A stretch of 64,000 bases of DNA from Asticcacaulis solisilvae (GTDB lineage Bacteria > Pseudomonadota > Alphaproteobacteria > Caulobacterales > Caulobacteraceae), in assembly GCF_017875235.1 (NCBI RefSeq), contig NZ_JAGGMI010000008.1, forward strand, positions 1 through 64,000, given 5' to 3'. Under the pieces are notes generated by a model, which worked only from the letters and a program-made list of their open reading frames with translations, was not told the DNA's origin and ran no database searches. The translations under genes and the position numbers were made by a program. Shown here piece by piece: positions 1-64,000 of the stretch (within the stretch, counting starts at the first letter, position 1; each line of letters starts with the position of its first letter).

Positions 1-389
1 GCAGGAACGCCGACCTGACGGGCCAGCAGGATGTGTTCGCGGGTCTGCGGCATCGGGCCGTCAGCGGCCGAAACGACCAGGATCGCGCCGTCCATTTGCG
101 CCGCACCGGTGATCATGTTCTTCACGTAGTCGGCGTGACCCGGGCAGTCGACGTGCGCATAGTGACGGTTTTCCGTCTCGTATTCGACGTGCGCCGTGTT
201 GATCGTGATGCCGCGGGCCTTTTCTTCCGGAGCCGCGTCGATGTCTTCGTACTTCTTAGCCGTCGCGCCGCCAGACTTCGCCAGCGTCATCGTGATCGCC
301 GCCGTCAGCGTCGTCTTGCCGTGGTCAACGTGACCAATGGTGCCGATGTTGCAGTGCGGCTTCGAACGGTTGAATTTTTCCTTGGCCAT
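1..389 (-). CDS. tuf: Elongation factor Tu, N-terminal part (cut by window edge)
   Basis: The product is the GTPase that delivers aminoacyl-tRNA to the ribosomal A site. The first ~129 residues are present and begin [16 protein letters not shown]. The P-loop GHVDHGKT (around residues 18-25), the switch I segment with [13 protein letters not shown], and the G3 motif DCPGHADYV are all intact. The start is fixed by the family's standard MAKEKF N-terminus. The rest of the gene lies before base 1. The tRNA-Gly and tRNA-Tyr genes lie directly upstream on the same strand, a common bacterial arrangement in which tRNA genes precede tuf, so they may be cotranscribed. Confidence 0.97.
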
Positions 390-435
390 AGGTCCAGGCT
401 CCGTAATGCCCCGATGGGCTAAGGTTGAAACGTAT

Positions 436-509
436 TGGAGCGGGTAGACGGGATCGAACCGACATCCTCAGCTTGGAAGGCTGCTGCACTACCATTGTGC
501 TATACCCGC
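436..509 (-). tRNA. tRNA-Gly (anticodon TCC)
   Basis: On the minus strand the gene starts GCGGGTATAGC and ends TACCCGCTCCA, giving a 7-bp acceptor stem with an encoded CCA. The anticodon loop CTTCCAAG carries TCC. The T arm contains GGTTCGATCC. It lies 46 bp upstream of the tuf start and 45 bp downstream of tRNA-Tyr, all on the minus strand. Confidence 0.95.
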
Positions 510-554
510 CCTTGGGAAAGGGCTGATAAGTGGCCTGCCGGAGATGACGTGCGA

Positions 555-638
555 TGGTGGGGGAAGCAGGACTCGAACCTGCGAAGCTTACGCAGCGGAT
601 TTACAGTCCGCCCCCTTTGCCGCTCGGGACATTCCCCC
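555..638 (-). tRNA. tRNA-Tyr (anticodon GTA)
   Basis: The gene reads GGGGGAATG at the 5' end and TTCCCCCACCA at the 3' end, with the acceptor stem closed and CCA encoded. The anticodon loop ACTGTAAAT has GTA. A long variable arm (GCTGCGTAAGC) and a length of 84 nt fit the class II tRNA-Tyr. It is in series with tRNA-Gly and tuf. Confidence 0.95.
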
Positions 639-805
639 AAACGCACTTAGGTCAATCTTGCCGACGCCTTAAACTCGACCTTTCGAAAAAGCTCAAGCCC
701 GAAACGCAAAAAACTTTTCGCTTATCCAAGGGTTTGGTCGTAAAGACGACCCTCGAAAAAACTCAGAAGTCCTCAGCGAGGCCTCAAATCGGAGCGCGTC
801 TTATA

Positions 806-1696
806 GTGTCGTCTTTTCACGAACGCAACGACCCCAAGCGGCATAAAAACAAAAACCGTGCACAAAATTTGCCGGAGCGCGGCAAAGGCCCGAAGCGTGA
901 AGGCCCGCGCGGTGGCGGTGACGCGCCAAAACCTCAGAATGTTCAAAGGCATAAGGTCAGTGACGACGGCTGGCTGTGGGGCGTGCACGCGGTCGAGGCC
1001 GCATTGAAAAATTCCGCCAGGCCCGGACCGCTGAAGCTCATTTTGAGCGAGGAACGGGCCAAAAGCTTCAATCCGTCGGCCTATAAGCGCCAGGATATCC
1101 GCGTTACGGTGCAACAGATGAGCGATATCGCGCGGCTTTTGCCCCAAGGCGCGGTGCATCAGGGCATGGCCCTGCACGGTCCGGTGCTGGAAGGCGAATC
1201 GCTCGAGGACCTGATGGAGCGTGGAGATGGCGTGATCCTGATGCTCGATCAGGTCACCGATCCGCAGAACGTCGGGGCGATCTTCCGCTCGGCGGCGGCC
1301 TTCGGCGTAACGGGTCTGGTCATGCAGGATCGCCACTCCCCGCCCCTTCAGGGTGTTTTGGCCAAGACGGCAGTCGGCGCGGTCGACATGGTGCCGTTCG
1401 CGCGGGTGACCAACCTGTCGCGGGCCCTGGAGACGCTGGGTGAGAATGGTTACGTCAGTATCGGCCTGGCCGGCGAAGGCGAGCATCATCTGCACGACCT
1501 GCTTCAGCAGCAGGGCTGGCGGCAGTCGCTGACAAAGCTGGTGCTGGTGCTTGGGGCCGAAGGCGAAGGCATCCGCCGGCTGGTGGCCGAGCACTGTGAT
1601 CATCTGGCGCGGATACCAATGCCGGGCGGCTTCGAGAGCCTCAATGTCAGCCACGCGGCGTCGATTTCGCTGTATGAGGCCTGCGCGCGGACGTGA
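806..1696 (+). CDS. rlmB: 23S rRNA (guanosine-2'-O-)-methyltransferase RlmB / TrmH family
   Basis: This is a SPOUT-fold RNA 2'-O-ribose methyltransferase. From the family it is expected to methylate a guanosine in domain V of 23S rRNA. The catalytic domain shows DQVTDPQNVGAIFRSAAAFG, then VLGAEGEGIRRL, then IPMPGGFESLNVSHAASISL, the three characteristic SpoU/TrmH motifs that form the knotted SAM site. The substrate-binding N-terminal domain begins at WLWGVHAVEAAL. The open frame extends back to 554, but that part overlaps tRNA-Tyr. No ATG exists before the conserved domain, so I chose the GTG at 806, preceded by GGAG about 11 bases upstream. That gives 296 residues with a basic, disordered N-terminus rich in K, R and G, which is usual in alphaproteobacterial homologues. 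Confidence 0.9.
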   Translation: MSSFHERNDPKRHKNKNRAQNLPERGKGPKREGPRGGGDAPKPQNVQRHKVSDDGWLWGVHAVEAALKNSARPGPLKLILSEERAKSFNPSAYKRQDIRVTVQQMSDIARLLPQGAVHQGMALHGPVLEGESLEDLMERGDGVILMLDQVTDPQNVGAIFRSAAAFGVTGLVMQDRHSPPLQGVLAKTAVGAVDMVPFARVTNLSRALETLGENGYVSIGLAGEGEHHLHDLLQQQGWRQSLTKLVLVLGAEGEGIRRLVAEHCDHLARIPMPGGFESLNVSHAASISLYEACART

Positions 1697-1751
1697 AATA
1701 ACCGGGTCCGGGTCATCGACCGCAGGCCCCGCCCACCGCCTTCGGCGGTCC

Positions 1752-1885
1752 CCCCTCCCCATAAATGGGGAGGGCGTAGGTTGTCCAATTTGCGGGCGTG
1801 GATGTCTATTCAAACCCCGTATCTTCGCCCACCCCATTTATGGGGAGGGGGGACCATCTGCGGAGCAGATGGTGGGCGGGGCCAC
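1752..1885. repeat. Intergenic GGGGAGGG palindromes and an adjoining hairpin
   Basis: Between rlmB and the TerC gene (about 300 bp without a gene) two palindromes of the form CCTCCCC-ATAAAT-GGGGAGG occur, near 1753-1774 and 1833-1850. A second hairpin follows, ACCATCTGCGG-AGCAGATGGT, and then GGGCGGGG. The same unit recurs near 47316-47373, and relatives are at 6515, 7214, 44556 and 54251. This is a dispersed intergenic palindromic repeat of the REP/BIME kind. I see no gene in the stretch and no recognisable yybP-ykoY riboswitch before terC. Confidence 0.75.
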
Positions 1886-2003
1886 GCCGCCAGTATCACG
1901 GGCGCCAGTGCTGCCATCGATTCCTCCCCTCGCCTTCGCTATGGACAATAGACCGGCGGCGCGAGTACCACTGCGTAAAGGTTAACTCTGCGCCGGCGAG
2001 ACC

Positions 2004-2753
2004 ATGTTCGAAGGCATCGATCCACACCTTATCTCCCAGGCCTCGGCCTTCTTCCAGGTCGTCTTCATCGACCTGGTCATGGCCGGCGACAACGCCGTCG
2101 CCGTCGGCCTGGCCGCCGCAGGCCTTGCGGCCAGGCAACGGCGCAAGGCGATCATGTGGGGCCTGGCCGCCGCCGTCGTTATGCGCGTCGGCTTCGTATG
2201 GGGCACGTCGTGGCTGCTCGGCATCGTCGGACTGCTGCTGGCCGGCGGCCTGCTGCTTCTGTGGGTGGCCTGGAAGATGTGGCACGAGCTCAATGAGCAT
2301 CAGGCCGAACAGGCCAAGGCCAGTCTGGAAGACGCTACCGGCGTAGACGTCAACGCTTCCGCCGAGATGGGCGGCGCTGCTGTCAAGGCGGCAAAGCCGA
2401 AGTCCTTCCGAATGGCGGTGTTCCAGATCCTGCTGGCCGACCTTTCGATGTCGCTCGACAATGTGCTGGCGGTCGCCGGCGCTGCGCGTCACCACATTTC
2501 GATCATGGTGTTCGGCCTGATCATGTCGATCGTCCTGATGGGTGTTGCGTCGCACTTCATCGCCAAGCTGCTGCATAAGCACCGCTGGATCGGCTTTATC
2601 GGCCTGTTCATGATCCTCTATGTGGCGCTGAACATGATCTGGGAAGGCCACCGCGACGTCGTCGTCGATACCGGCAGGGTCGCCGGATACAACAAGATTG
2701 TGCCGGATTTTATGGATATTACGCCAGACCAGGCCAGGCATTTCCAGAGATAA
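2004..2753 (+). CDS. TerC/YjbE-family integral membrane protein
   Basis: This 249-residue protein has about seven hydrophobic segments. It carries the two acidic half-repeat motifs of the TerC family, VMAGDNAVAVGLAA near residue 30 and SMSLDNVLAVAGAA near residue 150. The Asp residues are proposed to bind metal ions in this family, whose bacterial members (YjbE, YkoY, Alx) act in manganese or metal efflux. A charged loop rich in Ala and Glu separates the halves. The last ~25 residues are cytoplasmic-looking. The start ATG is the first in frame and has only a weak GGCGAG upstream. The SRPBCC gene begins 11 bp after its stop, so the two are probably cotranscribed. The transported metal cannot be read from sequence. 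Confidence 0.88.
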   Translation: MFEGIDPHLISQASAFFQVVFIDLVMAGDNAVAVGLAAAGLAARQRRKAIMWGLAAAVVMRVGFVWGTSWLLGIVGLLLAGGLLLLWVAWKMWHELNEHQAEQAKASLEDATGVDVNASAEMGGAAVKAAKPKSFRMAVFQILLADLSMSLDNVLAVAGAARHHISIMVFGLIMSIVLMGVASHFIAKLLHKHRWIGFIGLFMILYVALNMIWEGHRDVVVDTGRVAGYNKIVPDFMDITPDQARHFQR

Positions 2754-2764
2754 CAGGAGGCGCC

Positions 2765-3214
2765 ATGCGTACGGATCGCGCGCACCGTCACATCAAGGCG
2801 ACGCCCCAACGTATATATCGCGCCCTTACCGATCGCGACGAGGTCCAGGCGTGGCTGCCGCCCGAAGGCGCGCACGGCATTATCGAGGCGTTCGAGCCCA
2901 GGGCCGGCGGTGCATTTCGTATCACGCTCATGTTTGAAACCGATGGCGCCGGCAAGTCCTCGGCCAATACGGACATCGTCAGCGGCGTTTTCCTCGAACT
3001 GGTGCCGGACAGGTGTGTGCGCCAGCGCTTCGAGTTCACGTCCGACGACCCGGCCTTTGGCGGCGCCATGGACATGACCTGGACGCTGACGTCCATCCCG
3101 GATGGCACAGAGGTGTCCATTGTGGCGGAAAACGTGCCGTCGGGCATTACGCCTGAAGACCATCAGGCGGGGATGGCCTCATCCCTGGCCAACCTCGCCC
3201 GCCGCGTCGAATAG
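2765..3214 (+). CDS. SRPBCC / AHSA1-like START-fold protein
   Basis: This 149-residue cytosolic protein has an AHSA1-type SRPBCC fold. The N-terminus has HIKATPQRIYRALTDRDEVQAW followed by LPPEG, the usual first helix and strand. The middle has GGAFRITLMFETDG, and the C-terminal helix segment is GITPEDHQAGMASSLANLAR. Such proteins form a deep hydrophobic pocket; most bacterial members have no known ligand. A strong ribosome-binding site (AGGAGGC) lies just before the ATG. The gene is directly downstream of the TerC gene and meets the first DUF805 gene end to end, with stop codons adjacent at 3214/3215. Confidence 0.85.
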   Translation: MRTDRAHRHIKATPQRIYRALTDRDEVQAWLPPEGAHGIIEAFEPRAGGAFRITLMFETDGAGKSSANTDIVSGVFLELVPDRCVRQRFEFTSDDPAFGGAMDMTWTLTSIPDGTEVSIVAENVPSGITPEDHQAGMASSLANLARRVE

Positions 3215-3643
3215 TTACGCCATGTCCTCGGGGATTTCCTCGTGATACCACTGTGGCATCGCGGCCTTTGAGGTCGACGGCCCGTATTTGTTGCCGCTTT
3301 TGGTGCCGGCCAGGAAGCCGCATTCGATCAGCCCCCACAGATTGCCGATCAAGGGCACCAGGCCGATCACCACCCACCAGCCCGAACGGCCCCGGTCGTG
3401 CCAGCGCTTGACGGCGATGCAGAAGCTCATCCACGTCACCGGCACCAGCAGCACCAGCGCGACCATCCATAGCCTGAAGCCAGGGTCGCCCAGGGCCACG
3501 CCCCGGCTAGCCGCCATCTCGCTGACGAACAGCAGAATGGCGGCGATAAACGCGGTCACGATACTCATGGTAAAATATCCGCCCCAGAAACCGGCCCGGT
3601 TCAACCGGCCATGGGGGCTCAGAAGCGCATCCGTCAGGCGCAT
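3215..3643 (-). CDS. DUF805 family membrane protein (paralogue 1)
   Basis: This small membrane protein has four hydrophobic segments. The N-terminal signature is LLSPHGRLNRAGFWGGY and the C-terminal one is LIECGFLAGTKSGNKYGPS, both diagnostic of DUF805. The loop KRWHDRGRSGWW between helices is also typical. The function of the family is unknown. Two in-frame ATGs are close together, at 3649 and 3643. GGGAG lies 7 bases before the second but only 1 base before the first, so 3643 is preferred (142 residues). It belongs to a set of six DUF805 genes within 5 kb, all on this strand. Confidence 0.85.
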   Translation of the reverse strand: MRLTDALLSPHGRLNRAGFWGGYFTMSIVTAFIAAILLFVSEMAASRGVALGDPGFRLWMVALVLLVPVTWMSFCIAVKRWHDRGRSGWWVVIGLVPLIGNLWGLIECGFLAGTKSGNKYGPSTSKAAMPQWYHEEIPEDMA

Positions 3644-3763
3644 TGGCATTCTCCCAGATCTGTTTTCAAAAAAACGACTCTTGGCGGCCGTTGGCGCGAA
3701 GGTAACACCGGTTTGCCGGGTCATATTTCACAATATCGCGAGGCGTTGGATTGCGACGCGTTT

Positions 3764-4282
3764 TCAGAAGACGTCAGGCGCGGCGGTGATGCCCTTGGGC
3801 GACGGTCCATAGCGGTTGGGACCTTTGGTGCCGTCGAGGATGCCGCATTCAACAAATACCCACAGCGCCAAAACCCCTGACACACTCATGATCGCCAGAT
3901 ATGCGATCTTTTCGATCTGCGTGCTGTTAACGCCACTCGGATCGTAGCCGAACGCGGCGACGGACAGAGCCAACTGAATGGGGCCAGTCAGTGCGAACCA
4001 GCCGCTACGGTTGCGGTCATGCCAGCGTTTGGCCGAGATGCAAAGACTGGGCACAAGAAACAACAACATGACCGTCCACAAGAAGAGCGCAATCGGAGTC
4101 GGATTAAGCTGCTGCCAGACTCCCATTTGAGGAACCATCATGGCCGGCTGGACGTCCCAGAAGACAGCGAGGCCAAGAACCTTTATTAGGCTAGATGTAA
4201 TAAATACGCCAATCGCGCCCATCCAGTACGTGCGACGGCGGATTCGGCCCTTGGCGCTAAAAAGCAGGTGGATGATGTTCAT
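3764..4282 (-). CDS. DUF805 family membrane protein (paralogue 2)
   Basis: The protein has 172 residues. It begins MNIIHLLFSAKGRIRRRTYW, the family N-terminus, has four predicted helices, the inter-helix loop AKRWHDRNRSGWF, and ends FVECGILDGTKGPNRYGPS followed by a short tail. The start ATG sits exactly before the conserved N-terminus, with a GGGGGC stretch upstream. It differs enough from its neighbours to be an old duplicate. The role is unknown. Confidence 0.87.
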   Translation of the reverse strand: MNIIHLLFSAKGRIRRRTYWMGAIGVFITSSLIKVLGLAVFWDVQPAMMVPQMGVWQQLNPTPIALFLWTVMLLFLVPSLCISAKRWHDRNRSGWFALTGPIQLALSVAAFGYDPSGVNSTQIEKIAYLAIMSVSGVLALWVFVECGILDGTKGPNRYGPSPKGITAAPDVF

Positions 4283-4337
4283 GGAGCCCCCTTATCCAAA
4301 CGTCATATCACCACGTCTGGCCGGGGAGTCGCAAGCG

Positions 4338-4865
4338 CTAGTAATACGCTTCCTCGCGGCCGTAATAGCCTACGGGCGGGCCATAACGATTGGTGCGCGG
4401 CTCACCGGCCATCAGGCCGCATTCGATGAAGGTCCACAGCAGGAAGGCTGCATAGGCCAGCGGGATGATCCGGACCAGGGTATAGAGGTCGTAGTCGTAA
4501 TAGTCGCCCGGATATATCCAGTTGAGCGCGTAGCAGGCAATGCCGAGCGCCAGCACCACGCCGGCCAGCCAGCCGGTCTTACCTCGGTCGTGCCAACGCT
4601 TGGCGTTGAGGCACAGGATTGGCCACAGGGTCAGCAGAAACAGGATCATGTGGACGACCGCGACATCGCCCGGCAGTTCGTCGCCACGCGCGATCAGCAC
4701 GTCGAGAAAGACCGGCGACAGCGTCCAGAAGCCGAAGACGTAATGCTGGATAGCCAGAACGGCCAGGTTGACCAGGATCGACCACAGCCAGTAGTCGCCC
4801 CGGCCGATGCGGCCATCGGCGCTGAACAGCATGTGAAGCACACCGCTGGACATCGAACGGAACAT
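4338..4865 (-). CDS. DUF805 family membrane protein (paralogue 3)
   Basis: This 175-residue DUF805 protein has the N-terminal signature HMLFSADGRIGRGDYWLWS and the C-terminal TFIECGLMAGEPRTNRYGP. The C-terminal signature is a divergent form in which the usual G-T after the spacer is replaced. The frame stays open to 5102, but the ATG at 4865 is preferred: it has GAGAGGG about 7 bases upstream and lies a few residues before the conserved block. The tail ends in a Tyr/Glu-rich YYGREEAYY. The function is unknown. Confidence 0.85.
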   Translation of the reverse strand: MFRSMSSGVLHMLFSADGRIGRGDYWLWSILVNLAVLAIQHYVFGFWTLSPVFLDVLIARGDELPGDVAVVHMILFLLTLWPILCLNAKRWHDRGKTGWLAGVVLALGIACYALNWIYPGDYYDYDLYTLVRIIPLAYAAFLLWTFIECGLMAGEPRTNRYGPPVGYYGREEAYY

Positions 4866-4965
4866 GACGGAACCCTCTCTCGTTTCCGGAGGATAGGCGC
4901 CGTGACGGGTAAATTTGCGACGGGAAAAGGCACGGCGCGATATAATGGCGGCGTTAAACATAAAA

Positions 4966-4993
4966 AGCCGGGCCCCGCTCCAGGGACCCGGCT
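4966..4993 (-). terminator. Rho-independent terminator after DUF805 paralogue 4
   Basis: On the minus strand AGCCGGGTCCC, a 6-base loop, and GGGGCCCGGCT form a strong GC stem followed by TTTTTA. It lies 27 bp beyond the stop of the 5020-5433 gene and just upstream of paralogue 3. Paralogues 3 and 4 are therefore probably transcribed separately. Confidence 0.8.
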
Positions 4994-5019
4994 CCTCTAT
5001 TCTGGCGATCGACGATGGA

Positions 5020-5433
5020 TCAGAACGCTCCGGCGGCTGAGCCGATGCCCTTGGGCGATGGGCCGAACTTGTTCGGACCGCGCGTTCCGTCAAGGAAGCC
5101 ACACTCTATCAGGATCCACAGGCCGCCTATCAGGGGAATAAGCCCGACCAGCATCCACCAGCCCGACTTGTCGCGGTCGTGCCAGCGTTTGACCAGCACG
5201 GCCAGCTTCATCCAGATGGCGACCAGGCCGAAGATGTCGACGATGGGGTTGGTGACGACCGCCGACCACATGAAGCTGCCCGGACCGTAATTGGTCTCGC
5301 CGTGCGAGACGTGAATATTGCCGAACTGCCAGAACAGCCCGCCGTAAACGAAGCTGAGCACAAGGAAAAATATCCAGACGTGCAGACGGCGCGCCCGGCC
5401 TTCGAAGCTGAACAGGAACTGTACGAGTGACAT
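5020..5433 (-). CDS. DUF805 family membrane protein (paralogue 4)
   Basis: The protein has 137 residues. It begins MSLVQFLFSFEGRARRLHVW, has four hydrophobic segments and the loop VKRWHDRDKSGWW, and ends LIECGFLDGTRGPNKFGPS. The start at 5433 has AAGGAAG about 7 bases upstream. The longer open frame to 5631 lacks family similarity and runs into the promoter region of the divergent dienelactone hydrolase gene. A terminator follows the stop. The function is unknown. Confidence 0.88.
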   Translation of the reverse strand: MSLVQFLFSFEGRARRLHVWIFFLVLSFVYGGLFWQFGNIHVSHGETNYGPGSFMWSAVVTNPIVDIFGLVAIWMKLAVLVKRWHDRDKSGWWMLVGLIPLIGGLWILIECGFLDGTRGPNKFGPSPKGIGSAAGAF

Positions 5434-5603
5434 GACGGTCTTCCTTTTCGGTTTCCTGCGATACGAATATAACGGGAGTCGCGCGCGACATACTGAATTC
5501 GGATTTAGTTTGTGAAACCTTCGTAACCCTGTTGGCGACGGAAGGCGGATGGGCGTACGTTGATAGCCAGGCAGGATGGGGCCGACGCGGAGGACGGGAC
5601 GTA

Positions 5604-6482
5604 ATGACTTCTCAGGACAAGAACGGGCCACAAATCACCCAGGCAATGATTGACGCCTATGACGACTTCACACACCGCACGCTGGACCGGCGCGGCTTCA
5701 TGGAGAAGCTCACAGTCCTGGCCGGATCAGCGGCGGCCGCGGCGGTCATCGCGCCCATGCTGGCGGCAAGTCCCGCGGCGGCTTCGATCGTGCCGGACAC
5801 GGACGCGCGCATCGCCCAGGAAAGCGTCACCTATGGCGAAATGAAGGGCTATGTCGCGCGGCCAAAATCGCCGGCCGGCGCGCTGCCCGGCGTCGTCATC
5901 ATCCATGAGAATCGCGGGCTCAACGAACATACGCGCGACGTCGCGCGGCGCATGGCGCTGGAAGGGTTTATCGCCCTGGCGCCGGACTTTTTGACGCCTT
6001 CGGGCGGCACGCCGGTCAATGAGGACGAGGCCCGCGCCCTGATCGGCAAGCTGGACGCCGCGCGGACCCTGGCCAATGCGCAGACCAGCGTCGATTATCT
6101 GCTGGCGCGCACGGATACCGTCAAGGCGGTGGGCGCTGTGGGTTTCTGCTGGGGCGGCGCGCTGGTCAACCGGCTGGCGACGAAATCGCCGAATCTGAAG
6201 GCAGGTGTCGCCTATTACGGCTCTCAGGCTCCGGTGGCCGACGTGCCTGGCATCAAGGCGGCGCTTTTGCTTCACTATGCCGGCCAGGACGATCGCATCA
6301 ACGCCGGGATCGAAGCCTATCGCAAAGCTTTAACAGATGCTGGCAAGACCTTCGAAATTCACATCTATGATGGCGTCCAGCATGCGTTCAACAACGACAC
6401 GTCCGAGGCGCGCTACAACAAGGCGGCCGCCGACCTGGCCTGGGGCCGGACCGTGGCTTGGCTGAAAAAGTATCTGGTTTAG
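5604..6482 (+). CDS. Tat-exported dienelactone hydrolase family protein
   Basis: This alpha/beta hydrolase has 292 residues. The N-terminus carries a twin-arginine motif, DRRGFMEKL near residue 33, followed by an Ala-rich hydrophobic stretch and an ASPAAAS cleavage region, so the enzyme is expected in the periplasm. The catalytic triad fits the dienelactone hydrolase type: Cys in GAVGFCWGGAL, Asp in YAGQDDRI and His in DGVQHAFNN. The family hydrolyses cyclic esters such as dienelactones, but the exported branch has no firm substrate. The start ATG at 5604 is chosen for GGAGG upstream and the Tat context; the frame opens earlier at 5532. Confidence 0.9.
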   Translation: MTSQDKNGPQITQAMIDAYDDFTHRTLDRRGFMEKLTVLAGSAAAAAVIAPMLAASPAAASIVPDTDARIAQESVTYGEMKGYVARPKSPAGALPGVVIIHENRGLNEHTRDVARRMALEGFIALAPDFLTPSGGTPVNEDEARALIGKLDAARTLANAQTSVDYLLARTDTVKAVGAVGFCWGGALVNRLATKSPNLKAGVAYYGSQAPVADVPGIKAALLLHYAGQDDRINAGIEAYRKALTDAGKTFEIHIYDGVQHAFNNDTSEARYNKAAADLAWGRTVAWLKKYLV

Positions 6483-6514
6483 AACGGAGTCGTACCCCTC
6501 CGTCATCTTCGCAT

Positions 6515-6645
6515 TCGCTCGATGCCACCTCCCCACTTCGTAGGGAGGAGGGTGTGCGTGGCCTTCCTCAATCTCCCTCCTCCCTATCGAAGATGGGGAG
6601 GGGGACCGCCGGCGGCGCGAAGCGACTGCGCAGCGGTGGAGGGGT
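6515..6645. repeat. Intergenic palindromic repeat cluster
   Basis: The stretch after the hydrolase gene holds CACCTCCCC-ACTTCG-TAGGGAGG and CCCTCCTCCCTATCG-AAGATGGGGAGGGGG. A GCGCGAAGCGACTGCGCAGC hairpin and GGTGGAGGGGT follow. The composition matches the other GGGGAGG palindrome clusters in this window. No gene is visible in it; the open frames crossing it are shadows. Confidence 0.65.
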
Positions 6646-6656
6646 ATTACACATCG

Positions 6657-7202
6657 CTACCCCTCGCCCCGCCATCTTTTGATCGCGCGTCTCAACCACT
6701 CTGGCGCGCCAGACATCTCCGGCTGAGCCCCCGTCATCGCCGCCGCCCGCGCCTGCATCTCGGCCAACACCGGCACATCGTTGGCCAACCGTTCGGCATC
6801 CGTCGTGGCTGGATCGACATCCCACAGCCGGTACCCCACGCCGTCGGGCACGATATTGGTGCCGTATTTTTGCGGCAGGCCTTGATACATCAATGACCGA
6901 TCGAGCGCCGCCGCCGCCAGCCACCGCGCCGGAGCGTGCCCCAGGTCGCGCGCCCTCGCCGCCAATTGGTGGCCGAAATAAGCTTCTTTGCTCGCGTCGC
7001 CATGATTGAGCACCCAGGCCGCCGCATAGAGCGCCTCAGGATCCTCCGGCCATCCATCGTTGATCAAGGCCTTGACGCGCTCCCTGCGGGCCTTGTCTCG
7101 CGCGCGCAGGCGGTCGTAAACCTCGCTGCCCGCCAACACATCGCGGTTTTCGGCGCGGTCCTCGAACATAAGGCGGAGAAGGTCTTGGTCGACATCGCTC
7201 AT
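6657..7202 (-). CDS. Hypothetical protein resembling DUF6624
   Basis: This is a 181-residue, mostly helical soluble protein without signal peptide. The ATG at 7202 is chosen because the frame upstream runs through an intergenic repeat. Conserved-looking parts are LLRLMFEDRAENRDVL near the start, AAWVLNHGDASKEAYFGHQL in the middle, ALDRSLMYQGLPQKYGTNIV and LWDVDPATTDAERLANDVP. The last two recall DUF6624 proteins, whose function is unknown. It ends with a basic tail. The assignment is by eye and moderate only. Confidence 0.7.
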   Translation of the reverse strand: MSDVDQDLLRLMFEDRAENRDVLAGSEVYDRLRARDKARRERVKALINDGWPEDPEALYAAAWVLNHGDASKEAYFGHQLAARARDLGHAPARWLAAAALDRSLMYQGLPQKYGTNIVPDGVGYRLWDVDPATTDAERLANDVPVLAEMQARAAAMTGAQPEMSGAPEWLRRAIKRWRGEG

Positions 7203-7213
7203 GCTCGAACCTT

Positions 7214-7260
7214 TACTCCCTCTCCCCGCCTGCGGGGAGAGGGTTGGGGTGAGGGGCCGG
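7214..7260. repeat. Intergenic palindromic repeat
   Basis: The sequence CTCCCTCTCCCC-GCCTGC-GGGGAGAGGG is followed by TTGGGGTGAGGGG. It is the same kind of unit as at 54251-54322 (CTCTCCCCGTTTACGGGGAGAGG). It lies between the DUF6624-like gene and the DUF805 pair. Confidence 0.65.
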
Positions 7261-7344
7261 GAGTTACAAGCTGCGTCCAAATTGCCTGGCGCACTAACCT
7301 TCACCCCTTAAAAGAGGAGAAGGCACTTGAAGGCGTTCACTCCC

Positions 7345-7758
7345 CTACTCGAACACCTGTTCCGGATCGTTCACGCCCTTCGGCGACGGCCCGTACCGGT
7401 TCGGTCCCGGCGTCCCTTGCGCGAAACCGCATTCGATCAAGTGCCACAGAAGGGCCACGGCGCCAATAAGCGGCACATAGACCAGCCCCGCCAGCCAGCC
7501 GGACTTTTCGCGGTCATGCCAGCGCTTGGCGGCGACACAGCTCGACATGAAGACATATAGCCCAACTACCAGCAGACCGGCCGCGAGCGGAACGAATGCG
7601 GTGGTCTCCGTCTCGGCATAGTGCGTGTGCGCCTGCACCCAAGACACGATCAGCCGCAAGGTTATGCCGGCAGCCAAGGCGAGACTGAGGCTCCATATCC
7701 AGTAATCCCGGCGGCCTATACGCCCCTTGCCGCTGAACAGCATGGCGGTCCAGCTCAT
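7345..7758 (-). CDS. DUF805 family membrane protein (paralogue 5)
   Basis: The protein has 137 residues. It begins MSWTAMLFSGKGRIGRRDYW, has four hydrophobic segments and the loop AKRWHDREKSGWL, and ends LIECGFAQGTPGPNRYGPS followed by PKGVNDPEQVFE. Its ATG overlaps the stop of the upstream DUF805 gene by 4 bases (ATGA), so translation is probably coupled in a metG-DUF805-DUF805 operon. Its last residues (DPEQVFE against DHEQVFE) nearly match those of paralogue 6, which suggests a recent duplication or gene conversion of the 3' end. Confidence 0.88.
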   Translation of the reverse strand: MSWTAMLFSGKGRIGRRDYWIWSLSLALAAGITLRLIVSWVQAHTHYAETETTAFVPLAAGLLVVGLYVFMSSCVAAKRWHDREKSGWLAGLVYVPLIGAVALLWHLIECGFAQGTPGPNRYGPSPKGVNDPEQVFE

Positions 7759-8159
7759 TCGAACACCTGCTCGTGATCACCCACGCCCTTCGGTGATGGC
7801 CCATACCGGTTCGGCCCCGGCGTGCCGTCCCGCAAGCCGCACTCAAAGAAGGTCCAGGCCCATCCCAGCACCGGAATCAGGTTGATCCGCCACCAGCGGT
7901 ACGATCGGTTGATATCGTGCAGCCGCTTGATGTTCAACGCCGTGCCGATCCAGAAGAACGGAAACATAGCGGCGATGATCGTCAGGTTATGGAACCACTG
8001 AACGCCCATGCCGCTGCCGTCGAGCGCCGTGTCGACGAAAAATCGCATCAGCAACACGCACATGATGCCGTAACCGATCAGGTTTACGATCGACCACAGC
8101 CAGAAGTCCCGGCGGCGGATACGGCCCTCAAGCCCGAACAGTATCCGCCACAGCTTCAT
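7755..8159 (-). CDS. DUF805 family membrane protein (paralogue 6), coupled to metG
   Basis: The protein has 134 residues. It begins [20 protein letters not shown], has four hydrophobic segments and the loop IKRLHDINRSYRWW (an unusual version of the RWHDR loop), and ends FFECGLRDGTPGPNRYGPS. The ATG at 8159 overlaps the metG stop codon (TAATG), so it should be translated by coupling to metG. The open frame to 8192 lies inside metG and is not needed. The function is unknown. Confidence 0.88.
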   Translation of the reverse strand: MKLWRILFGLEGRIRRRDFWLWSIVNLIGYGIMCVLLMRFFVDTALDGSGMGVQWFHNLTIIAAMFPFFWIGTALNIKRLHDINRSYRWWRINLIPVLGWAWTFFECGLRDGTPGPNRYGPSPKGVGDHEQVFE

Positions 8160-9874
8160 TACGCCTCGCTGCCGCCGAAGCGCTCGGCCCATTCAGCGAC
8201 CTGGCTGTCCTCGATCTTGCGGAACAGAACCTCACCCGCCACCACGGCCTGCCCCGGCTTGAGCTGCGACAGCTCGGCCTTGGCATCCGTCGACGGCCAG
8301 TTAAGCGGCAGCGTCGCTCCCACGGTCGCGGCAATCTTTTCCGCCGCAAACGGAATCATCGGTTGCGCCAGCGCGGCGTAGAGCCGCACCAGGTTCAGCC
8401 CGTGACGCACGATCACCCCCGCCCTGACCGCATCGGTCTTCAGCGCGGTCCAGGGTGCGGCCTCCTGCAGATACTCATTGCCCAGCACCCAGATGCGGCG
8501 GACGGCCTGCGCGGCCTTGCGCATCTCCATCTCCTCGAAGGCCTGCGTCGCCTCTTCGAGCAACGCCGACAGATCAGCATAGAGCTTCTCTTCCAGCGGA
8601 CCAGCCTCGCCGCCTTCCGGCACCACGCCGCCCATCTTGCCTTCAGCGAACTTGGTGATGCGGTTGACGAAGTTGCCAAGCACGTCAGCCAGGTCCTTGT
8701 TGATCGTCGCCTGGAACTGCTCCCAGGTAAACGAGCTGTCGGAGCTTTCCGGCGAATTGGCGATCAGGTACCAGCGCCAGTAGTCGGCCGGCAGCAGCTC
8801 CAGCGCCTGGTCCATGAAGACGCCGCGGTTCATCGAGGTCGAGAACTTGCCGCCGTACCAGTTGAGCCAGTTGAAGGCCTTCAACGTGTCGACCATCTTC
8901 CACGGTTCACCCGAACCGATGATGGTCGCCGGGAAGCTCACCGTGTGGAAGGCGACATTGTCCTTGCCCATGAATTCGACATAGCGCACATCGTCAGCGC
9001 CCTGATCAAGGCGCCACCAGCGCTTCCAGCCGTCGGGGTCGTTTTGCGCGTCGAACATCTCACGCGTGGCGCCGATATATTCGATCGGCGCATCAAACCA
9101 GACGTAGAAGACCTTGTTTTCAAAGCCCGGACGCGCCACGCCGTCCTTGCCTACGGGCACGCCCCACTTCAGGTCGCGGGTGATGCCGCGATCGATCAGG
9201 CCTTCTTCCAGGTGCTTGTTGGCTATGGCTTTCGCCAGGTGCGGCCAATTGTCGTGACTGGCGATCCAGTCGCGCAGTTGCGGCTCGACCTTGGTTTGCA
9301 GCAAATACAGATGCTTGGTGTCTCGAACTTCCAGATTGGTTGAACCGGACACAGCTGAATACGGGTTTTTCAGGTCGGTCGGATCCAGCAACCGGCCGCA
9401 ATTGTCGCACTGGTCGCCGCGCGCCTTCTCATAGCCGCAGTGCGGACAGGTGCCTTCGACATAGCGGTCGGGCAGGAAGCGGCCGTCGTCGATGGAATAG
9501 ACCATCTTGTCGGTGCGTTCCTCGATCAACCCGTTACGGTCCAGCGCATCGCAGAACATCTGGGTTAGTTCGCGATTCTGCGGCGACGATGAGCGGCCGA
9601 ACCAGTCGTAGCTCAGGCCGAACTGCTCGCCGGCATTCTTCTGGATCAGGTGCTGCTCGTCGCAATAGGTGCGCACATCCTGACCGGCCTTGGCGGCAGC
9701 CAGCTCGGCGGGGGTGCCGTGCTCGTCGGTGGCGCAGATATAGAGGACGTCGTGGCCCCTCGCCCGCATGAACCGCGCATAGACGTCGGCGGGCAACATG
9801 GACCCGGCCAGATTGCCGAGGTGCTTGATGCCGTTTATGTACGGAAGCGCGGAAGTGATGAGGATGCGGGACAT
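8159..9874 (-). CDS. metG: Methionyl-tRNA synthetase
   Basis: This class I aminoacyl-tRNA synthetase charges tRNA-Met in the cytosol. It has 571 residues from an ATG directly before the family N-terminus [19 protein letters not shown]. The HLGN in this segment is the HIGH signature. The connective-peptide domain has one zinc knuckle, [17 protein letters not shown]. The KMSKS-type loop appears as KFSTSMNRG near residue 343. The anticodon-binding helical domain follows. The protein lacks the C-terminal EMAP-II-like dimerisation domain, the usual short form in alphaproteobacteria. Two DUF805 genes follow in an overlapping arrangement. Confidence 0.96.
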
Positions 9875-10034
9875 GGAGTGTGCTCTACCGGGATCATGGG
9901 GAGTCGATCGCAGACCTGTATTTTCTCGGCTTCTGCACAGCAAGCTTTATTTCGTTTGAAATTGCTCTGGACAAGCCGTTTTGGTCTCGGCATAAGGCGC
10001 GCCTTGCCAGTCGCATTGTCGGCTGGAACGGTTG

Positions 10035-10110
10035 GCCGGCTTAGCTCAGTTGGTAGAGCAGTTGTTTTGTAAACATCAGGTCACGGGTTCGAATCCTGTA
10101 GCCGGCACCA
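10035..10110 (+). tRNA. tRNA-Thr (anticodon TGT)
   Basis: The gene reads GCCGGCTTAGCTCAGTTGG at the 5' end and GGGTTCGAATCCTGTAGCCGGCACCA-type bases at the 3' end, with a 7-bp acceptor stem and an encoded CCA. The anticodon loop TTTTGTAAA has TGT. The first prophage gene lies 160 bp downstream. tRNA 3' ends are common integration sites, so this may be the left attachment site, although I could not see a second copy of its 3' end in the window. Confidence 0.95.
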
Positions 10111-10269
10111 CTCGCTTGTTACTCGTTATAGCGATATCGCTTATCGAAGCTGATAGCACCCACGTCTTTTTCCACGATCAACGGAACGAAGCGATCTCGC
10201 TTGCGGCAGCGATGATCTGACAGGCTCTTCAGCAGAGTCCCAAATCCCGGGCATGTGAAATCACAGCGA

Positions 10270-13023
10270 TCAAGTTCTGGGCATCTTCCCCGCCTTCAGG
10301 TCCGTTACCAAGGCCGCGACGGTTTGCGACAGCAGCTTGACGGCGTTATCCAGGTCCTGCATGTCGGACTGCGTAGGCGCGGCCGTGTATGTTTTCCCGG
10401 CGTAGGCTGCATAAGCCGCCCGCGACAAAGTGCCCGACGGCGCGCCCCAGCCCGTCTGGACCCCTGACAGCGCCATATTGCCGGCAATACGTATCTCATC
10501 TGAAAAGTCAGCAAAGGCGGCACTGAACTTCAGCTCATCTAGCTTCGACCCATAATATCCAGTCAAGTGCCCCTTGCCGCCCGACGTGTCGGGATCATCG
10601 TCGCCAAACTGGATGTACCCGTAACCGCCGGTATGGGTGAACCGCATCTTGCCCCGACCAGCAATGTTCATGATCAGGTCACCGGTAAACGTCTCGCCCG
10701 CCTTGTTCGCGGCGGTATAGCCCAAGGCCGCCGTCACCACGGCCGAACTCAGGCCTATCGGCAAGGTGTACCATACGCCGGACCGGCGGGCGCACCAAGT
10801 TCCCATGCTACTTCCCGTCGCCGCCGGGATATCTGGATCGGCGTCGGCCGACCAGATCAGGGAGCCGTTGGCACATGCCGGCAGATTGGCAACCGTAAAG
10901 GCCGAGGCCTGATCGCGGATTGTTACAATAGTGCTGGCGCCGACATATCGGTTGGCGGCCGTTACGTTCGACAGCACGTTGTCCAGGCACTCAATGGGTC
11001 CGGCAATTCCAGCGCCAAAAACGAAGCCGTAGATATGCGCTGCAGCCGCGATCCCATCGATCTGATTGCCTGTGATTATGCCCTTGGTCCCCGACTGGAT
11101 GTTGCAGAAAATCCCGAGAGTGGCGTTCTGCAACGGAATATTCATGGTGTTTCCGGAGATCACGAAGCCGCTGAGAAACTGATACCCCGGGTTGGCAACC
11201 TCGATGATGCCTTCGTTCAGCGGGGTGATGTTCGGCTCGATGACCTTGAATTCGTTCCCGATTATGGCGAGGTCCTTGAACGTATGCGGCGACGTGCCGG
11301 ACACGACGATGCACTTGACGCCCTGCTCTTCGATCTTGTTACCGGACACGTTTACGCCGGCGATGGCGTGGTTATCCACTGCGATTTGCAGAAAATATTG
11401 CGAACCGACAGCGACATTGTTGATGATGTCGCAGTAGCCGCTTTTTAGAAGGATTGCTCCTGCCTGGTTGGTGAGGATAGCAGTGGTGTAACCCTGGAAC
11501 TTGTTGCCGTCGAGAACGCCGCCGCCGATCTCGATGCCGGCGCCGCCTTCGTTCGACCACGCATAGTTTTTCCAGCCCTGAAAATAGTTGGCGCGCTTTA
11601 CAATCTGCGCACACCAATATTCCCTGATGCAATTGAATTGATTATCGAACACACAATCTTCGATCACCGTCGACGATTGAGTGTACTGCGTACCACTAAT
11701 ATTAGGCCCCCAAAGGCCAATGCCATCGCCCGACGTCTTCTGGCTGTAAGCGTTGAACTGAATTTTGCTGATGTGCGACGCATATTTCGACGTGATCTTG
11801 AGACAATCACCGCTATAGTTGTCGATCAACGCCGTTATGCGTGCGGACGATATCTCGCCTGGGCCCGCTGCCCCGCCCGCGCCATAGACGGTGATGTGCG
11901 ACGTCAGGGCAATCGCTGAGTTCTTGGCGTAGCGCCCAGCGGGGATAAAGAGCGGGCGTCCAAGATACGCCGCTGCTTCGAAAGCATCTTGCAGGAAGGG
12001 CGCATCATCTTGGCTTTCGTTCCCCTTGGCGCCGAATGCCTTGGCGTTGAGGGCGACATCCGACATTTCCCAATAGGCGCCGTCCGCCGACTGAAAATAG
12101 CCAGGGTGCGACGGAGCAGACACGACGCGCCTATAGGTCGAACCGCCCCCGTCGCCCGCTGCGTAAAACCCGTTCGTCAGCACGGTGCTGGCCGCCGCTT
12201 CAATCATTGCCGCTTCAGCCAGCGCCTTCGAGGCAAAATTACCTAGCGCCCCGATCGCGGCGGCCTGCGCTGTCGATAATGGCAATGCCGCTTCGTGATC
12301 CGTCCAGTCGCTATTCGTCAGGCCCGCGCCAAGCTCATAGGTCTTACCGTCCGACAACACCTTGACGCGCATCCCCTCTTCACGATGGCCCGCCGGGATC
12401 GCGTTGCGGGCGGTGATATCCGCCACGCCTGTGCGATATCCGCCCTTCATCAGATTGGATACACGAACGTGCCTGCCGGTCGTCTCGTTGTCATTCTCGA
12501 AAATGTCAATGCCGTCCGCTGTCAAGACGCTTGCCGCGTCCCAGCGAAAGATGCCGCCATCCGCACCAGTCACGATGACGGTTTCGCCGTCGCTAAGATC
12601 TTCCAGTGCCTGCATGTCGTCAACGGCCGCCAGGAAGACAGCTGCTCGGAACGGCGTGGCTTCGACGAGGTGCCCGCCGTCATCCGCAGCCAGAACCACA
12701 TTGTTTGAAACGGCGTTCGTTATCGTAATCGCCGTGCCGCCAGCGAAGCTGACTTTTGAGACGTAGGCGGTGTTGCCGGAATTGACGCCGGTCGCAGCCG
12801 ACGTGTCCCAGACAACGTCGCGGGTCAAGGTGGTCGAACTGGTCAGCGTGCCGTAGCCGATCTCCCAGACCGAGCCCTGCACGGCAGTATAGGCGACCTT
12901 GTCACCAGTGTTGAACACCGCTGAAAAAGCACGATGGGCCGCGGAGGCGCCCTGAAGGGTAAAAGACCCTATTCCGGAAGCTGTGGCAGATTCCGAGACG
13001 CGATTAGCCTGTTTCAGTGCCAT
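10270..13023 (-). CDS. Phage tail spike / tail fibre with parallel beta-helix
   Basis: This ~917-residue structural protein has an N-terminal ~130 residues typical of tail-fibre adaptors (start MALKQANRVSESA; GTGSFTLQG-like segment; VWEIGYGTLTSSTTLTRDV). A linker follows, then a central region rich in ITGN, VSGNK and IIGNEF turns that marks a right-handed parallel beta-helix, as in pectate-lyase-like spikes. The AFGAKGNESQDDAPFLQDAF motif near residue 335 is the usual entry to such spikes. The C-terminus has a helical segment, LDNAVKLLSQTVAALVTDL, probably for trimerisation. I prefer the ATG at 13023 because AGGAG is 9 bases upstream of it and only 3 from the ATG at 13029. It would bind or degrade host surface polysaccharide. 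Confidence 0.85.
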   Translation of the reverse strand: MALKQANRVSESATASGIGSFTLQGASAAHRAFSAVFNTGDKVAYTAVQGSVWEIGYGTLTSSTTLTRDVVWDTSAATGVNSGNTAYVSKVSFAGGTAITITNAVSNNVVLAADDGGHLVEATPFRAAVFLAAVDDMQALEDLSDGETVIVTGADGGIFRWDAASVLTADGIDIFENDNETTGRHVRVSNLMKGGYRTGVADITARNAIPAGHREEGMRVKVLSDGKTYELGAGLTNSDWTDHEAALPLSTAQAAAIGALGNFASKALAEAAMIEAAASTVLTNGFYAAGDGGGSTYRRVVSAPSHPGYFQSADGAYWEMSDVALNAKAFGAKGNESQDDAPFLQDAFEAAAYLGRPLFIPAGRYAKNSAIALTSHITVYGAGGAAGPGEISSARITALIDNYSGDCLKITSKYASHISKIQFNAYSQKTSGDGIGLWGPNISGTQYTQSSTVIEDCVFDNQFNCIREYWCAQIVKRANYFQGWKNYAWSNEGGAGIEIGGGVLDGNKFQGYTTAILTNQAGAILLKSGYCDIINNVAVGSQYFLQIAVDNHAIAGVNVSGNKIEEQGVKCIVVSGTSPHTFKDLAIIGNEFKVIEPNITPLNEGIIEVANPGYQFLSGFVISGNTMNIPLQNATLGIFCNIQSGTKGIITGNQIDGIAAAAHIYGFVFGAGIAGPIECLDNVLSNVTAANRYVGASTIVTIRDQASAFTVANLPACANGSLIWSADADPDIPAATGSSMGTWCARRSGVWYTLPIGLSSAVVTAALGYTAANKAGETFTGDLIMNIAGRGKMRFTHTGGYGYIQFGDDDPDTSGGKGHLTGYYGSKLDELKFSAAFADFSDEIRIAGNMALSGVQTGWGAPSGTLSRAAYAAYAGKTYTAAPTQSDMQDLDNAVKLLSQTVAALVTDLKAGKMPRT

Positions 13024-13212
13024 GGGCATGAACTCCTAAGCGGATAGTTGTGGAAAGAGATCGGCGGAACAGGTCCACCGCTGGCAAACTACATTTGTCG
13101 GAATATGCGCTCCTTGCCCACCAGGGCGAGGCGTATCGGCGTTTGATCTCCCGGCTCCCCCTTGACAGCCCAGAAACCGTGTACGAAGATATTCGTAGAT
13201 AATGAGGTAGGC

Positions 13213-14709
13213 ATGACACAACTGACAAGGCGTGGGGTTATCAGTTTCGTGGGCGCGACCAGTCTTGTCCCCAACCTCGCGCGGGCGAACCCAGCGGCGG
13301 CGCTCGAAGGCACCTTGGCCGAACTGCTGCTGCAGGACGGCAAGACCTTGCGCGTCACGCTTGCCGACGCCATGACAGGCTTGAACACCCCTGCCCTCAG
13401 CGTCGCGGCCATTTCGCGCTATCAGCTCGACTGGGCGCAGGCCTACGGCGTCACCGGCCCCGGCGAAAGCGCCAAAGCGACAACTGACACCCTTTTCCAG
13501 GCCGCCTCGATCTCCAAGCCCGTCGCCGCTACCGGCGCGCTCTATCAGGTGCAGCGCGGACGGCTCGATCTCGACGGCAATGTCAATGACAGGCTCAAAA
13601 GCTGGAAGGTGCCCGACAACGCATTTACCGCCACCGAAAAAGTCACCCTGCGCCGGCTAATCTCGCATACGGCGGGCCTGAGCGTGCATGGCTTTCCGGG
13701 TTATGCCACCGATGTCCCACGCCCAACCGTGCAACAGATCCTCGACGGCGTGGCGCCCGCCAATACTGATCCCGTGCGCGTCGTCTTCACCCCCGGCAGC
13801 CGCCAGCAATATTCCGGCGGCGGCGTCACGGTCGAACAGCTTTTGATGACTGACGTGACAGGCCGCGACTTCCCTGCCCTGATGCAGGAAACCGTCCTCG
13901 GTCCGCTGGGGATGAAGTCATCGACCTATGAACAGCCCCTCTCCAACGCACGTACGGCGCTGGCGGCCGCCGGCACCCGAATGGACGGCAAGCCAGTGGG
14001 CGGCCGCTGGCACATCTATCCGGAAATGGCGGCGGCGGGCCTGTGGACGACGCCATCCGACCTCGCCCACTTCGCCATCGCTACGGCTAAGGCACGTCTC
14101 GGCCAGGCCAATCCCGTCCTGTCAAAAGCGACCATGGCCGAGATGTTCCGCCCCGTCCCCAATGGCGACATACTGGGCTTTTTCAGCCATTCCAAAAACC
14201 CCGGCAGCTTCGAACACAGCGGCTCCAATGCCGGCTTCCGCTCGCTGCTGATCATGAACGGCGATACCGGCGACGGCGTGGCCGTGATGACCAATTCCGA
14301 CGGTGGCGCATTGGTTCAGGACCTGATCATGCGCCGCGTCGGCCAACTCTACAACTGGAAGCACGACTTCGGCGGTCCGGCCCGCGCCATCCCCTTGGTG
14401 GCCATCCTTCACGGCGCCGACCTGGCGCTCAGCCACTTCGAAGCGGTGCGCGCCTCGGCCTTCGAATATGACCTCAATATGGGCGGCTACGCGCTGATGT
14501 CCGCCGGCCGCATCGCAGAAGCCATCCGCCTGTTCCGCCGCAATGCCGAGGCCTACCCGCAGTCGGCCAACGTCTATGACAGCCTGGCTGAAGCCTATGA
14601 AGCCGCGGGCGACAAGGCCAATGCGATCGCCAACTACCGCCTGTCATTGGAACGCGACCCGAACAACGGCCATGCCAGTGAGCGCCTTAAGGCTCTGGGA
14701 CAGGGCTAA
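13213..14709 (+). CDS. Tat-exported serine hydrolase (beta-lactamase/PBP4* fold) with C-terminal TPR
   Basis: The protein has 498 residues. The N-terminus LTRRGVISFVGATS is a twin-arginine signal. The serine hydrolase domain has the SxxK motif in QAASISKPVAA near residue 97, YSG in QQYSGGGVTVE near 200, and the third motif HSG in FEHSGSNAG near 335. It belongs to the beta-lactamase-related family that includes class C enzymes, D-aminopeptidases and esterases. The last ~90 residues hold a TPR-like pair (AEAYPQSANVYDSLAEAYEA, then DKANAIANYRLSLERDPNNG). The start is set by GAGGTAGG 5-6 bases upstream. It lies on the plus strand between two minus-strand phage genes, so it is either prophage cargo or a host gene stranded by rearrangement. 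The substrate is unknown. Confidence 0.85.
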   Translation: MTQLTRRGVISFVGATSLVPNLARANPAAALEGTLAELLLQDGKTLRVTLADAMTGLNTPALSVAAISRYQLDWAQAYGVTGPGESAKATTDTLFQAASISKPVAATGALYQVQRGRLDLDGNVNDRLKSWKVPDNAFTATEKVTLRRLISHTAGLSVHGFPGYATDVPRPTVQQILDGVAPANTDPVRVVFTPGSRQQYSGGGVTVEQLLMTDVTGRDFPALMQETVLGPLGMKSSTYEQPLSNARTALAAAGTRMDGKPVGGRWHIYPEMAAAGLWTTPSDLAHFAIATAKARLGQANPVLSKATMAEMFRPVPNGDILGFFSHSKNPGSFEHSGSNAGFRSLLIMNGDTGDGVAVMTNSDGGALVQDLIMRRVGQLYNWKHDFGGPARAIPLVAILHGADLALSHFEAVRASAFEYDLNMGGYALMSAGRIAEAIRLFRRNAEAYPQSANVYDSLAEAYEAAGDKANAIANYRLSLERDPNNGHASERLKALGQG

Positions 14710-14713
14710 ACTC

Positions 14714-15040
14714 TTAGTCCTTATCGACCTTCTGATCGAGCTTATCGAAGACCTTCTCGAACTTGGCCGACATGTTGCGCCCCAGCTCATCGATCTTGCG
14801 TTCGGTATTCTGCTGGTAGTTCTCGACCTGGCTTTGCGTGTTCTCGTCGAACTTGGCCAGGGCCGCGACCGAACTCGTCAACTTGTCATTGAAATGGTCG
14901 ATGCGCTCATTTGCGAGGTTGATCCGCCCTTCCTGGCGCATCGCCCAGATGATCACACCCGCCCAGGTGACGAGCACGCTGAAACCCACGGCGATCAGCG
15001 ACACGATGACGGCGGGCGTCAGGCCCGACATGGTGCTCAT
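14714..15040 (-). CDS. Small phage protein with one membrane helix and coiled coil (lysis module)
   Basis: This 108-residue protein has an N-terminal hydrophobic helix (PAVIVSLIAVGFSVLVTWAG, residues 9-28) followed by a charged, heptad-like helical region (RIDHFNDKLTSSVAALAKFD and ERKIDELGRNMSAKFEKVFD). This architecture fits an accessory lysis or spanin-like inner-membrane protein, but I do not recognise a named family. Its ATG overlaps the holin stop by 4 bases (ATGA). The longer frame to 15550 is a shadow of the holin gene. Confidence 0.7.
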   Translation of the reverse strand: MSTMSGLTPAVIVSLIAVGFSVLVTWAGVIIWAMRQEGRINLANERIDHFNDKLTSSVAALAKFDENTQSQVENYQQNTERKIDELGRNMSAKFEKVFDKLDQKVDKD

Positions 15041-15558
15041 GCGCTTTTCCCCGCCGCTTGGGCCAACAAATTCGTCTTCGCCTGGCCGCCCGAGGTCGAG
15101 CCGAACCAGAAGTTCAGCACCTGTGTAAATGCGGTGCCTAACGCTCCCAGCATCAGCCACGCCGCCTGGTCCGTGCCGCTCGTCCGCGCCCAGCCGGACA
15201 GCACAAAGAACAGCGCCGCGAAGAAACCCGTCACCACAAAAGCCGACAGCGCCATCTGCGGCCAGTGATTGACGCGGAACAGCTCGCGCGCACTGCCGCG
15301 GTCCCGCACCTCCAGCTCGAAGACATTGACGCCCAGTTGCGCCATGCGCGCCTTGAAATCGAACTCGGCGGACTTGATGGCCGCCAGCACCTCGGGCGAC
15401 GCCCCGACAATGGCGTTGGCCAGTTCGTCGTCTGAACCTGCTGCCTTGCCCAGCACGGCACTGGAGATGGCCGTCACTGCCGCCCCGGCCAATGGCCCGC
15501 CAAGCCCGGCCGCGATCGTCGGCGCCACGCTTTTCAGTATGTTTTTCCAATCCGACAT
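15037..15558 (-). CDS. Phage holin of the three-TM, GTA-release type
   Basis: This 173-residue membrane protein begins MSDWKNILKSVAPTIAAGLG, then has GGPLAGAAVTAISSAVLGK, a first amphipathic or hydrophobic segment seen in the 3-TM holin family first linked to gene-transfer-agent release. Two clear helices follow (MALSAFVVTGFFAALFFVLS and WLMLGALGTAFTQVLNFWFG). Holins make inner-membrane holes that let the endolysin reach the wall. The ATG overlaps the stop of the endolysin gene (TGATG arrangement), and the small coiled-coil protein follows in overlap, giving a compact lysis cassette. Confidence 0.82.
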   Translation of the reverse strand: MSDWKNILKSVAPTIAAGLGGPLAGAAVTAISSAVLGKAAGSDDELANAIVGASPEVLAAIKSAEFDFKARMAQLGVNVFELEVRDRGSARELFRVNHWPQMALSAFVVTGFFAALFFVLSGWARTSGTDQAAWLMLGALGTAFTQVLNFWFGSTSGGQAKTNLLAQAAGKSA

Positions 15559-16025
15559 CACGCCCTCATCAGGTTTTCGGCGATGCGCTGCGCCCAGCCG
15601 CGCCCAAAGGTCGGCCATTCGGCCAGGTTGTTCAGAAAATCGAGCCTGTGCCCGTTGAACCGCGCCTTCAGCCCTTCCGGATCGGCATCGCGCAATGCCT
15701 TGAGCGTCACAGGACCGATCTCGCCGTCATCATCGACCTTGACCGCCAGTTGCAACAGGCGCACCGCCCGGCTCAGGCCCGAATTGACCGCCGTATCGAA
15801 CAGATCAAAGCGCATCGCTTCCGGCACGCGCTCGCAGCCCGACCGGATCCAGTAGTCGCGATAATAGATGGCCCGCGCCCGCTCAATCGTCAGATTACGA
15901 ATATCCTCAAAGGGATAGGCGCGCTTACTGATGCCGAACTTCGTCTCCCCACCCGGGTCGCGCGCATCGTTGACATAGCCGCCCTCATGGCCGATCAATA
16001 GCTTGAACGCCTCGTCAAAAGTCAT
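15558..16025 (-). CDS. Phage endolysin, GH108 family N-acetylmuramidase
   Basis: This 155-residue lysozyme begins MTFDEAFKLLIGHEGGYVND. The Glu of the HEGGY motif (residue 14) is the catalytic acid of the GH108 family. The following segment DPGGETKFGISKRAYP is also conserved. The C-terminal half (VKVDDDGEIGPVTLKALRD and FLNNLAEWPTFGRGWAQRI) is the peptidoglycan-binding domain found in these enzymes. There is no signal peptide, so it depends on the adjoining holin. AAGGA sits 7 bases before the ATG. Of the lysis and tail-tip block, the lysis genes are the ones that remain intact. Confidence 0.92.
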   Translation of the reverse strand: MTFDEAFKLLIGHEGGYVNDARDPGGETKFGISKRAYPFEDIRNLTIERARAIYYRDYWIRSGCERVPEAMRFDLFDTAVNSGLSRAVRLLQLAVKVDDDGEIGPVTLKALRDADPEGLKARFNGHRLDFLNNLAEWPTFGRGWAQRIAENLMRA

Positions 16026-16042
16026 TGTTATATCCTTGAAAT

Positions 16043-17407
16043 TTAAAGCGCGCGCAGTCCCGCACGCGCCAGATTGAGCGCCGCCAGCGTCGCCTCGGCC
16101 TTTTTTGCCGTCCAGCCGGCGCCCTGTCCCACCAGCATCATCGACAGCGGAAGGCTGAGATACTTGTCCTGCGCGCGGAAGGCGTAGAGGGCCTGGATGC
16201 CGTTATAGGTGCCCGCCAGCCCCGGGAACACGTCCAGACCCCTGTCCCGGTCCATCAGGATATCGTCGTCGCGGAAGACCGGCTGCAACACGCCCGCGTC
16301 ATCGGCGATGAACTGGAGCGGCAGGCCGGGGCCGCCGACGCGGATCTTCCACACGCCGCCAATCTCGACCTGCTGCGCCTGGCACGCGGTCTCCAGCGCC
16401 TCCATGACGTCGGCCGGCTCGTCCGACAGCGATATCTCAAGGCCGGCGGTAAAGCGCTTCTCCGTGCCGCCGGCGATGGCGACCGGTTCATCGCAGTCGT
16501 TCATCGCCGCCACCCAGTTGTCGAGCGGCAGGTCCTCGGCCGCCGCCTCGCCACCATAGACGCCGCCGTCCGGCAGCCGGATGCCGCGATGCAGTTGTAG
16601 ATCATGACGACCGGGTTCGGTCGTCAGCTAGGTCGCCGGGTTTTCCCAGCTCTGCGCTGGGTCACGCGGATCGTAAAGCGGGATGCCCGTCTCTTCGAAG
16701 CGCACTGTCGGCGGGCTGTTCAGCACCTCGCGATTGTAGCGGAAGACCAGGACCGCATAGGGACGGCCACGGCCGACGGCGGTGTGCTCCCACGGACGGT
16801 CGGGATCACCGCCGAATTTGGCGGTCAGCAGCGGGTCCGCCGTGACCTGGGTGCCGTCATAGGCGTTGATCCAGGCATTGCCGTCATAGATGCCCTTGAT
16901 TGCATGGCCATAGACGCTCGAACCGCCGATCAGGCTCTGGCCCGGGACGACCACGGCGTAATCGTCGTTGAGGATCAGCCGCGACATCCGCTGGCGCGGG
17001 ATACAGCCGCGCGCGATGACATAGGGCAGGTACGCATTGAGCGTCTTCCCGTCCGTGCCATAGGTGTTGAGCGGCATGACCAACTGCCCCGCAGTGGCGA
17101 AACGGCCAAGGACGAAGGTCTGCGACACGGCGCCGCCGGTCGAGGTCTGAGTCTTGATGCCGGCCGCCCGCGCCTTGGGCTTCTTGCTCAGCGCCTGCGA
17201 CAGCAGCGACATGCCGACCGACCGAAGCAGGAAGGTCGTCGCGCTGTGGATAGCGAAAGCGACGCTCATTCCGGCGCCGAACACGGTGGTCGCGATTCCG
17301 GAAACCCAGGTCGCGACCGCCGCCGTCACCGGATCGGCGTGCGCCACACCGGCCCCGACAAGACAGTTGACGGCGACCAGCGCCAGGATCAGTTTGAGTT
17401 TTTTCAT
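16043..17407 (-). pseudogene. Broken tail tip / central hub protein (lambda J-like)
   Basis: The frame starts at ATG 17407 (MKKLKLILALVAVNC, a signal-like hydrophobic N-terminus), overlapping the preceding gene by 4 bases. It continues with tail-hub features: KTQTSTGGAVSQTFVLGRFA, LNDDYAVVVPGQSL, VYGHAIKGIYDGN and NSPPTVRFEETGIPLYD. After ENPAT comes an in-frame TAG (16628-16630). Beyond it the text VMIYNCI in one frame and RGIRLPDGGVYGGEAAAEDL in another show an insertion and a 1-base frameshift. The third piece (from about 16513) continues hub-like with VMEALETACQAQQVEIGGVW and PFPGL-like PGLAGTYNGI, then ends at 16043. Normal hub proteins are several hundred residues longer, so the C-terminal part is also lost. 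It is nonfunctional as a single polypeptide. Confidence 0.8.
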
Positions 17408-17825
17408 ACCCGGAATGCCCGCTTGAGTTTGCGGCGCGGCTGGATACCCAGCCCGCTTTCGGTCAGTACATAGACACCCTCGCCCGGGACGATGCCCAGC
17501 GCGCCGAAGCCATCGGCGCCGTCCACGACGCCGATATCGCCCCTCAGCGCGTAGGCCGGCAGGACTTCCTCGAACATCGACGCCACGCAGGCGACGTGAT
17601 CGGCGTGGCCGGCGCGTCTCAGCCGGGCGATGCCGCCCCTGATCGTCCGGTATCTCCCGCGCCATTCCGCCGCCGGATCGGTGCCGGTCATGGCTTCGAC
17701 GCACGCCGCCATGAACAGCGCACAGTCGTGATGACCGGCCTTGAACGGCCTGCGCGCCGCCCGCCCCAGGCATCGACCAGGCGCGGCTCCCAGTCCGCCA
17801 GCCGCTTCAGTGTGTCGCCGCTCAT
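17404..17825 (-). pseudogene. Frameshifted phage DUF6950 / NlpC-P60-like tail-tip protein
   Basis: From ATG 17825 the frame reads MSGDTLKRLADWEPRLVDAW then GGRRA. A 1-base shift near 17755 moves the conserved part to another frame: RPFKAGHHDCALFMAACVEA, with Cys in HDCALF, TGTDPAAEWRGRYRTIRGG, then HADHVACVASMFEEV and GIVPGEGVYVLTESGL. This is the DUF6950 phage family, related to NlpC/P60-type tail-tip peptidases. The downstream hub pseudogene starts inside its last codons. The frameshift leaves the N-terminal ~25 residues out of phase. Confidence 0.75.
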
Positions 17826-17848
17826 GACCGTCCCTTGGCGACGCGCTT

Positions 17849-18489
17849 TTAGCCCCAGTACAGATCGACGGCGCCCGACACGGCGACGTGGCGGAAGAAA
17901 CTGTCGTCGCGATGAACCAGCCTCTGGCTGGCGTCGCTGAACTCTGCGTCAACGGCCGGGTCAGGGCGCGCGACACGCTGGCCAGGGAAAGAGTACAGGT
18001 GACCGTGCCGCCGCTTTGCTCCCAGCGGATTTCGTCGATCCAGCCCTTGAAGACGCGCTCAGGAACGGGAAGGTCCGGATCATCCGACAGGATCTGCTCG
18101 CCTGTCAGCGGATCGAACTCGGCACGATGGATCTCGACCGGCGCCAGGCGGGCGTCATACCCCCTGGCGGCGCGCTGGACCTCGGGCGACAGGCCGGACA
18201 GGATCACGGTGCGCGTGCGCACCTTGATACCGATATCGGCGACCGTTTCGCCGAGATCCAGCGCATTGCCCGCGCCATAATAGGCTCGCGCCTGAAAGAC
18301 CGGCCCATCCTCTCCGACCTCCCCGGTAGGAATGTCGAACATCTGGTGATCGTCGCCGGTCCAGAAGCCGATGGTCTGCTCGACGGGCTCGGCGTCACGG
18401 CTCCGCGCTCGGATCCACAACAGGCCATGCGCGAGGGTTCCGCCGCGCGCCTACCGGGCGGCGATGATGAAAGGGGGCAGATTTTTCAT
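17849..18489 (-). pseudogene. Phage DUF2163 tail protein with amber stop and frameshift
   Basis: Starting at ATG 18489 the frame reads MKNLPPFIIAAR, then TAG, then ARGGTLAHGLLWIRARSRD, so there is an in-frame amber at codon 13. It goes on with FWTGDDHQMFDIPTGEV, VLSGLSPEVQRAARGYDARL and FKGWIDEIRWEQSGGTVTC, the DUF2163 pattern. Near 17930 a 1-base shift separates SRALTRPLTQ from the expected C-terminus SDASQRLVHRDDSFFRHV, which ends VDLYWG at the TAA at 17849. DUF2163 proteins sit at the tail tip between the tape measure and the peptidase gene, matching this position. Confidence 0.8.
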
Positions 18490-18524
18490 TGGGTTACACC
18501 AATATCCTGATACGGTTTGGCAGC

Positions 18525-18630
18525 TAGAGCGATATGCCAAAAAGTGTGCAGCGGTTTTGGCTGAATATCGCGACAAAACAAAAACCTGGAGCATGATGAC
18601 GGTTCGACCTAAACGCATCATGCTCTAGCG
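18525..18630. repeat. About 106-bp imperfect palindromic repeat, copy 1
   Basis: The element begins TAGAGCGATATGCCAAAAAG, contains AATATCGCGACAAAACAAAAA, and ends in a perfect stem, GAGCATGATG with CATCATGCTC, followed by TAGCG. A second copy lies at 47185-47304 and a fragment at 54487-54515. It sits between two broken tail genes and its right end overlaps the stop codon of the 18625-19275 pseudogene, so it appears to have been inserted into the prophage. Confidence 0.8.
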
Positions 18631-19275
18631 CAGCGTCTGGCGCCACTTGAAGCCGATACCGGTGATGTACTGGCCGCGGCGGTGCCGCGCGACGCCGTTC
18701 CCGGGATAAGGACGGCCTTGCACGCCGGCCGGACAAGGGTTCACCGGCCTGTTGGCCAGGGCGCCCAGGCGGACAAAGCCCGATACCTCGACGGTCACCT
18801 CACCGTCTTCGTTGGCGGTGCCCCCGGATGCCAGGTCGTGCAGGGCATGGCGCTCGGGCTCGGCGCCATAGCTGAAGCCGAGATAGTCGCCCGGCGACAA
18901 CACATAGCCCACGGGCAGGCCCTTCAGCGTCAGTTCGCTGCGGCTCGGCGCCACCTTGATCTGCGGTGCGGCGCCCCCAGGATCGCCCCGCTTGGATCAA
19001 GTCCGGGCCCCGGCTTGGCCATATTGTAGATGAAGAAGGACCGCCCGGCCTGGCGCAGGGCCGATATCCTGGCCGAAACGGCCTCGGCTTCCCCATAGGG
19101 CATGGGCGCTAGTTGGACGTCCGGTCCACAGCCTTGCCCCAAGGTCGGCGGTCAGGATTTCCCCGGCGCCGGTCGTGCCGGTAGCTACCAGGCTTTCCGG
19201 CAGGTCGAAGCTCATCGACTGTATCTTAAGTCCGCCGAAGAAATCACTGATACTCAATGGGAAATTCAAAGCCAT
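18625..19275 (-). pseudogene. Twice-frameshifted phage tail protein upstream of DUF2163
   Basis: Three consecutive frames make one protein. Frame 1 from ATG 19275 gives MALNFPLSISDFFGGLKIQS through LTADLGARLWT. A shift near 19115 leads to DVQLAPMPYGEAEAVSARIS and FFIYNMAKPGPGLDPSGAIL. A second shift near 18972 leads to QIKVAPSRSELTLKGLPVGY, YVLSPGDYLGFSYG and a C-terminus at 18625. The pattern (a GYVLxxGDYLxFxYG box near the end) is common in alphaproteobacterial siphophage proteins placed between the tape measure and DUF2163. I cannot name a function beyond tail assembly. With two frameshifts it cannot make the full protein. Confidence 0.75.
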
Positions 19276-19289
19276 CTGAGACCCTTTAC

Positions 19290-21047
19290 CTATCGCCGTC
19301 TTGGATCATTGCCGATGGCGGCCACGCGCTGCGGCATGCCGGCGTCGTACTGGCTTAAGCCCGCCTGGACGGCGCGCATCGAACTGTCGCGGACATAGGC
19401 CCTGATCTTGCCGTCATCATCAACGCTGACACTGACCGCCACCTGTACGGCCTGCCCCCGCCGCCGGCCTTTGGTATGGTCGATAACGGTCTCACGCGGG
19501 TGCATGACGGCCAGAAAGCCGCCCTTGCCGTCGACACCGCCGCTGCGCGACCCGTCGCCTGTGTAGCCGCCGCCGTCCCAACTGAACAAACTGCTGAAGC
19601 CGCTAAAGATCGTCGACCAGACATTGCCCCCTCCGCCAGCAGCGCTCGCCGAACCCGTGCTTCCGGTCCTGCCGATGTTTCCCATCGAGGCAAAAATGTC
19701 CTTGATGCCTTGGGTGACGTAAGAAGCTGCGATTTGCCGGAACGTGTTCGACAAGGCGTCGCCAAGGTCCTGGCCGCTCGCTATGGCCTGGCCGAAGCTC
19801 TTGGCGATATCCTCCGCCAACGCTGACAACTCGCTGCGGGCAGGCGCCACGATCGAAGGTATATTGGCCATGGTGTCGGTGAGCACAGCTTCGACCTCCT
19901 TGGCATCGATGGCCAGTTGGGTGATAGGTCCTTCGGCTTCGATATCGGGCTGCTTGACGATCTCGAAGGCCTTGGCGCGCTTGGCCTCGTCATTGACGCA
20001 CTTACACGCCGTCTGGCGAGCGACCTCGGCAACCGGCCGGATTCTTGCCGCCGCGCTGTAGGTTCCACTGAGTTCGGCGACCTGTCTGTTATAGGCGACC
20101 ACTGCCCGCTTGTGATCCTCCGGTGTCATAGTGTGCTGCGCAAAGTCGGCCTCCACGCGCTCCAGATAGCCATCTAGCTGCTTGCGTCTGTCATCGTTTG
20201 GCAGCAAGGCGTCGAGGGCGTCGTCGCCAGCGAGATCGATTGTGTTCTTGATATCCTTCTCTTCTCTCTTCCGAGCGTCGTCCATGCGTTCCTGTTCCCG
20301 CCAGAACGCAAAGTAGGATTGCTCAAAAGAAACGGCCGTGTTGAACCCCTGCCCCCCAGCACCGGTATGGCGCCCTTTATATTTTTTGTAATTATCAATG
20401 ACGGCCCGGTCGGACATCGGCGTACCGAGCGGCTCGAACATCATCGAGAATTTTTTCCCTTGCTGCTCCCAGTAGTTTTTCCAGGCCAGCGCTCCGGCAT
20501 CGAGAAGTTTTGTGAGGTGGGATACGCGCTCTTCGGTGCCTCTGATCTGAGGGATTACCTTACCGAGCATCGTGGCTTGTGCCTCCGTCATCTTGTTGGC
20601 CCGGGCTAGGGACACAATGTATTCGCGCGTCTCTCCATCGATCCCGCCGACACGATCAATCATGGTTTCCACTCCCTTTACGGGGTCGGAAAATGACTCA
20701 GCCAGTTCCTGGTTGGCGGTGAGCATATCCTGTCCAGTCACCAAGGCATATTGCTTCGATATGTCGATGAGTTTTCCGATGACATCGGTGTTGGATATGC
20801 CAGCTCTGATATAGACCGCTTCCTGTTCAAGTGCGGCCGTAATCGATATATTAGCGGCGCGGGCATGTTCTTCGGCAAGCTGACTCATCATATTCGCCGT
20901 CGCACCTGTCTGCGCGCCAATCCCACTAAGACTAAGCGCGACCTGATCCTGGGCTAGAATATACTTGTAACTTACATCAATTCCGGCCTTCACAGCGTTG
21001 GTCAGCATATCCAGCGCACCACTGGCGAGCGACGCCGGTTCGATCAT
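19290..21047 (-). CDS. Phage tail tape measure protein (short, main part)
   Basis: This 585-residue protein is rich in helices. It begins MIEPASLASGALDMLTNAVK and has long amphipathic stretches. Near the C-terminus is a Gly/Ser-rich zone (TGSTGSASAAGGGGNVWSTI), then FSWDGGGYTGDGSRSGGVDG and GGFLAVMHPRETVIDHTKG. The GGYTG and HPxE.V motifs are the usual C-terminal signature of phage lambda-type tape measure proteins, which set tail length. It is short for the family and lacks the expected N-terminus, which sits in the overlapping upstream frame. It is possibly a remnant of a longer gene. Confidence 0.8.
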   Translation of the reverse strand: MIEPASLASGALDMLTNAVKAGIDVSYKYILAQDQVALSLSGIGAQTGATANMMSQLAEEHARAANISITAALEQEAVYIRAGISNTDVIGKLIDISKQYALVTGQDMLTANQELAESFSDPVKGVETMIDRVGGIDGETREYIVSLARANKMTEAQATMLGKVIPQIRGTEERVSHLTKLLDAGALAWKNYWEQQGKKFSMMFEPLGTPMSDRAVIDNYKKYKGRHTGAGGQGFNTAVSFEQSYFAFWREQERMDDARKREEKDIKNTIDLAGDDALDALLPNDDRRKQLDGYLERVEADFAQHTMTPEDHKRAVVAYNRQVAELSGTYSAAARIRPVAEVARQTACKCVNDEAKRAKAFEIVKQPDIEAEGPITQLAIDAKEVEAVLTDTMANIPSIVAPARSELSALAEDIAKSFGQAIASGQDLGDALSNTFRQIAASYVTQGIKDIFASMGNIGRTGSTGSASAAGGGGNVWSTIFSGFSSLFSWDGGGYTGDGSRSGGVDGKGGFLAVMHPRETVIDHTKGRRRGQAVQVAVSVSVDDDGKIRAYVRDSSMRAVQAGLSQYDAGMPQRVAAIGNDPRRR

Positions 21048-21247
21048 TCCCCTAAGGCTTCTGCAGCCGCTTCGTGAGTGGTTCCCGCTTTTTTCGCAGC
21101 TGCCTCGGCGGATGCCGTGGCGCCTTCAAGGGCACTTGTAGCCTTTCCGGAGCCTAAGGCGCTGGCCGTCAATTGATCGAGCGCGATTTTGGCGCGATCT
21201 GCGCCGTCCATTTTGACCTTTAGACTCAGTACGGCGATATCAGTCAC
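21044..21247 (-). CDS. N-terminal tape-measure-like fragment
   Basis: This 67-residue frame starts at GTG 21247 with GGAGG 5 bases upstream. It reads VTDIAVLSLKVKMDGADRAK, followed by an Ala/Thr-rich helix. This looks like the first ~65 residues of many tape measure proteins. It ends at a TGA that overlaps the ATG of the 585-residue main part by 4 bases. Either the two are translated by coupling, or one tape-measure gene has been split by a frameshift. I favour the split gene because the N-terminal signature is otherwise missing from the larger part. Confidence 0.6.
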   Translation of the reverse strand: MTDIAVLSLKVKMDGADRAKIALDQLTASALGSGKATSALEGATASAEAAAKKAGTTHEAAAEALGE

Positions 21248-21412
21248 AGGGCCTCCGCAGATATATGGTCGCGGCATTTCCGCGGATCATCTTACAAGCC
21301 CGCCGCCTGAAGACGCAGGTTCGTAGGAATCATAAATGGACGCCACCCGCCGCTTGCCTCAGCCACGTGAACCGTGCGACAACCTTTACGGCAGTGCACA
21401 GGGGAGCAACGG

Positions 21413-21631
21413 GTGTTTGAAACGATTTTTATGCCGCTCACATTTATCGTTGGGCTGGCGGTCTACTTCGTGCCGACCATTGTGGCAGGCTTCCGCAACC
21501 ACACCCAGACGGTGGCGATATTCGCGCTCAACCTGTTTCTGGGGTGGAGCCTGCTCGGCTGGGTCGGCGCTCTTGTATGGGCGCTGCTGAAGCCCAACCT
21601 GACCCCAGGCGCGGCACTGAGGAATAGGTGA
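21413..21631 (+). CDS. Superinfection-immunity-like small membrane protein (T4 Imm type)
   Basis: This 72-residue protein has two hydrophobic helices: IVGLAVYFVPTIVAGFRNH, and FALNLFLGWSLLGWVGALVW with ALLKP after it. The FLGW-LLGWVxALVWAL box is the signature of the superinfection immunity family named after phage T4 Imm, which blocks DNA entry of related phages at the membrane. The GTG at 21413 follows GGGGAGC and fits better than the earlier alternative start. It is on the plus strand, opposite the structural genes, and overlaps the next gene by 4 bases, so the two form a small cargo operon. Confidence 0.8.
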   Translation: MFETIFMPLTFIVGLAVYFVPTIVAGFRNHTQTVAIFALNLFLGWSLLGWVGALVWALLKPNLTPGAALRNR

Positions 21632-22038
21632 TGGTATACAGAGCTGTTTTAACTCTGGCTTCGATCGCAGGTGCGTTGTCCTTTTCGACGGCCTGCGCCC
21701 CTGCCATCAATGAACCGCACAAGCCATCGGTTCTTGAATTCGAAAATACCGTTCGCCAGACCCTCAGGGACCCAGACAGCGCCAAGTTCCGGGACAACTA
21801 TGTGTACCCGCAGCCCGACGGTTCATTTGTCGCCTGCGGATCGGTGAACGCCAAAAACGGCTACGGCGGATACACTGGGTATCGCCGGTTTATCGCCACT
21901 CGGGAAGTGGCTCTGTTCGATGGCGGCACGGCATTGAACGTCGCCAATTTCGACCTGGACTGGATGTCTCGCTGTCGTGACAATACACCACCGTCGTACA
22001 GCAACGCTTCCGGTTCGCCCTTCCACTCATACAAATAG
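21628..22038 (+). CDS. Exported, probably lipid-anchored protein with CG...GGYTG motif
   Basis: The protein has 136 residues. The N-terminus is a signal peptide ending SFSTAC, which could serve as a lipobox. The mature part has FENTVRQTLRDPDSAKFRDN and then ACGSVNAKNGYGGYTGYRRF. The latter motif also occurs in the two minus-strand neighbours (CGEISITNDRGGYTGFQPF and CGQISIANGRGGYTGFEPF), so the three are distant homologues. Coupled by ATGA to the superinfection-immunity-like gene. I infer an envelope role, perhaps in exclusion of other phages; no enzymatic motif is visible. Confidence 0.7.
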   Translation: MMVYRAVLTLASIAGALSFSTACAPAINEPHKPSVLEFENTVRQTLRDPDSAKFRDNYVYPQPDGSFVACGSVNAKNGYGGYTGYRRFIATREVALFDGGTALNVANFDLDWMSRCRDNTPPSYSNASGSPFHSYK

Positions 22039-22045
22039 ACCCGGA

Positions 22046-22426
22046 TCAATATCCCCTGGCCATACACCTGTCATAGTTATCTTGCCAGGATTCGAGCTTC
22101 CTTTTGTCTAGCTGTTCGAAGTCACTTCCGACGATTACCTCAGGCTTCAGTTCAACCCCGCCAATCCTCCGCCAATAGAAGGGCTGAAACCCGGTATATC
22201 CGCCACGGTCATTGGTGATGCTGATCTCGCCGCAAACATCGTAACCGTAACCCTTCAAGTTCTGAAACTCGGCGGATGCCCGTTCCGGCAGACTGGCAAC
22301 GATCAGCCGTTTCGCCTCGGCCTTTACCCGCATGGCCGTCCACAGATGGGCGGTAAACCAGTAACCGACCGCCAGGGCCACCAACACGGCCACCCCGCCG
22401 GCGATATAAAGATTGCGCTTTGTCAC
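22046..22426 (-). CDS. Membrane-anchored GGYTG-motif protein, copy A
   Basis: The protein has 126 residues: start MTKRNLYIAGG, one N-terminal helix (GGVAVLVALAVGYWFTAHLW), then a small extracytoplasmic domain with LKGYGYDVCGEISITNDRGG, YTGFQPFYWRRIGGVELKPE and DNYDRCMARGY at the end. It is a tandem duplicate of the gene at 22448-22831. The domain is shared with the plus-strand lipoprotein-like neighbour. It lies between tail chaperone and tape-measure genes, a common place for cargo genes. The function is unknown. Confidence 0.75.
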   Translation of the reverse strand: MTKRNLYIAGGVAVLVALAVGYWFTAHLWTAMRVKAEAKRLIVASLPERASAEFQNLKGYGYDVCGEISITNDRGGYTGFQPFYWRRIGGVELKPEVIVGSDFEQLDKRKLESWQDNYDRCMARGY

Positions 22427-22447
22427 GATAGTAACTCCTGCTGTGGC

Positions 22448-22831
22448 TCAATACCCTTCGGCCATACAGGAGGAATACCTATCCTGCCAAAACGCGAGGT
22501 CGCTCCTTTGCGAACTTTCCTCGTCGCTTCCCGCCTCAACCTTGGGCATCAGTTCGACCCCGCCGACCTTCTGCCAGATGAACGGCTCGAATCCGGTATA
22601 TCCACCCCGACCATTGGCAATGCTGATTTGGCCGCATACCGTAAAGCTGGTGTACGCCTTCAGATCCTGAAATTCGACAGCTGTCTTCTCCGGCAGACTG
22701 GCTACGATAAGCCGTTTCGCCTCGGACTTGACCCGCATGGCCGTCCACAGATGCGCAGTAAACCAGTAACCGACCGCCAGGGCCAGGAACGCGGCCAAAC
22801 CGCCGGCGATATACATATTACGCTTTGACAT
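22448..22831 (-). CDS. Membrane-anchored GGYTG-motif protein, copy B
   Basis: The protein has 127 residues starting MSKRNMYIAGG. It is nearly identical to copy A over the membrane helix and following helix (HLWTAMRVKSEAKRLIVASL), then diverges but keeps CGQISIANGRGGYTGFEPF and the C-terminal Cys in RYSSCMAEGY. The ATG at 22831 is chosen by alignment with copy A. Two Cys residues are conserved in both, perhaps a disulfide in the periplasm. The function is unknown. Confidence 0.75.
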   Translation of the reverse strand: MSKRNMYIAGGLAAFLALAVGYWFTAHLWTAMRVKSEAKRLIVASLPEKTAVEFQDLKAYTSFTVCGQISIANGRGGYTGFEPFIWQKVGGVELMPKVEAGSDEESSQRSDLAFWQDRYSSCMAEGY

Positions 22832-22877
22832 GGACGCCTCCCTCTCAGCGCCAACTAACCCGCTGCAAAGCCCCAAG

Positions 22878-23168
22878 TCAACCTTCCCGTGTCCTGACCG
22901 CCTCCATCCAGGCGCAGTCCATCGCCTGGATCAGCCGGTTGAACGGATCGAAGTCGTCCGGCCCATCCAGCCCGTACATCGTCGCATATCGCGCAATGGC
23001 CGAAAACGGGATCGGCGCCGCCCCGAACCCCACCGGCCGGTCCCCCATCAGGGCGAAGAAGGCGTCGATCATCCATTCCGCCCCCGGCAGCATCACCGGC
23101 GGCGCGATCTCCGCCGGCGGCTCACGGCCGTGGTCAACGAACCAGGCGTAGGCCTCCAGGTGTTTCAT
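22878..23168 (-). CDS. Tail assembly chaperone, downstream (T-like) frame
   Basis: The frame has 96 codons from its ATG (MKHLEAYAWFVDHGREPPAE). It overlaps the upstream chaperone gene by 4 bases and is joined to it by a -1 slippery heptamer, so it is probably made mainly as the C-terminal extension of a G-GT-type fusion, as in phage lambda. The frame is open right through the slippery site (RSAIQWRMKHLEAYAWF). The content is helical and acidic. The role would be to hold tape measure protein and recruit tail tube subunits. Confidence 0.8.
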   Translation of the reverse strand: MKHLEAYAWFVDHGREPPAEIAPPVMLPGAEWMIDAFFALMGDRPVGFGAAPIPFSAIARYATMYGLDGPDDFDPFNRLIQAMDCAWMEAVRTREG

Positions 23169-23602
23169 GCGCCACTGGATGGCGCTCCGGAGTTTTTTTC
23201 CAGCGCCGCCTGCACGCCGGTATTGTTGCGGTCGACGCTGTGCGCCGCCCAGGTGACCCAGTCGGCGAATTCCTCGTAATCCGGATCGAGCAGGAACTGC
23301 TCCGCCGTCTTCTTGGCGTAAGGCAAAGGCTCGCCGCCCGAAGTCAGCCCCTCCCAGTCGATCAGAACGACCTCAAGCAGGGTCTCGCACAGGATGCGGC
23401 GCAACGCCTCGCTATTCAGCATGCCGTCCGCGTCGCGGTCGCTATCGGGCGCCGCCCGCTCCCGCTTGGCGCGAAAGGCGCGCGCGGCGGCGCACGTCAA
23501 CCCGCGTACCCTCAGGCGCGCGTCGCTCAGGCCCGGGATACCATCCACCCACTGGCCGGCGGCGATCACCGCGCTGTTCTTTTTAATCGATTGAATATCC
23601 AT
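23165..23602 (-). CDS. Tail assembly chaperone, upstream (G-like) frame
   Basis: This 145-residue protein lies directly after the tail tube gene, where the G-type chaperone is found in siphoviruses. It begins MDIQSIKKNSAVIAAGQWVD and contains LNSEALRRILCETLLEVVLI and FLLDPDYEEFADWVTWAAHS. Near its end the codons GAA AAA AAC (23200-23192) form a canonical slippery site. A fraction of ribosomes would slip by -1 and continue into the 22878 frame. The rest stop after ALEKNSGAPSSGA. Confidence 0.8.
   Translation of the reverse strand: MDIQSIKKNSAVIAAGQWVDGIPGLSDARLRVRGLTCAAARAFRAKRERAAPDSDRDADGMLNSEALRRILCETLLEVVLIDWEGLTSGGEPLPYAKKTAEQFLLDPDYEEFADWVTWAAHSVDRNNTGVQAALEKNSGAPSSGA
23192..23198 (-). 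promoter_or_regulatory. Programmed -1 frameshift slippery heptamer (A AAA AAC)
   Basis: On the minus strand the zero-frame codons are GAA AAA AAC, giving the heptamer A-AAA-AAC of the X-XXY-YYZ type. After a -1 slip the reading frame is open and runs into the downstream chaperone frame with no stop. This is the standard device that yields the G and GT tail chaperones of siphoviruses. Confidence 0.8.
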
Positions 23603-23707
23603 GGAAATGTCCTCTGTCGGAAAGGTTCGGGGAGAGCGCCGACATCACCCTCCCCTGGCCGCCGCCCGAAGGCGGCGGTTCTCTTACCGGTGCCGGACCG
23701 GATTGCC

Positions 23708-24187
23708 TTAGGCGTCGTCGGCCGGGACCTCGACGATGTTCGAGTTCGGAGCGATGTTGAAGGTGATCATCGACGCTGTATTGGCCTCGCCGCCCTGATC
23801 CGTCTTGGACAGGACCAGGCCGATGAAATAGAGGGTCGTCGGCGTCCCCCCCGGAGGCGCGTCGTCCTTGACCAGCTTGAATGCATAGTTGGACTGGCTG
23901 TCGGCGGCGGCCTTCAACGCCAGCTGGCCGGGATCGGTGGCGATGGCGGCGAAGCGGTGCTCGCCGGCCGGCGACCGGCGCGTGCCCTTTTGCACCACGG
24001 TGCGGCCGCGATTGATCAGGTCGGTGGCGATTTCCGCCGACTGGTCACCTAAAGCCGGACGGCTGGCATAGCCGTCGACCAGCACCCAGGTCTGCGACGT
24101 GAAGTCGGCCGCGACATGGTCGGCCGCCTTGTCGTTAAGCACCCCGCCGATATACAGTTTCTCACCGGCTACTTTTTGAAGCGCCAT
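23708..24187 (-). CDS. Major tail tube protein
   Basis: This 159-residue beta-rich protein begins MALQKVAGEKLYIGGVLNDK. It has FTSQTWVLVDGYASRPALGD, KGTRRSPAGEHRFAAIATDP and LYFIGLVLSKTDQGGEANTA, the layout of phage tail tube proteins (TP901/lambda V-like fold). It precedes the chaperone pair, the conserved order in siphoviruses. It is apparently intact. Between it and the chaperone gene there is a 105-bp gap with only a GC-rich palindrome (CCGCCCGAAGGCGGCGG). Confidence 0.82.
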   Translation of the reverse strand: MALQKVAGEKLYIGGVLNDKAADHVAADFTSQTWVLVDGYASRPALGDQSAEIATDLINRGRTVVQKGTRRSPAGEHRFAAIATDPGQLALKAAADSQSNYAFKLVKDDAPPGGTPTTLYFIGLVLSKTDQGGEANTASMITFNIAPNSNIVEVPADDA

Positions 24188-24244
24188 ATCAGTATCCTTT
24201 CGATGAAGGGTTAGGATTGCGCCGCAGCGCGTTGAAAAATCGAA

Positions 24245-25447
24245 TTATCCAGTCACGCAGGCATAGGGCGCCCAGAGCCGGATGCGAAAATCGACCGGGC
24301 CGGTGGCCAGCCGGGCGTAGAAGCCGAACGACTGAAAGTTGCTCGCGCTGGTTCGCTTCATCGGCGGCACGCGGACAAACCCCGAAAACCGCCCGCCCAT
24401 GTCGCCAAGGCTGGCAGCGGCGTGGTCCTTCCGGAAGGCATAAGTGTCGCCGATCAAAACCGTCCACCCGTTCACACCCACCGCGTCACCGGTCCCGGCG
24501 GCGTTGGCGATGTCGATGAACATGCCGCCCTCCACCCACTGCCCTTCCTGCACCGGCAATTCGTAGGCGGTCTGGCGTGACAGCCTGAGATCGACGCTGT
24601 TATTGCTGGCCGCGCCGCTGCCCAGCAACTCGACGGTTCTGACGCCTCCGATGTCCAGGACCGAAGCCTTCACCGTCGCGCCGGTGTCGTTGAGCAGGCT
24701 CCAGTTGGTCGGAACCACGCTGTCGGCTGTAAAGCCGGTCGTGAACGGCGATGCCCCGGAAAAGGCCGCATTGGTCAGCGCGTTGGCCGACGGCATCAAA
24801 GCGACGTGGTTCGACGCCAGGAACGACATGGCCGCCACGATATTGCCGGCGATGACGCGCGCCCCTGCCGCCGTGGGATAGACCCCGCCCGACTGGATCA
24901 GCGCAGGCTGAGCGGCGGGCACGAAGTTGACGTCGTGATTGACGACCGTCAGCCGCTTTCCGCTCAAGGCTGCCAGCCAGGCGTTGAACCCGGTCCGCGT
25001 CGCTTCGTGGGTCGCGTTCGTCCCCACGGCATCGGTCGCCTTAAGCACGCACGACCAGATGACATGGACATTGGCGGCATTATAGGCGTCAATGATCGCC
25101 TCCGCCTGCGTCTTCATGCTCTCCAGGCCGCTGGTCAGGCTATGGCGTCCGGCGTGAATGACGATGTGGGTCAGGGCCGGATACTTGCCCAGCACGCCCG
25201 GCACATCGCTAAGGACCTGCTGGAGCGTGTGGCTGTTCGCCCCCTCGGTGCCGGGCGCCGTGTTCGGCGGAAAGGTCATCCTGCCATTCGACAACGCGCC
25301 CATCCAGGCCGCCAGGCTGCGGCCATCGACCTGCGCCGCGACATTGTCGCCTTCGACGACAAAGACTGCGCCCGGCGCGATCGGCAGCCCCGGAAGGTTG
25401 CCCGCCCTGCGCTGCGGCAGGCTCATGCCGAGACCTAAGGACAGCAT
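24245..25447 (-). CDS. Phage SGNH-fold protein lacking catalytic residues (head-spike or fibre type)
   Basis: The protein has 400 residues. The N-terminal ~230 follow an SGNH/GDSL hydrolase pattern: block I is APGAVFVVEGDNVAAQ, then LTHIVIHAGRHSLTSGLESM, VHVIWSCVLKATDA, and the last block SGGVYPTAAGARVIAG. The nucleophile Ser of GDS is Asn here, and the Asp and His of the DxxH block are absent (SGGVY), so hydrolysis is unlikely. The C-terminal ~170 residues are a beta-sandwich-like module (WSLLNDTGATVKASVLDIGG). The start overlaps the stop of the spike-base-like gene by one base. Position and pairing resemble the two-gene head spike locus of gene transfer agents; that link is inference. Confidence 0.7.
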   Translation of the reverse strand: MLSLGLGMSLPQRRAGNLPGLPIAPGAVFVVEGDNVAAQVDGRSLAAWMGALSNGRMTFPPNTAPGTEGANSHTLQQVLSDVPGVLGKYPALTHIVIHAGRHSLTSGLESMKTQAEAIIDAYNAANVHVIWSCVLKATDAVGTNATHEATRTGFNAWLAALSGKRLTVVNHDVNFVPAAQPALIQSGGVYPTAAGARVIAGNIVAAMSFLASNHVALMPSANALTNAAFSGASPFTTGFTADSVVPTNWSLLNDTGATVKASVLDIGGVRTVELLGSGAASNNSVDLRLSRQTAYELPVQEGQWVEGGMFIDIANAAGTGDAVGVNGWTVLIGDTYAFRKDHAAASLGDMGGRFSGFVRVPPMKRTSASNFQSFGFYARLATGPVDFRIRLWAPYACVTG

Positions 25448-25701
25448 CAGTACATCGCCCAGATATCGGTCGCCGTGCCGCCGGTGAGCACCCGGACGCA
25501 CATGATCGGGTTCACGCCCTGGATCAGCGGCACGCCCGTGCGGACGACGCCGGCGGCGGTCCGGATATTGGCGGTCCCGGCCGTGCCGACCCACAGCCCA
25601 CGGCAGATGCCGCCGACAAAATCCTGGTCGTCGTTCTTGGTAACGGGCACGATGTCGCTCGCCGCGGCGGTGCGCAGCAGTTCATTGGCGTTCAGGGGCA
25701 T
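25447..25701 (-). CDS. Spike-base-like small phage structural protein
   Basis: This 84-residue beta protein starts MPLNANELLRTAAASDIVPV, then CRGLWVGTAGTANIRTAAGV and VRVLTGGTATDIWAMY. The pattern (DIVPVT, RGLWVG.AG, R...TGGTAT.I.A.Y) resembles the spike base family of alphaproteobacterial phages and gene transfer agents. The ATG at 25701 has TGAGG 8 bases upstream. The longer frame to 25800 runs through an 18-bp tandem repeat and is not used. It is followed in one-base overlap by the SGNH-like fibre gene. Confidence 0.65.
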   Translation of the reverse strand: MPLNANELLRTAAASDIVPVTKNDDQDFVGGICRGLWVGTAGTANIRTAAGVVRTGVPLIQGVNPIMCVRVLTGGTATDIWAMY

Positions 25702-25716
25702 TTCAAAAACCTCAGG

Positions 25717-25758
25717 AAAAGGCCAAACTTCAAGAAAAGGCCAAACTTCAAGAAAAGG
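25717..25758. repeat. 18-bp tandem repeat (2.3 copies)
   Basis: AAAAGGCCAAACTTCAAG occurs twice in a row with a further partial AAAAGG. It covers the stop codon of the tail-terminator-like gene and the leader of the spike-base-like gene. It lengthens the spacer between them and may change translation coupling. Confidence 0.85.
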
Positions 25759-26176
25759 ATTGCCAGCGGATGGAAACGGGTACGCGCCAGTAGGCGTCAT
25801 CCCGGTAGGGGTCGACGACGCGCGGGCTTGCCTCGATACGCACCATCACGCCCTCGAAATAGAGCTTCAGATCCTTGGGAAAGTGCGCGGCGAGTCCTCC
25901 GCCCTGCTCCTTCAGGTATTCGCGCGTGCGCTTCAGATGGATCGGCACCATCAGGGTAACGGTCAGGATACCGCCCCGGTCATCGACGTCATCGCTTCCC
26001 AGCGTGATGCGCTCCGGCGCGCTGTCGATATTGGCGGTCTCGACATAGGCCAGCGGCCCCGTCGCATCCGCCGGCCGCTCAAACTCAGGATCTTTGATAT
26101 CGAGCGGATAGTCGCCCGGCAGGCTGAGGACACGCTGGCGCAGGGCCATCCATATCCGCGTCTCGGTGGCAGGCAT
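25748..26176 (-). CDS. Tail terminator-like protein (DUF4128-like)
   Basis: The protein has 142 residues starting MPATETRIWMALRQRVLSLP. Downstream are PLAYVETANIDSAPERITLG, a strand-rich middle (DRGGILTVTLMVPIHLKRTR) and DAYWRVPVSIRWQSFS at the end. This is the pattern of phage tail completion or terminator proteins, which cap the tail tube. Order after the HK97 gp10-like gene supports it. The last codons fall in a tandem repeat and may be slightly altered. Confidence 0.7.
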   Translation of the reverse strand: MPATETRIWMALRQRVLSLPGDYPLDIKDPEFERPADATGPLAYVETANIDSAPERITLGSDDVDDRGGILTVTLMVPIHLKRTREYLKEQGGGLAAHFPKDLKLYFEGVMVRIEASPRVVDPYRDDAYWRVPVSIRWQSFS

Positions 26177-26187
26177 GAAGCCTCCTG

Positions 26188-26535
26188 TTATTTCTGGATA
26201 TTGCGGACGGCCTGTTCCACGATGCGCGGCCATCGCCTGGCGACCAGCCCGACGAAGTTTCGTCCTGGCTGGCTGTGCTTGCGGCCGTCACTGTCCATGA
26301 CGGTAAAACCATAGTTGAGCGCCTTCGCCTTTTCCGAACCGAAGCTCAGCGACGCGCCTCCGGCGTCCTCTTGGTGCGCCAGTGATCCCCTGACAGCTTC
26401 AGCGTCCTCGCCATCTCCAAGGTGCGCCCCGGCCTCCTCGGCGGCGATGCGCACAGCTTCGCGCAGGACGGCGTCCGCCATCTTTTCGGCCGACCGGCGC
26501 CAGGCGTCGACCTCGGCGGCAAAATCGCGCGCCAT
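26188..26535 (-). CDS. HK97 gp10-like head-tail joining protein
   Basis: The protein has 115 residues starting MARDFAAEVDAWRRSAEKMA. An amphipathic helix is followed by a compact domain with EKAKALNYGFTVMDSDG and a basic helix, NFVGLVARRWPRIVEQAVRN. The AVLREAVRIAAEEA segment and overall layout fit the gp10-like family, which acts at the head-tail connection. The gene is 11 bp upstream of the terminator-like gene and 3 bp from the stopper-like gene. Confidence 0.7.
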   Translation of the reverse strand: MARDFAAEVDAWRRSAEKMADAVLREAVRIAAEEAGAHLGDGEDAEAVRGSLAHQEDAGGASLSFGSEKAKALNYGFTVMDSDGRKHSQPGRNFVGLVARRWPRIVEQAVRNIQK

Positions 26536-26538
26536 GGC

Positions 26539-26898
26539 TCACCCCCTTACGATAAAACGCCAGGCAACCCCGGCATCGGTGACGGGCATGACCCTGATCA
26601 CCGTCAGCGGCACGCCGTCCTTCAGCAGCATATCGCCCGGCTGGGGCCGATCCCCGAAAGCGGCCGCCAGCACCTCGCGGTCACTGGCGACGATGGCCTT
26701 GCCGTCGACGAACTGGCGGCTGACCGATTTCGCGACCGCGCTCAGCTCCCAACTCTGAACAGCTCCCGGCACCACCTCCCACGGGACATCCGGATCAACC
26801 GCTCCCGCCGAGCTGCGCGTCAGTCTGTACTGCCCCTGGGCATAGGTCTTGAGCAACCGGCCCGCCGTCGCCCTGGCCCGCGTGTAAAGCGCGTCCAT
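26539..26898 (-). CDS. Head closure / head-tail stopper-like protein
   Basis: The protein has 119 residues with start at ATG 26898, chosen because the upstream part overlaps the previous gene. It begins MDALYTRARATAGRLLKTYA and later has VPGAVQSWELSAVAKSVSRQ and FGDRPQPGDMLLKDGVPLTV, with VAWRFIVRG at the C-terminus. Small beta-barrel proteins of this kind (SPP1 gp16-like) stop DNA leakage at the neck. The assignment rests on order and secondary-structure pattern, so it is moderate. Confidence 0.6.
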   Translation of the reverse strand: MDALYTRARATAGRLLKTYAQGQYRLTRSSAGAVDPDVPWEVVPGAVQSWELSAVAKSVSRQFVDGKAIVASDREVLAAAFGDRPQPGDMLLKDGVPLTVIRVMPVTDAGVAWRFIVRG

Positions 26899-26899
26899 C

Positions 26900-27352
26900 T
26901 CAGACAACCCACATGCCGGCTGTGCACTTGACCAGATATGGCGCCAATAAGCCATCAACGATGGAGATGAGCGGCGTCAACGCGGTTGCAAAAGGCCCTT
27001 GCGGCACGACATACTCGACCTCGATGGCGTCTACTTTTTCGCGCTTGACGCTGGCCGCCGCCGCTCCCGCCTTCACCAGTCCGCCGGGATTATTGGCTTC
27101 GAACCACGCGGCCTGATAACAGGCCTCTACGACGGCGGCGGGCACGACGCCGCCATGGACGGTCCTGGGCCAGGCGCGTTCCTGGCTGGCGCCCGCCAGA
27201 GGCGCCCCGACAAACCGGCTGCCATAGGCGGCGTCCAGATATGTCGCCGCCCGCAGCCGCAACACGCCCACCTCCTGCGCGCCTTCGGGCATCACATGGC
27301 CATTGGCCACCAGCCAGTCATTGAAACCTTGATCTGATCCGTATCCGGGCAT
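26900..27352 (-). CDS. Phage head-tail adaptor, DnaT-like family
   Basis: The protein has 150 residues from ATG 27352 (MPGYGSDQGFNDWLVANGHV), with AGAGGCC upstream. It contains VLRLRAATYLDAAYGSRFVG, QERAWPRTVHGGVV, AAVVEACYQAAWFEANNPGG and a strand-rich end. The YGSDQGF-WL-A-G start and QERAWPR motif match a phage family annotated as putative DnaT-like, positioned right after the capsid gene in siphoviruses, where it acts as connector. Here the upstream capsid gene is gone and an acyltransferase gene stands in its place. Confidence 0.72.
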   Translation of the reverse strand: MPGYGSDQGFNDWLVANGHVMPEGAQEVGVLRLRAATYLDAAYGSRFVGAPLAGASQERAWPRTVHGGVVPAAVVEACYQAAWFEANNPGGLVKAGAAAASVKREKVDAIEVEYVVPQGPFATALTPLISIVDGLLAPYLVKCTAGMWVV

Positions 27353-27469
27353 TTGGGCCTCTGTATGAGTGTGAAAGGTCATTGACGCCAACTTCGCTTT
27401 GCGCAACTGTTGCGCTGCAGCAAAAAGAAGGGCAGATTGTGGCTCTCTAATTGGATAGGGGGAACCGGA

Positions 27470-28615
27470 ATGCAGCAAGTAGCATTCAGCGGATTATGGC
27501 ACCGGGTACCAAAGCAACCTTCAGCGTCAGTCATTAAGAACCTTCAGGTACTCAGGTTTTTTGCCGCAGCCTGCGTCCTTTTTGAGCATGTGCAACACGA
27601 ATCCAGAACAAAGACATTTATTGACAACAGCCACTACCAGGCGGTCGACTTTTTCTTCTGGCCCGGTGGCGTCGATATTTTCTTCGTCATTAGTGGCTTC
27701 ATAATGTACACGATTGGTAGCCAGCAGTTCGGCAAGCCGGCAGCATCCGCCGACTTCATGCTCCGAAGGGTTATTCGTGTCGTCCCGACCTACTGGTTCT
27801 TCACAACACTCATGATTATTGCGGCGAGCGTATTCGCGGGAAGTGTAGACAAGGGCAGCATGTCCGTATCGGACATCGTGCAATCTTATTTGTTCATACC
27901 CTACGAGAATGCTTACAACGCCTACTATCCAGTACTTTCTCTTGGCTGGACGTTGAATTACGAGATGTTTTTCTACGTCCTATTTGCCATTTCCCTTCTA
28001 TTCGACTTCCGCAAAGGCATGATTTTTGTCATATCCAGTCTAGTGGTATTTGGGGTGGTTGGTATGACCGGCGTCATCCAGGCACCTGTAATTAAATTCT
28101 GGTTTAATTCGATTGTGCTCGAGTTTGTATTTGGTATCGGGCTCGCATGGCTCTACCAACGCGGATGGCGCCTTGGCGTATCTACAGGGCTTGGCCTCTC
28201 GATTGCGGGACTGTTATTGATTATTGTCGCCAAGCACTACAAACTTGATACATTTGCTCTCGATACCCGCGCTCTATGGCTGGGTATTCCTGCCCTCATG
28301 ATTTGCGCAGGCCTTGTCATGATAGAAAAACCAGGAACCGCTCACCCTGTCATTCATGCGCTTGTGTTCGGTGGGAATATATCTTTCGCCCTATATCTTT
28401 CACACCCATTCGCCATTAATGTAACTGGGCTGTTGTTTAAGAAGGCGGGAATTGACAACCCTTGGGTATTTATGACCGCGGCAATGATTGCCGCGTTGTG
28501 TGGAGCCGCAGCCTTTTATATGATTGCCGAAAAGCCAGCGACCAAGATACTGAACAAACTGGTGGTGAAAAAGAAGCCGGAGCCCACCTTTGCTCCCGAC
28601 TCTACACCGTCTTAG
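27470..28615 (+). CDS. Acyltransferase 3 family membrane protein (O-acetyltransferase type)
   Basis: This 381-residue integral membrane protein has about ten helices. It carries the family's early motif LQVLRFFAAACVLFEHVQHE with the catalytic-type His, then GVDIFFVISGFIMYTIGSQQ, and an R-x-P-TYWF segment (RRVIRVVPTYWFFTTLMIIA). Such enzymes O-acetylate surface polysaccharides such as LPS O-antigen, exopolysaccharide or peptidoglycan. The start has GGGGG-AACCGGA before the ATG. It is on the plus strand and is distinctly richer in A and T than its neighbours. In phages, genes of this kind change the host surface receptor and block further infection. It sits exactly where portal and capsid genes are expected. 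Confidence 0.88.
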   Translation: MQQVAFSGLWHRVPKQPSASVIKNLQVLRFFAAACVLFEHVQHESRTKTFIDNSHYQAVDFFFWPGGVDIFFVISGFIMYTIGSQQFGKPAASADFMLRRVIRVVPTYWFFTTLMIIAASVFAGSVDKGSMSVSDIVQSYLFIPYENAYNAYYPVLSLGWTLNYEMFFYVLFAISLLFDFRKGMIFVISSLVVFGVVGMTGVIQAPVIKFWFNSIVLEFVFGIGLAWLYQRGWRLGVSTGLGLSIAGLLLIIVAKHYKLDTFALDTRALWLGIPALMICAGLVMIEKPGTAHPVIHALVFGGNISFALYLSHPFAINVTGLLFKKAGIDNPWVFMTAAMIAALCGAAAFYMIAEKPATKILNKLVVKKKPEPTFAPDSTPS

Positions 28616-28712
28616 GTGCACCGAGACGCTTCTGTGCCTTTTCGATGATTGTACTTACTCTTTTGGTGCCTGCTTAAGTCATCGATCAACGCGACAATAT
28701 CCTTAGGCGCGT

Positions 28713-28755
28713 GAGGTGGATAGATAGACTCAGAGCACTTGTAGCTATCCACCTC
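28713..28755. terminator. Stem-loop between convergent acyltransferase and SGNH frames
   Basis: GAGGTGGATAG and CTATCCACCTC form an 11-bp perfect stem with a 21-base loop, followed by GCAGTAAAAATAG on the plus strand. It lies 97 bp after the acyltransferase stop and 35 bp from the end of the convergent terminase-SGNH frame. It could end transcription from either side. The loop is long and the T-run weak, so this is tentative. Confidence 0.45.
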
Positions 28756-28790
28756 GCAGTAAAAATAGAACCGCTATGAATCAACTGTGA

Positions 28791-30887
28791 CTACTGTGGA
28801 CTTGCTAATTGCCAGTAGCTCATCGCTATATCGTAGTATCCCTTACCCTTTAAATGTATAAAGTCATTGTAATAGTCGGTTGCTTGCGCGGATGCCAGAC
28901 TTGAGAATCGCGCCGACAGGTCGATCAATGGCAAATCAAGATCACTAGCCAGATCGTAGTACGCTTGCGCATACACTCCGTCGACGCTTGGATAGTTTGA
29001 GTTAAAAGGATGGTGCCGGACGAGAACCACGTCGCTATTCAATGACTTATATTTTGCGACAATTGCCCGTACGTTTGCTTTAAATGTTTCGACGGGAACA
29101 TTTGTATTTTTATCATTTATTCCAATGTTTAGGAAAATGAGATTGGGCTGCCAGGCATCCCACATATTCTGTCGCAACAACGGCGTACTGTTTTCCATCC
29201 AGGTCCCGCTGGCCGAGCCGTAGACCGCACCATTCAGAATACTGATCTTTGTATTTGTGCTATGATACGCTTCCATAAAGGGGATGCCGACAGATGCGCC
29301 TGAAACACGTGCCACCTGCCACGGATTGATACTGGCTGTGCGAGACCGGGTTGCAGTGAGAATCGCTTCCGTGCCGCTCGTTGTATCGACCGACGCTCCC
29401 GAAATAGTGCCGTTATCGTAGATGACAAAAGCCCCGCCGCCCGACGAACGAGCGTGATACCCGACAAGGATCGAGTCGGAGGCTTTGGCTGGTGTGTACG
29501 CAATCTTGTCAGTTATTGATGAGTTTTGAAACATACGGCCCTGAAGTGCCCAGCCCGTGTTTTCGAAGGTAATTTTCGGGTTGTAGTCCGTTACTCCGGC
29601 CAGACCCGTCATCGGTACGCCATTTGTGTAAACCTGTCCGTCGTGCGCCGTTTGAATCCCGGCACGATCGAAAAGGTCGGCCAAAAATGCCGACACGCTC
29701 CTATTGAAGGCGCCGGTTTGCCAAGTCGGCCCGGCAGAGCCGGCGCCAGCGTCCATGGTCGTGCTATCACCTGTAAAAGCGATCTTCGCCCTAGTGCCCC
29801 CAGCGGGTGATGTCGCTAGTGCAGCGCGCCAGTTCTTAAGAGACGAGGGTTTCAGATTATAGGCAACAAGTCCGCACCACGCCACAGCCGCCCCAAGCTC
29901 CGCATTCAAAGCCTGAAAGTGCGACCCGGCAAAGGCGCCCACGCCGATACTGTCATAGATGATCTCGGCGCCATGCTCTCGCGCCCCAAAATCGCGGGCT
30001 AAACCATGGACCCGCCCGGCCGACTTCAAAAGCTCGTCCTCGGCGGCCTTCCACTCCTCGACCCCGACGCACAGAAACCCGTGCGCCACCACGGCCGCGT
30101 TCAGATCGCCACCGCTGTCGGCCACATCGAAGCCAACCCGCCGCGCACCGACAGCCTCCAACCCCAACCGCCTATGCGCATCGATCGCAGCCCGCACCCA
30201 CGCCCGGCGGATAATGACGCTGTCATCGTCCTCGCGCGGCTCGCCTAAATAAATGTGGGCGTAATCCTCGGCATTCTCCACGCGCTTGGCATCGATCACG
30301 CGCCGGATGGTCCGCGACAAAAACGGGTTCTCGTCATAATTGATCCGCCGGCGCACCGTCCTTGGCGGCGTCTGCGTCACAAACCGCCGGTAGACGAAAT
30401 CGCTCGCCAGCCTGGGGTTGAAGATGATCCAGAACTGCGACCCCTCGCCCCTGAGCGTCGGCTCCAGCACCTCCCACTGCTCGGCCGTCAGGTTGTGCGC
30501 CTCCTCGATCCAGCAGATATCGATCGCTTCCAGCGACTTGATCTCGTCGATATGGCGCCACAGCCCGTAGAACAGGAACTCCGAACCCGTATGGCGATGC
30601 CGGATCGCGGTCTGGGTGACATGAAACTCATCACTCAACCCAAAGCGCGCGATCTGCAGCTTCAAAAGCGTATGGACCGACTCTGCGATCCGGTTCTGGA
30701 ACTGGCGCGCGCACAGAAACCGCACGCAGTAATTGGCCGCCAGGTACACAGCGAACCCCGCCGCGTCCCAGGACTTCGACGACGACCGCCCGCCATAGAG
30801 CACCCGGTTGCGCGCAGGCTGAGCCCAGAATGCGCGCAAAGCCGGATTAAGTGTCGGCCTGACAGGCTCCCGGCCTTGCTCAGTCAT
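28791..30887 (-). CDS. Chimeric ORF: truncated large terminase fused in frame to SGNH hydrolase
   Basis: The frame has 698 residues. Residues 1 to about 330 are a phage large terminase: Walker A in YGGRSSSKSWDAAGF, Walker B in IDICWIEEAHNL, motif QFWIIFNPRLASDF, and the start of the nuclease domain with FDVADSGGDLNAAVVAHG and IIYDSIGVGAFAGSHF. The last acidic residue and C-terminus of the nuclease are absent. From about WRAALATSPAGGTRAKI the frame is an SGNH hydrolase with TGDSTT (block I), LNIGINDKNTN (block III) and NDFIHLKGKGYY (block V), all catalytic residues intact. The second part is visibly AT-richer. The fusion replaces the end of terminase together with portal, protease and capsid genes. 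Terminase activity is unlikely; esterase activity is possible if the chimera folds. Confidence 0.85.
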   Translation of the reverse strand: MTEQGREPVRPTLNPALRAFWAQPARNRVLYGGRSSSKSWDAAGFAVYLAANYCVRFLCARQFQNRIAESVHTLLKLQIARFGLSDEFHVTQTAIRHRHTGSEFLFYGLWRHIDEIKSLEAIDICWIEEAHNLTAEQWEVLEPTLRGEGSQFWIIFNPRLASDFVYRRFVTQTPPRTVRRRINYDENPFLSRTIRRVIDAKRVENAEDYAHIYLGEPREDDDSVIIRRAWVRAAIDAHRRLGLEAVGARRVGFDVADSGGDLNAAVVAHGFLCVGVEEWKAAEDELLKSAGRVHGLARDFGAREHGAEIIYDSIGVGAFAGSHFQALNAELGAAVAWCGLVAYNLKPSSLKNWRAALATSPAGGTRAKIAFTGDSTTMDAGAGSAGPTWQTGAFNRSVSAFLADLFDRAGIQTAHDGQVYTNGVPMTGLAGVTDYNPKITFENTGWALQGRMFQNSSITDKIAYTPAKASDSILVGYHARSSGGGAFVIYDNGTISGASVDTTSGTEAILTATRSRTASINPWQVARVSGASVGIPFMEAYHSTNTKISILNGAVYGSASGTWMENSTPLLRQNMWDAWQPNLIFLNIGINDKNTNVPVETFKANVRAIVAKYKSLNSDVVLVRHHPFNSNYPSVDGVYAQAYYDLASDLDLPLIDLSARFSSLASAQATDYYNDFIHLKGKGYYDIAMSYWQLASPQ

Positions 30888-30951
30888 GTCTGATTGCCAC
30901 CTTGTCCCGCCAGGCCCCGGGGCAATACGCCCCGAAACCCGCAGGCAATGC

Positions 30952-32232
30952 CTACTCGCGCCACACCCACGACGGCGCGGTGCCATAGGTCACGGCGATC
31001 GTCTCGCCGGGTTCCAGAGTCAGGAAGCCGGTATTGATGCCGCTATAGGGATAGCCGTTGATCGTGATAGCCGAGACCGTACCGCCCCAGATGGCGACGT
31101 TGGCGCGCCGGCCCGTCTCGTTGGTCGTGGCCACACCGGACGCAGGCAAGGTCGGCGCCGTCATCGGCAGAACCCCGCGGCTTTCGATCGTTACGCCGGT
31201 ATAGCCGGCCGCAGCGACGAAGCTTGTCCCGCCGGTAATCGGCGCAGGCGTCGGGTTAATGACCAGGGTCGACACACCGGCCACAGCATCAATACCCGTA
31301 TCCGTATAGGACCACTGGCCGCCAATAAAGGTATTCGCGCTGACATTACCATTGACGATCTTCACGCAGGTCTCGACATTCTCCATGTCCAGGCAGTTGA
31401 AGACGTTCGACGCATTCACTCCGTCCTGGAGCTTCAGCGAAAACTGAGCCGTGCCATACGACCCGAAGAAGTGGTTGAACTGACACTGCCTCAGCTGCAG
31501 CGCCGTACCCAGACCGTCGTTTTCAGCCGTCTCGCCGCAGTTGACCTGCATGTCGAACCAACCGCCGACGACATAGTTCATCTTGACGCCGATGGCGCCA
31601 GTCACCTTGGCGAAGTTTTGCACAGTCACGTTCTGGAAGCGCGGCATGTTGACCGGATCAGCAAAGTTGTCTTCACCCAGCTGCAGCACGACCCCGTCGA
31701 TATCGCCGACAATGCCCAGGTCGCGCACCGTCAGGTAATAATTGTCCGGCACCGGCGTCGAGGTACAACGCACCGTCATGTTCGGCGACGTCGTCACCGT
31801 GCGCAGGTCCAGGATGGTGCGTTGCTGGCCATCACCGTAAATCAGCAGGCCTTCCGTGCGGAAAGCGTTCATCAGGATTTGCGGCGCCGTCGTGAACTTG
31901 TAGCGCCCTTCAGGGATATAGAGCGGCACATCGGCCATGGTGGCGCACACCGTCAGCGCGTCCTGGAACTTCCCCCAGTTATCGGACGTGTAGGTCGGGT
32001 CGGCGCCGAACCACAACAGGTTGGCCGCGCCGCTGAACACACGTTCCCAGTAATAACCGGACGTGACCGTGCTGGGCAGAATGATGCCTTCCTGGACATC
32101 CGAAAAAGGCACGGCGCCGCTGCGCAGCACGAAAGTGCCCTCGCGGCCGGTTTCGGTCAGAATGGCCGACGACGGCAAGGTCGTGGGCAGGCCCTTGAGG
32201 GCCGAACGGCTGGCGACTGTGGTGACTGCCAT
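30952..32232 (-). CDS. Phage tail spike-like beta-helix protein
   Basis: The protein has 426 residues starting MAVTTVASRSALKGLPTTLP with AAGGAGAC upstream. It continues VLRSGAVPFSDVQEGIILPS and ANLLWFGADPTYTSDNWGKF, the entry to a parallel beta-helix, then PLYIPEGRYKFTTAPQ and repeated turns (LDLRTVTTSPNMTVRC, FQNVTVQNFAKVTGA). The C-terminal domain is GETIAVTYGTAPSWVWRE. Such spikes bind or cleave host polysaccharides. Its place between the two terminase genes is unusual for a spike and suggests insertion or cargo exchange. Confidence 0.8.
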   Translation of the reverse strand: MAVTTVASRSALKGLPTTLPSSAILTETGREGTFVLRSGAVPFSDVQEGIILPSTVTSGYYWERVFSGAANLLWFGADPTYTSDNWGKFQDALTVCATMADVPLYIPEGRYKFTTAPQILMNAFRTEGLLIYGDGQQRTILDLRTVTTSPNMTVRCTSTPVPDNYYLTVRDLGIVGDIDGVVLQLGEDNFADPVNMPRFQNVTVQNFAKVTGAIGVKMNYVVGGWFDMQVNCGETAENDGLGTALQLRQCQFNHFFGSYGTAQFSLKLQDGVNASNVFNCLDMENVETCVKIVNGNVSANTFIGGQWSYTDTGIDAVAGVSTLVINPTPAPITGGTSFVAAAGYTGVTIESRGVLPMTAPTLPASGVATTNETGRRANVAIWGGTVSAITINGYPYSGINTGFLTLEPGETIAVTYGTAPSWVWRE

Positions 32233-32322
32233 AGAATGTCTCCTTGACACATGAAGGCACGCCCGGCCGCAAAGGGCCGGTGACATGCAGGGAAATTCGG
32301 TTGGAAGCGGACTAAGGCCGGC

Positions 32323-32568
32323 CTAATCCTGGCCGGATGCCTCGCCATAAAAATCCGCGAGGCTCTTTCTGACGGCGACATCGCCGGCGTGATCGACCGG
32401 TGGCACAGCCTTGCCATAGGCCCGGTCGAGTATGGCATTGGCGGCAGCGATCCTTGCGGTTGGCGCGGCCTCCGGGTCTTCGGCGATCGCGACCAGCACC
32501 TGGAAGGCGCGCTCGCCATGGGCCCGCGCCACCTCGGCGGCGGAAGCCTTTGCACCACGCTGCGTCAT
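32323..32568 (-). CDS. Small phage protein near terminase (terminase small subunit-like)
   Basis: The protein has 81 residues starting MTQRGAKASAAEVARAHGER. It is helical, with AFQVLVAIAEDPEAAPTARI and AANAILDRAYGKAVPPVDHA, a pattern common in small phage proteins encoded just before the large terminase. It may be a short terminase small subunit or a related DNA-packaging accessory. It is too short for a classical small subunit with its own helix-turn-helix. It marks the right end of the phage gene run; the 16-bp island repeat begins 42 bp upstream. Confidence 0.6.
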   Translation of the reverse strand: MTQRGAKASAAEVARAHGERAFQVLVAIAEDPEAAPTARIAAANAILDRAYGKAVPPVDHAGDVAVRKSLADFYGEASGQD

Positions 32569-32609
32569 GATTGAATGTCTTGATTGTGTTTTGGCAGGAG
32601 CGCTCAAAG

Positions 32610-32636
32610 CTCCGCACGATTATCGTCCCCGATAAC
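32610..32636. repeat. Left direct repeat of the 32.6-36.9 kb island
   Basis: GCTCCGCACGATTATC (32610-32625) is repeated exactly at 36842-36857. It is followed by GTCCCC and GATAACC, so the site has inverted arms GATTATC and GATAACC around 6 bases. This arrangement resembles tyrosine recombinase core sites, but could also be an operator. Confidence 0.75.
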
Positions 32637-32834
32637 CGCGCCGCAGGCCCCTGCCCACTACGCCCCCAACATGCGCTTTTAGGCTGCCGGAATCAATCTG
32701 GTGATTTGGAACTTTGTGGGAACAGACTTTACTGCCAGAGCGCAGCCAAAAGACTGGCCCGCAGGCAATGCTCGCAATGCTTGCATAACCAGTTTTTTCG
32801 GGCATGCTGAGGACAACCTTGGGAGGGCGAAAGG

Positions 32835-33545
32835 ATGCGAACTTACAATTTGGTTGTTACCGACGTAACACGGTACGGCACATTATACTGCGTTGCTGGA
32901 TGGGATTTACAAAATGGAGGCATGATCCGACCAGAGCCGCCAACGGCGGTTGCAACCATCGAGTCAACTCGATTCTGGACAAACCGAGACGCAGGACCAG
33001 GTCGTTTTTTTTCAGTTGGCAATATCGTTCGCTTTGAGGCGCAAGACGCACCGGCGAATTTCCCATTCCCTCATGCAACAGAAGATCGCATTGCCGTGAA
33101 TCCCGATAATAGCGCTGTGGTTGGGCACATGACATTGTTACAGGTCACTCAGGCGGTTGAGCCAGGTTTGTCCACATCAATCCCCGTGGCTTTCGGCAAT
33201 CAATTACACGTAGCTAGTTCGGGAAAAGCCTACGTTACATTAGGTTCGCAAACTAACTCACTAGGCGCCATAGAAATTGATTCACAAACTATTGCCTTTT
33301 ATGAAAACGCTCCCAAACCTGGCAAACGGCAATTACGCGCTATGATATATCAGAATGGAAGCGGGTACGACTTATCGGCACCCGCCGATGCCGCTTTAGA
33401 TCGTTTCTTTGCTGGAGGTATTGCAGCGTTACAAGCTGATGCTAAAGCAAGCAAAAAAATTCATGTGCGCCTTGGTTTAAGCCGCCCCTTCCCAGCGATG
33501 CCGACCTCCTGCTATGCACAAATTAATGGCTTGTATTTTCTGTGA
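32835..33545 (+). CDS. Probable dual-OB domain protein (unknown function)
   Basis: The protein has 236 residues starting MRTYNLVVTDVTRYGTLYCV, with AAAGG just before the ATG. The pattern of an opening strand, C-V-A-G-W, GGMIRPEPPTA, then FFSVGNIVRFEAQDAP recalls dual-OB proteins, which contain two small beta-barrels and are found with nucleic-acid-related partners. The middle has VGHMTLLQVTQAVEPGLSTS and the end RLGLSRPFPAMPTSCYAQIN. No enzymatic motif is visible. Two DUF488 genes follow on the same strand, after a 115-bp gap. The family call is by eye and not certain. Confidence 0.6.
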   Translation: MRTYNLVVTDVTRYGTLYCVAGWDLQNGGMIRPEPPTAVATIESTRFWTNRDAGPGRFFSVGNIVRFEAQDAPANFPFPHATEDRIAVNPDNSAVVGHMTLLQVTQAVEPGLSTSIPVAFGNQLHVASSGKAYVTLGSQTNSLGAIEIDSQTIAFYENAPKPGKRQLRAMIYQNGSGYDLSAPADAALDRFFAGGIAALQADAKASKKIHVRLGLSRPFPAMPTSCYAQINGLYFL

Positions 33546-33660
33546 CGGAAAACGGGAAGCCTTATGTGTTGAGAAGCGATGGCTAAGCGTCATGGTCATT
33601 AGTAAGTCACCATGAAATTGAACGTCTATGTATCGCTACTAGCCTAAGCAGGAGTTATAT

Positions 33661-34284
33661 TTGTCAGGGGCAGATGCAGAAATTTTGACGATAGGGCACT
33701 CGACGCTTTCCTACGAACACTTTTTAGAGTTGCTTCGGAAAGCAGCCGTTAATGCTATTGCAGATGTACGGTCCTCACCATTCTCTAAGCACTTTCCCCA
33801 TTTTAATCGCCATTCTTTACGTACTGAACTGCGCCGAGATAACATAGCATATGTGTTTCTCGGAGACGAGTTAGGGGGCCGTCCAAAGGACAACCGCTTC
33901 TTTTGCGAAGGTGTGGCCGACTATGAGAAAATGGCAAAGACTGAAGAATTTGCATGGGGGCTTGATCGAGTAATCGAAGGCGCGAAAAAGTACCGAATCG
34001 CGATGATGTGTTCGGAGCACAATCCATTAGATTGCCACCGCTGCCTGCTGGTGGGACGGGCGCTTCACGAGCGGAAGGTTTCGGTACGTCATATTCTCGG
34101 TAACGGTCGAACAGTTGATCAGTCCGAAATTGAAGCAAGGTTGATGGAAATCTCTGGCAAAAGTCACCAAGATTTTTTTGAGCCAGCAGAAAAACGACTC
34201 TCTGCGGCTTACAGAGATAGAGCTATGAAGGTCGCATTCTCCATGAAGAAAGATCAAACACAAAACTCAGACCGCACGGAGTGA
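33661..34284 (+). CDS. DUF488 family protein (copy 1)
   Basis: The protein has 207 residues. The start is TTG at 33661 with AGGAG 6 bases before; no nearby ATG fits. Family motifs are clear: ILTIGHSTLSYEHFLELLRK, AIADVRSSPFSKHFPHFNRH, VFLGDELGGRP and MMCSEHNPLDCHRCLLVGRA. The Cys/His cluster in the last motif is conserved in the family and may be catalytic or metal-binding. DUF488 proteins are of unknown function but often occur in accessory regions. It continues beyond the usual ~150 residues with a charged C-terminus. The next DUF488 gene begins 5 bp after. Confidence 0.85.
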   Translation: MSGADAEILTIGHSTLSYEHFLELLRKAAVNAIADVRSSPFSKHFPHFNRHSLRTELRRDNIAYVFLGDELGGRPKDNRFFCEGVADYEKMAKTEEFAWGLDRVIEGAKKYRIAMMCSEHNPLDCHRCLLVGRALHERKVSVRHILGNGRTVDQSEIEARLMEISGKSHQDFFEPAEKRLSAAYRDRAMKVAFSMKKDQTQNSDRTE

Positions 34285-34288
34285 TAAA

Positions 34289-34735
34289 TTGATCAGCGCA
34301 GATATATCCACCATTGGATTTACAAAAACTACCGCAGAAAGTTTTTTTAACCGAATCAAACGATCGGGTATAAAAAAAATAATAGATGTTCGTCTGCACA
34401 ATACTTCACAACTCGCTGGATTTGCCAAATCCGAAGATCTAGCATACTTCCTTAGAGAGGTATGTGGTGCTCAGTATATTCATCAACCTCTCCTTGCACC
34501 TACCGATGATATTTTGAAGGCCTTCAAACGTGACAAAGGTGATTGGAATATTTACGAGAGATCCTTTTTAAATCTCATGGAAAATAGAAAAATCGAAGAT
34601 AAGTTCAAACCAGAAATGTTGCATAGTAGCTGCCTACTTTGCTCAGAAGACAAACCACATCATTGCCATAGGCGCCTTGTCTGCGAATATCTAAACAAAA
34701 AATGGGGCGGCGCACTTAAAGTTCGGCACCTCTAA
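34289..34735 (+). CDS. DUF488 family protein (copy 2)
   Basis: The protein has 148 residues with start TTG 34289, GGAG 7 bases upstream. It has ISTIGFTKTTAESFFNRIKR, KKIIDVRLHNTSQLAGFAKS, AYFLREVCGAQYIHQPLLAP and CLLCSEDKPHHCHRRLVCEY. It is a shorter, divergent DUF488 protein that keeps the C..E...CHR box. Together with copy 1 it is likely to form a pair, perhaps a heterodimer. It ends 41 bp before the stop of the convergent regulator gene. Confidence 0.85.
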   Translation: MISADISTIGFTKTTAESFFNRIKRSGIKKIIDVRLHNTSQLAGFAKSEDLAYFLREVCGAQYIHQPLLAPTDDILKAFKRDKGDWNIYERSFLNLMENRKIEDKFKPEMLHSSCLLCSEDKPHHCHRRLVCEYLNKKWGGALKVRHL

Positions 34736-34776
34736 TTCTGTAGAAACGCATCACAGTTCGGAGCTCACAATCGGCA

Positions 34777-35970
34777 TTAGGAATTCCGCTTGAATGGAAT
34801 GACGACACCGTCAGCGCCGCTACCACTTATCTTCGTTCTTGGCTTCAATTGCACGACCTCACCTTCCTTGGAGCTAAACCAACCAGGGGGCAAGGACGCC
34901 AAGCGCTCCACATCGCCAGCAGACATTGTAAATTCCACGGAAAGCAAATCAGCTTTAGTGCGCGTTCCCGAATCCACAATCAACTCAAGTGAGTCATGCA
35001 ATAATCTAGGCTTAGAAACCGACCATTGCTTGTCTAATGGCTCTTCGCTTGTCCACCCCTTCGCCGAGTAAAGCTTGTACATCTGAAGCATATGCTCTGA
35101 CGGAATCATCTTCATATCCGACAGACGCCTAATCTGCGCCTTGATCGAAACGCGCCACCGCTCCTTCAATGCGAGCAAACTCGCCAACGACGGCCGAGAA
35201 ACTTCATACGGATAGGTTGTGGACGGCATCAAAAACGCACTAGCTAAACGGAAAGCTTGCGTTTCAATGAATTTAAGGTTGTCCCGCAATTCTTCCCGCG
35301 AAACTCCACGGTGAAGCAAGGCATGGGCCATTTCGTGAGCCGCATCCATCTGCCGACGCGGATAACACATCTTGTCGGTGGCCAACAAAATATGAGGTCG
35401 GTCTTCCGACAGAGACCAACTGCAAAGACCATCCAGTTTCGAGGTCCCCATTTCAATGGTTCCGACCACGATGCCGATTCTTTCAAGAAGCGCGACCATG
35501 TCAGGGCATGGTCCCTCACCAATTTGCCAATACCGGCGCAAATCGACAGCAATACGTTCTAAGTCGTCATCACGTAATTGCTTATAATGCGCTCCGCCAA
35601 GGACGTCAGGTAAATCGACATTTGGCAGGTCAACATAATGCTGCACTAAATGGCTGATCTCATGCAGCCAATTCATTTGTGAGTGCTGATAAGCCAGATC
35701 GCTAACCAGAGTGCTAACTAGTGAGCGATGAAATAGGGGCCGCGATGGTGAGAATGATGGACGCAAAAAGAAATCACGACGTACCTTCAAGGTACCAGAC
35801 AGAAGACCTAATGCTTCCGCATCGGGCGCACTCGTACCGTCCTCCCAACGGGTGACGGTACTTGGCGCGACACCTAGAATTCTGGCAAGCTCCGACTTGC
35901 TGCCTATGCGACGAGCCTGCCGTGCTTCTGCCAATCGATCCGGTATAAAGCCTGGTGTTCCTACGCGCAT
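34777..35970 (-). CDS. XRE helix-turn-helix plus ImmA/IrrE metallopeptidase regulator
   Basis: The protein has 397 residues. An N-terminal helix-turn-helix (residues ~10-65: EARQARRIGSKSELARILGV then APSTVTRWEDGTSAPDAEAL) is followed by a zinc peptidase domain with the HExxH motif in AAHEMAHALLHRGVSREEL, near residue 215. The C-terminal ~100 residues are unrecognised. Proteins of this class (as in ImmA with ImmR, and IrrE/PprI) cleave or control a repressor in response to DNA damage or a signal. It lies 15 bp downstream of the 35986-36693 gene, so both are cotranscribed. Many toxin-antitoxin and defence loci carry such regulators. Confidence 0.88.
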   Translation of the reverse strand: MRVGTPGFIPDRLAEARQARRIGSKSELARILGVAPSTVTRWEDGTSAPDAEALGLLSGTLKVRRDFFLRPSFSPSRPLFHRSLVSTLVSDLAYQHSQMNWLHEISHLVQHYVDLPNVDLPDVLGGAHYKQLRDDDLERIAVDLRRYWQIGEGPCPDMVALLERIGIVVGTIEMGTSKLDGLCSWSLSEDRPHILLATDKMCYPRRQMDAAHEMAHALLHRGVSREELRDNLKFIETQAFRLASAFLMPSTTYPYEVSRPSLASLLALKERWRVSIKAQIRRLSDMKMIPSEHMLQMYKLYSAKGWTSEEPLDKQWSVSKPRLLHDSLELIVDSGTRTKADLLSVEFTMSAGDVERLASLPPGWFSSKEGEVVQLKPRTKISGSGADGVVIPFKRNS

Positions 35971-35985
35971 AATTGTCCTAATTTG

Positions 35986-36693
35986 CTATTTGGTGCCGGT
36001 TTTGCCTCCCTCGTCATTGCGTTTCTCAGGCGGAATGAAGGGAGACACGTTCTTCTTAAGTGCCACCTGTGCTGACGGCGGCTTAGGCGGCTCCGTCGGC
36101 ATAGGGCCGGGGGTCTCCTCGTCATCGCTCAAGAATTTGTCAAGCGTTTCGTAGAAGACGAAGGCCTCGTATTCGGCATCGATAATGCCGATAGCGACCT
36201 CTTCAATGTGTCCGGCCCGACCACGATCCCGCGCAACCACCAAAAGCACGAAAATATCGCCAATTTTAGGGCCTGTGCCGTCAAAATCGAGCCGGGGAAC
36301 CAGATCGTAATTTAGCGTCACGCCCGCTTTGCGAGACTTATTCACCGGAGGCAGAGACGTTGATTCCGGTATCGCCGCCAGACCAAGAATAATGCCTTGG
36401 CCGTCGATTTCCTTCCGCAAAAACGGTTGAAAAACCTTGAGCTCGGTGCCGGGGATAACACCGCCCTCTAGCCGTAACCAGCCATGAAGCTCGGCGATCA
36501 CTTCGAACCGATGCTCCATCATACGGAAGCGCAACTGTCCTTCCGATTCCCGAGCACGCTTTAAATCGAGGCCAGTGTGGTCTCGCACAACTGTGAAGGC
36601 CTTCAACGCCTCGCCGCGCAGGCCATCTTCCAAGTCAATTAATAGTGCCTTTGTTATACTCGCGCACAAAAGGCGCTTCAATTCCGATGCCAT
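35986..36693 (-). CDS. Unrecognised protein paired with the ImmA/IrrE regulator
   Basis: The protein has 235 residues starting MASELKRLLCASITKALLID; the ATG at 36693 is the first that avoids the AT-rich leader. The N-terminal third is helical (LDLKRARESEGQLRFRMMEH), the middle strand-rich (KVFQPFLRKEIDGQGIILGL, NYDLVPRLDFDGTGPKIGDI, FVLLVVARDRGRAGHIEEVA). The last ~60 residues are a Pro/Lys-rich disordered tail, EETPGPMPTEPPKPPSAQVA then FIPPEKRNDEGG. I do not recognise a family. Its pairing with an XRE-ImmA/IrrE protein suggests it is a sensor, substrate or toxin-like partner. Confidence 0.75.
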   Translation of the reverse strand: MASELKRLLCASITKALLIDLEDGLRGEALKAFTVVRDHTGLDLKRARESEGQLRFRMMEHRFEVIAELHGWLRLEGGVIPGTELKVFQPFLRKEIDGQGIILGLAAIPESTSLPPVNKSRKAGVTLNYDLVPRLDFDGTGPKIGDIFVLLVVARDRGRAGHIEEVAIGIIDAEYEAFVFYETLDKFLSDDEETPGPMPTEPPKPPSAQVALKKNVSPFIPPEKRNDEGGKTGTK

Positions 36694-36841
36694 CCGAACA
36701 GTCCCACAACACAAACCACGGAAATTATGCCGTGATTTTTGCGTAAAGCAAGATATCTATTCGATATTTTTCCTTACCGGTTGCTTTAGGCGAGCGGTCG
36801 CAAAAAAGATGAGCGATAACAGTTCCTTACAACTGGGCAAT

Positions 36842-36863
36842 GCTCCGCACGATTATCCTATTC
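36842..36863. repeat. Right direct repeat of the island, with perfect palindrome
   Basis: GCTCCGCACGATTATC is identical to bases 32610-32625. Here GATTATC-CTATTC-GATAATC is a perfect 7-bp inverted repeat around 6 bases. It lies about 150 bp upstream of the minus-strand start at 36693. The region 36694-36987 holds this site and AT-rich sequence but no gene that I can see. Confidence 0.75.
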
Positions 36864-36987
36864 GATAATCCTAAACGAGCAGGTTAATCCAATTGATAGA
36901 TGGTGACGCAATTCTGGCCCCCGAATCAATGCCCCATTTGAAACTTAATGCGTACCATTTCGGAAAGCGGTTTTGATGAAAAGGTGC

Positions 36988-37446
36988 TCAGTGACAGGAT
37001 ATTGATGGCGAAATTGATTTCCGTGCGTGAGACAAAGGCGCGGAGTTATCTCCCTCTAAATCAGCTCCCGCCGCCGCCTCATCAAACCCGTCCTCCTTGC
37101 TGAGCCGCAAGGTCCCTGCCCCCACGGGCTCCGTCAGATCGCGGTCCAGCCGTCCGGCCAGGTACGGCTCCCATTCGTCCGGGTGCAGGATCGCCGGTTC
37201 GCGGTCGTGCAGCGCCGACATATCCGCGCCTGCGGCGTGCGTCAGCATGGTGCAGCTCGTCACCACGCCATCCGCCGTCGTCGCCGTGTCGTAAAGCCCG
37301 GCGAACATCATTTGGTGATTGTCCGCCCGCCCGATCCGCCAGCGCTGCGTCTTGCGCTTGTCGGTCGGATGCGGCCCGGACCGTTCCCAGAAATAGGCCG
37401 CCAGCATCATGCAGACGGCTTGCGCGGTCCATCCCGTCGCTCCCAC
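36988..37446 (-). pseudogene. C-terminal fragment of a SRAP (YedK/HMCES-type) peptidase gene
   Basis: The 152-codon frame shows the C-terminal half of the SOS-response-associated peptidase family: AAYFWERSGP, WRIGRADNHQMMFAGLYDTA and CTMLTHAAGADMSALHDREP then AILHPDEWEPYL. The His in ALHDR and surrounding residues fit the active site. The N-terminal ~100 residues, including the catalytic Cys2 that crosslinks to abasic DNA, are absent; the frame begins with a GTG directly after the stop of the next gene. The fragment stands at the border of the island, so its truncation may date from an insertion or deletion there. Confidence 0.75.
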
Positions 37447-37447
37447 C

Positions 37448-37879
37448 TCAAACCTGCGGCGGCATGCGCCACGCCCGCGGCTGACGGCGCAGCGGCTTCA
37501 GCTTGACCGGCTCCAGCACCAGCAGAACCAGCGCCAGGCTGTTGAGTATGGCGCAGGTCACCAGCACATAGATCATATCGACGCCAAACAGCGCATCGCC
37601 CTGGTCGCCGTACCAGTAGAGGACAAGCGTGCAGGCGATGCTCAGGCCGATGGCGGCCCAGGCGCTGCCCGATATCAGCCGCCGCCGGATAACGGGATAA
37701 AGCGTGTTCAGCACCAGGCTCAGCCCCAGGCAGGCCACGCAGGCGGCATAGCCGTAGAGCGCGATATCGACAGCGCCAAGCTGCGGAAAGGCGTCAACAA
37801 GCCGGCCGGACACGGCGGCCGCCATCAGGCCAACAATGCCGGCAGCCACAAGCAAACGGTCCAAGATCAGCGTGATCAT
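37448..37879 (-). CDS. Small four-helix membrane protein, unknown
   Basis: The protein has 143 residues with ATG 37879, GGGGAGG 8 bases before. It has four hydrophobic helices: LLVAAGIVGLMAAAVSG, IALYGYAACVACLGLSLVLN, SAWAAIGLSIACTLVLYWYG, and VLVTCAILNSLALVLLVLEP. The C-terminus is basic (KLKPLRRQPRAWR). No family recognised. The frame upstream of 37879 is noncoding-looking and overlaps the leader of the divergent DUF4349 gene. Confidence 0.7.
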   Translation of the reverse strand: MITLILDRLLVAAGIVGLMAAAVSGRLVDAFPQLGAVDIALYGYAACVACLGLSLVLNTLYPVIRRRLISGSAWAAIGLSIACTLVLYWYGDQGDALFGVDMIYVLVTCAILNSLALVLLVLEPVKLKPLRRQPRAWRMPPQV

Positions 37880-38009
37880 CGCCCAAACCTCCCCAGGTTG
37901 CACAACTATACACAATTCCGCCACAATTGCCAATGTGCACAGGTGAACGCCATCCCGCCTTGCAAACCGCGCAACCCCAGGCATACTCGGCCAAAACAGG
38001 GGAGCTATT

Positions 38010-38909
38010 ATGTCCGGTCGCAGAAGCTTAAGCGCGGTGCTGTTTGTGACGCTCTCACTTGCCGCTTGCAATCAGCAACCCGCCCGAAACAGTGCCGGCT
38101 ATGCCGACGCCGCGCCCGAAAGCATGATGCTGGAGGCCGCCCCGGCCGCAGCCTCGCCCGCCGACACTGGCGCTCCCTCAAACACCGCCATCGCCGTCGC
38201 GGTCCCGCAACTGGCCTATAATTACGAATACAGCTTCGTCCTCCCCGCCGCCCGCCTCGAAGCAATGGTCGCCGCCCACCAGAAGGCCTGCGACGCCGCG
38301 GGTCCCGCGACCTGCCAGATGATCTCGGCGCGCGGCAGCAACGACAAGGACGCCTCAAGCCTCTCCCGCACCCTCGTCATGCGCGTCACGCCGGCCTGGC
38401 TCAAAACCTGGCAATCGCGCCTCGACGCCGACATCAAAAAGGCCAATGGCCGCATCTCGCGCCACAGCGTCGAAAGCGAGGACCTGAGCCTCCAGATCGT
38501 CGACACCGAAGCGCGCCTCAAGAACAAGGAGGCCCTGCGCGACCGCCTGGCCGAGATCGTCCGCAGCCGCCCCGGCAAGATCGCCGACCTGGTCGAGGCC
38601 GAAACCCAGCTGGCCCAGGTCCAGGGCGACATCGACGCCGCCCGCTCCTCGCTTAACGTCATGAAAAAGCGCGTGGCGACCGTCCACCTGACGCTCACCT
38701 ACGAAAGCGAAGCCGTCGCCGCCTCCTCGGGCACCTTCGCGCCGCTTGGCGACGCGATGAACAGCATCGTGCGCAACATGGTCTGGGCGCTGGCCTCGCT
38801 GATCCACCTGATCGCCTACGCCGTTCCGTTCGTCCTGTTGGGCGCGGGCGCGGTCTGGCTTCTCCGCCGCTGGTGGAAGGCCCGCAAGGCAAGGCGCGGC
38901 GATCAATAA
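38010..38909 (+). CDS. DUF4349 family lipoprotein
   Basis: The protein has 299 residues. The signal peptide ends at a lipobox, LSLAAC, near residue 20. A low-complexity Ala/Pro linker follows, then the DUF4349 domain with a beta strand pair (AYNYEYSFVLPAARLEAMVA) and a long coiled coil (DLSLQIVDTEARLKNKEALR, AEIVRSRPGKIADLVEAETQ, LAQVQGDIDAARSSLNVMKK). A strand (ATVHLTLTYESEAVA) and a C-terminal membrane helix (LIAYAVPFVLLGAGAVWLLR) with basic tail complete it. The role in the envelope is unknown. Confidence 0.88.
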   Translation: MSGRRSLSAVLFVTLSLAACNQQPARNSAGYADAAPESMMLEAAPAAASPADTGAPSNTAIAVAVPQLAYNYEYSFVLPAARLEAMVAAHQKACDAAGPATCQMISARGSNDKDASSLSRTLVMRVTPAWLKTWQSRLDADIKKANGRISRHSVESEDLSLQIVDTEARLKNKEALRDRLAEIVRSRPGKIADLVEAETQLAQVQGDIDAARSSLNVMKKRVATVHLTLTYESEAVAASSGTFAPLGDAMNSIVRNMVWALASLIHLIAYAVPFVLLGAGAVWLLRRWWKARKARRGDQ

Positions 38910-38991
38910 CCGCGCGCTTATCCTCCCGCGCCGCAAAACCCATCGCCCTTCGACGTCCCGGCATGGTGCAATGCCCGCGAAGGAGCCCGCC

Positions 38992-39120
38992 ATGCCTCAC
39001 CACACCCTGCCCCCTGAGCCTGCCACCCAGCGCGTCATCGGCTGGATGATCCGCGACGGTTTCGAACTGACCATCGTCGCCAATGCGCCGGGCGCTCAGC
39101 CGTCCTTCAGCGCGCCGTAG
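38992..39120 (+). CDS. Possible small ORF of 42 codons
   Basis: From ATG 38992, with AAGGAG 6 bases upstream, a frame encodes MPHHTLPPEPATQRVIGWMI, then RDGFELTIVANAPG and a stop at 39120. It overlaps the end of the convergent SDR gene by 25 bases. The good ribosome-binding site is the only support. It may be a real small protein or the remnant of a larger gene. Confidence 0.35.
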   Translation: MPHHTLPPEPATQRVIGWMIRDGFELTIVANAPGAQPSFSAP

Positions 39121-39923
39121 AAATACGACGCCGTCACCCCGCCATCCATCAGCACGTCGCTGCCGGTGATGAAGCCACCCTCCGGCCCCATCAGCAGGGC
39201 CGCCACATTGGCCACCTCTTCCGGCGTCCCCGCCCGCCGCGCCGGCGACAGAGCGATCATCCGCCGATAGCCCTCCCCGCGCGGCCCGTTCAACTCATCT
39301 TCACCCAGGGGCGTCAGGATAATCCCCGGACTGATGGCGTTCACCCGGGCGCCGAACGTGCCCCACCGCGCGGCTTCGGCCATCACTCGCAAACTATTGC
39401 CCCGCTTGGACAGCTGATAGGCGTGCAGTTCATCCCGGATCGCCTCGGGCCGCAGAAACGGCAACGCCAGCAACTGCGCGGCGGGCGTTACCGCCAAACC
39501 CCGGTTCTGCTCGGCCGATAAGGCCTCCAGCCTGTGCCCGGACTGCGAAGCTATCACCACGGCCGACCCGCCCGGCGCGATGACGTGGCCGAATTCCTCC
39601 AGCACCACCGCAGTGCCATACAGGTCCACCTCAAGGATCCGCTCGACCGAAGCCTGCGACGGCGACACCCCGGCCGCATGGACCAATCCCGTGATATTGC
39701 CGATCGTGCTCGCCGTATCGACGACCTCCAGCACCGAGTCGCGCGACGCCACATCGACCCGCGCCGTGCTCGCGCGCAAACCTGCCGCGCGCAAAGCCTC
39801 CGCCGCCGCCCCGGCAGTGTCGGGCTTTACATCCGCCACCACCACATGACGGTCGCCCGCCACCCGGCGCGCGACGGCCTGGCCGATGGCCCCGGCCCCA
39901 AGCAATACCAGCACGCTGTCCAT
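39096..39923 (-). CDS. Short-chain dehydrogenase/reductase (SDR)
   Basis: The protein has 275 residues. The NAD(P)-binding loop is LLGAGAIGQAVARRV, residues 7-20 (a GxGxxG variant), with ADVKPDT after strand 2 favouring NAD. NAG is replaced by LVHAAGVS. The catalytic Ser lies in VVIASQSGH and the Tyr/Lys pair in ELHAYQLSKRGNSLRV. The end has ARVNAISPGIILTPL and FITGSDVLMDGGVTASYFYG. The insertion around residues 140-170 (LPFLRPEAIRDELH) is typical of a subgroup of uncharacterised SDRs. The substrate cannot be told. Confidence 0.9.
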   Translation of the reverse strand: MDSVLVLLGAGAIGQAVARRVAGDRHVVVADVKPDTAGAAAEALRAAGLRASTARVDVASRDSVLEVVDTASTIGNITGLVHAAGVSPSQASVERILEVDLYGTAVVLEEFGHVIAPGGSAVVIASQSGHRLEALSAEQNRGLAVTPAAQLLALPFLRPEAIRDELHAYQLSKRGNSLRVMAEAARWGTFGARVNAISPGIILTPLGEDELNGPRGEGYRRMIALSPARRAGTPEEVANVAALLMGPEGGFITGSDVLMDGGVTASYFYGALKDG

Positions 39924-40103
39924 GACCTGTCTCCTTTCCCGCCGCGGATAAACCCTAATCCGCCGGAATGAAACCTGAGATTGACGCCCATCGCCATTTC
40001 TGCTGACCTGCGCGCCAGGTAGCGACCGTTAGCCATACGCGACACATTGATTTTTTATGCCAGCGGCGGCATTCACTAATTTTCTTCAATTTGGCGAATT
40101 CAC

Positions 40104-40418
40104 ATGCAGACCCATCCTGCACTCATAGAGCGGTCGGTCGGCTCCACCTTGTGCAGCTTTTCACGAGGCAAGCTGACATTCGAAGAAGCCGCTCTGGACC
40201 TGTTCGAAGTGGTTTCGAGCCAGATCAGCGGCCGAACCCATTATTCGATGGCCATCATCGGCTACTATGTCCGCGCCATCCTCGCCGGCATGCGCAACCG
40301 GGAAATCGCCCTGGCAGACGCGTTCGATGCATTCGTCGACGCCGCAGCCGCCGGGACGCAGGGGCATTGCTCGGTCACATCGCGATTAGCGCAACCTCTG
40401 TCCAGCGCCCGCGCCTAG
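40104..40418 (+). CDS. Hypothetical protein, unrecognised
   Basis: The protein has 104 residues starting MQTHPALIERSVGSTLCSFS and then GKLTFEEAALDLFEVVSSQI and YSMAIIGYYVRAILAGMRNR. It is helical, without signal peptide. Codon use looks coding (GC-rich third positions). It converges on the DUF4287 gene with a 4-base overlap at 40415-40418. No known family; moderate support. Confidence 0.5.
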   Translation: MQTHPALIERSVGSTLCSFSRGKLTFEEAALDLFEVVSSQISGRTHYSMAIIGYYVRAILAGMRNREIALADAFDAFVDAAAAGTQGHCSVTSRLAQPLSSARA

Positions 40419-40627
40419 GCCTTATCCTCTGCCAGGGTGTGCGCGACGATGGCATTGGCGTGTCCGTGGCCCATGCCGTGCCCGGTCTTCAACAGCGCGA
40501 CCAGTTCCATGTGCTTGGCCGGATAGCCCTGCCGCACGATGGCTTTCCATTCGGCGATCGGACGGCCATACTTTTTCTCGATGGACGGAAAATAGGACGC
40601 AGGTCCTTTGATTGGCTGATCTGTCAT
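40415..40627 (-). CDS. DUF4287 family protein
   Basis: The 70-residue protein has the whole DUF4287 pattern: GPASYFPSIEKKYGRPIAEW, then KHMELVALLKTGHGMGHGHA with NAIVAHTLA. The His-rich HGMGHGHAN box is diagnostic. The function is unknown. The start ATG at 40627 precedes the conserved domain by 9 residues; the longer frame to 40696 is not needed. Confidence 0.9.
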   Translation of the reverse strand: MTDQPIKGPASYFPSIEKKYGRPIAEWKAIVRQGYPAKHMELVALLKTGHGMGHGHANAIVAHTLAEDKA

Positions 40628-40705
40628 GCACCGATTAATGCGTCTCGCCACCGCCTTGTCAACGGCGTCCAAGGCGCTACGCCTACGCGCCGGCAATCCC
40701 GCCCC

Positions 40706-41254
40706 TCACTTCCGCAGCCTGACAAAGGTGCCGCCATACCAGTTGCCCGTCGCCTCGCCCTTTGAATCAAACTGCCTGGATATCATGCTGTACTCATGTG
40801 CGGTTATCCAGGTGTACTCGTAAACGCGATAAGTCCCGTCGGGCTCGTCGGTGAACCGGAGCGTCAGACGAAGGTCTCCACCGGGGCTGATGCCACCCGT
40901 GCCCACGCCAAGGCGGCGATCGCCGAAATGCGACAGGTGATGCACCTGCCCGGACGTCTGGTCGAAGGCCCAGAAAATATGCCCTTTTAGTCCGCCGGCA
41001 TCGACGACGCACATTACCGATTGCGATGTATTCACGGTCTTGCATTCCGTGTGATGGCGGGGAATTGTAACCGTTTCGACGGTGTGCCCGTCCCATACCT
41101 GGCTGAACTTGTCATCCTTCAGCGTCCATTCGCCAAAGAAGGCGACAAATGGGTTCGATGCTTCCAGGGCTTTTTCGGTTTCCCTGGCGCAGACAACAGG
41201 CGTGGCGGTCGCGCATGAAAGTAACACCAATAGCAAGGCAGCAATTGATTTCAT
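40706..41254 (-). CDS. Exported protein of unknown function
   Basis: The protein has 182 residues with ATG 41254. The signal peptide is KSIAALLLVLLSCATATPVV with a cleavage site about residue 23. The mature domain is strand-rich: FFGEWTLKDDKFSQVWDGHT, GLKGHIFWAFDQTSGQVHHL, LRLTLRFTDEPDGTYRVYEY and NWYGGTFVRLRK. This looks like a calycin-type barrel as in DUF1579-like proteins, though I am not sure. It is divergent from the sensor kinase pair with a 266-bp spacer and could be a target of that system. Confidence 0.75.
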   Translation of the reverse strand: MKSIAALLLVLLSCATATPVVCARETEKALEASNPFVAFFGEWTLKDDKFSQVWDGHTVETVTIPRHHTECKTVNTSQSVMCVVDAGGLKGHIFWAFDQTSGQVHHLSHFGDRRLGVGTGGISPGGDLRLTLRFTDEPDGTYRVYEYTWITAHEYSMISRQFDSKGEATGNWYGGTFVRLRK

Positions 41255-41520
41255 CAGAACATGCTCCGAAAAGTGGAGACGGCCCTCTCCTTCGGCCCGT
41301 CCTTGTCCCGGCACCATAGGGACGGCGGCGCTGACGTCTCGCGCAAATTCAATCAACGGGGCCGCGGCCCCCGCGAGCGGGACCGCCGTTCGAACACCGA
41401 AAGCCGCTTGCGGGCAGTAAGGTCCCGCTTAACGGAATGTCCGCATTTTGGAGGAGACAGTGGGTAGGCTGCCATGTGACGCATCGGACCAACGCGCTGC
41501 AGCCGAGAGAACGAGATGAA

Positions 41521-42588
41521 ATGAGCGATATCCGTTTGGCGAACTGGAAACAGGGCCTCATCTACAACCTGCTCATATGGACCGGTGTCGCCATATTCAC
41601 GGCAACGCAATGGTATTTTGGCAGCCTCGCCGCGGGACGCGACGTCTCCTGGTGGCAGACCTGGAGCTATTCCATACGGTCTTCCGCAGTATGGGCGCTG
41701 CTGACGCCGCTCATTTACCTAGTCGTCAGATTTACCGGTTTTCGAATTTCAGCGCCCTGGCCCGCGCTCGGAATATATCTTCTCACGGGCCTTGCCGTCG
41801 CCGCCGCCCACTGCGTCATCTTTACACCGCTGCAATGGCTTCTGGCGCCCCGTGAGCCTGGAGTCGCCTTCACGGGCCTGCTGTTGCGGCTGCTCGCCGA
41901 CAAGCTTTACATGAACCTGCTTGTTTTCAGCATCGTCGTCGCCGTTCTCCTGGCGCTGCAGGCCTATCGCGACCTGAGGGAACGGGAATTACAGGCGGCG
42001 GAGTTGCAAACGCGTCTAGTCGAAGCCGAAATTTCGGCGTTGCGGGCGCAGTTGCAGCCTCACTTCCTCTTCAACACGCTCAATGCGATATCCGCGCTTG
42101 TAGAGTCCCAGCCGGTACGCGCCAAGCGTCTCGTCGCGCGGCTCGGCGACCTCCTGCGCATCTCGATCGAAAGACACCGGGGCCAGACAACGACGCTCAG
42201 GGACGAACTGATATTCTGCCGGGCCTATGCCGCCATAGAAAAGGCGCGGCTGGGTCGCCGTCTCCGCGTGCTTGAAGCCATTTCTCCCGATAGCCTGTCC
42301 GCGCGGCTACCAGCACTCCTGTTGCAGCCGTTGATCGAGAATGCCGTCCGGCACGGGATCGCACCCAAGCGTGGCCAGGGAACCATACACGTCAAGGCGG
42401 CGATGGAGAACAACAGCCTGCATCTTACGGTATCGGATGACGGCATCGGTGCCGAACATATCGTGGAACACATAGGCCTTGGCAACGCCCGGGACAGGCT
42501 ACGCCATCTTTACGGAAGCAGGCACCGGTTTGAAGTCGCGCATGCGCCCGGCAGCGGGTTTACCGTTACCCTGGTGGTGCCCCAGTGA
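41521..42588 (+). CDS. LytS-type sensor histidine kinase
   Basis: The protein has 355 residues with ATG 41521. Four membrane helices (LIYNLLIWTGVAIFTATQWY, SSAVWALLTPLIYLVVRF, LGIYLLTGLAVAAAHCVIF, MNLLVFSIVVAVLLALQAYR) lead into a short coiled coil and the His-kinase box LRAQLQPHFLFNTLNAISAL, whose His is the phosphorylation site. The ATP lid has LLQPLIENAVRHGIAPKRGQ (N box) and VSDDGIGAEH then GLGNARDRLRHLYG (G boxes). The frame overlaps the response regulator gene by 4 bases. No extracellular sensing domain is visible, so the signal is probably in or near the membrane. Confidence 0.93.
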   Translation: MSDIRLANWKQGLIYNLLIWTGVAIFTATQWYFGSLAAGRDVSWWQTWSYSIRSSAVWALLTPLIYLVVRFTGFRISAPWPALGIYLLTGLAVAAAHCVIFTPLQWLLAPREPGVAFTGLLLRLLADKLYMNLLVFSIVVAVLLALQAYRDLRERELQAAELQTRLVEAEISALRAQLQPHFLFNTLNAISALVESQPVRAKRLVARLGDLLRISIERHRGQTTTLRDELIFCRAYAAIEKARLGRRLRVLEAISPDSLSARLPALLLQPLIENAVRHGIAPKRGQGTIHVKAAMENNSLHLTVSDDGIGAEHIVEHIGLGNARDRLRHLYGSRHRFEVAHAPGSGFTVTLVVPQ

Positions 42589-43334
42589 TCCGCACGGCCG
42601 TTATCGATGATGAGCCGCTTGCCCGCCGGCGCATCTGCGATCTCCTATCCGCGGAAGATGACTTTCAGGTTGTGGGAAATGCCGCTGACGGCGAAGCCGC
42701 GGTCAGGCTCATCCGCCGCACGTCGCCGGATCTCGTCTTCCTCGATATCCAAATGCCGCGATCAGGCGGCTTTGACGTTATCGAGGCCCTCGGCGCGGAG
42801 AACATGCCTCTGACGGTCTTTGTTACCGCGTTCGACACATTTGCCGTCCAGGCCTTCGAAGCGCAGGCACTTGACTATATCCTGAAACCCTTCGACGACG
42901 CCCGGATGAAAAAAGCGCTGGCGCGTGTCCGTCGGCAACTGAAGTTGGAAACAACGCAGGGCGACAGGATTGCCAATCTGCTGCGGCAGGTTAGGCCCGT
43001 CCAGGATGGCAGCATTGTCGTAAACGCACGCGGGAAAAGAACCGTCCTGCACTACAACGATATCACCTGGATATCGGCGGCCGGAGGATATTCGGAAGTG
43101 CATTGCGGCGGGCGCTCATGGCTGCTGGATGAGGCGCTCGCCTCCCTGTCTTCGCGCCTGCCGGCGGACCAGTTCGGGCGCATTCATCGCTCAACCATTG
43201 TCCGGCTGGGGTGCATCTCCCAAATCATCCCGGCGGCGCACGGCGATGCCCATATCCGCCTTCAGGATGGCACCGGCTTGAGGCTCAGCCGCAGATACCG
43301 CGACGCCCTCGCATGTTATCTGTCCGCGCCCTGA
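42585..43334 (+). CDS. LytTR-type response regulator
   Basis: The protein has 249 residues starting at GTG 42585 inside the kinase stop (GTGA). The receiver domain has IDDEPLARRRI near the start, phospho-Asp in LVFLDIQMPRSGGF near residue 53, and the Lys in DYILKPFDDARM near 105. The LytTR DNA-binding domain occupies residues ~145-245: DITWISAAGGYSEVHCGGRS, DEALASLSSRLPADQFGRIH and RSTIVRLGCISQI. It controls transcription by binding paired direct repeats. Likely targets include the divergent exported protein gene. Confidence 0.94.
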   Translation: MIRTAVIDDEPLARRRICDLLSAEDDFQVVGNAADGEAAVRLIRRTSPDLVFLDIQMPRSGGFDVIEALGAENMPLTVFVTAFDTFAVQAFEAQALDYILKPFDDARMKKALARVRRQLKLETTQGDRIANLLRQVRPVQDGSIVVNARGKRTVLHYNDITWISAAGGYSEVHCGGRSWLLDEALASLSSRLPADQFGRIHRSTIVRLGCISQIIPAAHGDAHIRLQDGTGLRLSRRYRDALACYLSAP

Positions 43335-43351
43335 CCACGCTCGCCAGCCCC

Positions 43352-43900
43352 TCACCCCAGCGCCCGTATCGCGTCCGCAATCTCGCCGAGGTCGTTGTTC
43401 AGCTGGTGATCCCGTCCGGGCAACTCCGTCACCACCATCCGGGGCACAGCCTTCGCGTACAGCCCCGCATGAGACAACGGCACGTCCTGGTCCCTCGTAC
43501 CGTAAAAGAGCCGCAAGGTGACGCCTTCCGGCAGGTCGCTTGCAAGATCACAACGCGGCAATCCATCCCCTGGCCACCCGCCCTCCCCGGCAAACGGCGG
43601 CGCGATGACGATCACCGCGCCCGGCCTGAACGGCAACGCACCTTCGGCCACGAGATGGAGCAATATCGTCCCGCCCACCGAATGCCCGACCAGGACGGCG
43701 CCATCGCTCAGGCCATCGAAGGCATCGAGCAGCGCGGGTTTCCATATGGCGTACTGGGGATTGGCCTCCTCCGGCATGCGCGGATAGGCGACATCGTAAG
43801 AAGCCCCCAGTTCGTGGCGCAGGCTGTTGACCAGGGCGTTGTCCCACTGGTCGTGGACGTTTTCGCCGCCGCCCTGGACGAAGAGGATCTGTTTCGGCAT
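43352..43900 (-). CDS. RBBP9/YdeN-like alpha/beta hydrolase
   Basis: The protein has 182 residues with ATG 43900 before KQILFVQGGGENVHDQWDNA. The nucleophile elbow is VLVGHSVGGTILL, near residue 75, the acid is in LFYGTRDQDVPLSH and the His in LPGRDHQLNNDLG. The small size and the layout fit the RBBP9/YdeN group of serine hydrolases. The frame upstream to 44014 is not conserved. The substrate is unknown. Its stop is 17 bp from that of the response regulator gene. Confidence 0.88.
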   Translation of the reverse strand: MPKQILFVQGGGENVHDQWDNALVNSLRHELGASYDVAYPRMPEEANPQYAIWKPALLDAFDGLSDGAVLVGHSVGGTILLHLVAEGALPFRPGAVIVIAPPFAGEGGWPGDGLPRCDLASDLPEGVTLRLFYGTRDQDVPLSHAGLYAKAVPRMVVTELPGRDHQLNNDLGEIADAIRALG

Positions 43901-44187
43901 GGCTGTCTTTCCGGGGTTTCCGATGCCTGGAAACTGCTCCCGCCTCTGCGTCCGGTCAATCGGCCAAATTGGAACCTTTTGCAAACTCGGTGAAGGCCCG
44001 CGCGTCAGCAGCATTAGCAGTAAGTTTCTTTTCGATTTAGTTCTGGTTTTGATTCTGGTTCTGGTTGGTCGCCGTTTCGCTGCAACGAAGGCTCAACATA
44101 CGTTGACCCTTTTGCTTTGTTTTCATTGCAGAATTTTCGCAAGGTCCGTTTTAGCCCTTCAAAGCCTTACTTTACCGCGACGCAATA

Positions 44188-44475
44188 ATGATCGCGCTCC
44201 GATGGCTGACGTGCTGCACTTCCCCTCGGAAGGAGACCGCTTTCGCCGTGACCGCCGTCCTGCTTCTCGCCTGCCTCGTCGCCCTGCTGATCGTATCGCT
44301 TGCGATCCGCAATGAACCCTTGCGCTTTGTCCTGTTCTTCGTTCTCGGCTGCCTTGTCCTCGCTTTATGGAAGGTCATGGCCGAGCTGCCGTGGTGGGGC
44401 TGGCTGCTGTTCGCCGCCGCCACGGTCTGCGTCCTCTTCGCCTGGCGCCTGTCCCGCCGGCGCGGCCAGGGATAG
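44188..44475 (+). CDS. Small two- or three-helix membrane protein
   Basis: The frame has 95 codons from ATG 44188. Hydrophobic helices are AVTAVLLLACLVALLIVSLA, RFVLFFVLGCLVLALWKVMA and WWGWLLFAAATVCVLFAWRL, with a basic tail SRRRGQG. A GTG at 44248 with AAGGAGA upstream could be the real start and would drop the first 20 residues. No family recognised. The 170-bp leader holds repeated TTCTGGTT units. Confidence 0.55.
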   Translation: MIALRWLTCCTSPRKETAFAVTAVLLLACLVALLIVSLAIRNEPLRFVLFFVLGCLVLALWKVMAELPWWGWLLFAAATVCVLFAWRLSRRRGQG

Positions 44476-44555
44476 CGCCCAAGCACCTTGCCGCCCGCCA
44501 AGACGATGTCCCGGCTCCGCTCATCCGGCCTCGCCTGAGGCCTGTCAACGCGCTC

Positions 44556-44620
44556 CCTCCTCCCTACGCTTGCGTGGGGAGGTGGCAGCGAGCGCAAGCG
44601 AAGCTGACGGAGGGGTACAA
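44556..44620. repeat. Intergenic palindromic repeat
   Basis: CTCCCTCCTCCCTACGCTTGC is followed by GTGGGGAGGTGGCAGCGAGCG and AAGCTGACGGAGGGGT. It is a relative of the 6515 and 54251 units. It lies in the 204-bp gap before the end of the serralysin gene. No gene is seen there. Confidence 0.55.
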
Positions 44621-44679
44621 CCGAGCGATAGCGACGGCGATGCGGTGGTGGCGGCCAATCCTGCCTCGATCCCCTCGCC

Positions 44680-46839
44680 TCACACGAACACGAAATCCTC
44701 TTTCGTCACCCCGCCATCCTCGATCCAGGCCAAATCGACCCACGCTCCACCGCCGGCGCCATCGCTGTCCCAGTAGAGATGCAACGCCACTGCGTCCCAG
44801 ATGAACTGCGCCGCGGCGCCGACAGCCGCACCGCCCACGGTAAACTCCGCCGCCGTCAACGCATGGCCGGTCGCAAACCCATAGTCCGCCGAGACGAACA
44901 CCAGCCGGTCGATCCCATGCGCGAAGTCCGTAATCCGGTCGGTCCCGTTCGCGCCACTGCTTGCAAACACGAAATCGTCCCGCCCGGTCCCGCCGCTTAA
45001 ACTGTCATTCCCCGCGGCCCCGGCCAGGGTGTCATTGCCATTGCCCCCGCTTAGGGCATTCCCCGCCCCGGTCCCGTTTATCCGGTTGTTCAACCCGTTG
45101 CCGGTCCCGCTCACCGCGCTCCCCGTCAGGAGCAGCGCCTCGACCTCCGGACTCATCGCCCAGTCGATGGCCGCATAGACCGTGTCGCTGCCCTCGCCGC
45201 CCAGCTCGATGACGCGGTCGCCGACATGATCAAGATAATAGACGTCATTCCCCGCCCCGCCATACATGCGGTCGTTCTCGCTCCCGCCATCCAGCACGTC
45301 ATCGCCCGCCCCGCCGGTCAGCGTATCCCAGCGCTGCCCGCCCAAAAGCGTATCCTGGCCCGTCCCGCCGTCCAGCACATCGCTGTCGAGGCCGCCGTCC
45401 AGGCTGTCATTGCCGTCAAAGCCATAGATCGTATCGTGCCCCGTCCCGCCGCCAAAGCTATTGTTCCCGGCATTTCCCGCGATCTGGTTGGCCAGGCTGT
45501 TGCCAATACTCGTGACATGCCCGCTGCCGCTGAAGGCCACCCCCTCGACATTGGCGCTCATGTTCCAGCTCAGCGACGCATAGACCGTGTCATTGCCCTC
45601 ATTGCCGAGCGCACTTTCGTTCACCCGGTCGCCGGCATGATCGACATAATAGATGTCGTCGCCAGGCCCGCCGAACATCTGGTCGTTGTCCAGCCCGCCA
45701 TCCAGCGTGTCGGCGCCGTCGCCGCCGCGCAAGGTATCCCAGCGCGCCCCGCCCTCAAGGCTGTCGCCGCCGGCGCCGCCTTCCAGCACATTGGACACCG
45801 CATTACCGATGATCCAGTCATTGCCGCTGCCCGTTATGGCGTTCTCGATCGTCACGCCTTTTGCAATGGAGACATTGCCGGTCAGACCCCCGACGCTGGA
45901 AAAATGCGTGGCCCTGAGATCCACCAGGGCCGCCTGGCCATAGCCGGAAAAGTCGAGGCGGTCATTGCCGCCCGCGTCCCACACGCAAAAGATCACCGTC
46001 CCCGAAACGGCCGCCGCATCGAACCACGGCTTTCCCGCCGTGGCATTGAAGCCATAGGTCGTGTCGCCGGTCCGCGTCGTCATATTGGCGCCATAGAGCC
46101 TCTGCGCCGCGGCGATATCGTCCATCAGCGGCGCCGACGCATAGCGGTAATTGTTCCAGCCGCCGGTATTGCTCTCCTCGAAATAACTCATCACCGTGTA
46201 CTGGCGCGAATCCTCGGCATACTGGGCGTGGCCCGCGTAGGTGATGGTGACGCCGGGCACGGCGTTGTAGTCACCCGGATGGGCCAGCCCCAGGGCGTGG
46301 CCGATCTCGTGGACCAGGGTATAGTGCCCGTAGTTGAACAGGGCCGGAGCGGCATTGTACGACAGGGTCGAATTGATCCAGACGTCGCTATCGAAACTGC
46401 CATACGACGGATCATAGGGATAATAGGCGAAGGCCGCCGCCGACGACGCGCCCGTGGCATAGTTGGCGAACAGCAATGTCGCGCTGTTGGAATAGGCGCC
46501 CGCGCCGCTGGTCCCCGATCCGGAGCGGACAAAGGTCAGGTTCGCCACCTCGGACCACGACTGCAGCGCCAGTTCGGCGGCGGCAATCTGGGTGGCGTTG
46601 AAAACGGAAAAGCCGCCGGTATCGCCGGGCATGGACGACGGAGCGCTGGCGCGAAAGGCATAGGAGACAGTGGCGGGCGTGCCCGTGACGCCATAGCCGG
46701 ACTGCGAATAACCGTAGCGGGTGATCTGGGCCGCGGCGTCATCGACGCTGTAGGAAATCTTGCCGCCGTAATAGCGTCCGCCGCCGCGCTCGGCGCCGGG
46801 ATCGACGACGGCCTGGGGCGGCATGGTATTGCTGATCAT
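44680..46839 (-). CDS. Serralysin-like M10 metalloprotease with RTX repeats
   Basis: The secreted zinc protease has 719 residues. The zinc site is VHEIGHALGLAHPGDY, near residue 175, with the Met-turn SRQYTVMSYFEES about 40 residues later, the M10B pattern. An RTX region starts about residue 310 (NDWIIGNAVSNVLEGGAGGD) with many GGxGxD repeats, e.g. GGDGADTLDGGLDNDQMFGG. The C-terminus (FVFASSGANGTDRITDFAHG, then LTAAEFTVGGAAVGAAAQF, ending KEDFVFV) is the uncleaved type I secretion signal shared with the next three genes. No N-terminal signal peptide is present. The ATG at 46839 fits best; an earlier one at 46887 is possible. Calcium binding should fold the C-terminal part outside the cell. 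Confidence 0.93.
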   Translation of the reverse strand: MISNTMPPQAVVDPGAERGGGRYYGGKISYSVDDAAAQITRYGYSQSGYGVTGTPATVSYAFRASAPSSMPGDTGGFSVFNATQIAAAELALQSWSEVANLTFVRSGSGTSGAGAYSNSATLLFANYATGASSAAAFAYYPYDPSYGSFDSDVWINSTLSYNAAPALFNYGHYTLVHEIGHALGLAHPGDYNAVPGVTITYAGHAQYAEDSRQYTVMSYFEESNTGGWNNYRYASAPLMDDIAAAQRLYGANMTTRTGDTTYGFNATAGKPWFDAAAVSGTVIFCVWDAGGNDRLDFSGYGQAALVDLRATHFSSVGGLTGNVSIAKGVTIENAITGSGNDWIIGNAVSNVLEGGAGGDSLEGGARWDTLRGGDGADTLDGGLDNDQMFGGPGDDIYYVDHAGDRVNESALGNEGNDTVYASLSWNMSANVEGVAFSGSGHVTSIGNSLANQIAGNAGNNSFGGGTGHDTIYGFDGNDSLDGGLDSDVLDGGTGQDTLLGGQRWDTLTGGAGDDVLDGGSENDRMYGGAGNDVYYLDHVGDRVIELGGEGSDTVYAAIDWAMSPEVEALLLTGSAVSGTGNGLNNRINGTGAGNALSGGNGNDTLAGAAGNDSLSGGTGRDDFVFASSGANGTDRITDFAHGIDRLVFVSADYGFATGHALTAAEFTVGGAAVGAAAQFIWDAVALHLYWDSDGAGGGAWVDLAWIEDGGVTKEDFVFV

Positions 46840-47184
46840 GAGAAAGGTCCCGCTGAAATCCGCCCTGGCCCGTCCCATCCATACCACCTTCAGGCGAATC
46901 CCGTCAGCCGGATTTACGCAAAATTCGCGTCATGAAGGAAAACGAAACCCTGAAACCGCACGAAATGCCCCCCTTCGCCCTCCCCATTCATGGCAGGGCT
47001 ATCGCATATGACATTGTCGGGGCCGCTTTACGTCTCCTTCCCCAGCCTTGCCGGCAGGCAACAAGGGGAGAAGGGGCGTTAATTCCATGCCCTGCCTGCC
47101 ATACGCGATAGCTCTGACATGAAGGGAGGCGAAAATGAACTGCTTCCGATCTGAAATGTTCGCAATGTAAAAGTTGAGTGCCTT

Positions 47185-47304
47185 TAGAGCGATATGGCGA
47201 AAAGTGCCAAGATGCGTTTTTTGGGGTTTTCGCCTTAAATATCGCGACAAAACCAAAACGTAGATCGGTATGATGTTTCCACTTAAAATCATACCGATCT
47301 AGCG
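47185..47304. repeat. About 120-bp imperfect palindromic repeat, copy 2
   Basis: The element begins TAGAGCGATATGGCGAAAAG, contains AAATATCGCGACAAAACCAAA, and ends in the stem AGATCGGTATGAT / ATCATACCGATCT followed by AGCG. The ends and the inner box match copy 1 at 18525-18630, while the terminal stems differ in sequence but keep pairing. Such compensated change suggests selection for the structure. Confidence 0.8.
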
Positions 47305-47315
47305 CCTCAGCACCT

Positions 47316-47373
47316 CGCCCTCCCCATTCATGGGGAGGGGGGACCATTGGCGGAGCCAATGGTGGGCGGGGCC
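47316..47373. repeat. GGGGAGGG palindrome unit (second copy of the 1.8-kb type)
   Basis: CCCTCCCC-ATTCAT-GGGGAGGG is followed by GGACCATTGGCGG-AGCCAATGGT and GGGCGGGGCC. It has the same layout as the unit at 1828-1885, with the second hairpin's arms covarying (ATTGG/CCAAT here, ATCTG/CAGAT there). Confidence 0.75.
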
Positions 47374-47435
47374 TCTTCGTTCCGCAAACGCCACGCAAAC
47401 CGTGATGGGGCTCGCCTGTCGACGGCCCACGCCGG

Positions 47436-50400
47436 TCACACGAAGAACAGATCGTCCTTCGTCACGGTCGCGCCACCCGAGATCAGGGCCAGCTCGAACG
47501 CCGCTCCCGCACCCGAACCATCCGCGTCCCACCACAGCTTGCCTGCAACAGCGTCCCAGACGAACTGCGCCCCCGCCCCGACGGCCGCCGAACCCACGGT
47601 AAACTCCGCCGCCGTCAGCACATGCCCGGCCGCGAACCCATAGTCCGTGCCAGAAAACACCAGCCGGTCCACGCCGTGCTCGAAATCACCGACGTGGTCG
47701 TGACCGTTCACGGACACGCTTGCAAAGACGAAGTCATCCGCCCCTGCCCCGCCACCCAGCACGTCATTGCCGCTGCCGCCCACAAGCGTATCCGCGCCGT
47801 TGCCGCCGGACAAGCGGTCATGATCCGCGCCGCCCGACAGGCTGTCATTACCATCCCAGCCCCACAGGCTGTCATTCCCCAGCCCGCCCGAAAGCACATT
47901 GCCGCCGGAATTACCATTGATGGCATTATGCAAGCCGTTACCTGTGCCAGACACGGCCGATCCGGTCAGCGACAGGTTCTCGACATCGGGCGTCAGGCTA
48001 TAGGAGATCGACGCCTTCACCGTATCGGTGCCTTCGCCATACAGCTCATAGACCCGGTCGCCGATGTGGTTGACGAGATAGGTGTCATTGCCCGCGCCGC
48101 CGTACATGGCGTCGTTCTCGCTGCCGCCATCCAGCGTATCATGACCTTCGCCGCCCGTCAGCGTATCCCACCGCGCCCCGCCCAGCAGCAGGTCGTTGCC
48201 GGTCCCGCCGTCCAGGCTGTCCGACCCCGCCTCGCCGCGCAAGCTGTCATCGCCGCCCTTGCCGAAGATGCGGTCATTGCCCACGCCGCCGGTCAGGCTG
48301 TCGTTGCCGGTCACATGCATCACAAAGGCGTCCAGCGTGCCGTTGCCGTCATTGGCGACAAGGTTGCTTGCGGCGCTGCTGAACAGGATACGGTCATTGC
48401 CGATGGCGGTCGCCCAGGAACTGTCGCCATCGCCGTCGGTCAGCCGCGTTAGGCCGCCCGTCGCAACGTCGTAGGCAAAGATGTCGGACTTGCCGTTCGT
48501 GTCACCCGCCACCAGGTTGTCAACCAGGCTATAGAAGTACAGCGTCCGGCCGTCAGCCGAGAAGGACGGCGCGTACGCGTCACTGCCCGGTATTCCCGGC
48601 GCATGAGCCGTGATCACCTTCAGCTCGCCGGTCACCATATCCTTGATAAAGAGGTGTTCCTCGCCAGCAGTACCGGTATTGGCCAACCCGGCGCTATAGG
48701 CCGAAAAGGCCACTTTCGTGCCGTCGCCTGACATGGTCGCGTTGTAGAGGCTGAAAGCCGTCGCCTGTGCTCCGGACTCCGACACAGTGACGCGCGAAAA
48801 ATCGCCGCTGGCCTTGTCCATCACGAACAGGTCGGCCAGGCCATTGGTATCGCCCGGCGTGATATAGGGCGCGTCGCTGTAGAACAGCACCTTGCCGCCG
48901 TCCGGCATGACGCCATATACCGAAGCGAAATAGTAGGTCCAGTTGCCCGGCGCATTGAAATCGCTCAGCGTATCGACCGAACCGTCCGCCAGCGACTTGA
49001 CGTAGATCATTCCTGCGAAATCCACCGGTCCGGGCGTATCGTACGAATAGGCGGTGTAGAAGGCCGTCTGGCCATCGCCCGTCAGCGCGCCGCTATAGGC
49101 CCCGGAAACGGTACCAGCGCCCGGAAGGGTCGAAACGACCGAGACTTCGCCGGTCGTCATGTTCTTACTGAAGATCTGTATGCTGCCCGGAGAGCCGGCC
49201 GGTGTGCCCAGATTTGTCGAACTGTTCGCGAACAGCACGACATTGCCATCATCCGACATGTCCATGACCCAGCCGCTCTGGTTCGCGATCGTTCCGTCGG
49301 CCAGGGCATCGATGCGCAGGACTTCACCGGTCACCAGATCCTTGCGGAAAAGGTGCGGGCGACCATCGTCCACGCCGTCCGCGACCAGGTTGCTCGCGGT
49401 GCTGTCGATCACGATATAGCGGCCGTTGGCCGAGGCAACATAGGCATAGGCCGCGTCGTTCGCCTGCTCGCCATCGGCGTTTTTCGACACCAGTTCGATT
49501 TCACCCGCATCGAAGCCAGTAAGCGTGCGGTCGCCGTTGTCGAAGACGCTCAGGGTGAAGGCCCTGGGCGCTGTTTCCATCACGCCGTCGCTTACACTGA
49601 CGTCGAACCCGGCGGTCGCGGCCACGCCGCCGTGACGGAACGAGACCTTGCCGGCCGCCAGCTCGGCGGCGCTGAAATCCGCCGCTTCGATACCGTCGAC
49701 CAGGATCTTTCCGCCCTTCACGGCCGAAACCGTGAAGCGGATGTCGGCGGCGTCGCTGTCGGCGTCGTTGTGTCCCAGGTCGGCGGTTGTAAGCACCACG
49801 GCCTTGTCGAAGTTCACTATCGCCGCCAGGTCGCCGCCGAGTACGGGCGCATTGGCCAGGCTGATCGTCTGGTTGGCGAAGCTCAGCCATTCGATCCCGC
49901 TCAGCACGTCCGCGCCGTCCGCGCCGGTGACCGTGGCGTTGCCGCCATCGGTGACAATCGCATAGCCCGTCCGGTTACCGGAGAAGACCGCCGTGTCGCT
50001 GCCCGTACCGCCATTGAGACTGTCGTCACCCGCCCCGCCGGTCAGCGTGTCGTTGCCATTTCCGCCCGACAGCGCATTGGCGCCCGCATTGCCCTCGATG
50101 GCATTGTGCAAGCCATTGCCGGTGCCGGAAATATCCTCCGTGCCGCCCAGGATGAGGGCTTCAATGTCCGGCGCCAGCGACCAGCTGATCGTGGAAACGA
50201 CGGTGTCGTTGCCTCCACCGGCCAGTTCGCGCGTGCGGTCCCCGGCATGATCGACGAAGTACACGTCGTCGCCCACGCCGCCGGTCATGTCGTCATTGTC
50301 CGCCCCGCCGTCAAGCGTGTCGTTGCCGTCGCCGCCCGTCAGCGTATCCCAGCGCGATGCACCAAAAAGACTATCGTCGCCCACGCCGCCGTTGAGCGCG

Positions 50401-53400
50401 TCCGAGCCCGCACCGCCCAACAGGCTGTCATTGCCCGTATCGCCCGACGCCCGCACGTGCAGGGTATAATAGTTGTAATAGCCCTGCACGGAGATGAGAT
50501 CGTCGCCCGCCCCGCCGGTTACGGTCGGAGACGAGTTGTCGCTGTTCGACACCAGCGAGATGACGTCATTGCCGTCGCCGCCGTCGATCAGGTCGCCGCC
50601 GGCCGAGATCCAGTCGTTGCCGCTGCCGCCGTAGACAAACCCGTTGTCGCTTGAACTGTAGAGGGAGTCATCGCCCTCGCCGCCATTGAGCGTGTCGGTC
50701 TGCAGGTTGCGGTCGCCGTAATTGTTGTTGGCCAGCACAACGTCATTGCCGTCGCCGCCGTCCAGGCTGTCGTCGCCGGCCATGCCGTAGAGCGTGTCGC
50801 CGCCCGCGCCGCCCAGCAGGGTATCGTTGCCGGCGTCGCCGTCCAGCATATCGCTGTCCGCGCCGCCATCGGCCCAGTCCGCGCCCGCGCCGGCCTTGAT
50901 CTGGTCGAAGCCGCCGCCGCCACGGATCACGTCCGCCCCGTCGCCGCCGTCCAGCGTATCGACGCCGTCGCCGCCCTCGATCGTGTCGTCGCCGCCAAGG
51001 CCGCTGATCGAATCCGTGTAGGCCGTTCCGGTCAGGCTGTCATTGCCGGCGGTCCCGGCCGACCTGACGCCGATGCCCAGCTCGGACAGGGTCACCGTCT
51101 GGTCGCTGAAGCGGATGCTTTCGATGCCCGAGGTGACGATTTCCTGCCGGTACTTGTCCAGGACGATCACGTTGACGCCGTCGCTGATCACCGCGGCTTC
51201 GCTGCGCGCTTCCCACATCGACAGGACGTCGTGGCCATCGCCGCCGATAAGGGTTGAATACCCGATGCCGGAGATCGTGTCATCGCCGGCCCCGCCATCG
51301 GCATGGTCGCGCGCGCTGATCGAGTCATTGCCATCGCCGCCTTCCAGGGTGACGTGGTTGGACGAATCCATCAGGGTGTCGTTGCCGTCGCCGCCAGTGA
51401 CGAGGACATTATCGAGGAAGCTGAAGATGTAGTCGTCGCCCGCGCCGCCATCCAGGCGGCTGGGCACGGGTCCGCGATGCCAGGCATAGGCGCTGTAAGC
51501 CGTGCCGATCGTGTCGTTGCCCTCGCCGCCGCTGACGTCGAACCGCCCCTCGCCGACCTGGGTGATATAGTCGTTGCCATCGCCGCCGGACATGGTGCCG
51601 ACGCCATACAGCCGATCATCGCCCGCCCCGCCTTCCATCAGGTTGAGGCCCTGGGCGTCCTCCAGCCGGTCGTCGCCGCCCAGCCCCCTCAGCGTATCGT
51701 CCAGCGCCCCGCCAATCAGCCGGTCGCCAAGGGCGCCGCCCGCCAGGTTGTTGTCGGCGGCGTAATTGCCCCGGATCTCATTGCCGAACTGCGAGGGATC
51801 GATTGCCCGCACCACGCCATCCTGGCTGATGAATTCGAAGCCGTTCGCCTGCCGCTCGGCCACCGTGTCCTGGACCACGACGATGTCGCCGCCGCGATTA
51901 TAGACATCGGCGCCGCTTAGCGAGTCGCCTAGCGCCAGGGTATCGATGCCCAGGCCGCCCTCGACCGTCAGATAGCCCTCCAGCGGCGCGTTCAGGGTGA
52001 CGTGATCGTTGCCGGCCCCACCGTCGACGCTGACATAGCCGCGCGCGGTGATGACATCGTCGCCATCGTCACCCTTGACCCTGACCCAGGACCAGCTGCC
52101 GAAGGCGGTGATGGTGTCGCTGCCGGCGCCGCCCTCGACGGTCGCCTCGTCGCCGGCGGTGATGACGTCATTGCCGTCGTCGCCATACATGCGGATCTGG
52201 TTGCCCTCCAGCACGTCCTCGCCATCGCCGCCCCTCAGCGTATGGCCGTATCCGCCGATCGACATGGTGTCGTTGCCGTCGCCGCCATTGGCCAGAACGG
52301 GTTGCGAAGTCCACGGCCAGGCGCCGCGCACGATGTCGTCGCCGCCACCGCCGGCCAGGGTCGTCGGGTTGTAATAGTCGATGTTCAGGACCTCGACCGT
52401 GTCATTGCCCATGCCGCCGTCCAGCGATCCGACGCCGCGCAGCCAGTCATTGTCGTCGCCGCCGCGCAGGGTCGACGGGCCTTCGAAGTCGTACAGCGTG
52501 TCGTCGCCCGCGCCGCCGCTCAAGGAGTCCGTTCCGACGCCACCGTACAGGGTGTCATTGCCCTCATCGCCGGCCAGGGTATCGTTGCCCGCAATGCCGT
52601 AGATCACGTCGCCGCCGCCCCAGCCGCTCAGCGAGTCATCGCCGCCGGTGCCCTGAAGCGTGTCATTACCCGAGGTCGGAGCACTCGAAAACGCGCTGTA
52701 GCCGTCAAGGTTTTCCGCCGTCAGGTTACCCGCCATGAACGTCTTGAAGGTGACCAGCGTGCCCCACGCCGAAGCCGCCCCGGCGCCGTCGAAATCGACC
52801 TCCAGCCGTGTGTCCGTTCCCGACTGGGTCAGCCGCATATAGCCCTGGCTGAACGGATTGGCGCCGGCCGCCAGCCCGGTGAACTTCGCGATCAGACCGC
52901 CGAACGCGAAGCGGTCGCCGCCCGCCCCACCGGCAAAGTCCTCGATGATCACGCCGGTCAGCAGTGGGTTGAGCTGGTAGAGGTCGCTGCCTTCGCCGCC
53001 ATTGACATAATGGATGACCCCGGGCAGGCCGCCGGAGAAGGTGTCATTGCCGGTATTGCCATTGACCAGGTTGCTGCCCTGGCCGTACAGCCCGATCTGG
53101 TCATCACCCGCGCCGCCATAGATGGTATTGGCGCCGTAGCGATCGACGATCCGGTCATTGCCGTCGCCGCCGCTCAGGTAGTCGTCGCCAAGATAGCCAT
53201 CCAGCGTGTCATTGTCCTCATTGGCGAAAATATAGTCGTCGCCGCCGTCGCCGAACAGGCTGTCGCGGCCCGCGTGCCCGTAGATCCAGTCATTGCCGAT
53301 GGTGCCCCGGACGGTCGGCGCCTCCGCCGAACCGGTCAGGGTGTCGCCCATCGCGTTCCAGCCACTCTGGGGGAAGCCGCGGAAATTCCACGCCGTCAGC

Positions 53401-54041
53401 CCGGACGCCGTGACGTTTTCAAGCACGAGCGAGGTCTCGAAGCCATGGACCGTGCCCGTGCCGTCCAGATCGACCTCGACCACGGCGTCAGCGCCGTCCT
53501 GTACGACGCGGACATGCTGGGAATAGAGGGGGTTGCCGCCGTAGTAGCCCGTCAGGTCCCGCAGAACGTACTGCAGGTCGATCATGTCCCCGCCATCGCC
53601 TTGCGCGAAGTCCGTCACGCGGATATGCGCGTCCTGTCCCGCATTGGCGGTCGCCATGATGGTGTCGACGCCCGCGCCGCCGCTGACGACGGCTGTGCGG
53701 CTGCCGGTGTTCCATACGGCCAGGATATCGTTGCCATCGCCCCCTTCGACGCGGCTGTCGAAGGCGTCCGACACCGCTCCCGCCGAGATCGAGTCGTCGC
53801 CCGCGCCGCCCAGCAGGGTCTGCGCGCCGGTATAGCCGAACAGCGTATCGTTGCCGTCGCCGCCGCTGAGGCTGTTATTGCCGTCGTTACCGTAAAGGGC
53901 GTCATGGCCGGCGCCACCGTCGATCGAGTCGTCTCCGGCGTAACCGCTGATCGTATCGTTTCCGCCCATCCCCAGAATGCTGTCGGCGTCACTTGTGCCC
54001 AACAGCGTGTCGTTGCCAGCGGTGCCGGTGATATTGGCCAT
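47436..54041 (-). CDS. Giant RTX secreted protein, 2201 residues
   Basis: The protein begins MANITGTAGNDTLLGTSDAD, without signal peptide, after a GGGGGGAC ribosome site. Residues ~1-1300 are RTX nonapeptide blocks (GGxGxDxhx) broken by two modules of the type VTDFAQGDGGDMIDL ... VQDGADAVVEVDLDGTG (near 140 and 370). Residues ~1410-1500 are a cadherin-like domain (FTVSAVKGGKILVDGIEAAD), and ~1520-1890 a WD40/TolB-like propeller (LFRKDLVTGEVLRIDA, SDDGNVVLFANSSTNL). More RTX blocks follow, and the C-terminal secretion module ends TVTKDDLFFV. It is likely secreted by a type I exporter and calcium-folded, perhaps an adhesin or surface protein. The exact role is unknown. Confidence 0.93.
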   Translation of the reverse strand: MANITGTAGNDTLLGTSDADSILGMGGNDTISGYAGDDSIDGGAGHDALYGNDGNNSLSGGDGNDTLFGYTGAQTLLGGAGDDSISAGAVSDAFDSRVEGGDGNDILAVWNTGSRTAVVSGGAGVDTIMATANAGQDAHIRVTDFAQGDGGDMIDLQYVLRDLTGYYGGNPLYSQHVRVVQDGADAVVEVDLDGTGTVHGFETSLVLENVTASGLTAWNFRGFPQSGWNAMGDTLTGSAEAPTVRGTIGNDWIYGHAGRDSLFGDGGDDYIFANEDNDTLDGYLGDDYLSGGDGNDRIVDRYGANTIYGGAGDDQIGLYGQGSNLVNGNTGNDTFSGGLPGVIHYVNGGEGSDLYQLNPLLTGVIIEDFAGGAGGDRFAFGGLIAKFTGLAAGANPFSQGYMRLTQSGTDTRLEVDFDGAGAASAWGTLVTFKTFMAGNLTAENLDGYSAFSSAPTSGNDTLQGTGGDDSLSGWGGGDVIYGIAGNDTLAGDEGNDTLYGGVGTDSLSGGAGDDTLYDFEGPSTLRGGDDNDWLRGVGSLDGGMGNDTVEVLNIDYYNPTTLAGGGGDDIVRGAWPWTSQPVLANGGDGNDTMSIGGYGHTLRGGDGEDVLEGNQIRMYGDDGNDVITAGDEATVEGGAGSDTITAFGSWSWVRVKGDDGDDVITARGYVSVDGGAGNDHVTLNAPLEGYLTVEGGLGIDTLALGDSLSGADVYNRGGDIVVVQDTVAERQANGFEFISQDGVVRAIDPSQFGNEIRGNYAADNNLAGGALGDRLIGGALDDTLRGLGGDDRLEDAQGLNLMEGGAGDDRLYGVGTMSGGDGNDYITQVGEGRFDVSGGEGNDTIGTAYSAYAWHRGPVPSRLDGGAGDDYIFSFLDNVLVTGGDGNDTLMDSSNHVTLEGGDGNDSISARDHADGGAGDDTISGIGYSTLIGGDGHDVLSMWEARSEAAVISDGVNVIVLDKYRQEIVTSGIESIRFSDQTVTLSELGIGVRSAGTAGNDSLTGTAYTDSISGLGGDDTIEGGDGVDTLDGGDGADVIRGGGGFDQIKAGAGADWADGGADSDMLDGDAGNDTLLGGAGGDTLYGMAGDDSLDGGDGNDVVLANNNYGDRNLQTDTLNGGEGDDSLYSSSDNGFVYGGSGNDWISAGGDLIDGGDGNDVISLVSNSDNSSPTVTGGAGDDLISVQGYYNYYTLHVRASGDTGNDSLLGGAGSDALNGGVGDDSLFGASRWDTLTGGDGNDTLDGGADNDDMTGGVGDDVYFVDHAGDRTRELAGGGNDTVVSTISWSLAPDIEALILGGTEDISGTGNGLHNAIEGNAGANALSGGNGNDTLTGGAGDDSLNGGTGSDTAVFSGNRTGYAIVTDGGNATVTGADGADVLSGIEWLSFANQTISLANAPVLGGDLAAIVNFDKAVVLTTADLGHNDADSDAADIRFTVSAVKGGKILVDGIEAADFSAAELAAGKVSFRHGGVAATAGFDVSVSDGVMETAPRAFTLSVFDNGDRTLTGFDAGEIELVSKNADGEQANDAAYAYVASANGRYIVIDSTASNLVADGVDDGRPHLFRKDLVTGEVLRIDALADGTIANQSGWVMDMSDDGNVVLFANSSTNLGTPAGSPGSIQIFSKNMTTGEVSVVSTLPGAGTVSGAYSGALTGDGQTAFYTAYSYDTPGPVDFAGMIYVKSLADGSVDTLSDFNAPGNWTYYFASVYGVMPDGGKVLFYSDAPYITPGDTNGLADLFVMDKASGDFSRVTVSESGAQATAFSLYNATMSGDGTKVAFSAYSAGLANTGTAGEEHLFIKDMVTGELKVITAHAPGIPGSDAYAPSFSADGRTLYFYSLVDNLVAGDTNGKSDIFAYDVATGGLTRLTDGDGDSSWATAIGNDRILFSSAASNLVANDGNGTLDAFVMHVTGNDSLTGGVGNDRIFGKGGDDSLRGEAGSDSLDGGTGNDLLLGGARWDTLTGGEGHDTLDGGSENDAMYGGAGNDTYLVNHIGDRVYELYGEGTDTVKASISYSLTPDVENLSLTGSAVSGTGNGLHNAINGNSGGNVLSGGLGNDSLWGWDGNDSLSGGADHDRLSGGNGADTLVGGSGNDVLGGGAGADDFVFASVSVNGHDHVGDFEHGVDRLVFSGTDYGFAAGHVLTAAEFTVGSAAVGAGAQFVWDAVAGKLWWDADGSGAGAAFELALISGGATVTKDDLFFV

Positions 54042-54554
54042 GGTGTCCCCCCGGGGAATATCAAAAAATGAAATGATTTATAGTTAACGCACGCTAACCC
54101 GGCAGGCGAAACCATGCAACCGCAAGTCACGCATCACGCGCAGATTTTACCGCGGACAAAAAAAGCCGCCGGAGGTGAGCCGGCTGCGTTGCAATGCCCA
54201 AGCCGCTCCGGCAGCCGGCCGGCGCCAGAGCGTCCACGATACACCCCACCTTCACCTCTCCCCGTTTACGGGGAGAGGACGAGAGCCGAGCTTAAGCGAA
54301 GGCGATCGGGTGAGGGGCTCTTCCCGTCTGCACCATAAGACGCCTGGCGGCCCCACCGCTTCAACAGCCATCATCCTTCGTGACCGTCGTCCCCGTCACG
54401 ATGTACAGCCGATCGGCAGCATCGTCCCAGACGACGCTGCCCCGTTTTCTCTATTCCTCCCCATGAGCGCCTGGACCCGAAAACCGCTTACACTTTTCGC
54501 CATATCGCTCTGGATGCGGTGGTCGGGGCCAGACAAGCCTCCACTGCCGTCATC
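54042..54554. other. Spacer between the two giant RTX genes with repeat and remnant sequence
   Basis: There is no full gene in these ~510 bp. It contains the leader of the 2201-residue gene with a possible weak CtrA-like half-site pair (TTAA-N7-TAAC near 54084-54098), a CTCTCCCC-GTTTAC-GGGGAGAGG palindrome with GTGAGGGG (54251-54322), the RTX 3' remnant (54361-54450), and a fragment of the 110-bp repeat (about 54487-54515, inverted). Confidence 0.65.
54361..54450 (-). pseudogene. 3' remnant of another RTX gene
   Basis: On the minus strand a frame reads GSVVWDDAADRLYIVTGTTV, then TKDDGC and TGA (stop at 54361-54363). This matches the C-terminus of the 2694-residue protein (FVWNDATDRLYWDADGSG... 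IVTGTNVTKDDLYFT), with the middle of the module deleted. It is too short for a protein and has no start. It indicates a former additional RTX copy between the two giants, or an incomplete duplication of the downstream gene's 3' end. Confidence 0.6.
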
Positions 54555-57500
54555 TTACGTGAAGTACAGATCGTCCTTCGTGACGTTCGTCCCGGTCACG
54601 ATGGCCAGCTCGAACGCCGCCCCCGCGCCCGAACCGTCGGCATCCCAGTACAGCCGGTCGGTGGCGTCGTTCCAGACGAACTGCGCGCCTGTCCCGACCG
54701 CCACGGTGCCGACGGTGAACTCGGCCGCCGTCAGCACATGGCCCGCCGCGAAACCATAGTCGCTGCCCGCGAACACCAGCCGGTCCAGGCCGTGCTGGAA
54801 GTCGCTGAGGTGGTCGTGGCCATTCGTCGCCGTACCCGAGAACACGAAGTCATCCGCGCCCGCGCCGCCGCCGACCACGTCATTGCCTTGACCGCCGATG
54901 AGCGTGTCGTTGCCATTGCCGCCTGACAGGCGGTCGTGGTCGTTGCCGCCGACAAGACTGTCATTGCCGTCGTAGCCGAACAGGCTGTCATTACCCAGGC
55001 CGCCCGTCAGCACATTGCTGCCGCTGTTGCCATAGATGGCGTTATGCAAGCCATTGCCCGTGCCGTCGGTATTATTGGTGCCGGTCAGGTACAGGACCTC
55101 GACATCGGGCGTCAGGGCGTACGAAATCGACGCCTTCACCGTATCAAGGCCTTCGCCGTACAGCTCATAGACCCGGTCGCCGGGATGATCGACGACGTAG
55201 GTGTCGTTGCCCGCGCCGCCATACATGGCGTCGTTGTCCGCCCCGCCGTCGAGGATGTCATCACCCGCGCCGCCTGCAAGCGTATCCCAGCGCGCGCCGC
55301 CGCTCAGCTGGTCGTTGTCCGCGCCGCCGTCCAGGCTGTCCGAGCCTTCGCCGCCCAGCAGGCTGTCCTTGCCCGCCCCGCCCGACATGACGTCGTGGTC
55401 GTTGCCGCCGTCCAGCTTGTCATTACCCTCCAGGCCCGTCAGCGTATCGTTGCCGTCGCCGCCCGTCAGGGTGTTGTTGCCGGTATTGCCGGTCAGCGCA
55501 TTGTTGAGCGCATTGCCCTGGGCCTGGATATTGTCGCCGCCCGTCAGCACGACCGCTTCGATATTGGCGGCCGCCTTGTAGGTGACGGCGGACCGCACCG
55601 TATCGAAGCCCTCATTGGCGTTTTCGATGGCCTGATCGCCCATCTGGTTGAAGACATAGGTATCGTTGCCCACACCGCCATACAGCTTGTCACTGCCAAG
55701 CCCGCCGTCCAGCGTATCGTTGCCGCCCAAACCGCGCACCGTGTCGTTGCCGCCACCGCCCATAAGGCTGTCGCTGCCGGTGACATGCCGGATGAAGACG
55801 TCCAGATCGGGATTGGTGTCCGTCCCGGCCAGGTTGCTGGCGTACGAATTGAACAGGAGCCGGTCGGGCGTCAGCGACATCGCCCACTCGCTGTCGTCAT
55901 CGCCCGCCACGACGCGCGTCAGGGCGCCGCTTTGCAGGTCGTAGGCGAAGATATCGGACGCGCCGTTGTCGTCGCCCGCCACCAGGTTGTCGGCGAAGCT
56001 GGCGAAATAGACCGTCTTGCCGTCGGCCGAGAAGACCGCGCCGTCGGACGCGTCATTGCCCGCCTCGCCGGCTGCATTGGCCGAAATCAGCGTCACCACG
56101 CCCGTCGCCAGGTCCTTCACGTAGACCTGACCGTCGCCGCCACTGTCGGCCGCCGTCAGGCTGGCCGTCGAACCGAAGACGACCTTGGCGCCGTCAGCCG
56201 ACAGGTCCGCCGCGAAATGCCCGATGCCGCCGGCGGCAATGCCCGACTGCGGCGCGCTGACGATCGAAACGGCAAGGGTCGCCGTATCCAGCACGAACAG
56301 GTCAAAGTCGCCGTTGACGTCATTGGCCACCAGATAAGGCGCATTGCTGCTGAACAGCACCTTGCCGCCATCCGGCGTTACATCGGCGAAGGTCGCCTGA
56401 TAGTAGGTCCAGTCGCCCGGCGCATTGAAGTCCGTCAGCTGTTCCACCGTGCCATCGGCCAGCGAGCGCGTGTACAGCAGTTCCATGAAATCGACCGCGC
56501 CGGGCACGTCGAACGACCAGGTGCTGAAGAAGACCTTCCCAGCCCCTTCGGCGAACCCGCCGTTAAAGCCGAACGCTTGCGTGCCGCCATTGGGCAGCGC
56601 GCCGTCCACCAGCGGCGTGACTTCGCCCGTGGCGACATTCTTCATGAAGACGCGCGTCATTGGCGCGCCCAGGTCGTCGAGATTGGTCGCGGACGATCCG
56701 AACAGGACCAGGTTGCCGTCGGCCGACACGTCGATCGACCAGCTTTCCGAATCCGCCAGTTCGCCGTCCGCGGACGTATCGATCCGCACCACATCGCCGG
56801 TCAAGAGGTCCTTGCGGTAGACATGCTGGCCGCTGCCGTCCTGACCGTCGAAGACCAGGTTGGTCGCGTTGCCGCTGAAGATGACGTAGCGGCCGTCGGC
56901 CGAGCCCATATAGGCGCCGGTGATGCCATTGACCTGTTCGCCCGCCGCATTCTTCGAAATCAGCTCGATGTCCCCGGCCTCATGGCCCACCACCACGCGT
57001 CCGGCGCTGTCGTCGACCGTGACGGTGAATGCCGACTTGGCGGACGTGCTGATCTCGTCGGTCACGGTGACATCAAAGCCCGCCGCACCGGCCGTATAGC
57101 CACCGTGCCTGAAGGTGACCAGACCCGCCGCCAGGTCGTTGCTCGAGAACCCGTCGGTCTGCTCGCCGTCGACGAAGACCCCGCCGCCGTGGACGTTCGA
57201 CAGGTCGAAAAAGACCTCGCTATTGTCCGGATCGGTAAAGCCGATATCGGCCGCGGTCAGCACATATTCACCGCCGAACGCCACCGTCGCCGCCAGGTCG
57301 CCCGTCAGCACCGGCGCGACATTGGATGTTTCGATGCCGTCGTCGAAGACCAGGGTCTCGACGCCGGTCAGCGTGTCGACGCCCAATGCGCCGGTGACGG
57401 TCGTGGTGACGCCGTCGGTTTCGACAACATAGTCCGCGCGGTTGCCCGAGAAGATCGCTGTGTCGCCGCCGTCGCCGCCGTCGATCAGGTCGTCGCCCCG

Positions 57501-60500
57501 GCCGCCGGTAAGGGTGTCATCGCCAGCGCCGCCCGACAGGGTGTCGACACTTGCGTCGCCGGTGAGGGAATCTTCGGCGTCAAAGCCGGTGATCCAGTCG
57601 TCGCCGTCGCCGCCGTCGATGCTGTCGGCATAGATGTCGTCGCCGACCAGGACATCGTCGCCGCTGGTCGGCGCTACCGATGAAATGTTCCGCGCCGTCA
57701 GGTCGGCGACGTCGACATTCTCAAGGACCAGGACCGGCGTGAAGCCGCCCGCCCCGCTGCCATCCATGTCGCGTTCCAGCACGGCGTTGAAACCCGACTG
57801 GACCCAGCGGAAGTGGCCCGACGCGAACGGATCGCCGCCGCCGTAATTGGTGAGATAATCGCCGAGGTGCGGCAGGTAGACAATATCGCCCCCATCGCCG
57901 GCCTCGAAATCGGTGATGACGACCGGCTGGTCGTCCAGCATCCAGCCTTCCATCCACACGACGTCGCGGCCGTCGCCCAGCGTCACCGTGGCGCGGATCG
58001 GCTTGAGCACGACCAGGTCGTCGCCCGCGCCCGCGTCGATCGAGCCATTGAACGTCATCCAGCCATAGATCACATCGCTGCCGGCGCCGCCGGTCACGGT
58101 GGCGGCGTCGTTGGCCGCCTGGATGATGTCGTCGCCCGTGCTACCGTCAAGGACGTCGAAGCCCCGGCCAGAGTCGATCGTGTCGTGGCCCGCGCCGCCG
58201 CGCAGGGTGTCGTTGCCCGCGCCGCCTTCCAGATAATCGTTGCCGGTCCCGCCCTCGATGCTGTCACGGCCGTCAAGGCCGGTCAGCCAGTCACCGTCGC
58301 CGCCGCCCGACAGTGTGTCGTGGCCGATCCCGCCGGTCAGGTTGTCAGGAAAATCGCCGCCGATCAGGACCACGGGCGCCGCGGGTGCGCCCGACGGATT
58401 GTAGCCCTTCAGATTGTAGGCCGTCAGCTGCGACGCATTGACGTTCTTCAGGGTGTAAACGGTCTCATACGACCGCGTGCCCAGCCAGCCGTCCGGATCG
58501 ACCTGGATCACGGTATCGCTGCCGACCTGGCTGATCCATGCCGAGCCCGACGCGAAACCGTCGCCGTTATAGCCCATGAGCGAACCGAACATCAGGTCGA
58601 GGTCCAGCACATCGCCGCCGTCACCGGCAGTAAAGTCGGTGATGACCTTCGCGCCGATCGCCACCCCAGAGACGCGCGGGACCCCCGCCGTGCTGAACAC
58701 GAAGGTGTCCGAACCGCTGCCGCCCGATAGGATGGCCCCGTCGTCGCCCAGTCCGGTGCGCAGCGTGTCATTACCCGCGCCGCCGAGCATCAGGTCGCCC
58801 TGCCTGCCTGTCAGGCGGTCATTGCCGTCGCCGCCTTCGAGGATGCCGGCAATGCCAGGCGTAGCGGTCAGACGGTCGTCGCCGGCGCCGCCACTCAGCC
58901 ATTCGCCGATCTGGAAGTCAGGCCCGCCCGTCAGATTCTTGCGCGTCATCGTAACGTCGCTGAACCGGACCGCCTCGACGCCCAGCAGTACGTCGGTGCC
59001 GCCGCTTATCGTGTCGGTCAGAGTCAGGTTGCCCCAGGCGTCCACGCCGAAGACATAGCCGGCCCGCGCCCCGTTTACGGCAACAGTATCGAAGCCGTCG
59101 CCGCCATCCAGCACATCATTGCCCTTGCCGCTTTCGAGCTGGTCATCGCCGGTTCCGCCCAGCAGGGTATCCAAGCCCGCGCCGCCGTCCAGCGTATCAC
59201 TGCCGTCGCCGCCGTCCAGCGTATCATTGCCCGCGTCACCGTCCAGCGTGTCATTGCCGTCGCCGCCCGTCAGGCTGTCCCAGCCATCCAGGCCGCGCAC
59301 CCAGTCGTCGCCACCCAGGCCGTCGACCGACCCGAAATAATCGGATTTGACGATATTGTCGGCGCCATTGGTCGGCGCCACGAAACTCGATACATTGAAC
59401 CAGGTCAGGTCGGCGACCGCGACATCCTTCAGCCGCACGACCTGGGTTACCACGCCCGCATCGGCGCTCGCCCCGTCATAATCGCGCATCAGCACGGCGT
59501 CACCGCCGTCCTGCACCCAGGCATAGTGGCCCGACGCGAACGGATCGCCGCCGCTGTAATTGCTGACGTACGTGTAGGGGCTGTGGATATGCAGGGTGTC
59601 GCCGCCCTGACCCACCGTGAAGTCGGTGATGACCGGCGCGGTGCCGCTGATGAAGAAGGTCTCGACGATGGCCACGTCCTGGCCGGCACCCAGCGTAATC
59701 TCACCGGGGCTGGTCGTCACGATGAGCACGTCGTCGCCCGCCCCGGCGTCGATCAGGTTGCCCGTGTCACCCTGGGACCGGATCGTGTCATTGCCGTCGC
59801 CGCCTGTGATGGTCACGGCCGTGCCGCTGGCCCAGATTTCGTCCTCACCGTCGCCGCCATCGATCAGGTTGAAGCCGAAGCCTTCGCGAATGAGATCGTT
59901 GCCCGCACCGCCAATCACCGTATCCGGACCGAAATTGCCTTCCAGCGTGTCGTCGCCGGCGCCGCCTTCCAGCCGGTCCGCCCCGTCACCGCCATAGAGC
60001 GAGTCGTCACCATCGACGCCGTAGAAGCTGTCATTGCCAAGCGCGCCGTTCATTGTGTCCGCGCCGCTCGTGCCGGTGCGCACGTCGGACGGAACCGGCA
60101 GGCCCTGCGGATCGTAACCGCCGAAATTGTGCGCGGTCAGCTGGGACAGGTCGATATTCTTGAATCGGATCAGGGTTTCCCATGGACGCGCTCCAGAAGC
60201 GGCATCCGGATCGGCTTCCAGCAGCACGTCGGCCCCATCCTGGACCAGACGCAGCGAAGTCGAGCCCAGGCCCTGGCCGTCATAGCCGCGCAGCGACCAC
60301 ATGATGTCGCGCAGATCGACGGTCTCGCCGCCATCGCCCGCCACGAAGTCGGTGATTATCTTGGTCCCGTCGAAGATCGGGCCGTTGACGTCGCCCGACG
60401 CACTGTTGAACACAAAGCTGTCGATGCCGCTCCCGCCGGTAATCGTCGCGGGAGACGTGCTCAGCGACATCCTGATCAGGTCATTACCGTCACCGCCGTC

Positions 60501-62639
60501 CACGACATCAGCGCCGGACACATCGATGGTGTCGTCGCCATCGCCACCGATCAGGGCGTCCCTACCGGAATAGCTGCCTTGCAGGGTGTCATTGCCCGCA
60601 CCGCCGTCGAGGAGGACCGGGTTCCAGGGCGAGGCTGGGCTCAGATAGTCATTGCCGCCGCCGCCGAACACGATGTCACCGGAAGCCGTGTCGTTCTCCC
60701 AGCCAAGGGTTTGCAGGCTCAGTATCTCACCGTTGAAGCTCAGCTTTTCCACGCCGCTTACAGTGTCGGTCCCGTCGCCGGCGACCGTATCGCTGACGGT
60801 CAGGTTGCCGCCCGCGTCCAGCCCCAGCGTGTACATCCACCGCCAGCCCGAAAAGACCGCCGTATCGCTGCCGGTTCCGCCGTCGATCCTGTCATTACCC
60901 GCGCCGCCTTCCAGCAGGTCGTCACCGCCGTTGCCATTGAGGCTGTCGTCGCCCGCCCCACCGCGGAAGGTCGCCGCCAGCTCGCCGCCGGACATCGTGT
61001 CGGCATAGGCCGTGCCCACGACCACTTCGACGCCCTGATTGTCGTAATAGGTATAGCTGACCCACGCGCCGACGGTGGCGTCCTCGAGAGTCACCGTATC
61101 GTTGCCCTCGCCACCCGAATACAGCCAGCCGGCGCCGTCCATCACCCGGATCAGGTCGTCGCCATCGCCACCGAAGGCAAGGTCGGGCCCCACGCCCGCT
61201 TGAATGGTATCGTTGCCTGCACCACCTTCGAGCACGTCCTGGTCGGCGCTTTCGCCCACAATCAGGTCATCACCCGCGCCGCCGTCAAGCTTGTTGAAGC
61301 CCGCGCCGCCCTTGAGCGTGTCAGTGCCGCCGCCGCCTTTAAGCTCGTCATTGCCCGCATTGCCGCTTAGGGAGTCATTGCCCTCGCCGCCTTCCAGGAT
61401 GTCGTTGCCATCATTGCCGGACACGGTGTCGCTGCCGCTGCCGGCCACGACCGAATCGTCCCACGCGCCGCCGCCGAGCGCCTCGTCCGCCCCGCTTCCT
61501 GTAACGACGGCGCCGAGCTGCGCCAGATCAACCTGCACGCCGTCGATATAGAGCGCCTCGACATTTTTCAGCAGGTCGGTTGCGTTGGCATTGGGCCAGA
61601 CAAATGTGCCCGACCCGGTATGGCTGCGGGTGACGACCGCGATGCCGTCCGCGCCGCCCAGGTTGACGACCGAAGCATATTGGCGGAGCGACAGATTCTG
61701 GACGTAGACCGTGTCCGTCCCGGCGCCACCGTCCACGGTGTTGTCGCCGGTACCGCTGTGGACGGTGTCGTTGCCGCCGCCGCCGCTAATCGTGTCGCTG
61801 CCGTCCTTGCCATAGATCAGGTCGCCATAGGCTGTGCCCGTCAGCGTGTCGCCATCGGTCGTGCCGTCGATCACGTTGCCCAGCGTGTCGTGGCCCAGCG
61901 CGAAGGCAGTGTCGCTGAAGCTCAGGTTCTCGACGCCCGTCAGCGTCGCCCAGCCATTGCCGAACGGCGTATTGACCACGTAGTCGTCGCCATCGTTCAG
62001 CACGGTGTAATTCGACCGGGCGTAGGCAAAGCCGACCGTGTCGTTGCCGGAACCGCCGGTTAGGCTGGACTCTCCATTGGCCTTGATCAGGTCGTCGTCA
62101 TTGCCGCCGTCGACGATATAGCCGAGACCGGCCGTGATAACATCGTTGCCGTCGCCGCCCCACAGGGTCGTGTTGGTGCCTGACCCGTTGATTGTATCGT
62201 TGCCGGCGTCGCCATAGACCTCGCCGCCACCGGTGATGGAGTCAGCGCCGTCTCCACCGGAGACCGTGCCTTCGCCCACGATGATGTCACCGCCGGCGCC
62301 GCCACTCAAGCTGCTGTGACTGAGCCCCCACACAGTATCATTGCCCGCGCCACCGGCCAGGGTACTACCGCTGGAATGACTCCAGAGCCAGTCATTGCCG
62401 TTGCCGCCATCAAGATTTCCCGACAGATGAAGCCAGTCGTCGCCTTCCTCTCCAAAGGCGACATTCGGCTCCGAGTAGGTCCGGTCGGTTATGGTGTCGT
62501 TGCCGTCTCCACCCCATATCGTATCCGCGCCGTCTGCGGCCGTAAGGCTGTCGTTCCCGCCCAGGCCGCTGATGCTGTCAGCGTCGTACGTATCGCCCAG
62601 CGTGTCGTTGCCCGGCGTGCCGTTGATGATATTGGCCAT
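54555..62639 (-). CDS. Giant RTX secreted protein, 2694 residues
   Basis: The start MANIINGTPGNDTLGDTYDA follows GGGGGGAC-type leader bases similar to those of the 2201-residue gene. It has RTX blocks over residues 1-1750, interrupted by four modules of the type ITDFVAGDGGETVDLRD (near 760), ITDFTVGQGGDTLHIHS (near 1005), ITDFTAGDGGDVLDLDL (near 1335) and ITDFEAGDGGDIVYLPH (near 1580). A cadherin-like domain (~1780-1880: FVDGEQTDGFSSNDLAAGLV) and a TolB/WD40-like propeller (~1905-2280: YRKDLLTGDVVRID, SADGRYVIFSGNATNL) follow, then RTX blocks and the C-terminal secretion module ending TNVTKDDLYFT. No enzymatic motif is seen. Its architecture parallels the 2201-residue paralogue, with extra modules. 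It is expected to be exported by a type I system not in this window. Confidence 0.93.
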   Translation of the reverse strand: MANIINGTPGNDTLGDTYDADSISGLGGNDSLTAADGADTIWGGDGNDTITDRTYSEPNVAFGEEGDDWLHLSGNLDGGNGNDWLWSHSSGSTLAGGAGNDTVWGLSHSSLSGGAGGDIIVGEGTVSGGDGADSITGGGEVYGDAGNDTINGSGTNTTLWGGDGNDVITAGLGYIVDGGNDDDLIKANGESSLTGGSGNDTVGFAYARSNYTVLNDGDDYVVNTPFGNGWATLTGVENLSFSDTAFALGHDTLGNVIDGTTDGDTLTGTAYGDLIYGKDGSDTISGGGGNDTVHSGTGDNTVDGGAGTDTVYVQNLSLRQYASVVNLGGADGIAVVTRSHTGSGTFVWPNANATDLLKNVEALYIDGVQVDLAQLGAVVTGSGADEALGGGAWDDSVVAGSGSDTVSGNDGNDILEGGEGNDSLSGNAGNDELKGGGGTDTLKGGAGFNKLDGGAGDDLIVGESADQDVLEGGAGNDTIQAGVGPDLAFGGDGDDLIRVMDGAGWLYSGGEGNDTVTLEDATVGAWVSYTYYDNQGVEVVVGTAYADTMSGGELAATFRGGAGDDSLNGNGGDDLLEGGAGNDRIDGGTGSDTAVFSGWRWMYTLGLDAGGNLTVSDTVAGDGTDTVSGVEKLSFNGEILSLQTLGWENDTASGDIVFGGGGNDYLSPASPWNPVLLDGGAGNDTLQGSYSGRDALIGGDGDDTIDVSGADVVDGGDGNDLIRMSLSTSPATITGGSGIDSFVFNSASGDVNGPIFDGTKIITDFVAGDGGETVDLRDIMWSLRGYDGQGLGSTSLRLVQDGADVLLEADPDAASGARPWETLIRFKNIDLSQLTAHNFGGYDPQGLPVPSDVRTGTSGADTMNGALGNDSFYGVDGDDSLYGGDGADRLEGGAGDDTLEGNFGPDTVIGGAGNDLIREGFGFNLIDGGDGEDEIWASGTAVTITGGDGNDTIRSQGDTGNLIDAGAGDDVLIVTTSPGEITLGAGQDVAIVETFFISGTAPVITDFTVGQGGDTLHIHSPYTYVSNYSGGDPFASGHYAWVQDGGDAVLMRDYDGASADAGVVTQVVRLKDVAVADLTWFNVSSFVAPTNGADNIVKSDYFGSVDGLGGDDWVRGLDGWDSLTGGDGNDTLDGDAGNDTLDGGDGSDTLDGGAGLDTLLGGTGDDQLESGKGNDVLDGGDGFDTVAVNGARAGYVFGVDAWGNLTLTDTISGGTDVLLGVEAVRFSDVTMTRKNLTGGPDFQIGEWLSGGAGDDRLTATPGIAGILEGGDGNDRLTGRQGDLMLGGAGNDTLRTGLGDDGAILSGGSGSDTFVFSTAGVPRVSGVAIGAKVITDFTAGDGGDVLDLDLMFGSLMGYNGDGFASGSAWISQVGSDTVIQVDPDGWLGTRSYETVYTLKNVNASQLTAYNLKGYNPSGAPAAPVVLIGGDFPDNLTGGIGHDTLSGGGDGDWLTGLDGRDSIEGGTGNDYLEGGAGNDTLRGGAGHDTIDSGRGFDVLDGSTGDDIIQAANDAATVTGGAGSDVIYGWMTFNGSIDAGAGDDLVVLKPIRATVTLGDGRDVVWMEGWMLDDQPVVITDFEAGDGGDIVYLPHLGDYLTNYGGGDPFASGHFRWVQSGFNAVLERDMDGSGAGGFTPVLVLENVDVADLTARNISSVAPTSGDDVLVGDDIYADSIDGGDGDDWITGFDAEDSLTGDASVDTLSGGAGDDTLTGGRGDDLIDGGDGGDTAIFSGNRADYVVETDGVTTTVTGALGVDTLTGVETLVFDDGIETSNVAPVLTGDLAATVAFGGEYVLTAADIGFTDPDNSEVFFDLSNVHGGGVFVDGEQTDGFSSNDLAAGLVTFRHGGYTAGAAGFDVTVTDEISTSAKSAFTVTVDDSAGRVVVGHEAGDIELISKNAAGEQVNGITGAYMGSADGRYVIFSGNATNLVFDGQDGSGQHVYRKDLLTGDVVRIDTSADGELADSESWSIDVSADGNLVLFGSSATNLDDLGAPMTRVFMKNVATGEVTPLVDGALPNGGTQAFGFNGGFAEGAGKVFFSTWSFDVPGAVDFMELLYTRSLADGTVEQLTDFNAPGDWTYYQATFADVTPDGGKVLFSSNAPYLVANDVNGDFDLFVLDTATLAVSIVSAPQSGIAAGGIGHFAADLSADGAKVVFGSTASLTAADSGGDGQVYVKDLATGVVTLISANAAGEAGNDASDGAVFSADGKTVYFASFADNLVAGDDNGASDIFAYDLQSGALTRVVAGDDDSEWAMSLTPDRLLFNSYASNLAGTDTNPDLDVFIRHVTGSDSLMGGGGNDTVRGLGGNDTLDGGLGSDKLYGGVGNDTYVFNQMGDQAIENANEGFDTVRSAVTYKAAANIEAVVLTGGDNIQAQGNALNNALTGNTGNNTLTGGDGNDTLTGLEGNDKLDGGNDHDVMSGGAGKDSLLGGEGSDSLDGGADNDQLSGGARWDTLAGGAGDDILDGGADNDAMYGGAGNDTYVVDHPGDRVYELYGEGLDTVKASISYALTPDVEVLYLTGTNNTDGTGNGLHNAIYGNSGSNVLTGGLGNDSLFGYDGNDSLVGGNDHDRLSGGNGNDTLIGGQGNDVVGGGAGADDFVFSGTATNGHDHLSDFQHGLDRLVFAGSDYGFAAGHVLTAAEFTVGTVAVGTGAQFVWNDATDRLYWDADGSGAGAAFELAIVTGTNVTKDDLYFT

Positions 62640-62925
62640 GAGAGTCCCCCCGATGTAATCGAGGCAACCTAGCGCTGTTTTCGCTCTGCGTACACACCCT
62701 CAACCGCCGGGGGAAAATAATTCTTCGGCTTCAATGGCTTTTCATCGCAGCAGGTGAACACGCTCCGTCCCGCTGCCTCTTCTTGCGCCCCCAAGAGCGA
62801 CACCGCTGCTTCCACACAATGACACGAACGGGAAGGTCGGATGAGCGCAGCCGGAATATCGCAAGACGACGCGCCACAGCGCTGGACGCGGTGGTGGACG
62901 GCGAGACAACCTCTCCCCAAACACC

Positions 62926-64000
62926 CTAAACGAAGACCAGATCGTCCTTCGTCACCGTCGCCCCGCCATCGAACAGCGCCAGGTTCACCGCCGCGCCGAA
63001 GCCGGTGCCGTCGGCATCCCACCACAGCCGCCCGGTCGCCGGATCGAGGACGAACTGCGCCCCAGCCCCCACCGGCGCGCTCCCAACCGTAAACTGCGCC
63101 GCCGTCAAAACGTGCCCGGCCGCGAAACCATAATCCGCTCCCGTGAACACCAGCCGGTCCGTACCATGGACAAAGTCCGCCAGCGTATCCGTCCCGTTCA
63201 CCCCGGCCGCCTCGAACACGAAGTCATCGGCATGGCCGCCACCGGTCAGGCTGTCATTGCCCGCCCCGCCCTTCAGCGTGTCATTGCCATTGCCACCGGC
63301 CAGCACATTGGCATTCGCACTGCCGGTCAACACATTGGCCTGGCTGTTGCCGGTGCCGCTGACCGCGCCGCCCGTCAGGGTAAGGTTCTCGACATCGGCC
63401 CACAGCACATGATCGATCGCCGAAATGACCAGGTCGGTCCCCTCTCCGGCAACCTCAAGCGCGCGGTCCCCCGTGTGATCGATATAATAGACGTCGTTAC
63501 CCGCACCGCCCGACATCCGGTCGTTCTCGGCTCCGCCGTCCAGTACATCGTCACCCGCACCGCCCGTCAGCGTATCCCAGCGTGCCCCGCCCAGAAGCGT
63601 GTCATTGCCGTTGCCGCCATCCAGCACGTCCGAGTCGATACCGCCGTCCAGGCTGTCATTGCCATCCATGCCGAACATGGTGTCGTGGCTGACCCCGCCC
63701 GACAGGGTGTTGTTCCCGGCATTGCCGGTCATGGTGTTGTGCAGCCCGTTGCCCGTCGACGACGTATCGCCTGAGCCGGTCAGCACGACCGCCTCGACAT
63801 TGGCGCTGAGGTTCCAGCTGATGCTGGCATAGACCGTGTCCGAACCTTCGTTGATGGTGGTGCTTTCATTGACGCGATCGCCGACGTGATCGACATGGTA
63901 GACGTCGTCGCCAAGCCCGCCATACATCTGGTCGTTGTCGAGCCCGCCATCGAGCGTGTCATTGCCGTCGCCGCCATAGATCGTATCCCAGCGCGCCCCG
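62926..64000 (-). CDS. RTX secreted protein, C-terminal part (cut by window edge)
   Basis: The frame is open to the right edge; its codons before the first ATG read as RTX (RWDTIYGGDGNDTLDGGLDN), so the gene continues beyond 64000. The visible ~357 residues have repeated units: MYGGLGDDVYHVDHVGDRVN, TVYASISWNLSANVEAVVLT, and MSGGAGNDVYYIDHTGDRAL. The end shares the secretion module (ADDFVFEAAGVNGTDTLADF, VLTAAQFTVGSAPVGAGAQF, TVTKDDLVFV). It is closer to the serralysin C-terminus than to the giants, so it may be a second protease or a related effector. Confidence 0.9.
   Translation of the reverse strand, partial: GARWDTIYGGDGNDTLDGGLDNDQMYGGLGDDVYHVDHVGDRVNESTTINEGSDTVYASISWNLSANVEAVVLTGSGDTSSTGNGLHNTMTGNAGNNTLSGGVSHDTMFGMDGNDSLDGGIDSDVLDGGNGNDTLLGGARWDTLTGGAGDDVLDGGAENDRMSGGAGNDVYYIDHTGDRALEVAGEGTDLVISAIDHVLWADVENLTLTGGAVSGTGNSQANVLTGSANANVLAGGNGNDTLKGGAGNDSLTGGGHADDFVFEAAGVNGTDTLADFVHGTDRLVFTGADYGFAAGHVLTAAQFTVGSAPVGAGAQFVLDPATGRLWWDADGTGFGAAVNLALFDGGATVTKDDLVFV

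Follow-up and report, generated by a model that had tools for sequence, protein, structure and literature searches.

Related defence systems

RosmerTA is a published family of antiphage toxin-antitoxin pairs. For one relative, antiphage activity has been described, in which translation, transcription and replication are quickly lost; the antitoxin there neutralises the toxin only in part, and the toxin from the Kita phage depolarises membranes (PMC10440598).

Two further groups of loci are built around DuOB, a divergent tandem-OB-fold protein, and enzymes of the DUF488 family. PDC-M45 is a phage defence candidate of PADLOC-DB with parts A, B and C, and the order A-B-C with a DuOB protein of the PDC-M45A type is found on plasmids of A. 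tumefaciens and R. atsumiense. For conflict systems, Burroughs and Aravind (2023) reportedly predicted the processing of nucleotides or of nucleic-acid ends. The second group comprises plasmid and prophage modules in which DuOB is followed by a C-type DUF488 protein but the third enzyme is a DUF4326 protein instead of the DUF488 protein of B type. In all three DUF4326 proteins scanned the domain is joined to a minimal SLOG domain (SLOG-DUF4326), and DUF4326 has been assigned to a phosphatase superfamily (PMC9503650). No functional test or phage protection was found in the open-licence literature for DuOB-DUF488 or any M45 member, and neither DUF488 nor DuOB occurs in the accessible part of the BREX paper PMC12839542.

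The island and its prophage setting

The locus described here lies in the window, by which we mean the whole stretch of 64,000 nucleotides of Asticcacaulis solisilvae DNA that was analysed. It is an AT-rich island of five genes flanked by a prophage, with a GC content of 0.492 against 0.608 on the prophage side and 0.630 on the right side (Table 1). The DuOB gene and the two DUF488 genes are carried on the plus strand, and an XRE-ImmA/IrrE gene and a 242-aa ORF run convergently on the minus strand. The outline given by the first-pass annotation, namely five genes of low GC bounded by 16-bp direct repeats and adjoined by prophage packaging genes, was borne out.

Table 1. Features of the island and of the adjoining prophage end (positions in the window).
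Feature	Position	Strand	Evidence or remarks
Terminase large subunit running into tail-protein C-terminus	28791..30986	-	phrog_3717 and phrog_15881
Phage ORF, divergent from DuOB	32323..32607	-	phrog_15261, function not known
Left direct repeat, 31-nt imperfect	32605..32635	+	16-nt exact core 32609-32624
DuOB, divergent tandem-OB-fold protein, 236 aa	32835..33545	+	Pfam PF22557, 36.4 bits (cut-off 27)
B-type DUF488 (PDC-M45B), 207 aa, TTG start	33661..34284	+	PDLC04657, E 1.1e-82
C-type DUF488 (PDC-M45C), 148 aa, TTG start	34289..34735	+	PDLC04658, E 2e-69
RmrA, RosmerTA antitoxin, 397 aa, XRE HTH and ImmA/IrrE	34777..35970	-	PDLC03956, E 4.3e-199
RmrT, RosmerTA toxin, 242 aa from TTG (235 from internal ATG)	35986..36714	-	PDLC03942, E 9.9e-91
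Right direct repeat, 31-nt imperfect	36838..36868	+	16-nt exact core 36842-36857

The exact 16-mer of the repeats is present in just two copies in the 5.0-Mb assembly, and the similarity extends to 31 nt at 84% identity. An exact direct repeat of at least 16 nt whose copies lie 500 or more apart also arose in 2 of 300 dinucleotide shuffles of positions 31500-38000, so that a meaning for the repeats is probable but not certain. A prophage attachment site found no support: comparison of the tRNA-Thr border (9900-10400) with positions 28000-42000 gave two 12-base matches only, both chance-like, and the exact 16-mer lacks a third copy in the assembly. In a search for an empty site the right flank was compared with 41 genomes, this one included; outside this genome there were short partial matches only.

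The terminase large subunit matches phrog_3717 at residues 42-277 (E 7.8e-75) and phrog_15881 at residues 378-722. The prophage beside the island is decayed, with a terminase joined to a tail protein. The small ORF next to DuOB may be called small-terminase-like by position only. This state of the prophage, together with the finding that no integrase was noticed among the island ORFs, is consistent with a doubtful reading in which the neighbourhood arose by chance, deletion of the early region of the decaying prophage having joined two sets of cargo between repeats that are incidental. The shuffles that reach the same repeat length and the several further exact 16-mer pairs in the window point the same way. 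Against this, both repeats coincide with the GC borders of the island, and the identities of the genes would in any case stay unchanged.

The RosmerTA arm

The convergent arm is, by its matches to the PADLOC models, RosmerTA. Both proteins match these models nearly end to end, and the arrangement is that of the family, with an antitoxin of the RmrA family that has an XRE HTH and an ImmA/IrrE metalloprotease motif, and with a neighbouring toxin gene that comes first, the gap between rmrT and rmrA being 15 bp. RmrA matches Pfam HTH_3 and Peptidase_M78 and carries the HExxH motif as HEMAH at residue 212, in agreement with the XRE-ImmA/IrrE metallopeptidase proposed from the sequence beforehand. 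The accompanying 235-residue protein, which had been described as unrecognised, can be recognised as RmrT. RmrA fits the antitoxin models far better than it fits capP (4e-199 against 2e-11), and the separate capH and capP genes that would stand beside a CapH/CapP-regulated module are not found in the island, which has RmrA only. The island RmrT differs from the membrane-depolarising toxin of the Kita phage (PMC10440598) in having no strongly hydrophobic stretch in a simple hydropathy scan.

The DuOB arm and its relation to PDC-M45

The dual-OB protein proposed in the first-pass annotation was upheld by the Pfam DuOB model (Table 1) and by profile-profile comparison with canonical DuOB (96% probability, E 4e-9). 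It matches no PADLOC family at E values up to 1, the PDC-M45A models included, and PDLC04656 (PDC-M45A) has no match anywhere in this genome. Parts B and C of PDC-M45 are both present, and DuOB directly precedes them in the same DuOB-DUF488-DUF488 order as in loci with PDC-M45A. Because the window DuOB falls outside the PDC-M45A models, the arm is filed, on its model matches, as PDC-M45-like and not as a strict member.

The window DuOB belongs to a second branch of the family (branch II), together with DuOB proteins of R. hainanense, of two congeners of the window genome and of at least three IMG/VR loci; no relatives of it were found among plasmids. Branch II is missed in part by both the PADLOC and the Pfam models. 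A Pfam DuOB search of 289 genomes of the class returned this genome only, a count that may be too low because the model misses the branch-II DuOB of one of the congeners (L127).

An AlphaFold2 (AF2) model of DuOB (pLDDT 91.1, pTM 0.84) has a tandem-OB fold, and in a Foldseek search tandem-OB nucleic-acid binders were among the closest folds, the top matches being HIN-200, baculovirus LEF-3 and RPA. The best PDB match is weak (E 7e-4, TM 0.37/0.44, 9% identity), as are the HIN-200 matches (TM at most 0.44, rmsd 7.4 A or more). The likeness to the HIN-200 domains (AIM2, IFI16, MNDA), LEF-3 and RPA thus lies in the tandem OB folds, but the scores are weak and beyond the OB fold there is no sign of common descent with DuOB. 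Comparison by sequence of canonical DuOB (from locus L022) with solved structures gave five matches, at E 0.3-0.8.

Both partner proteins score well above the DUF488 cut-off (PF04343, 81.9 and 79.8 bits against 22.2) and carry the Cys-x-Glu...Cys-His-Arg box noted in the first-pass annotation. Residues C117, E119 and C125-H126-R127 of the B-type protein are invariant in 12/12 sequences (alignment A7), and D33, R35, C115, C118, E120 and C126-H127-R128-R129 of the C-type protein in 33/33 (alignment A6). The top fold match of the AF2 model of the C-type protein (pLDDT 90.8) is CobU, no phosphatase, and by sequence neither B nor C matched a solved structure at E up to 1.

Linkage and genomic contexts

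DuOB adjoins a C-type DUF488 gene in 35 of 36 IMG/VR loci (the 35th being L117), a figure that is biased upward because 10 of the 12 C proteins in the query alignment came from DuOB-linked loci. The loci are not all independent, 32 DuOB sequences forming 22 clusters at 60%. These relatives were found only with an alignment as query; the window C protein alone found nothing in IMG/VR and the window DuOB alone found this same prophage only. The third gene, in the 34 loci with enough sequence, is DUF488-B in 12 and DUF4326 in 22, and in none are both present. Since C is constant and the other two never occur together in the loci seen, this suggests interchangeable second enzymes, DUF488-B or SLOG-DUF4326, around a DuOB-C core.

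The contexts in which the module is found support indirectly the earlier suggestion that the DuOB arm is plausibly anti-phage. In two of the IMG/VR loci (L094 and L099) it lies between pglX and pglZ of BREX, one copy is in a CRISPR locus that also has cas1, csx16 and csm6, and L022 has HORMA and AAA genes nearby. A CapH/CapP-type pair of HTH and ImmA/IrrE proteins adjoins the module in the three loci tested (L022, L090 and L095). At least 12 of the 36 IMG/VR loci, like the window, have a terminase homologue nearby, as in a prophage-cargo setting; the distance is up to 3.5 kb, and in 11 of them up to 1.2 kb. This is a lower bound without a baseline, derived from homology to five of these loci and a neighbour scan with 25 of 93 families listed. 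As 50,697 records of named phages contain no relative of C or of canonical DuOB, the phage link of the arm rests on the IMG/VR predictions and the window.

C-type DUF488 also occurs outside this arrangement. It is patchy, being present in 8 of 289 genomes of the class and 3 of 25 of the genus (this one included), and DuOB was detectable near C in none of the seven other class genomes that have C, two of these loci being cut by contig ends; in one of the seven (L021) B lies beside C. Lone C-type genes on plasmids have uvrA or uvrB and formaldehyde genes as neighbours; on an IncC plasmid these are uvrA and formaldehyde genes. A role of the enzyme in stress or repair is therefore possible. In the two congeners the three genes are chromosomal, between gcvT and a gene for an NYN-domain protein, which is not an obvious defence island. 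Together with the terminase-side positions, these lone genes and this chromosomal setting are what could be expected if the DuOB-DUF488 arm were a phage or plasmid helper or a DNA-repair function, for example in DNA-end or crosslink processing. We consider this unlikely, given that the module is embedded in BREX operons and a CRISPR locus, that regulators of the CapH/CapP type accompany it and that the distribution of C is patchy. Terminase-side sites are, moreover, ordinary cargo sites, cargo beside terminases being a general phenomenon.

One system or two

The first-pass annotation had read the five genes as a single sensing and response module not described before. This is unsupported, since the arms are separate, RmrTA is published and the DuOB arm closely resembles PDC-M45; with one of its two halves already known, the locus is no new five-gene machine. 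The anti-phage role then proposed is well supported for the RosmerTA arm, a published family. A link of ImmA/IrrE proteins to the module holds to the extent of the CapH/CapP-type pairs described above, but the ImmA/IrrE protein of the window is RmrA with its own toxin gene. No RmrT was found around any other locus that was scanned, and the sole RmrA match in these is a weak one (E 5e-4) to an ImmA/IrrE protein of L022. An integrated five-gene system, in which the DuOB-DUF488 arm would be under the control of an ImmA/IrrE arm that responds to phage or damage, would fit the enclosure of both arms by one pair of repeats, and the CapH/CapP-type pairs make protease regulation of the module plausible in general, but it is very improbable in view of the three DuOB loci of the same branch (in R. 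hainanense and the two congeners) without detectable RmrA or RmrT nearby, the match of both arms by 0 of 20 plasmid records matching island DNA, the rarity of RmrT (1 of 289 class genomes; 12 plasmid records), the different GC of the arms (0.39-0.49 against 0.51-0.55) and the fit of RmrA to antitoxin over CapP models beside its own toxin gene.

A model for the island

It is fairly probable, in our judgement, that the island is prophage cargo made up of two independent modules, the known RosmerTA and a PDC-M45-like probable DNA-targeting defence. The prophage, now decayed, would carry this cargo next to its packaging genes. By analogy with the published family, RmrA would bind or repress RmrT in healthy cells; loss of RmrA, presumably triggered by phage and probably through its ImmA/IrrE protease, would free RmrT, and the toxin, acting on a putative target, would arrest the cell in abortive infection. 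Beyond the gene content, families, linkage, contexts and predicted folds set out above, we infer DNA binding, catalysis and defence for the DuOB arm. DuOB, to judge from its fold, may bind DNA and bring the two DUF488 enzymes to it; these, with their conserved Cys-x-Glu...Cys-His-Arg loop, would most likely carry out phosphoryl- or sugar-transfer on nucleic-acid ends or a nucleotide, and the reaction would block the invading DNA.

A more general proposal, which we regard as speculative and rather unlikely to hold in full, is that DuOB-DUF488 is a widespread antiphage family in which a HIN-200-like tandem-OB DNA sensor, a constant DUF488 enzyme and an interchangeable second enzyme, either DUF488-B or SLOG-DUF4326, would act on invading DNA by modifying or capping its ends, with prophages carrying it beside terminases and BREX having absorbed it between pglX and pglZ. 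The DuOB arm is a defence candidate, well though indirectly supported, as a tightly linked set of a DNA-binding-type protein and an enzyme pair that is found in prophage-like contigs, plasmids, BREX and CRISPR loci. The mutually exclusive third genes, DUF488-B and DUF4326, point to a shared reaction, and DUF488, a domain of unknown function, thereby gains a concrete and testable setting.

The island and its prophage border

The five-gene layout described in the first-pass annotation was confirmed by the gene content of the island, in which DuOB, DUF488-B and DUF488-C on the plus strand converge with RmrA and RmrT on the minus strand. Its AT-rich composition (4.2 kb at GC 0.492, against 0.608 on the prophage side and 0.630 on the right) and the exactness of the 16-bp direct repeats were also borne out. 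The repeats form the centre of a longer, 31-nt repeat (84%), and the 5.0-Mb assembly contains only these two exact copies; when the surrounding 6.5 kb was dinucleotide-shuffled 300 times, an exact direct repeat of at least 16 arose in 2 of the shuffles. No integrase was seen among the island ORFs. The prophage border had been placed correctly, with minus-strand late genes, including the terminase large subunit, to the left of the island. The terminase frame (residues 42-351) continues into a tail protein (378-722) and the prophage is therefore considered decayed, the genes usually found between these two appearing to have been lost. The same prophage is present in IMG/VR as a contig that is identical across 7,450 compared bases and whose end coincides exactly with that of the first DUF488 gene. 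Four further features of the region are tabulated, among them an acyltransferase gene that is possibly a surface-modifying lysogenic conversion gene and an SRAP fragment that looks truncated at its start.

The five genes had been read as a single module. Neither RmrA nor RmrT was detected near the DuOB arms of R. hainanense (67-76% identity to that of the window) and of two congeners, other genomes of the genus (24%, 51% and 63% identity), and all 20 plasmid records matching island DNA match one arm only. The arms are treated as independent cargo, two separate modules beside the prophage.

Coordinates of features in the window and in comparison loci
Locus	Positions	Strand	Feature
Window	13162-14709	+	Beta-lactamase-fold serine hydrolase with C-terminal TPR repeats; opposite strand, near prophage left end
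Window	22305-22785		Near-duplicate segments ~405 bp apart within prophage (shared 16-mer runs)
Window	27410-28615	+	Acyltransferase (Acyl_transf_3), opposite strand within prophage late region
Window	28791-30986	-	Terminase large subunit and tail protein in one frame
Window	36988-37446	-	SRAP (SOS-response-associated peptidase) fragment, profile positions 98-182 of 214, just beyond right repeat
L094 (IMG/VR)	4692-6426		DuOB-DUF488-DUF488 between BREX pglX and pglZ, then brxL
L099 (IMG/VR)	4671-6426		As L094
L127 (congener)	7598-9278		DuOB-DUF488-DUF488 operon
L128 (congener)	6878-8557		DuOB-DUF488-DUF488 operon
L028 (conjugative plasmid)	4989-5420		Solitary C-type DUF488; uvrA or uvrB and formaldehyde-detoxification genes adjoining
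L026 (conjugative plasmid)	4995-5426		As L028
L025 (Salmonella plasmid pA172)	132-5227		Short DuOB frame; ISEcp1-blaCMY segment splits DuOB from DUF488-DUF4326 genes

The RosmerTA arm

The XRE-ImmA/IrrE protein is RmrA by its PADLOC model (E 4e-199) and retains the HTH, the Peptidase_M78 domain and the HEMAH motif, while its 235/242-residue partner, previously called unrecognised, matches PADLOC RmrT (E 1e-90). As a toxin-antitoxin family with antiphage activity, RosmerTA has been published, and in PMC10440598 a phage-borne member protects narrowly against phage, with a toxin that depolarises the membrane and an antitoxin that neutralises only partially. In contrast to that toxin, window RmrT has no strongly hydrophobic stretch in a simple hydropathy scan, and its target may therefore differ. 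Relatives of RmrT were found in 12 plasmid records and, among 289 genomes of the class, in that of the window only. This arm is ordinary.

The DuOB arm and PDC-M45

The reading of the five genes as one undescribed module is not supported: RosmerTA is described, and the DuOB arm is related, though divergently, to PDC-M45, a PADLOC phage defence candidate for which a search of open-licence literature found no published functional test. The window DUF488 proteins match its parts B (E 1e-82) and C (E 2e-69). Part A is itself a DuOB protein: its model PDLC04656 matches DuOB in 2 of 11 genomes or records searched, the A. tumefaciens and R. atsumiense plasmids, where DuOB directly precedes B and C, and four PDC-M45A models match DuOBs of L029, L086, L094 and L109 but not those of L087 and L004. 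Window DuOB clears the Pfam DuOB cut-off (36.4 vs 27 bits) but matches no PDC-M45A model; since it falls outside this defining model, the arm is named PDC-M45-like. Window DuOB belongs to a second DuOB branch (window, R. hainanense, two congeners and IMG/VR L087, L108 and L118) with the common motifs T9-D10-x-T12, R212-x-G214-L215-x-R217 and N231-G232-x-Y234. The profile-profile comparison proposed earlier ties this branch to canonical DuOB (96% probability, E 4e-9). The L127 DuOB has no Pfam match at E 1e-3.

An IMG/VR scan with a C alignment, 10 of whose 12 proteins came from DuOB-linked loci, found 36 loci, and DuOB adjoins C in 35 of these (34 by the first profiles, L117 by a branch-II profile). 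The exception, L119, has B and C with DuOB not detected. The loci are partly non-independent: 32 DuOB sequences, counting those of the window and L004 and omitting the near-copies L091, L092, L098 and L105 from the outset, fall into 22 clusters at 60% identity. As third gene, 12 loci have B (11 separate and one L117 frame spanning B and C) and 22 have a DUF4326 protein, never both among the 36; the two remaining contigs, L101 and L102, stop shortly past C. Canonical-type DuOB occurs in 23 plasmid records. By coordinates, with 19 of the 23 examined, C follows DuOB, either directly or with B between them, in 16, including L078 with a broken DuOB frame, and DuOB is fragmented or apart from C in three (L025, L083 and NC_010261, grouped with L025 by same size and match coordinates). 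C matches 129 plasmid records, and among the 40 matches listed several have no DuOB (L026, L028, L081, L082).

Folds and proposed mechanism

DuOB was modelled with high confidence (pLDDT 91.1, pTM 0.84, 32 sequences). The model has weakly scoring matches to tandem-OB nucleic-acid binders (best E 7e-4, TM 0.37/0.44, rmsd 7.7 A): HIN-200 DNA sensors are the best among solved structures, with LEF-3, RPA and Teb1 also listed, and LEF-3 is top among viral models. Burroughs and Aravind reportedly broadened the rhodanese-phosphatase assignment in 2023 to take in DUF488. The C model (pLDDT 90.8) has no structural match at E 0.001 or better, and its top matches, CobU (E 0.01) followed by protein tyrosine phosphatases and tetrapyrrole methylases (E ~0.02-0.1), are compatible with that assignment, which PMC9503650 makes for DUF4326. 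B is related to C (97.7%, E 2e-12), and both look like active enzymes because their key residues (Cys, Glu and Cys-His-Arg) do not vary across the sequences compared, 33/33 for C and 12/12 for B. These folds, residues and kinship favour a scheme in which DuOB would be the DNA-binding part of the module and the two DUF488s would act on nucleic-acid ends or nucleotides.

Genomic settings and function

At least 12 of the 36 IMG/VR loci have terminase homologues on the opposite strand no more than 3.5 kb upstream of the module (11 of them within 1.2 kb; PHROGs confirmed the identity for five of these 12), the same arrangement as in the window. Among 82 neighbours in other IMG/VR loci, the PADLOC matches listed (25 of 43 families) include BREX, type IIG and CapH/CapP, and the commonest PHROG is transcriptional regulators (4/82). 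Two loci place the module within BREX genes (table); the available text of a 2026 BREX survey (PMC12839542) mentions neither DUF488 nor DuOB. In Allochromatium the three genes lie amid cas1, csx16 and csm6, and a CapH-type HTH and CapP-type ImmA/IrrE protein adjoin the module in all three loci tested (L022, L090, L095). The DuOB-DUF488 set recurs, BREX and CRISPR loci included; RmrT turned up beside none of the other loci scanned, and RmrA gave a single weak match (E 5e-4), to an ImmA/IrrE protein in L022. The suggestion that the island is plausibly anti-phage stands for RosmerTA as a published family; judged by linkage and contexts, the DuOB arm is probably an antiphage system too.

A purely defensive role is doubted because branch-II DuOB-DUF488-DUF488 is chromosomal, between gcvT and an NYN-domain gene, in 2 of 24 other genomes of the genus, and because none of seven further C-bearing genomes of the class has a DuOB detected near C, contig ends interrupting two of these loci. 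The same doubt arises because no C or DuOB relatives occur among 50,697 named phage records and because solitary C has uvrA and genes for formaldehyde as neighbours on an IncC plasmid, and uvrB and a formaldehyde dehydrogenase on an Aeromonas plasmid. These last neighbours hint at a role in DNA damage for the C-type DUF488 enzyme.
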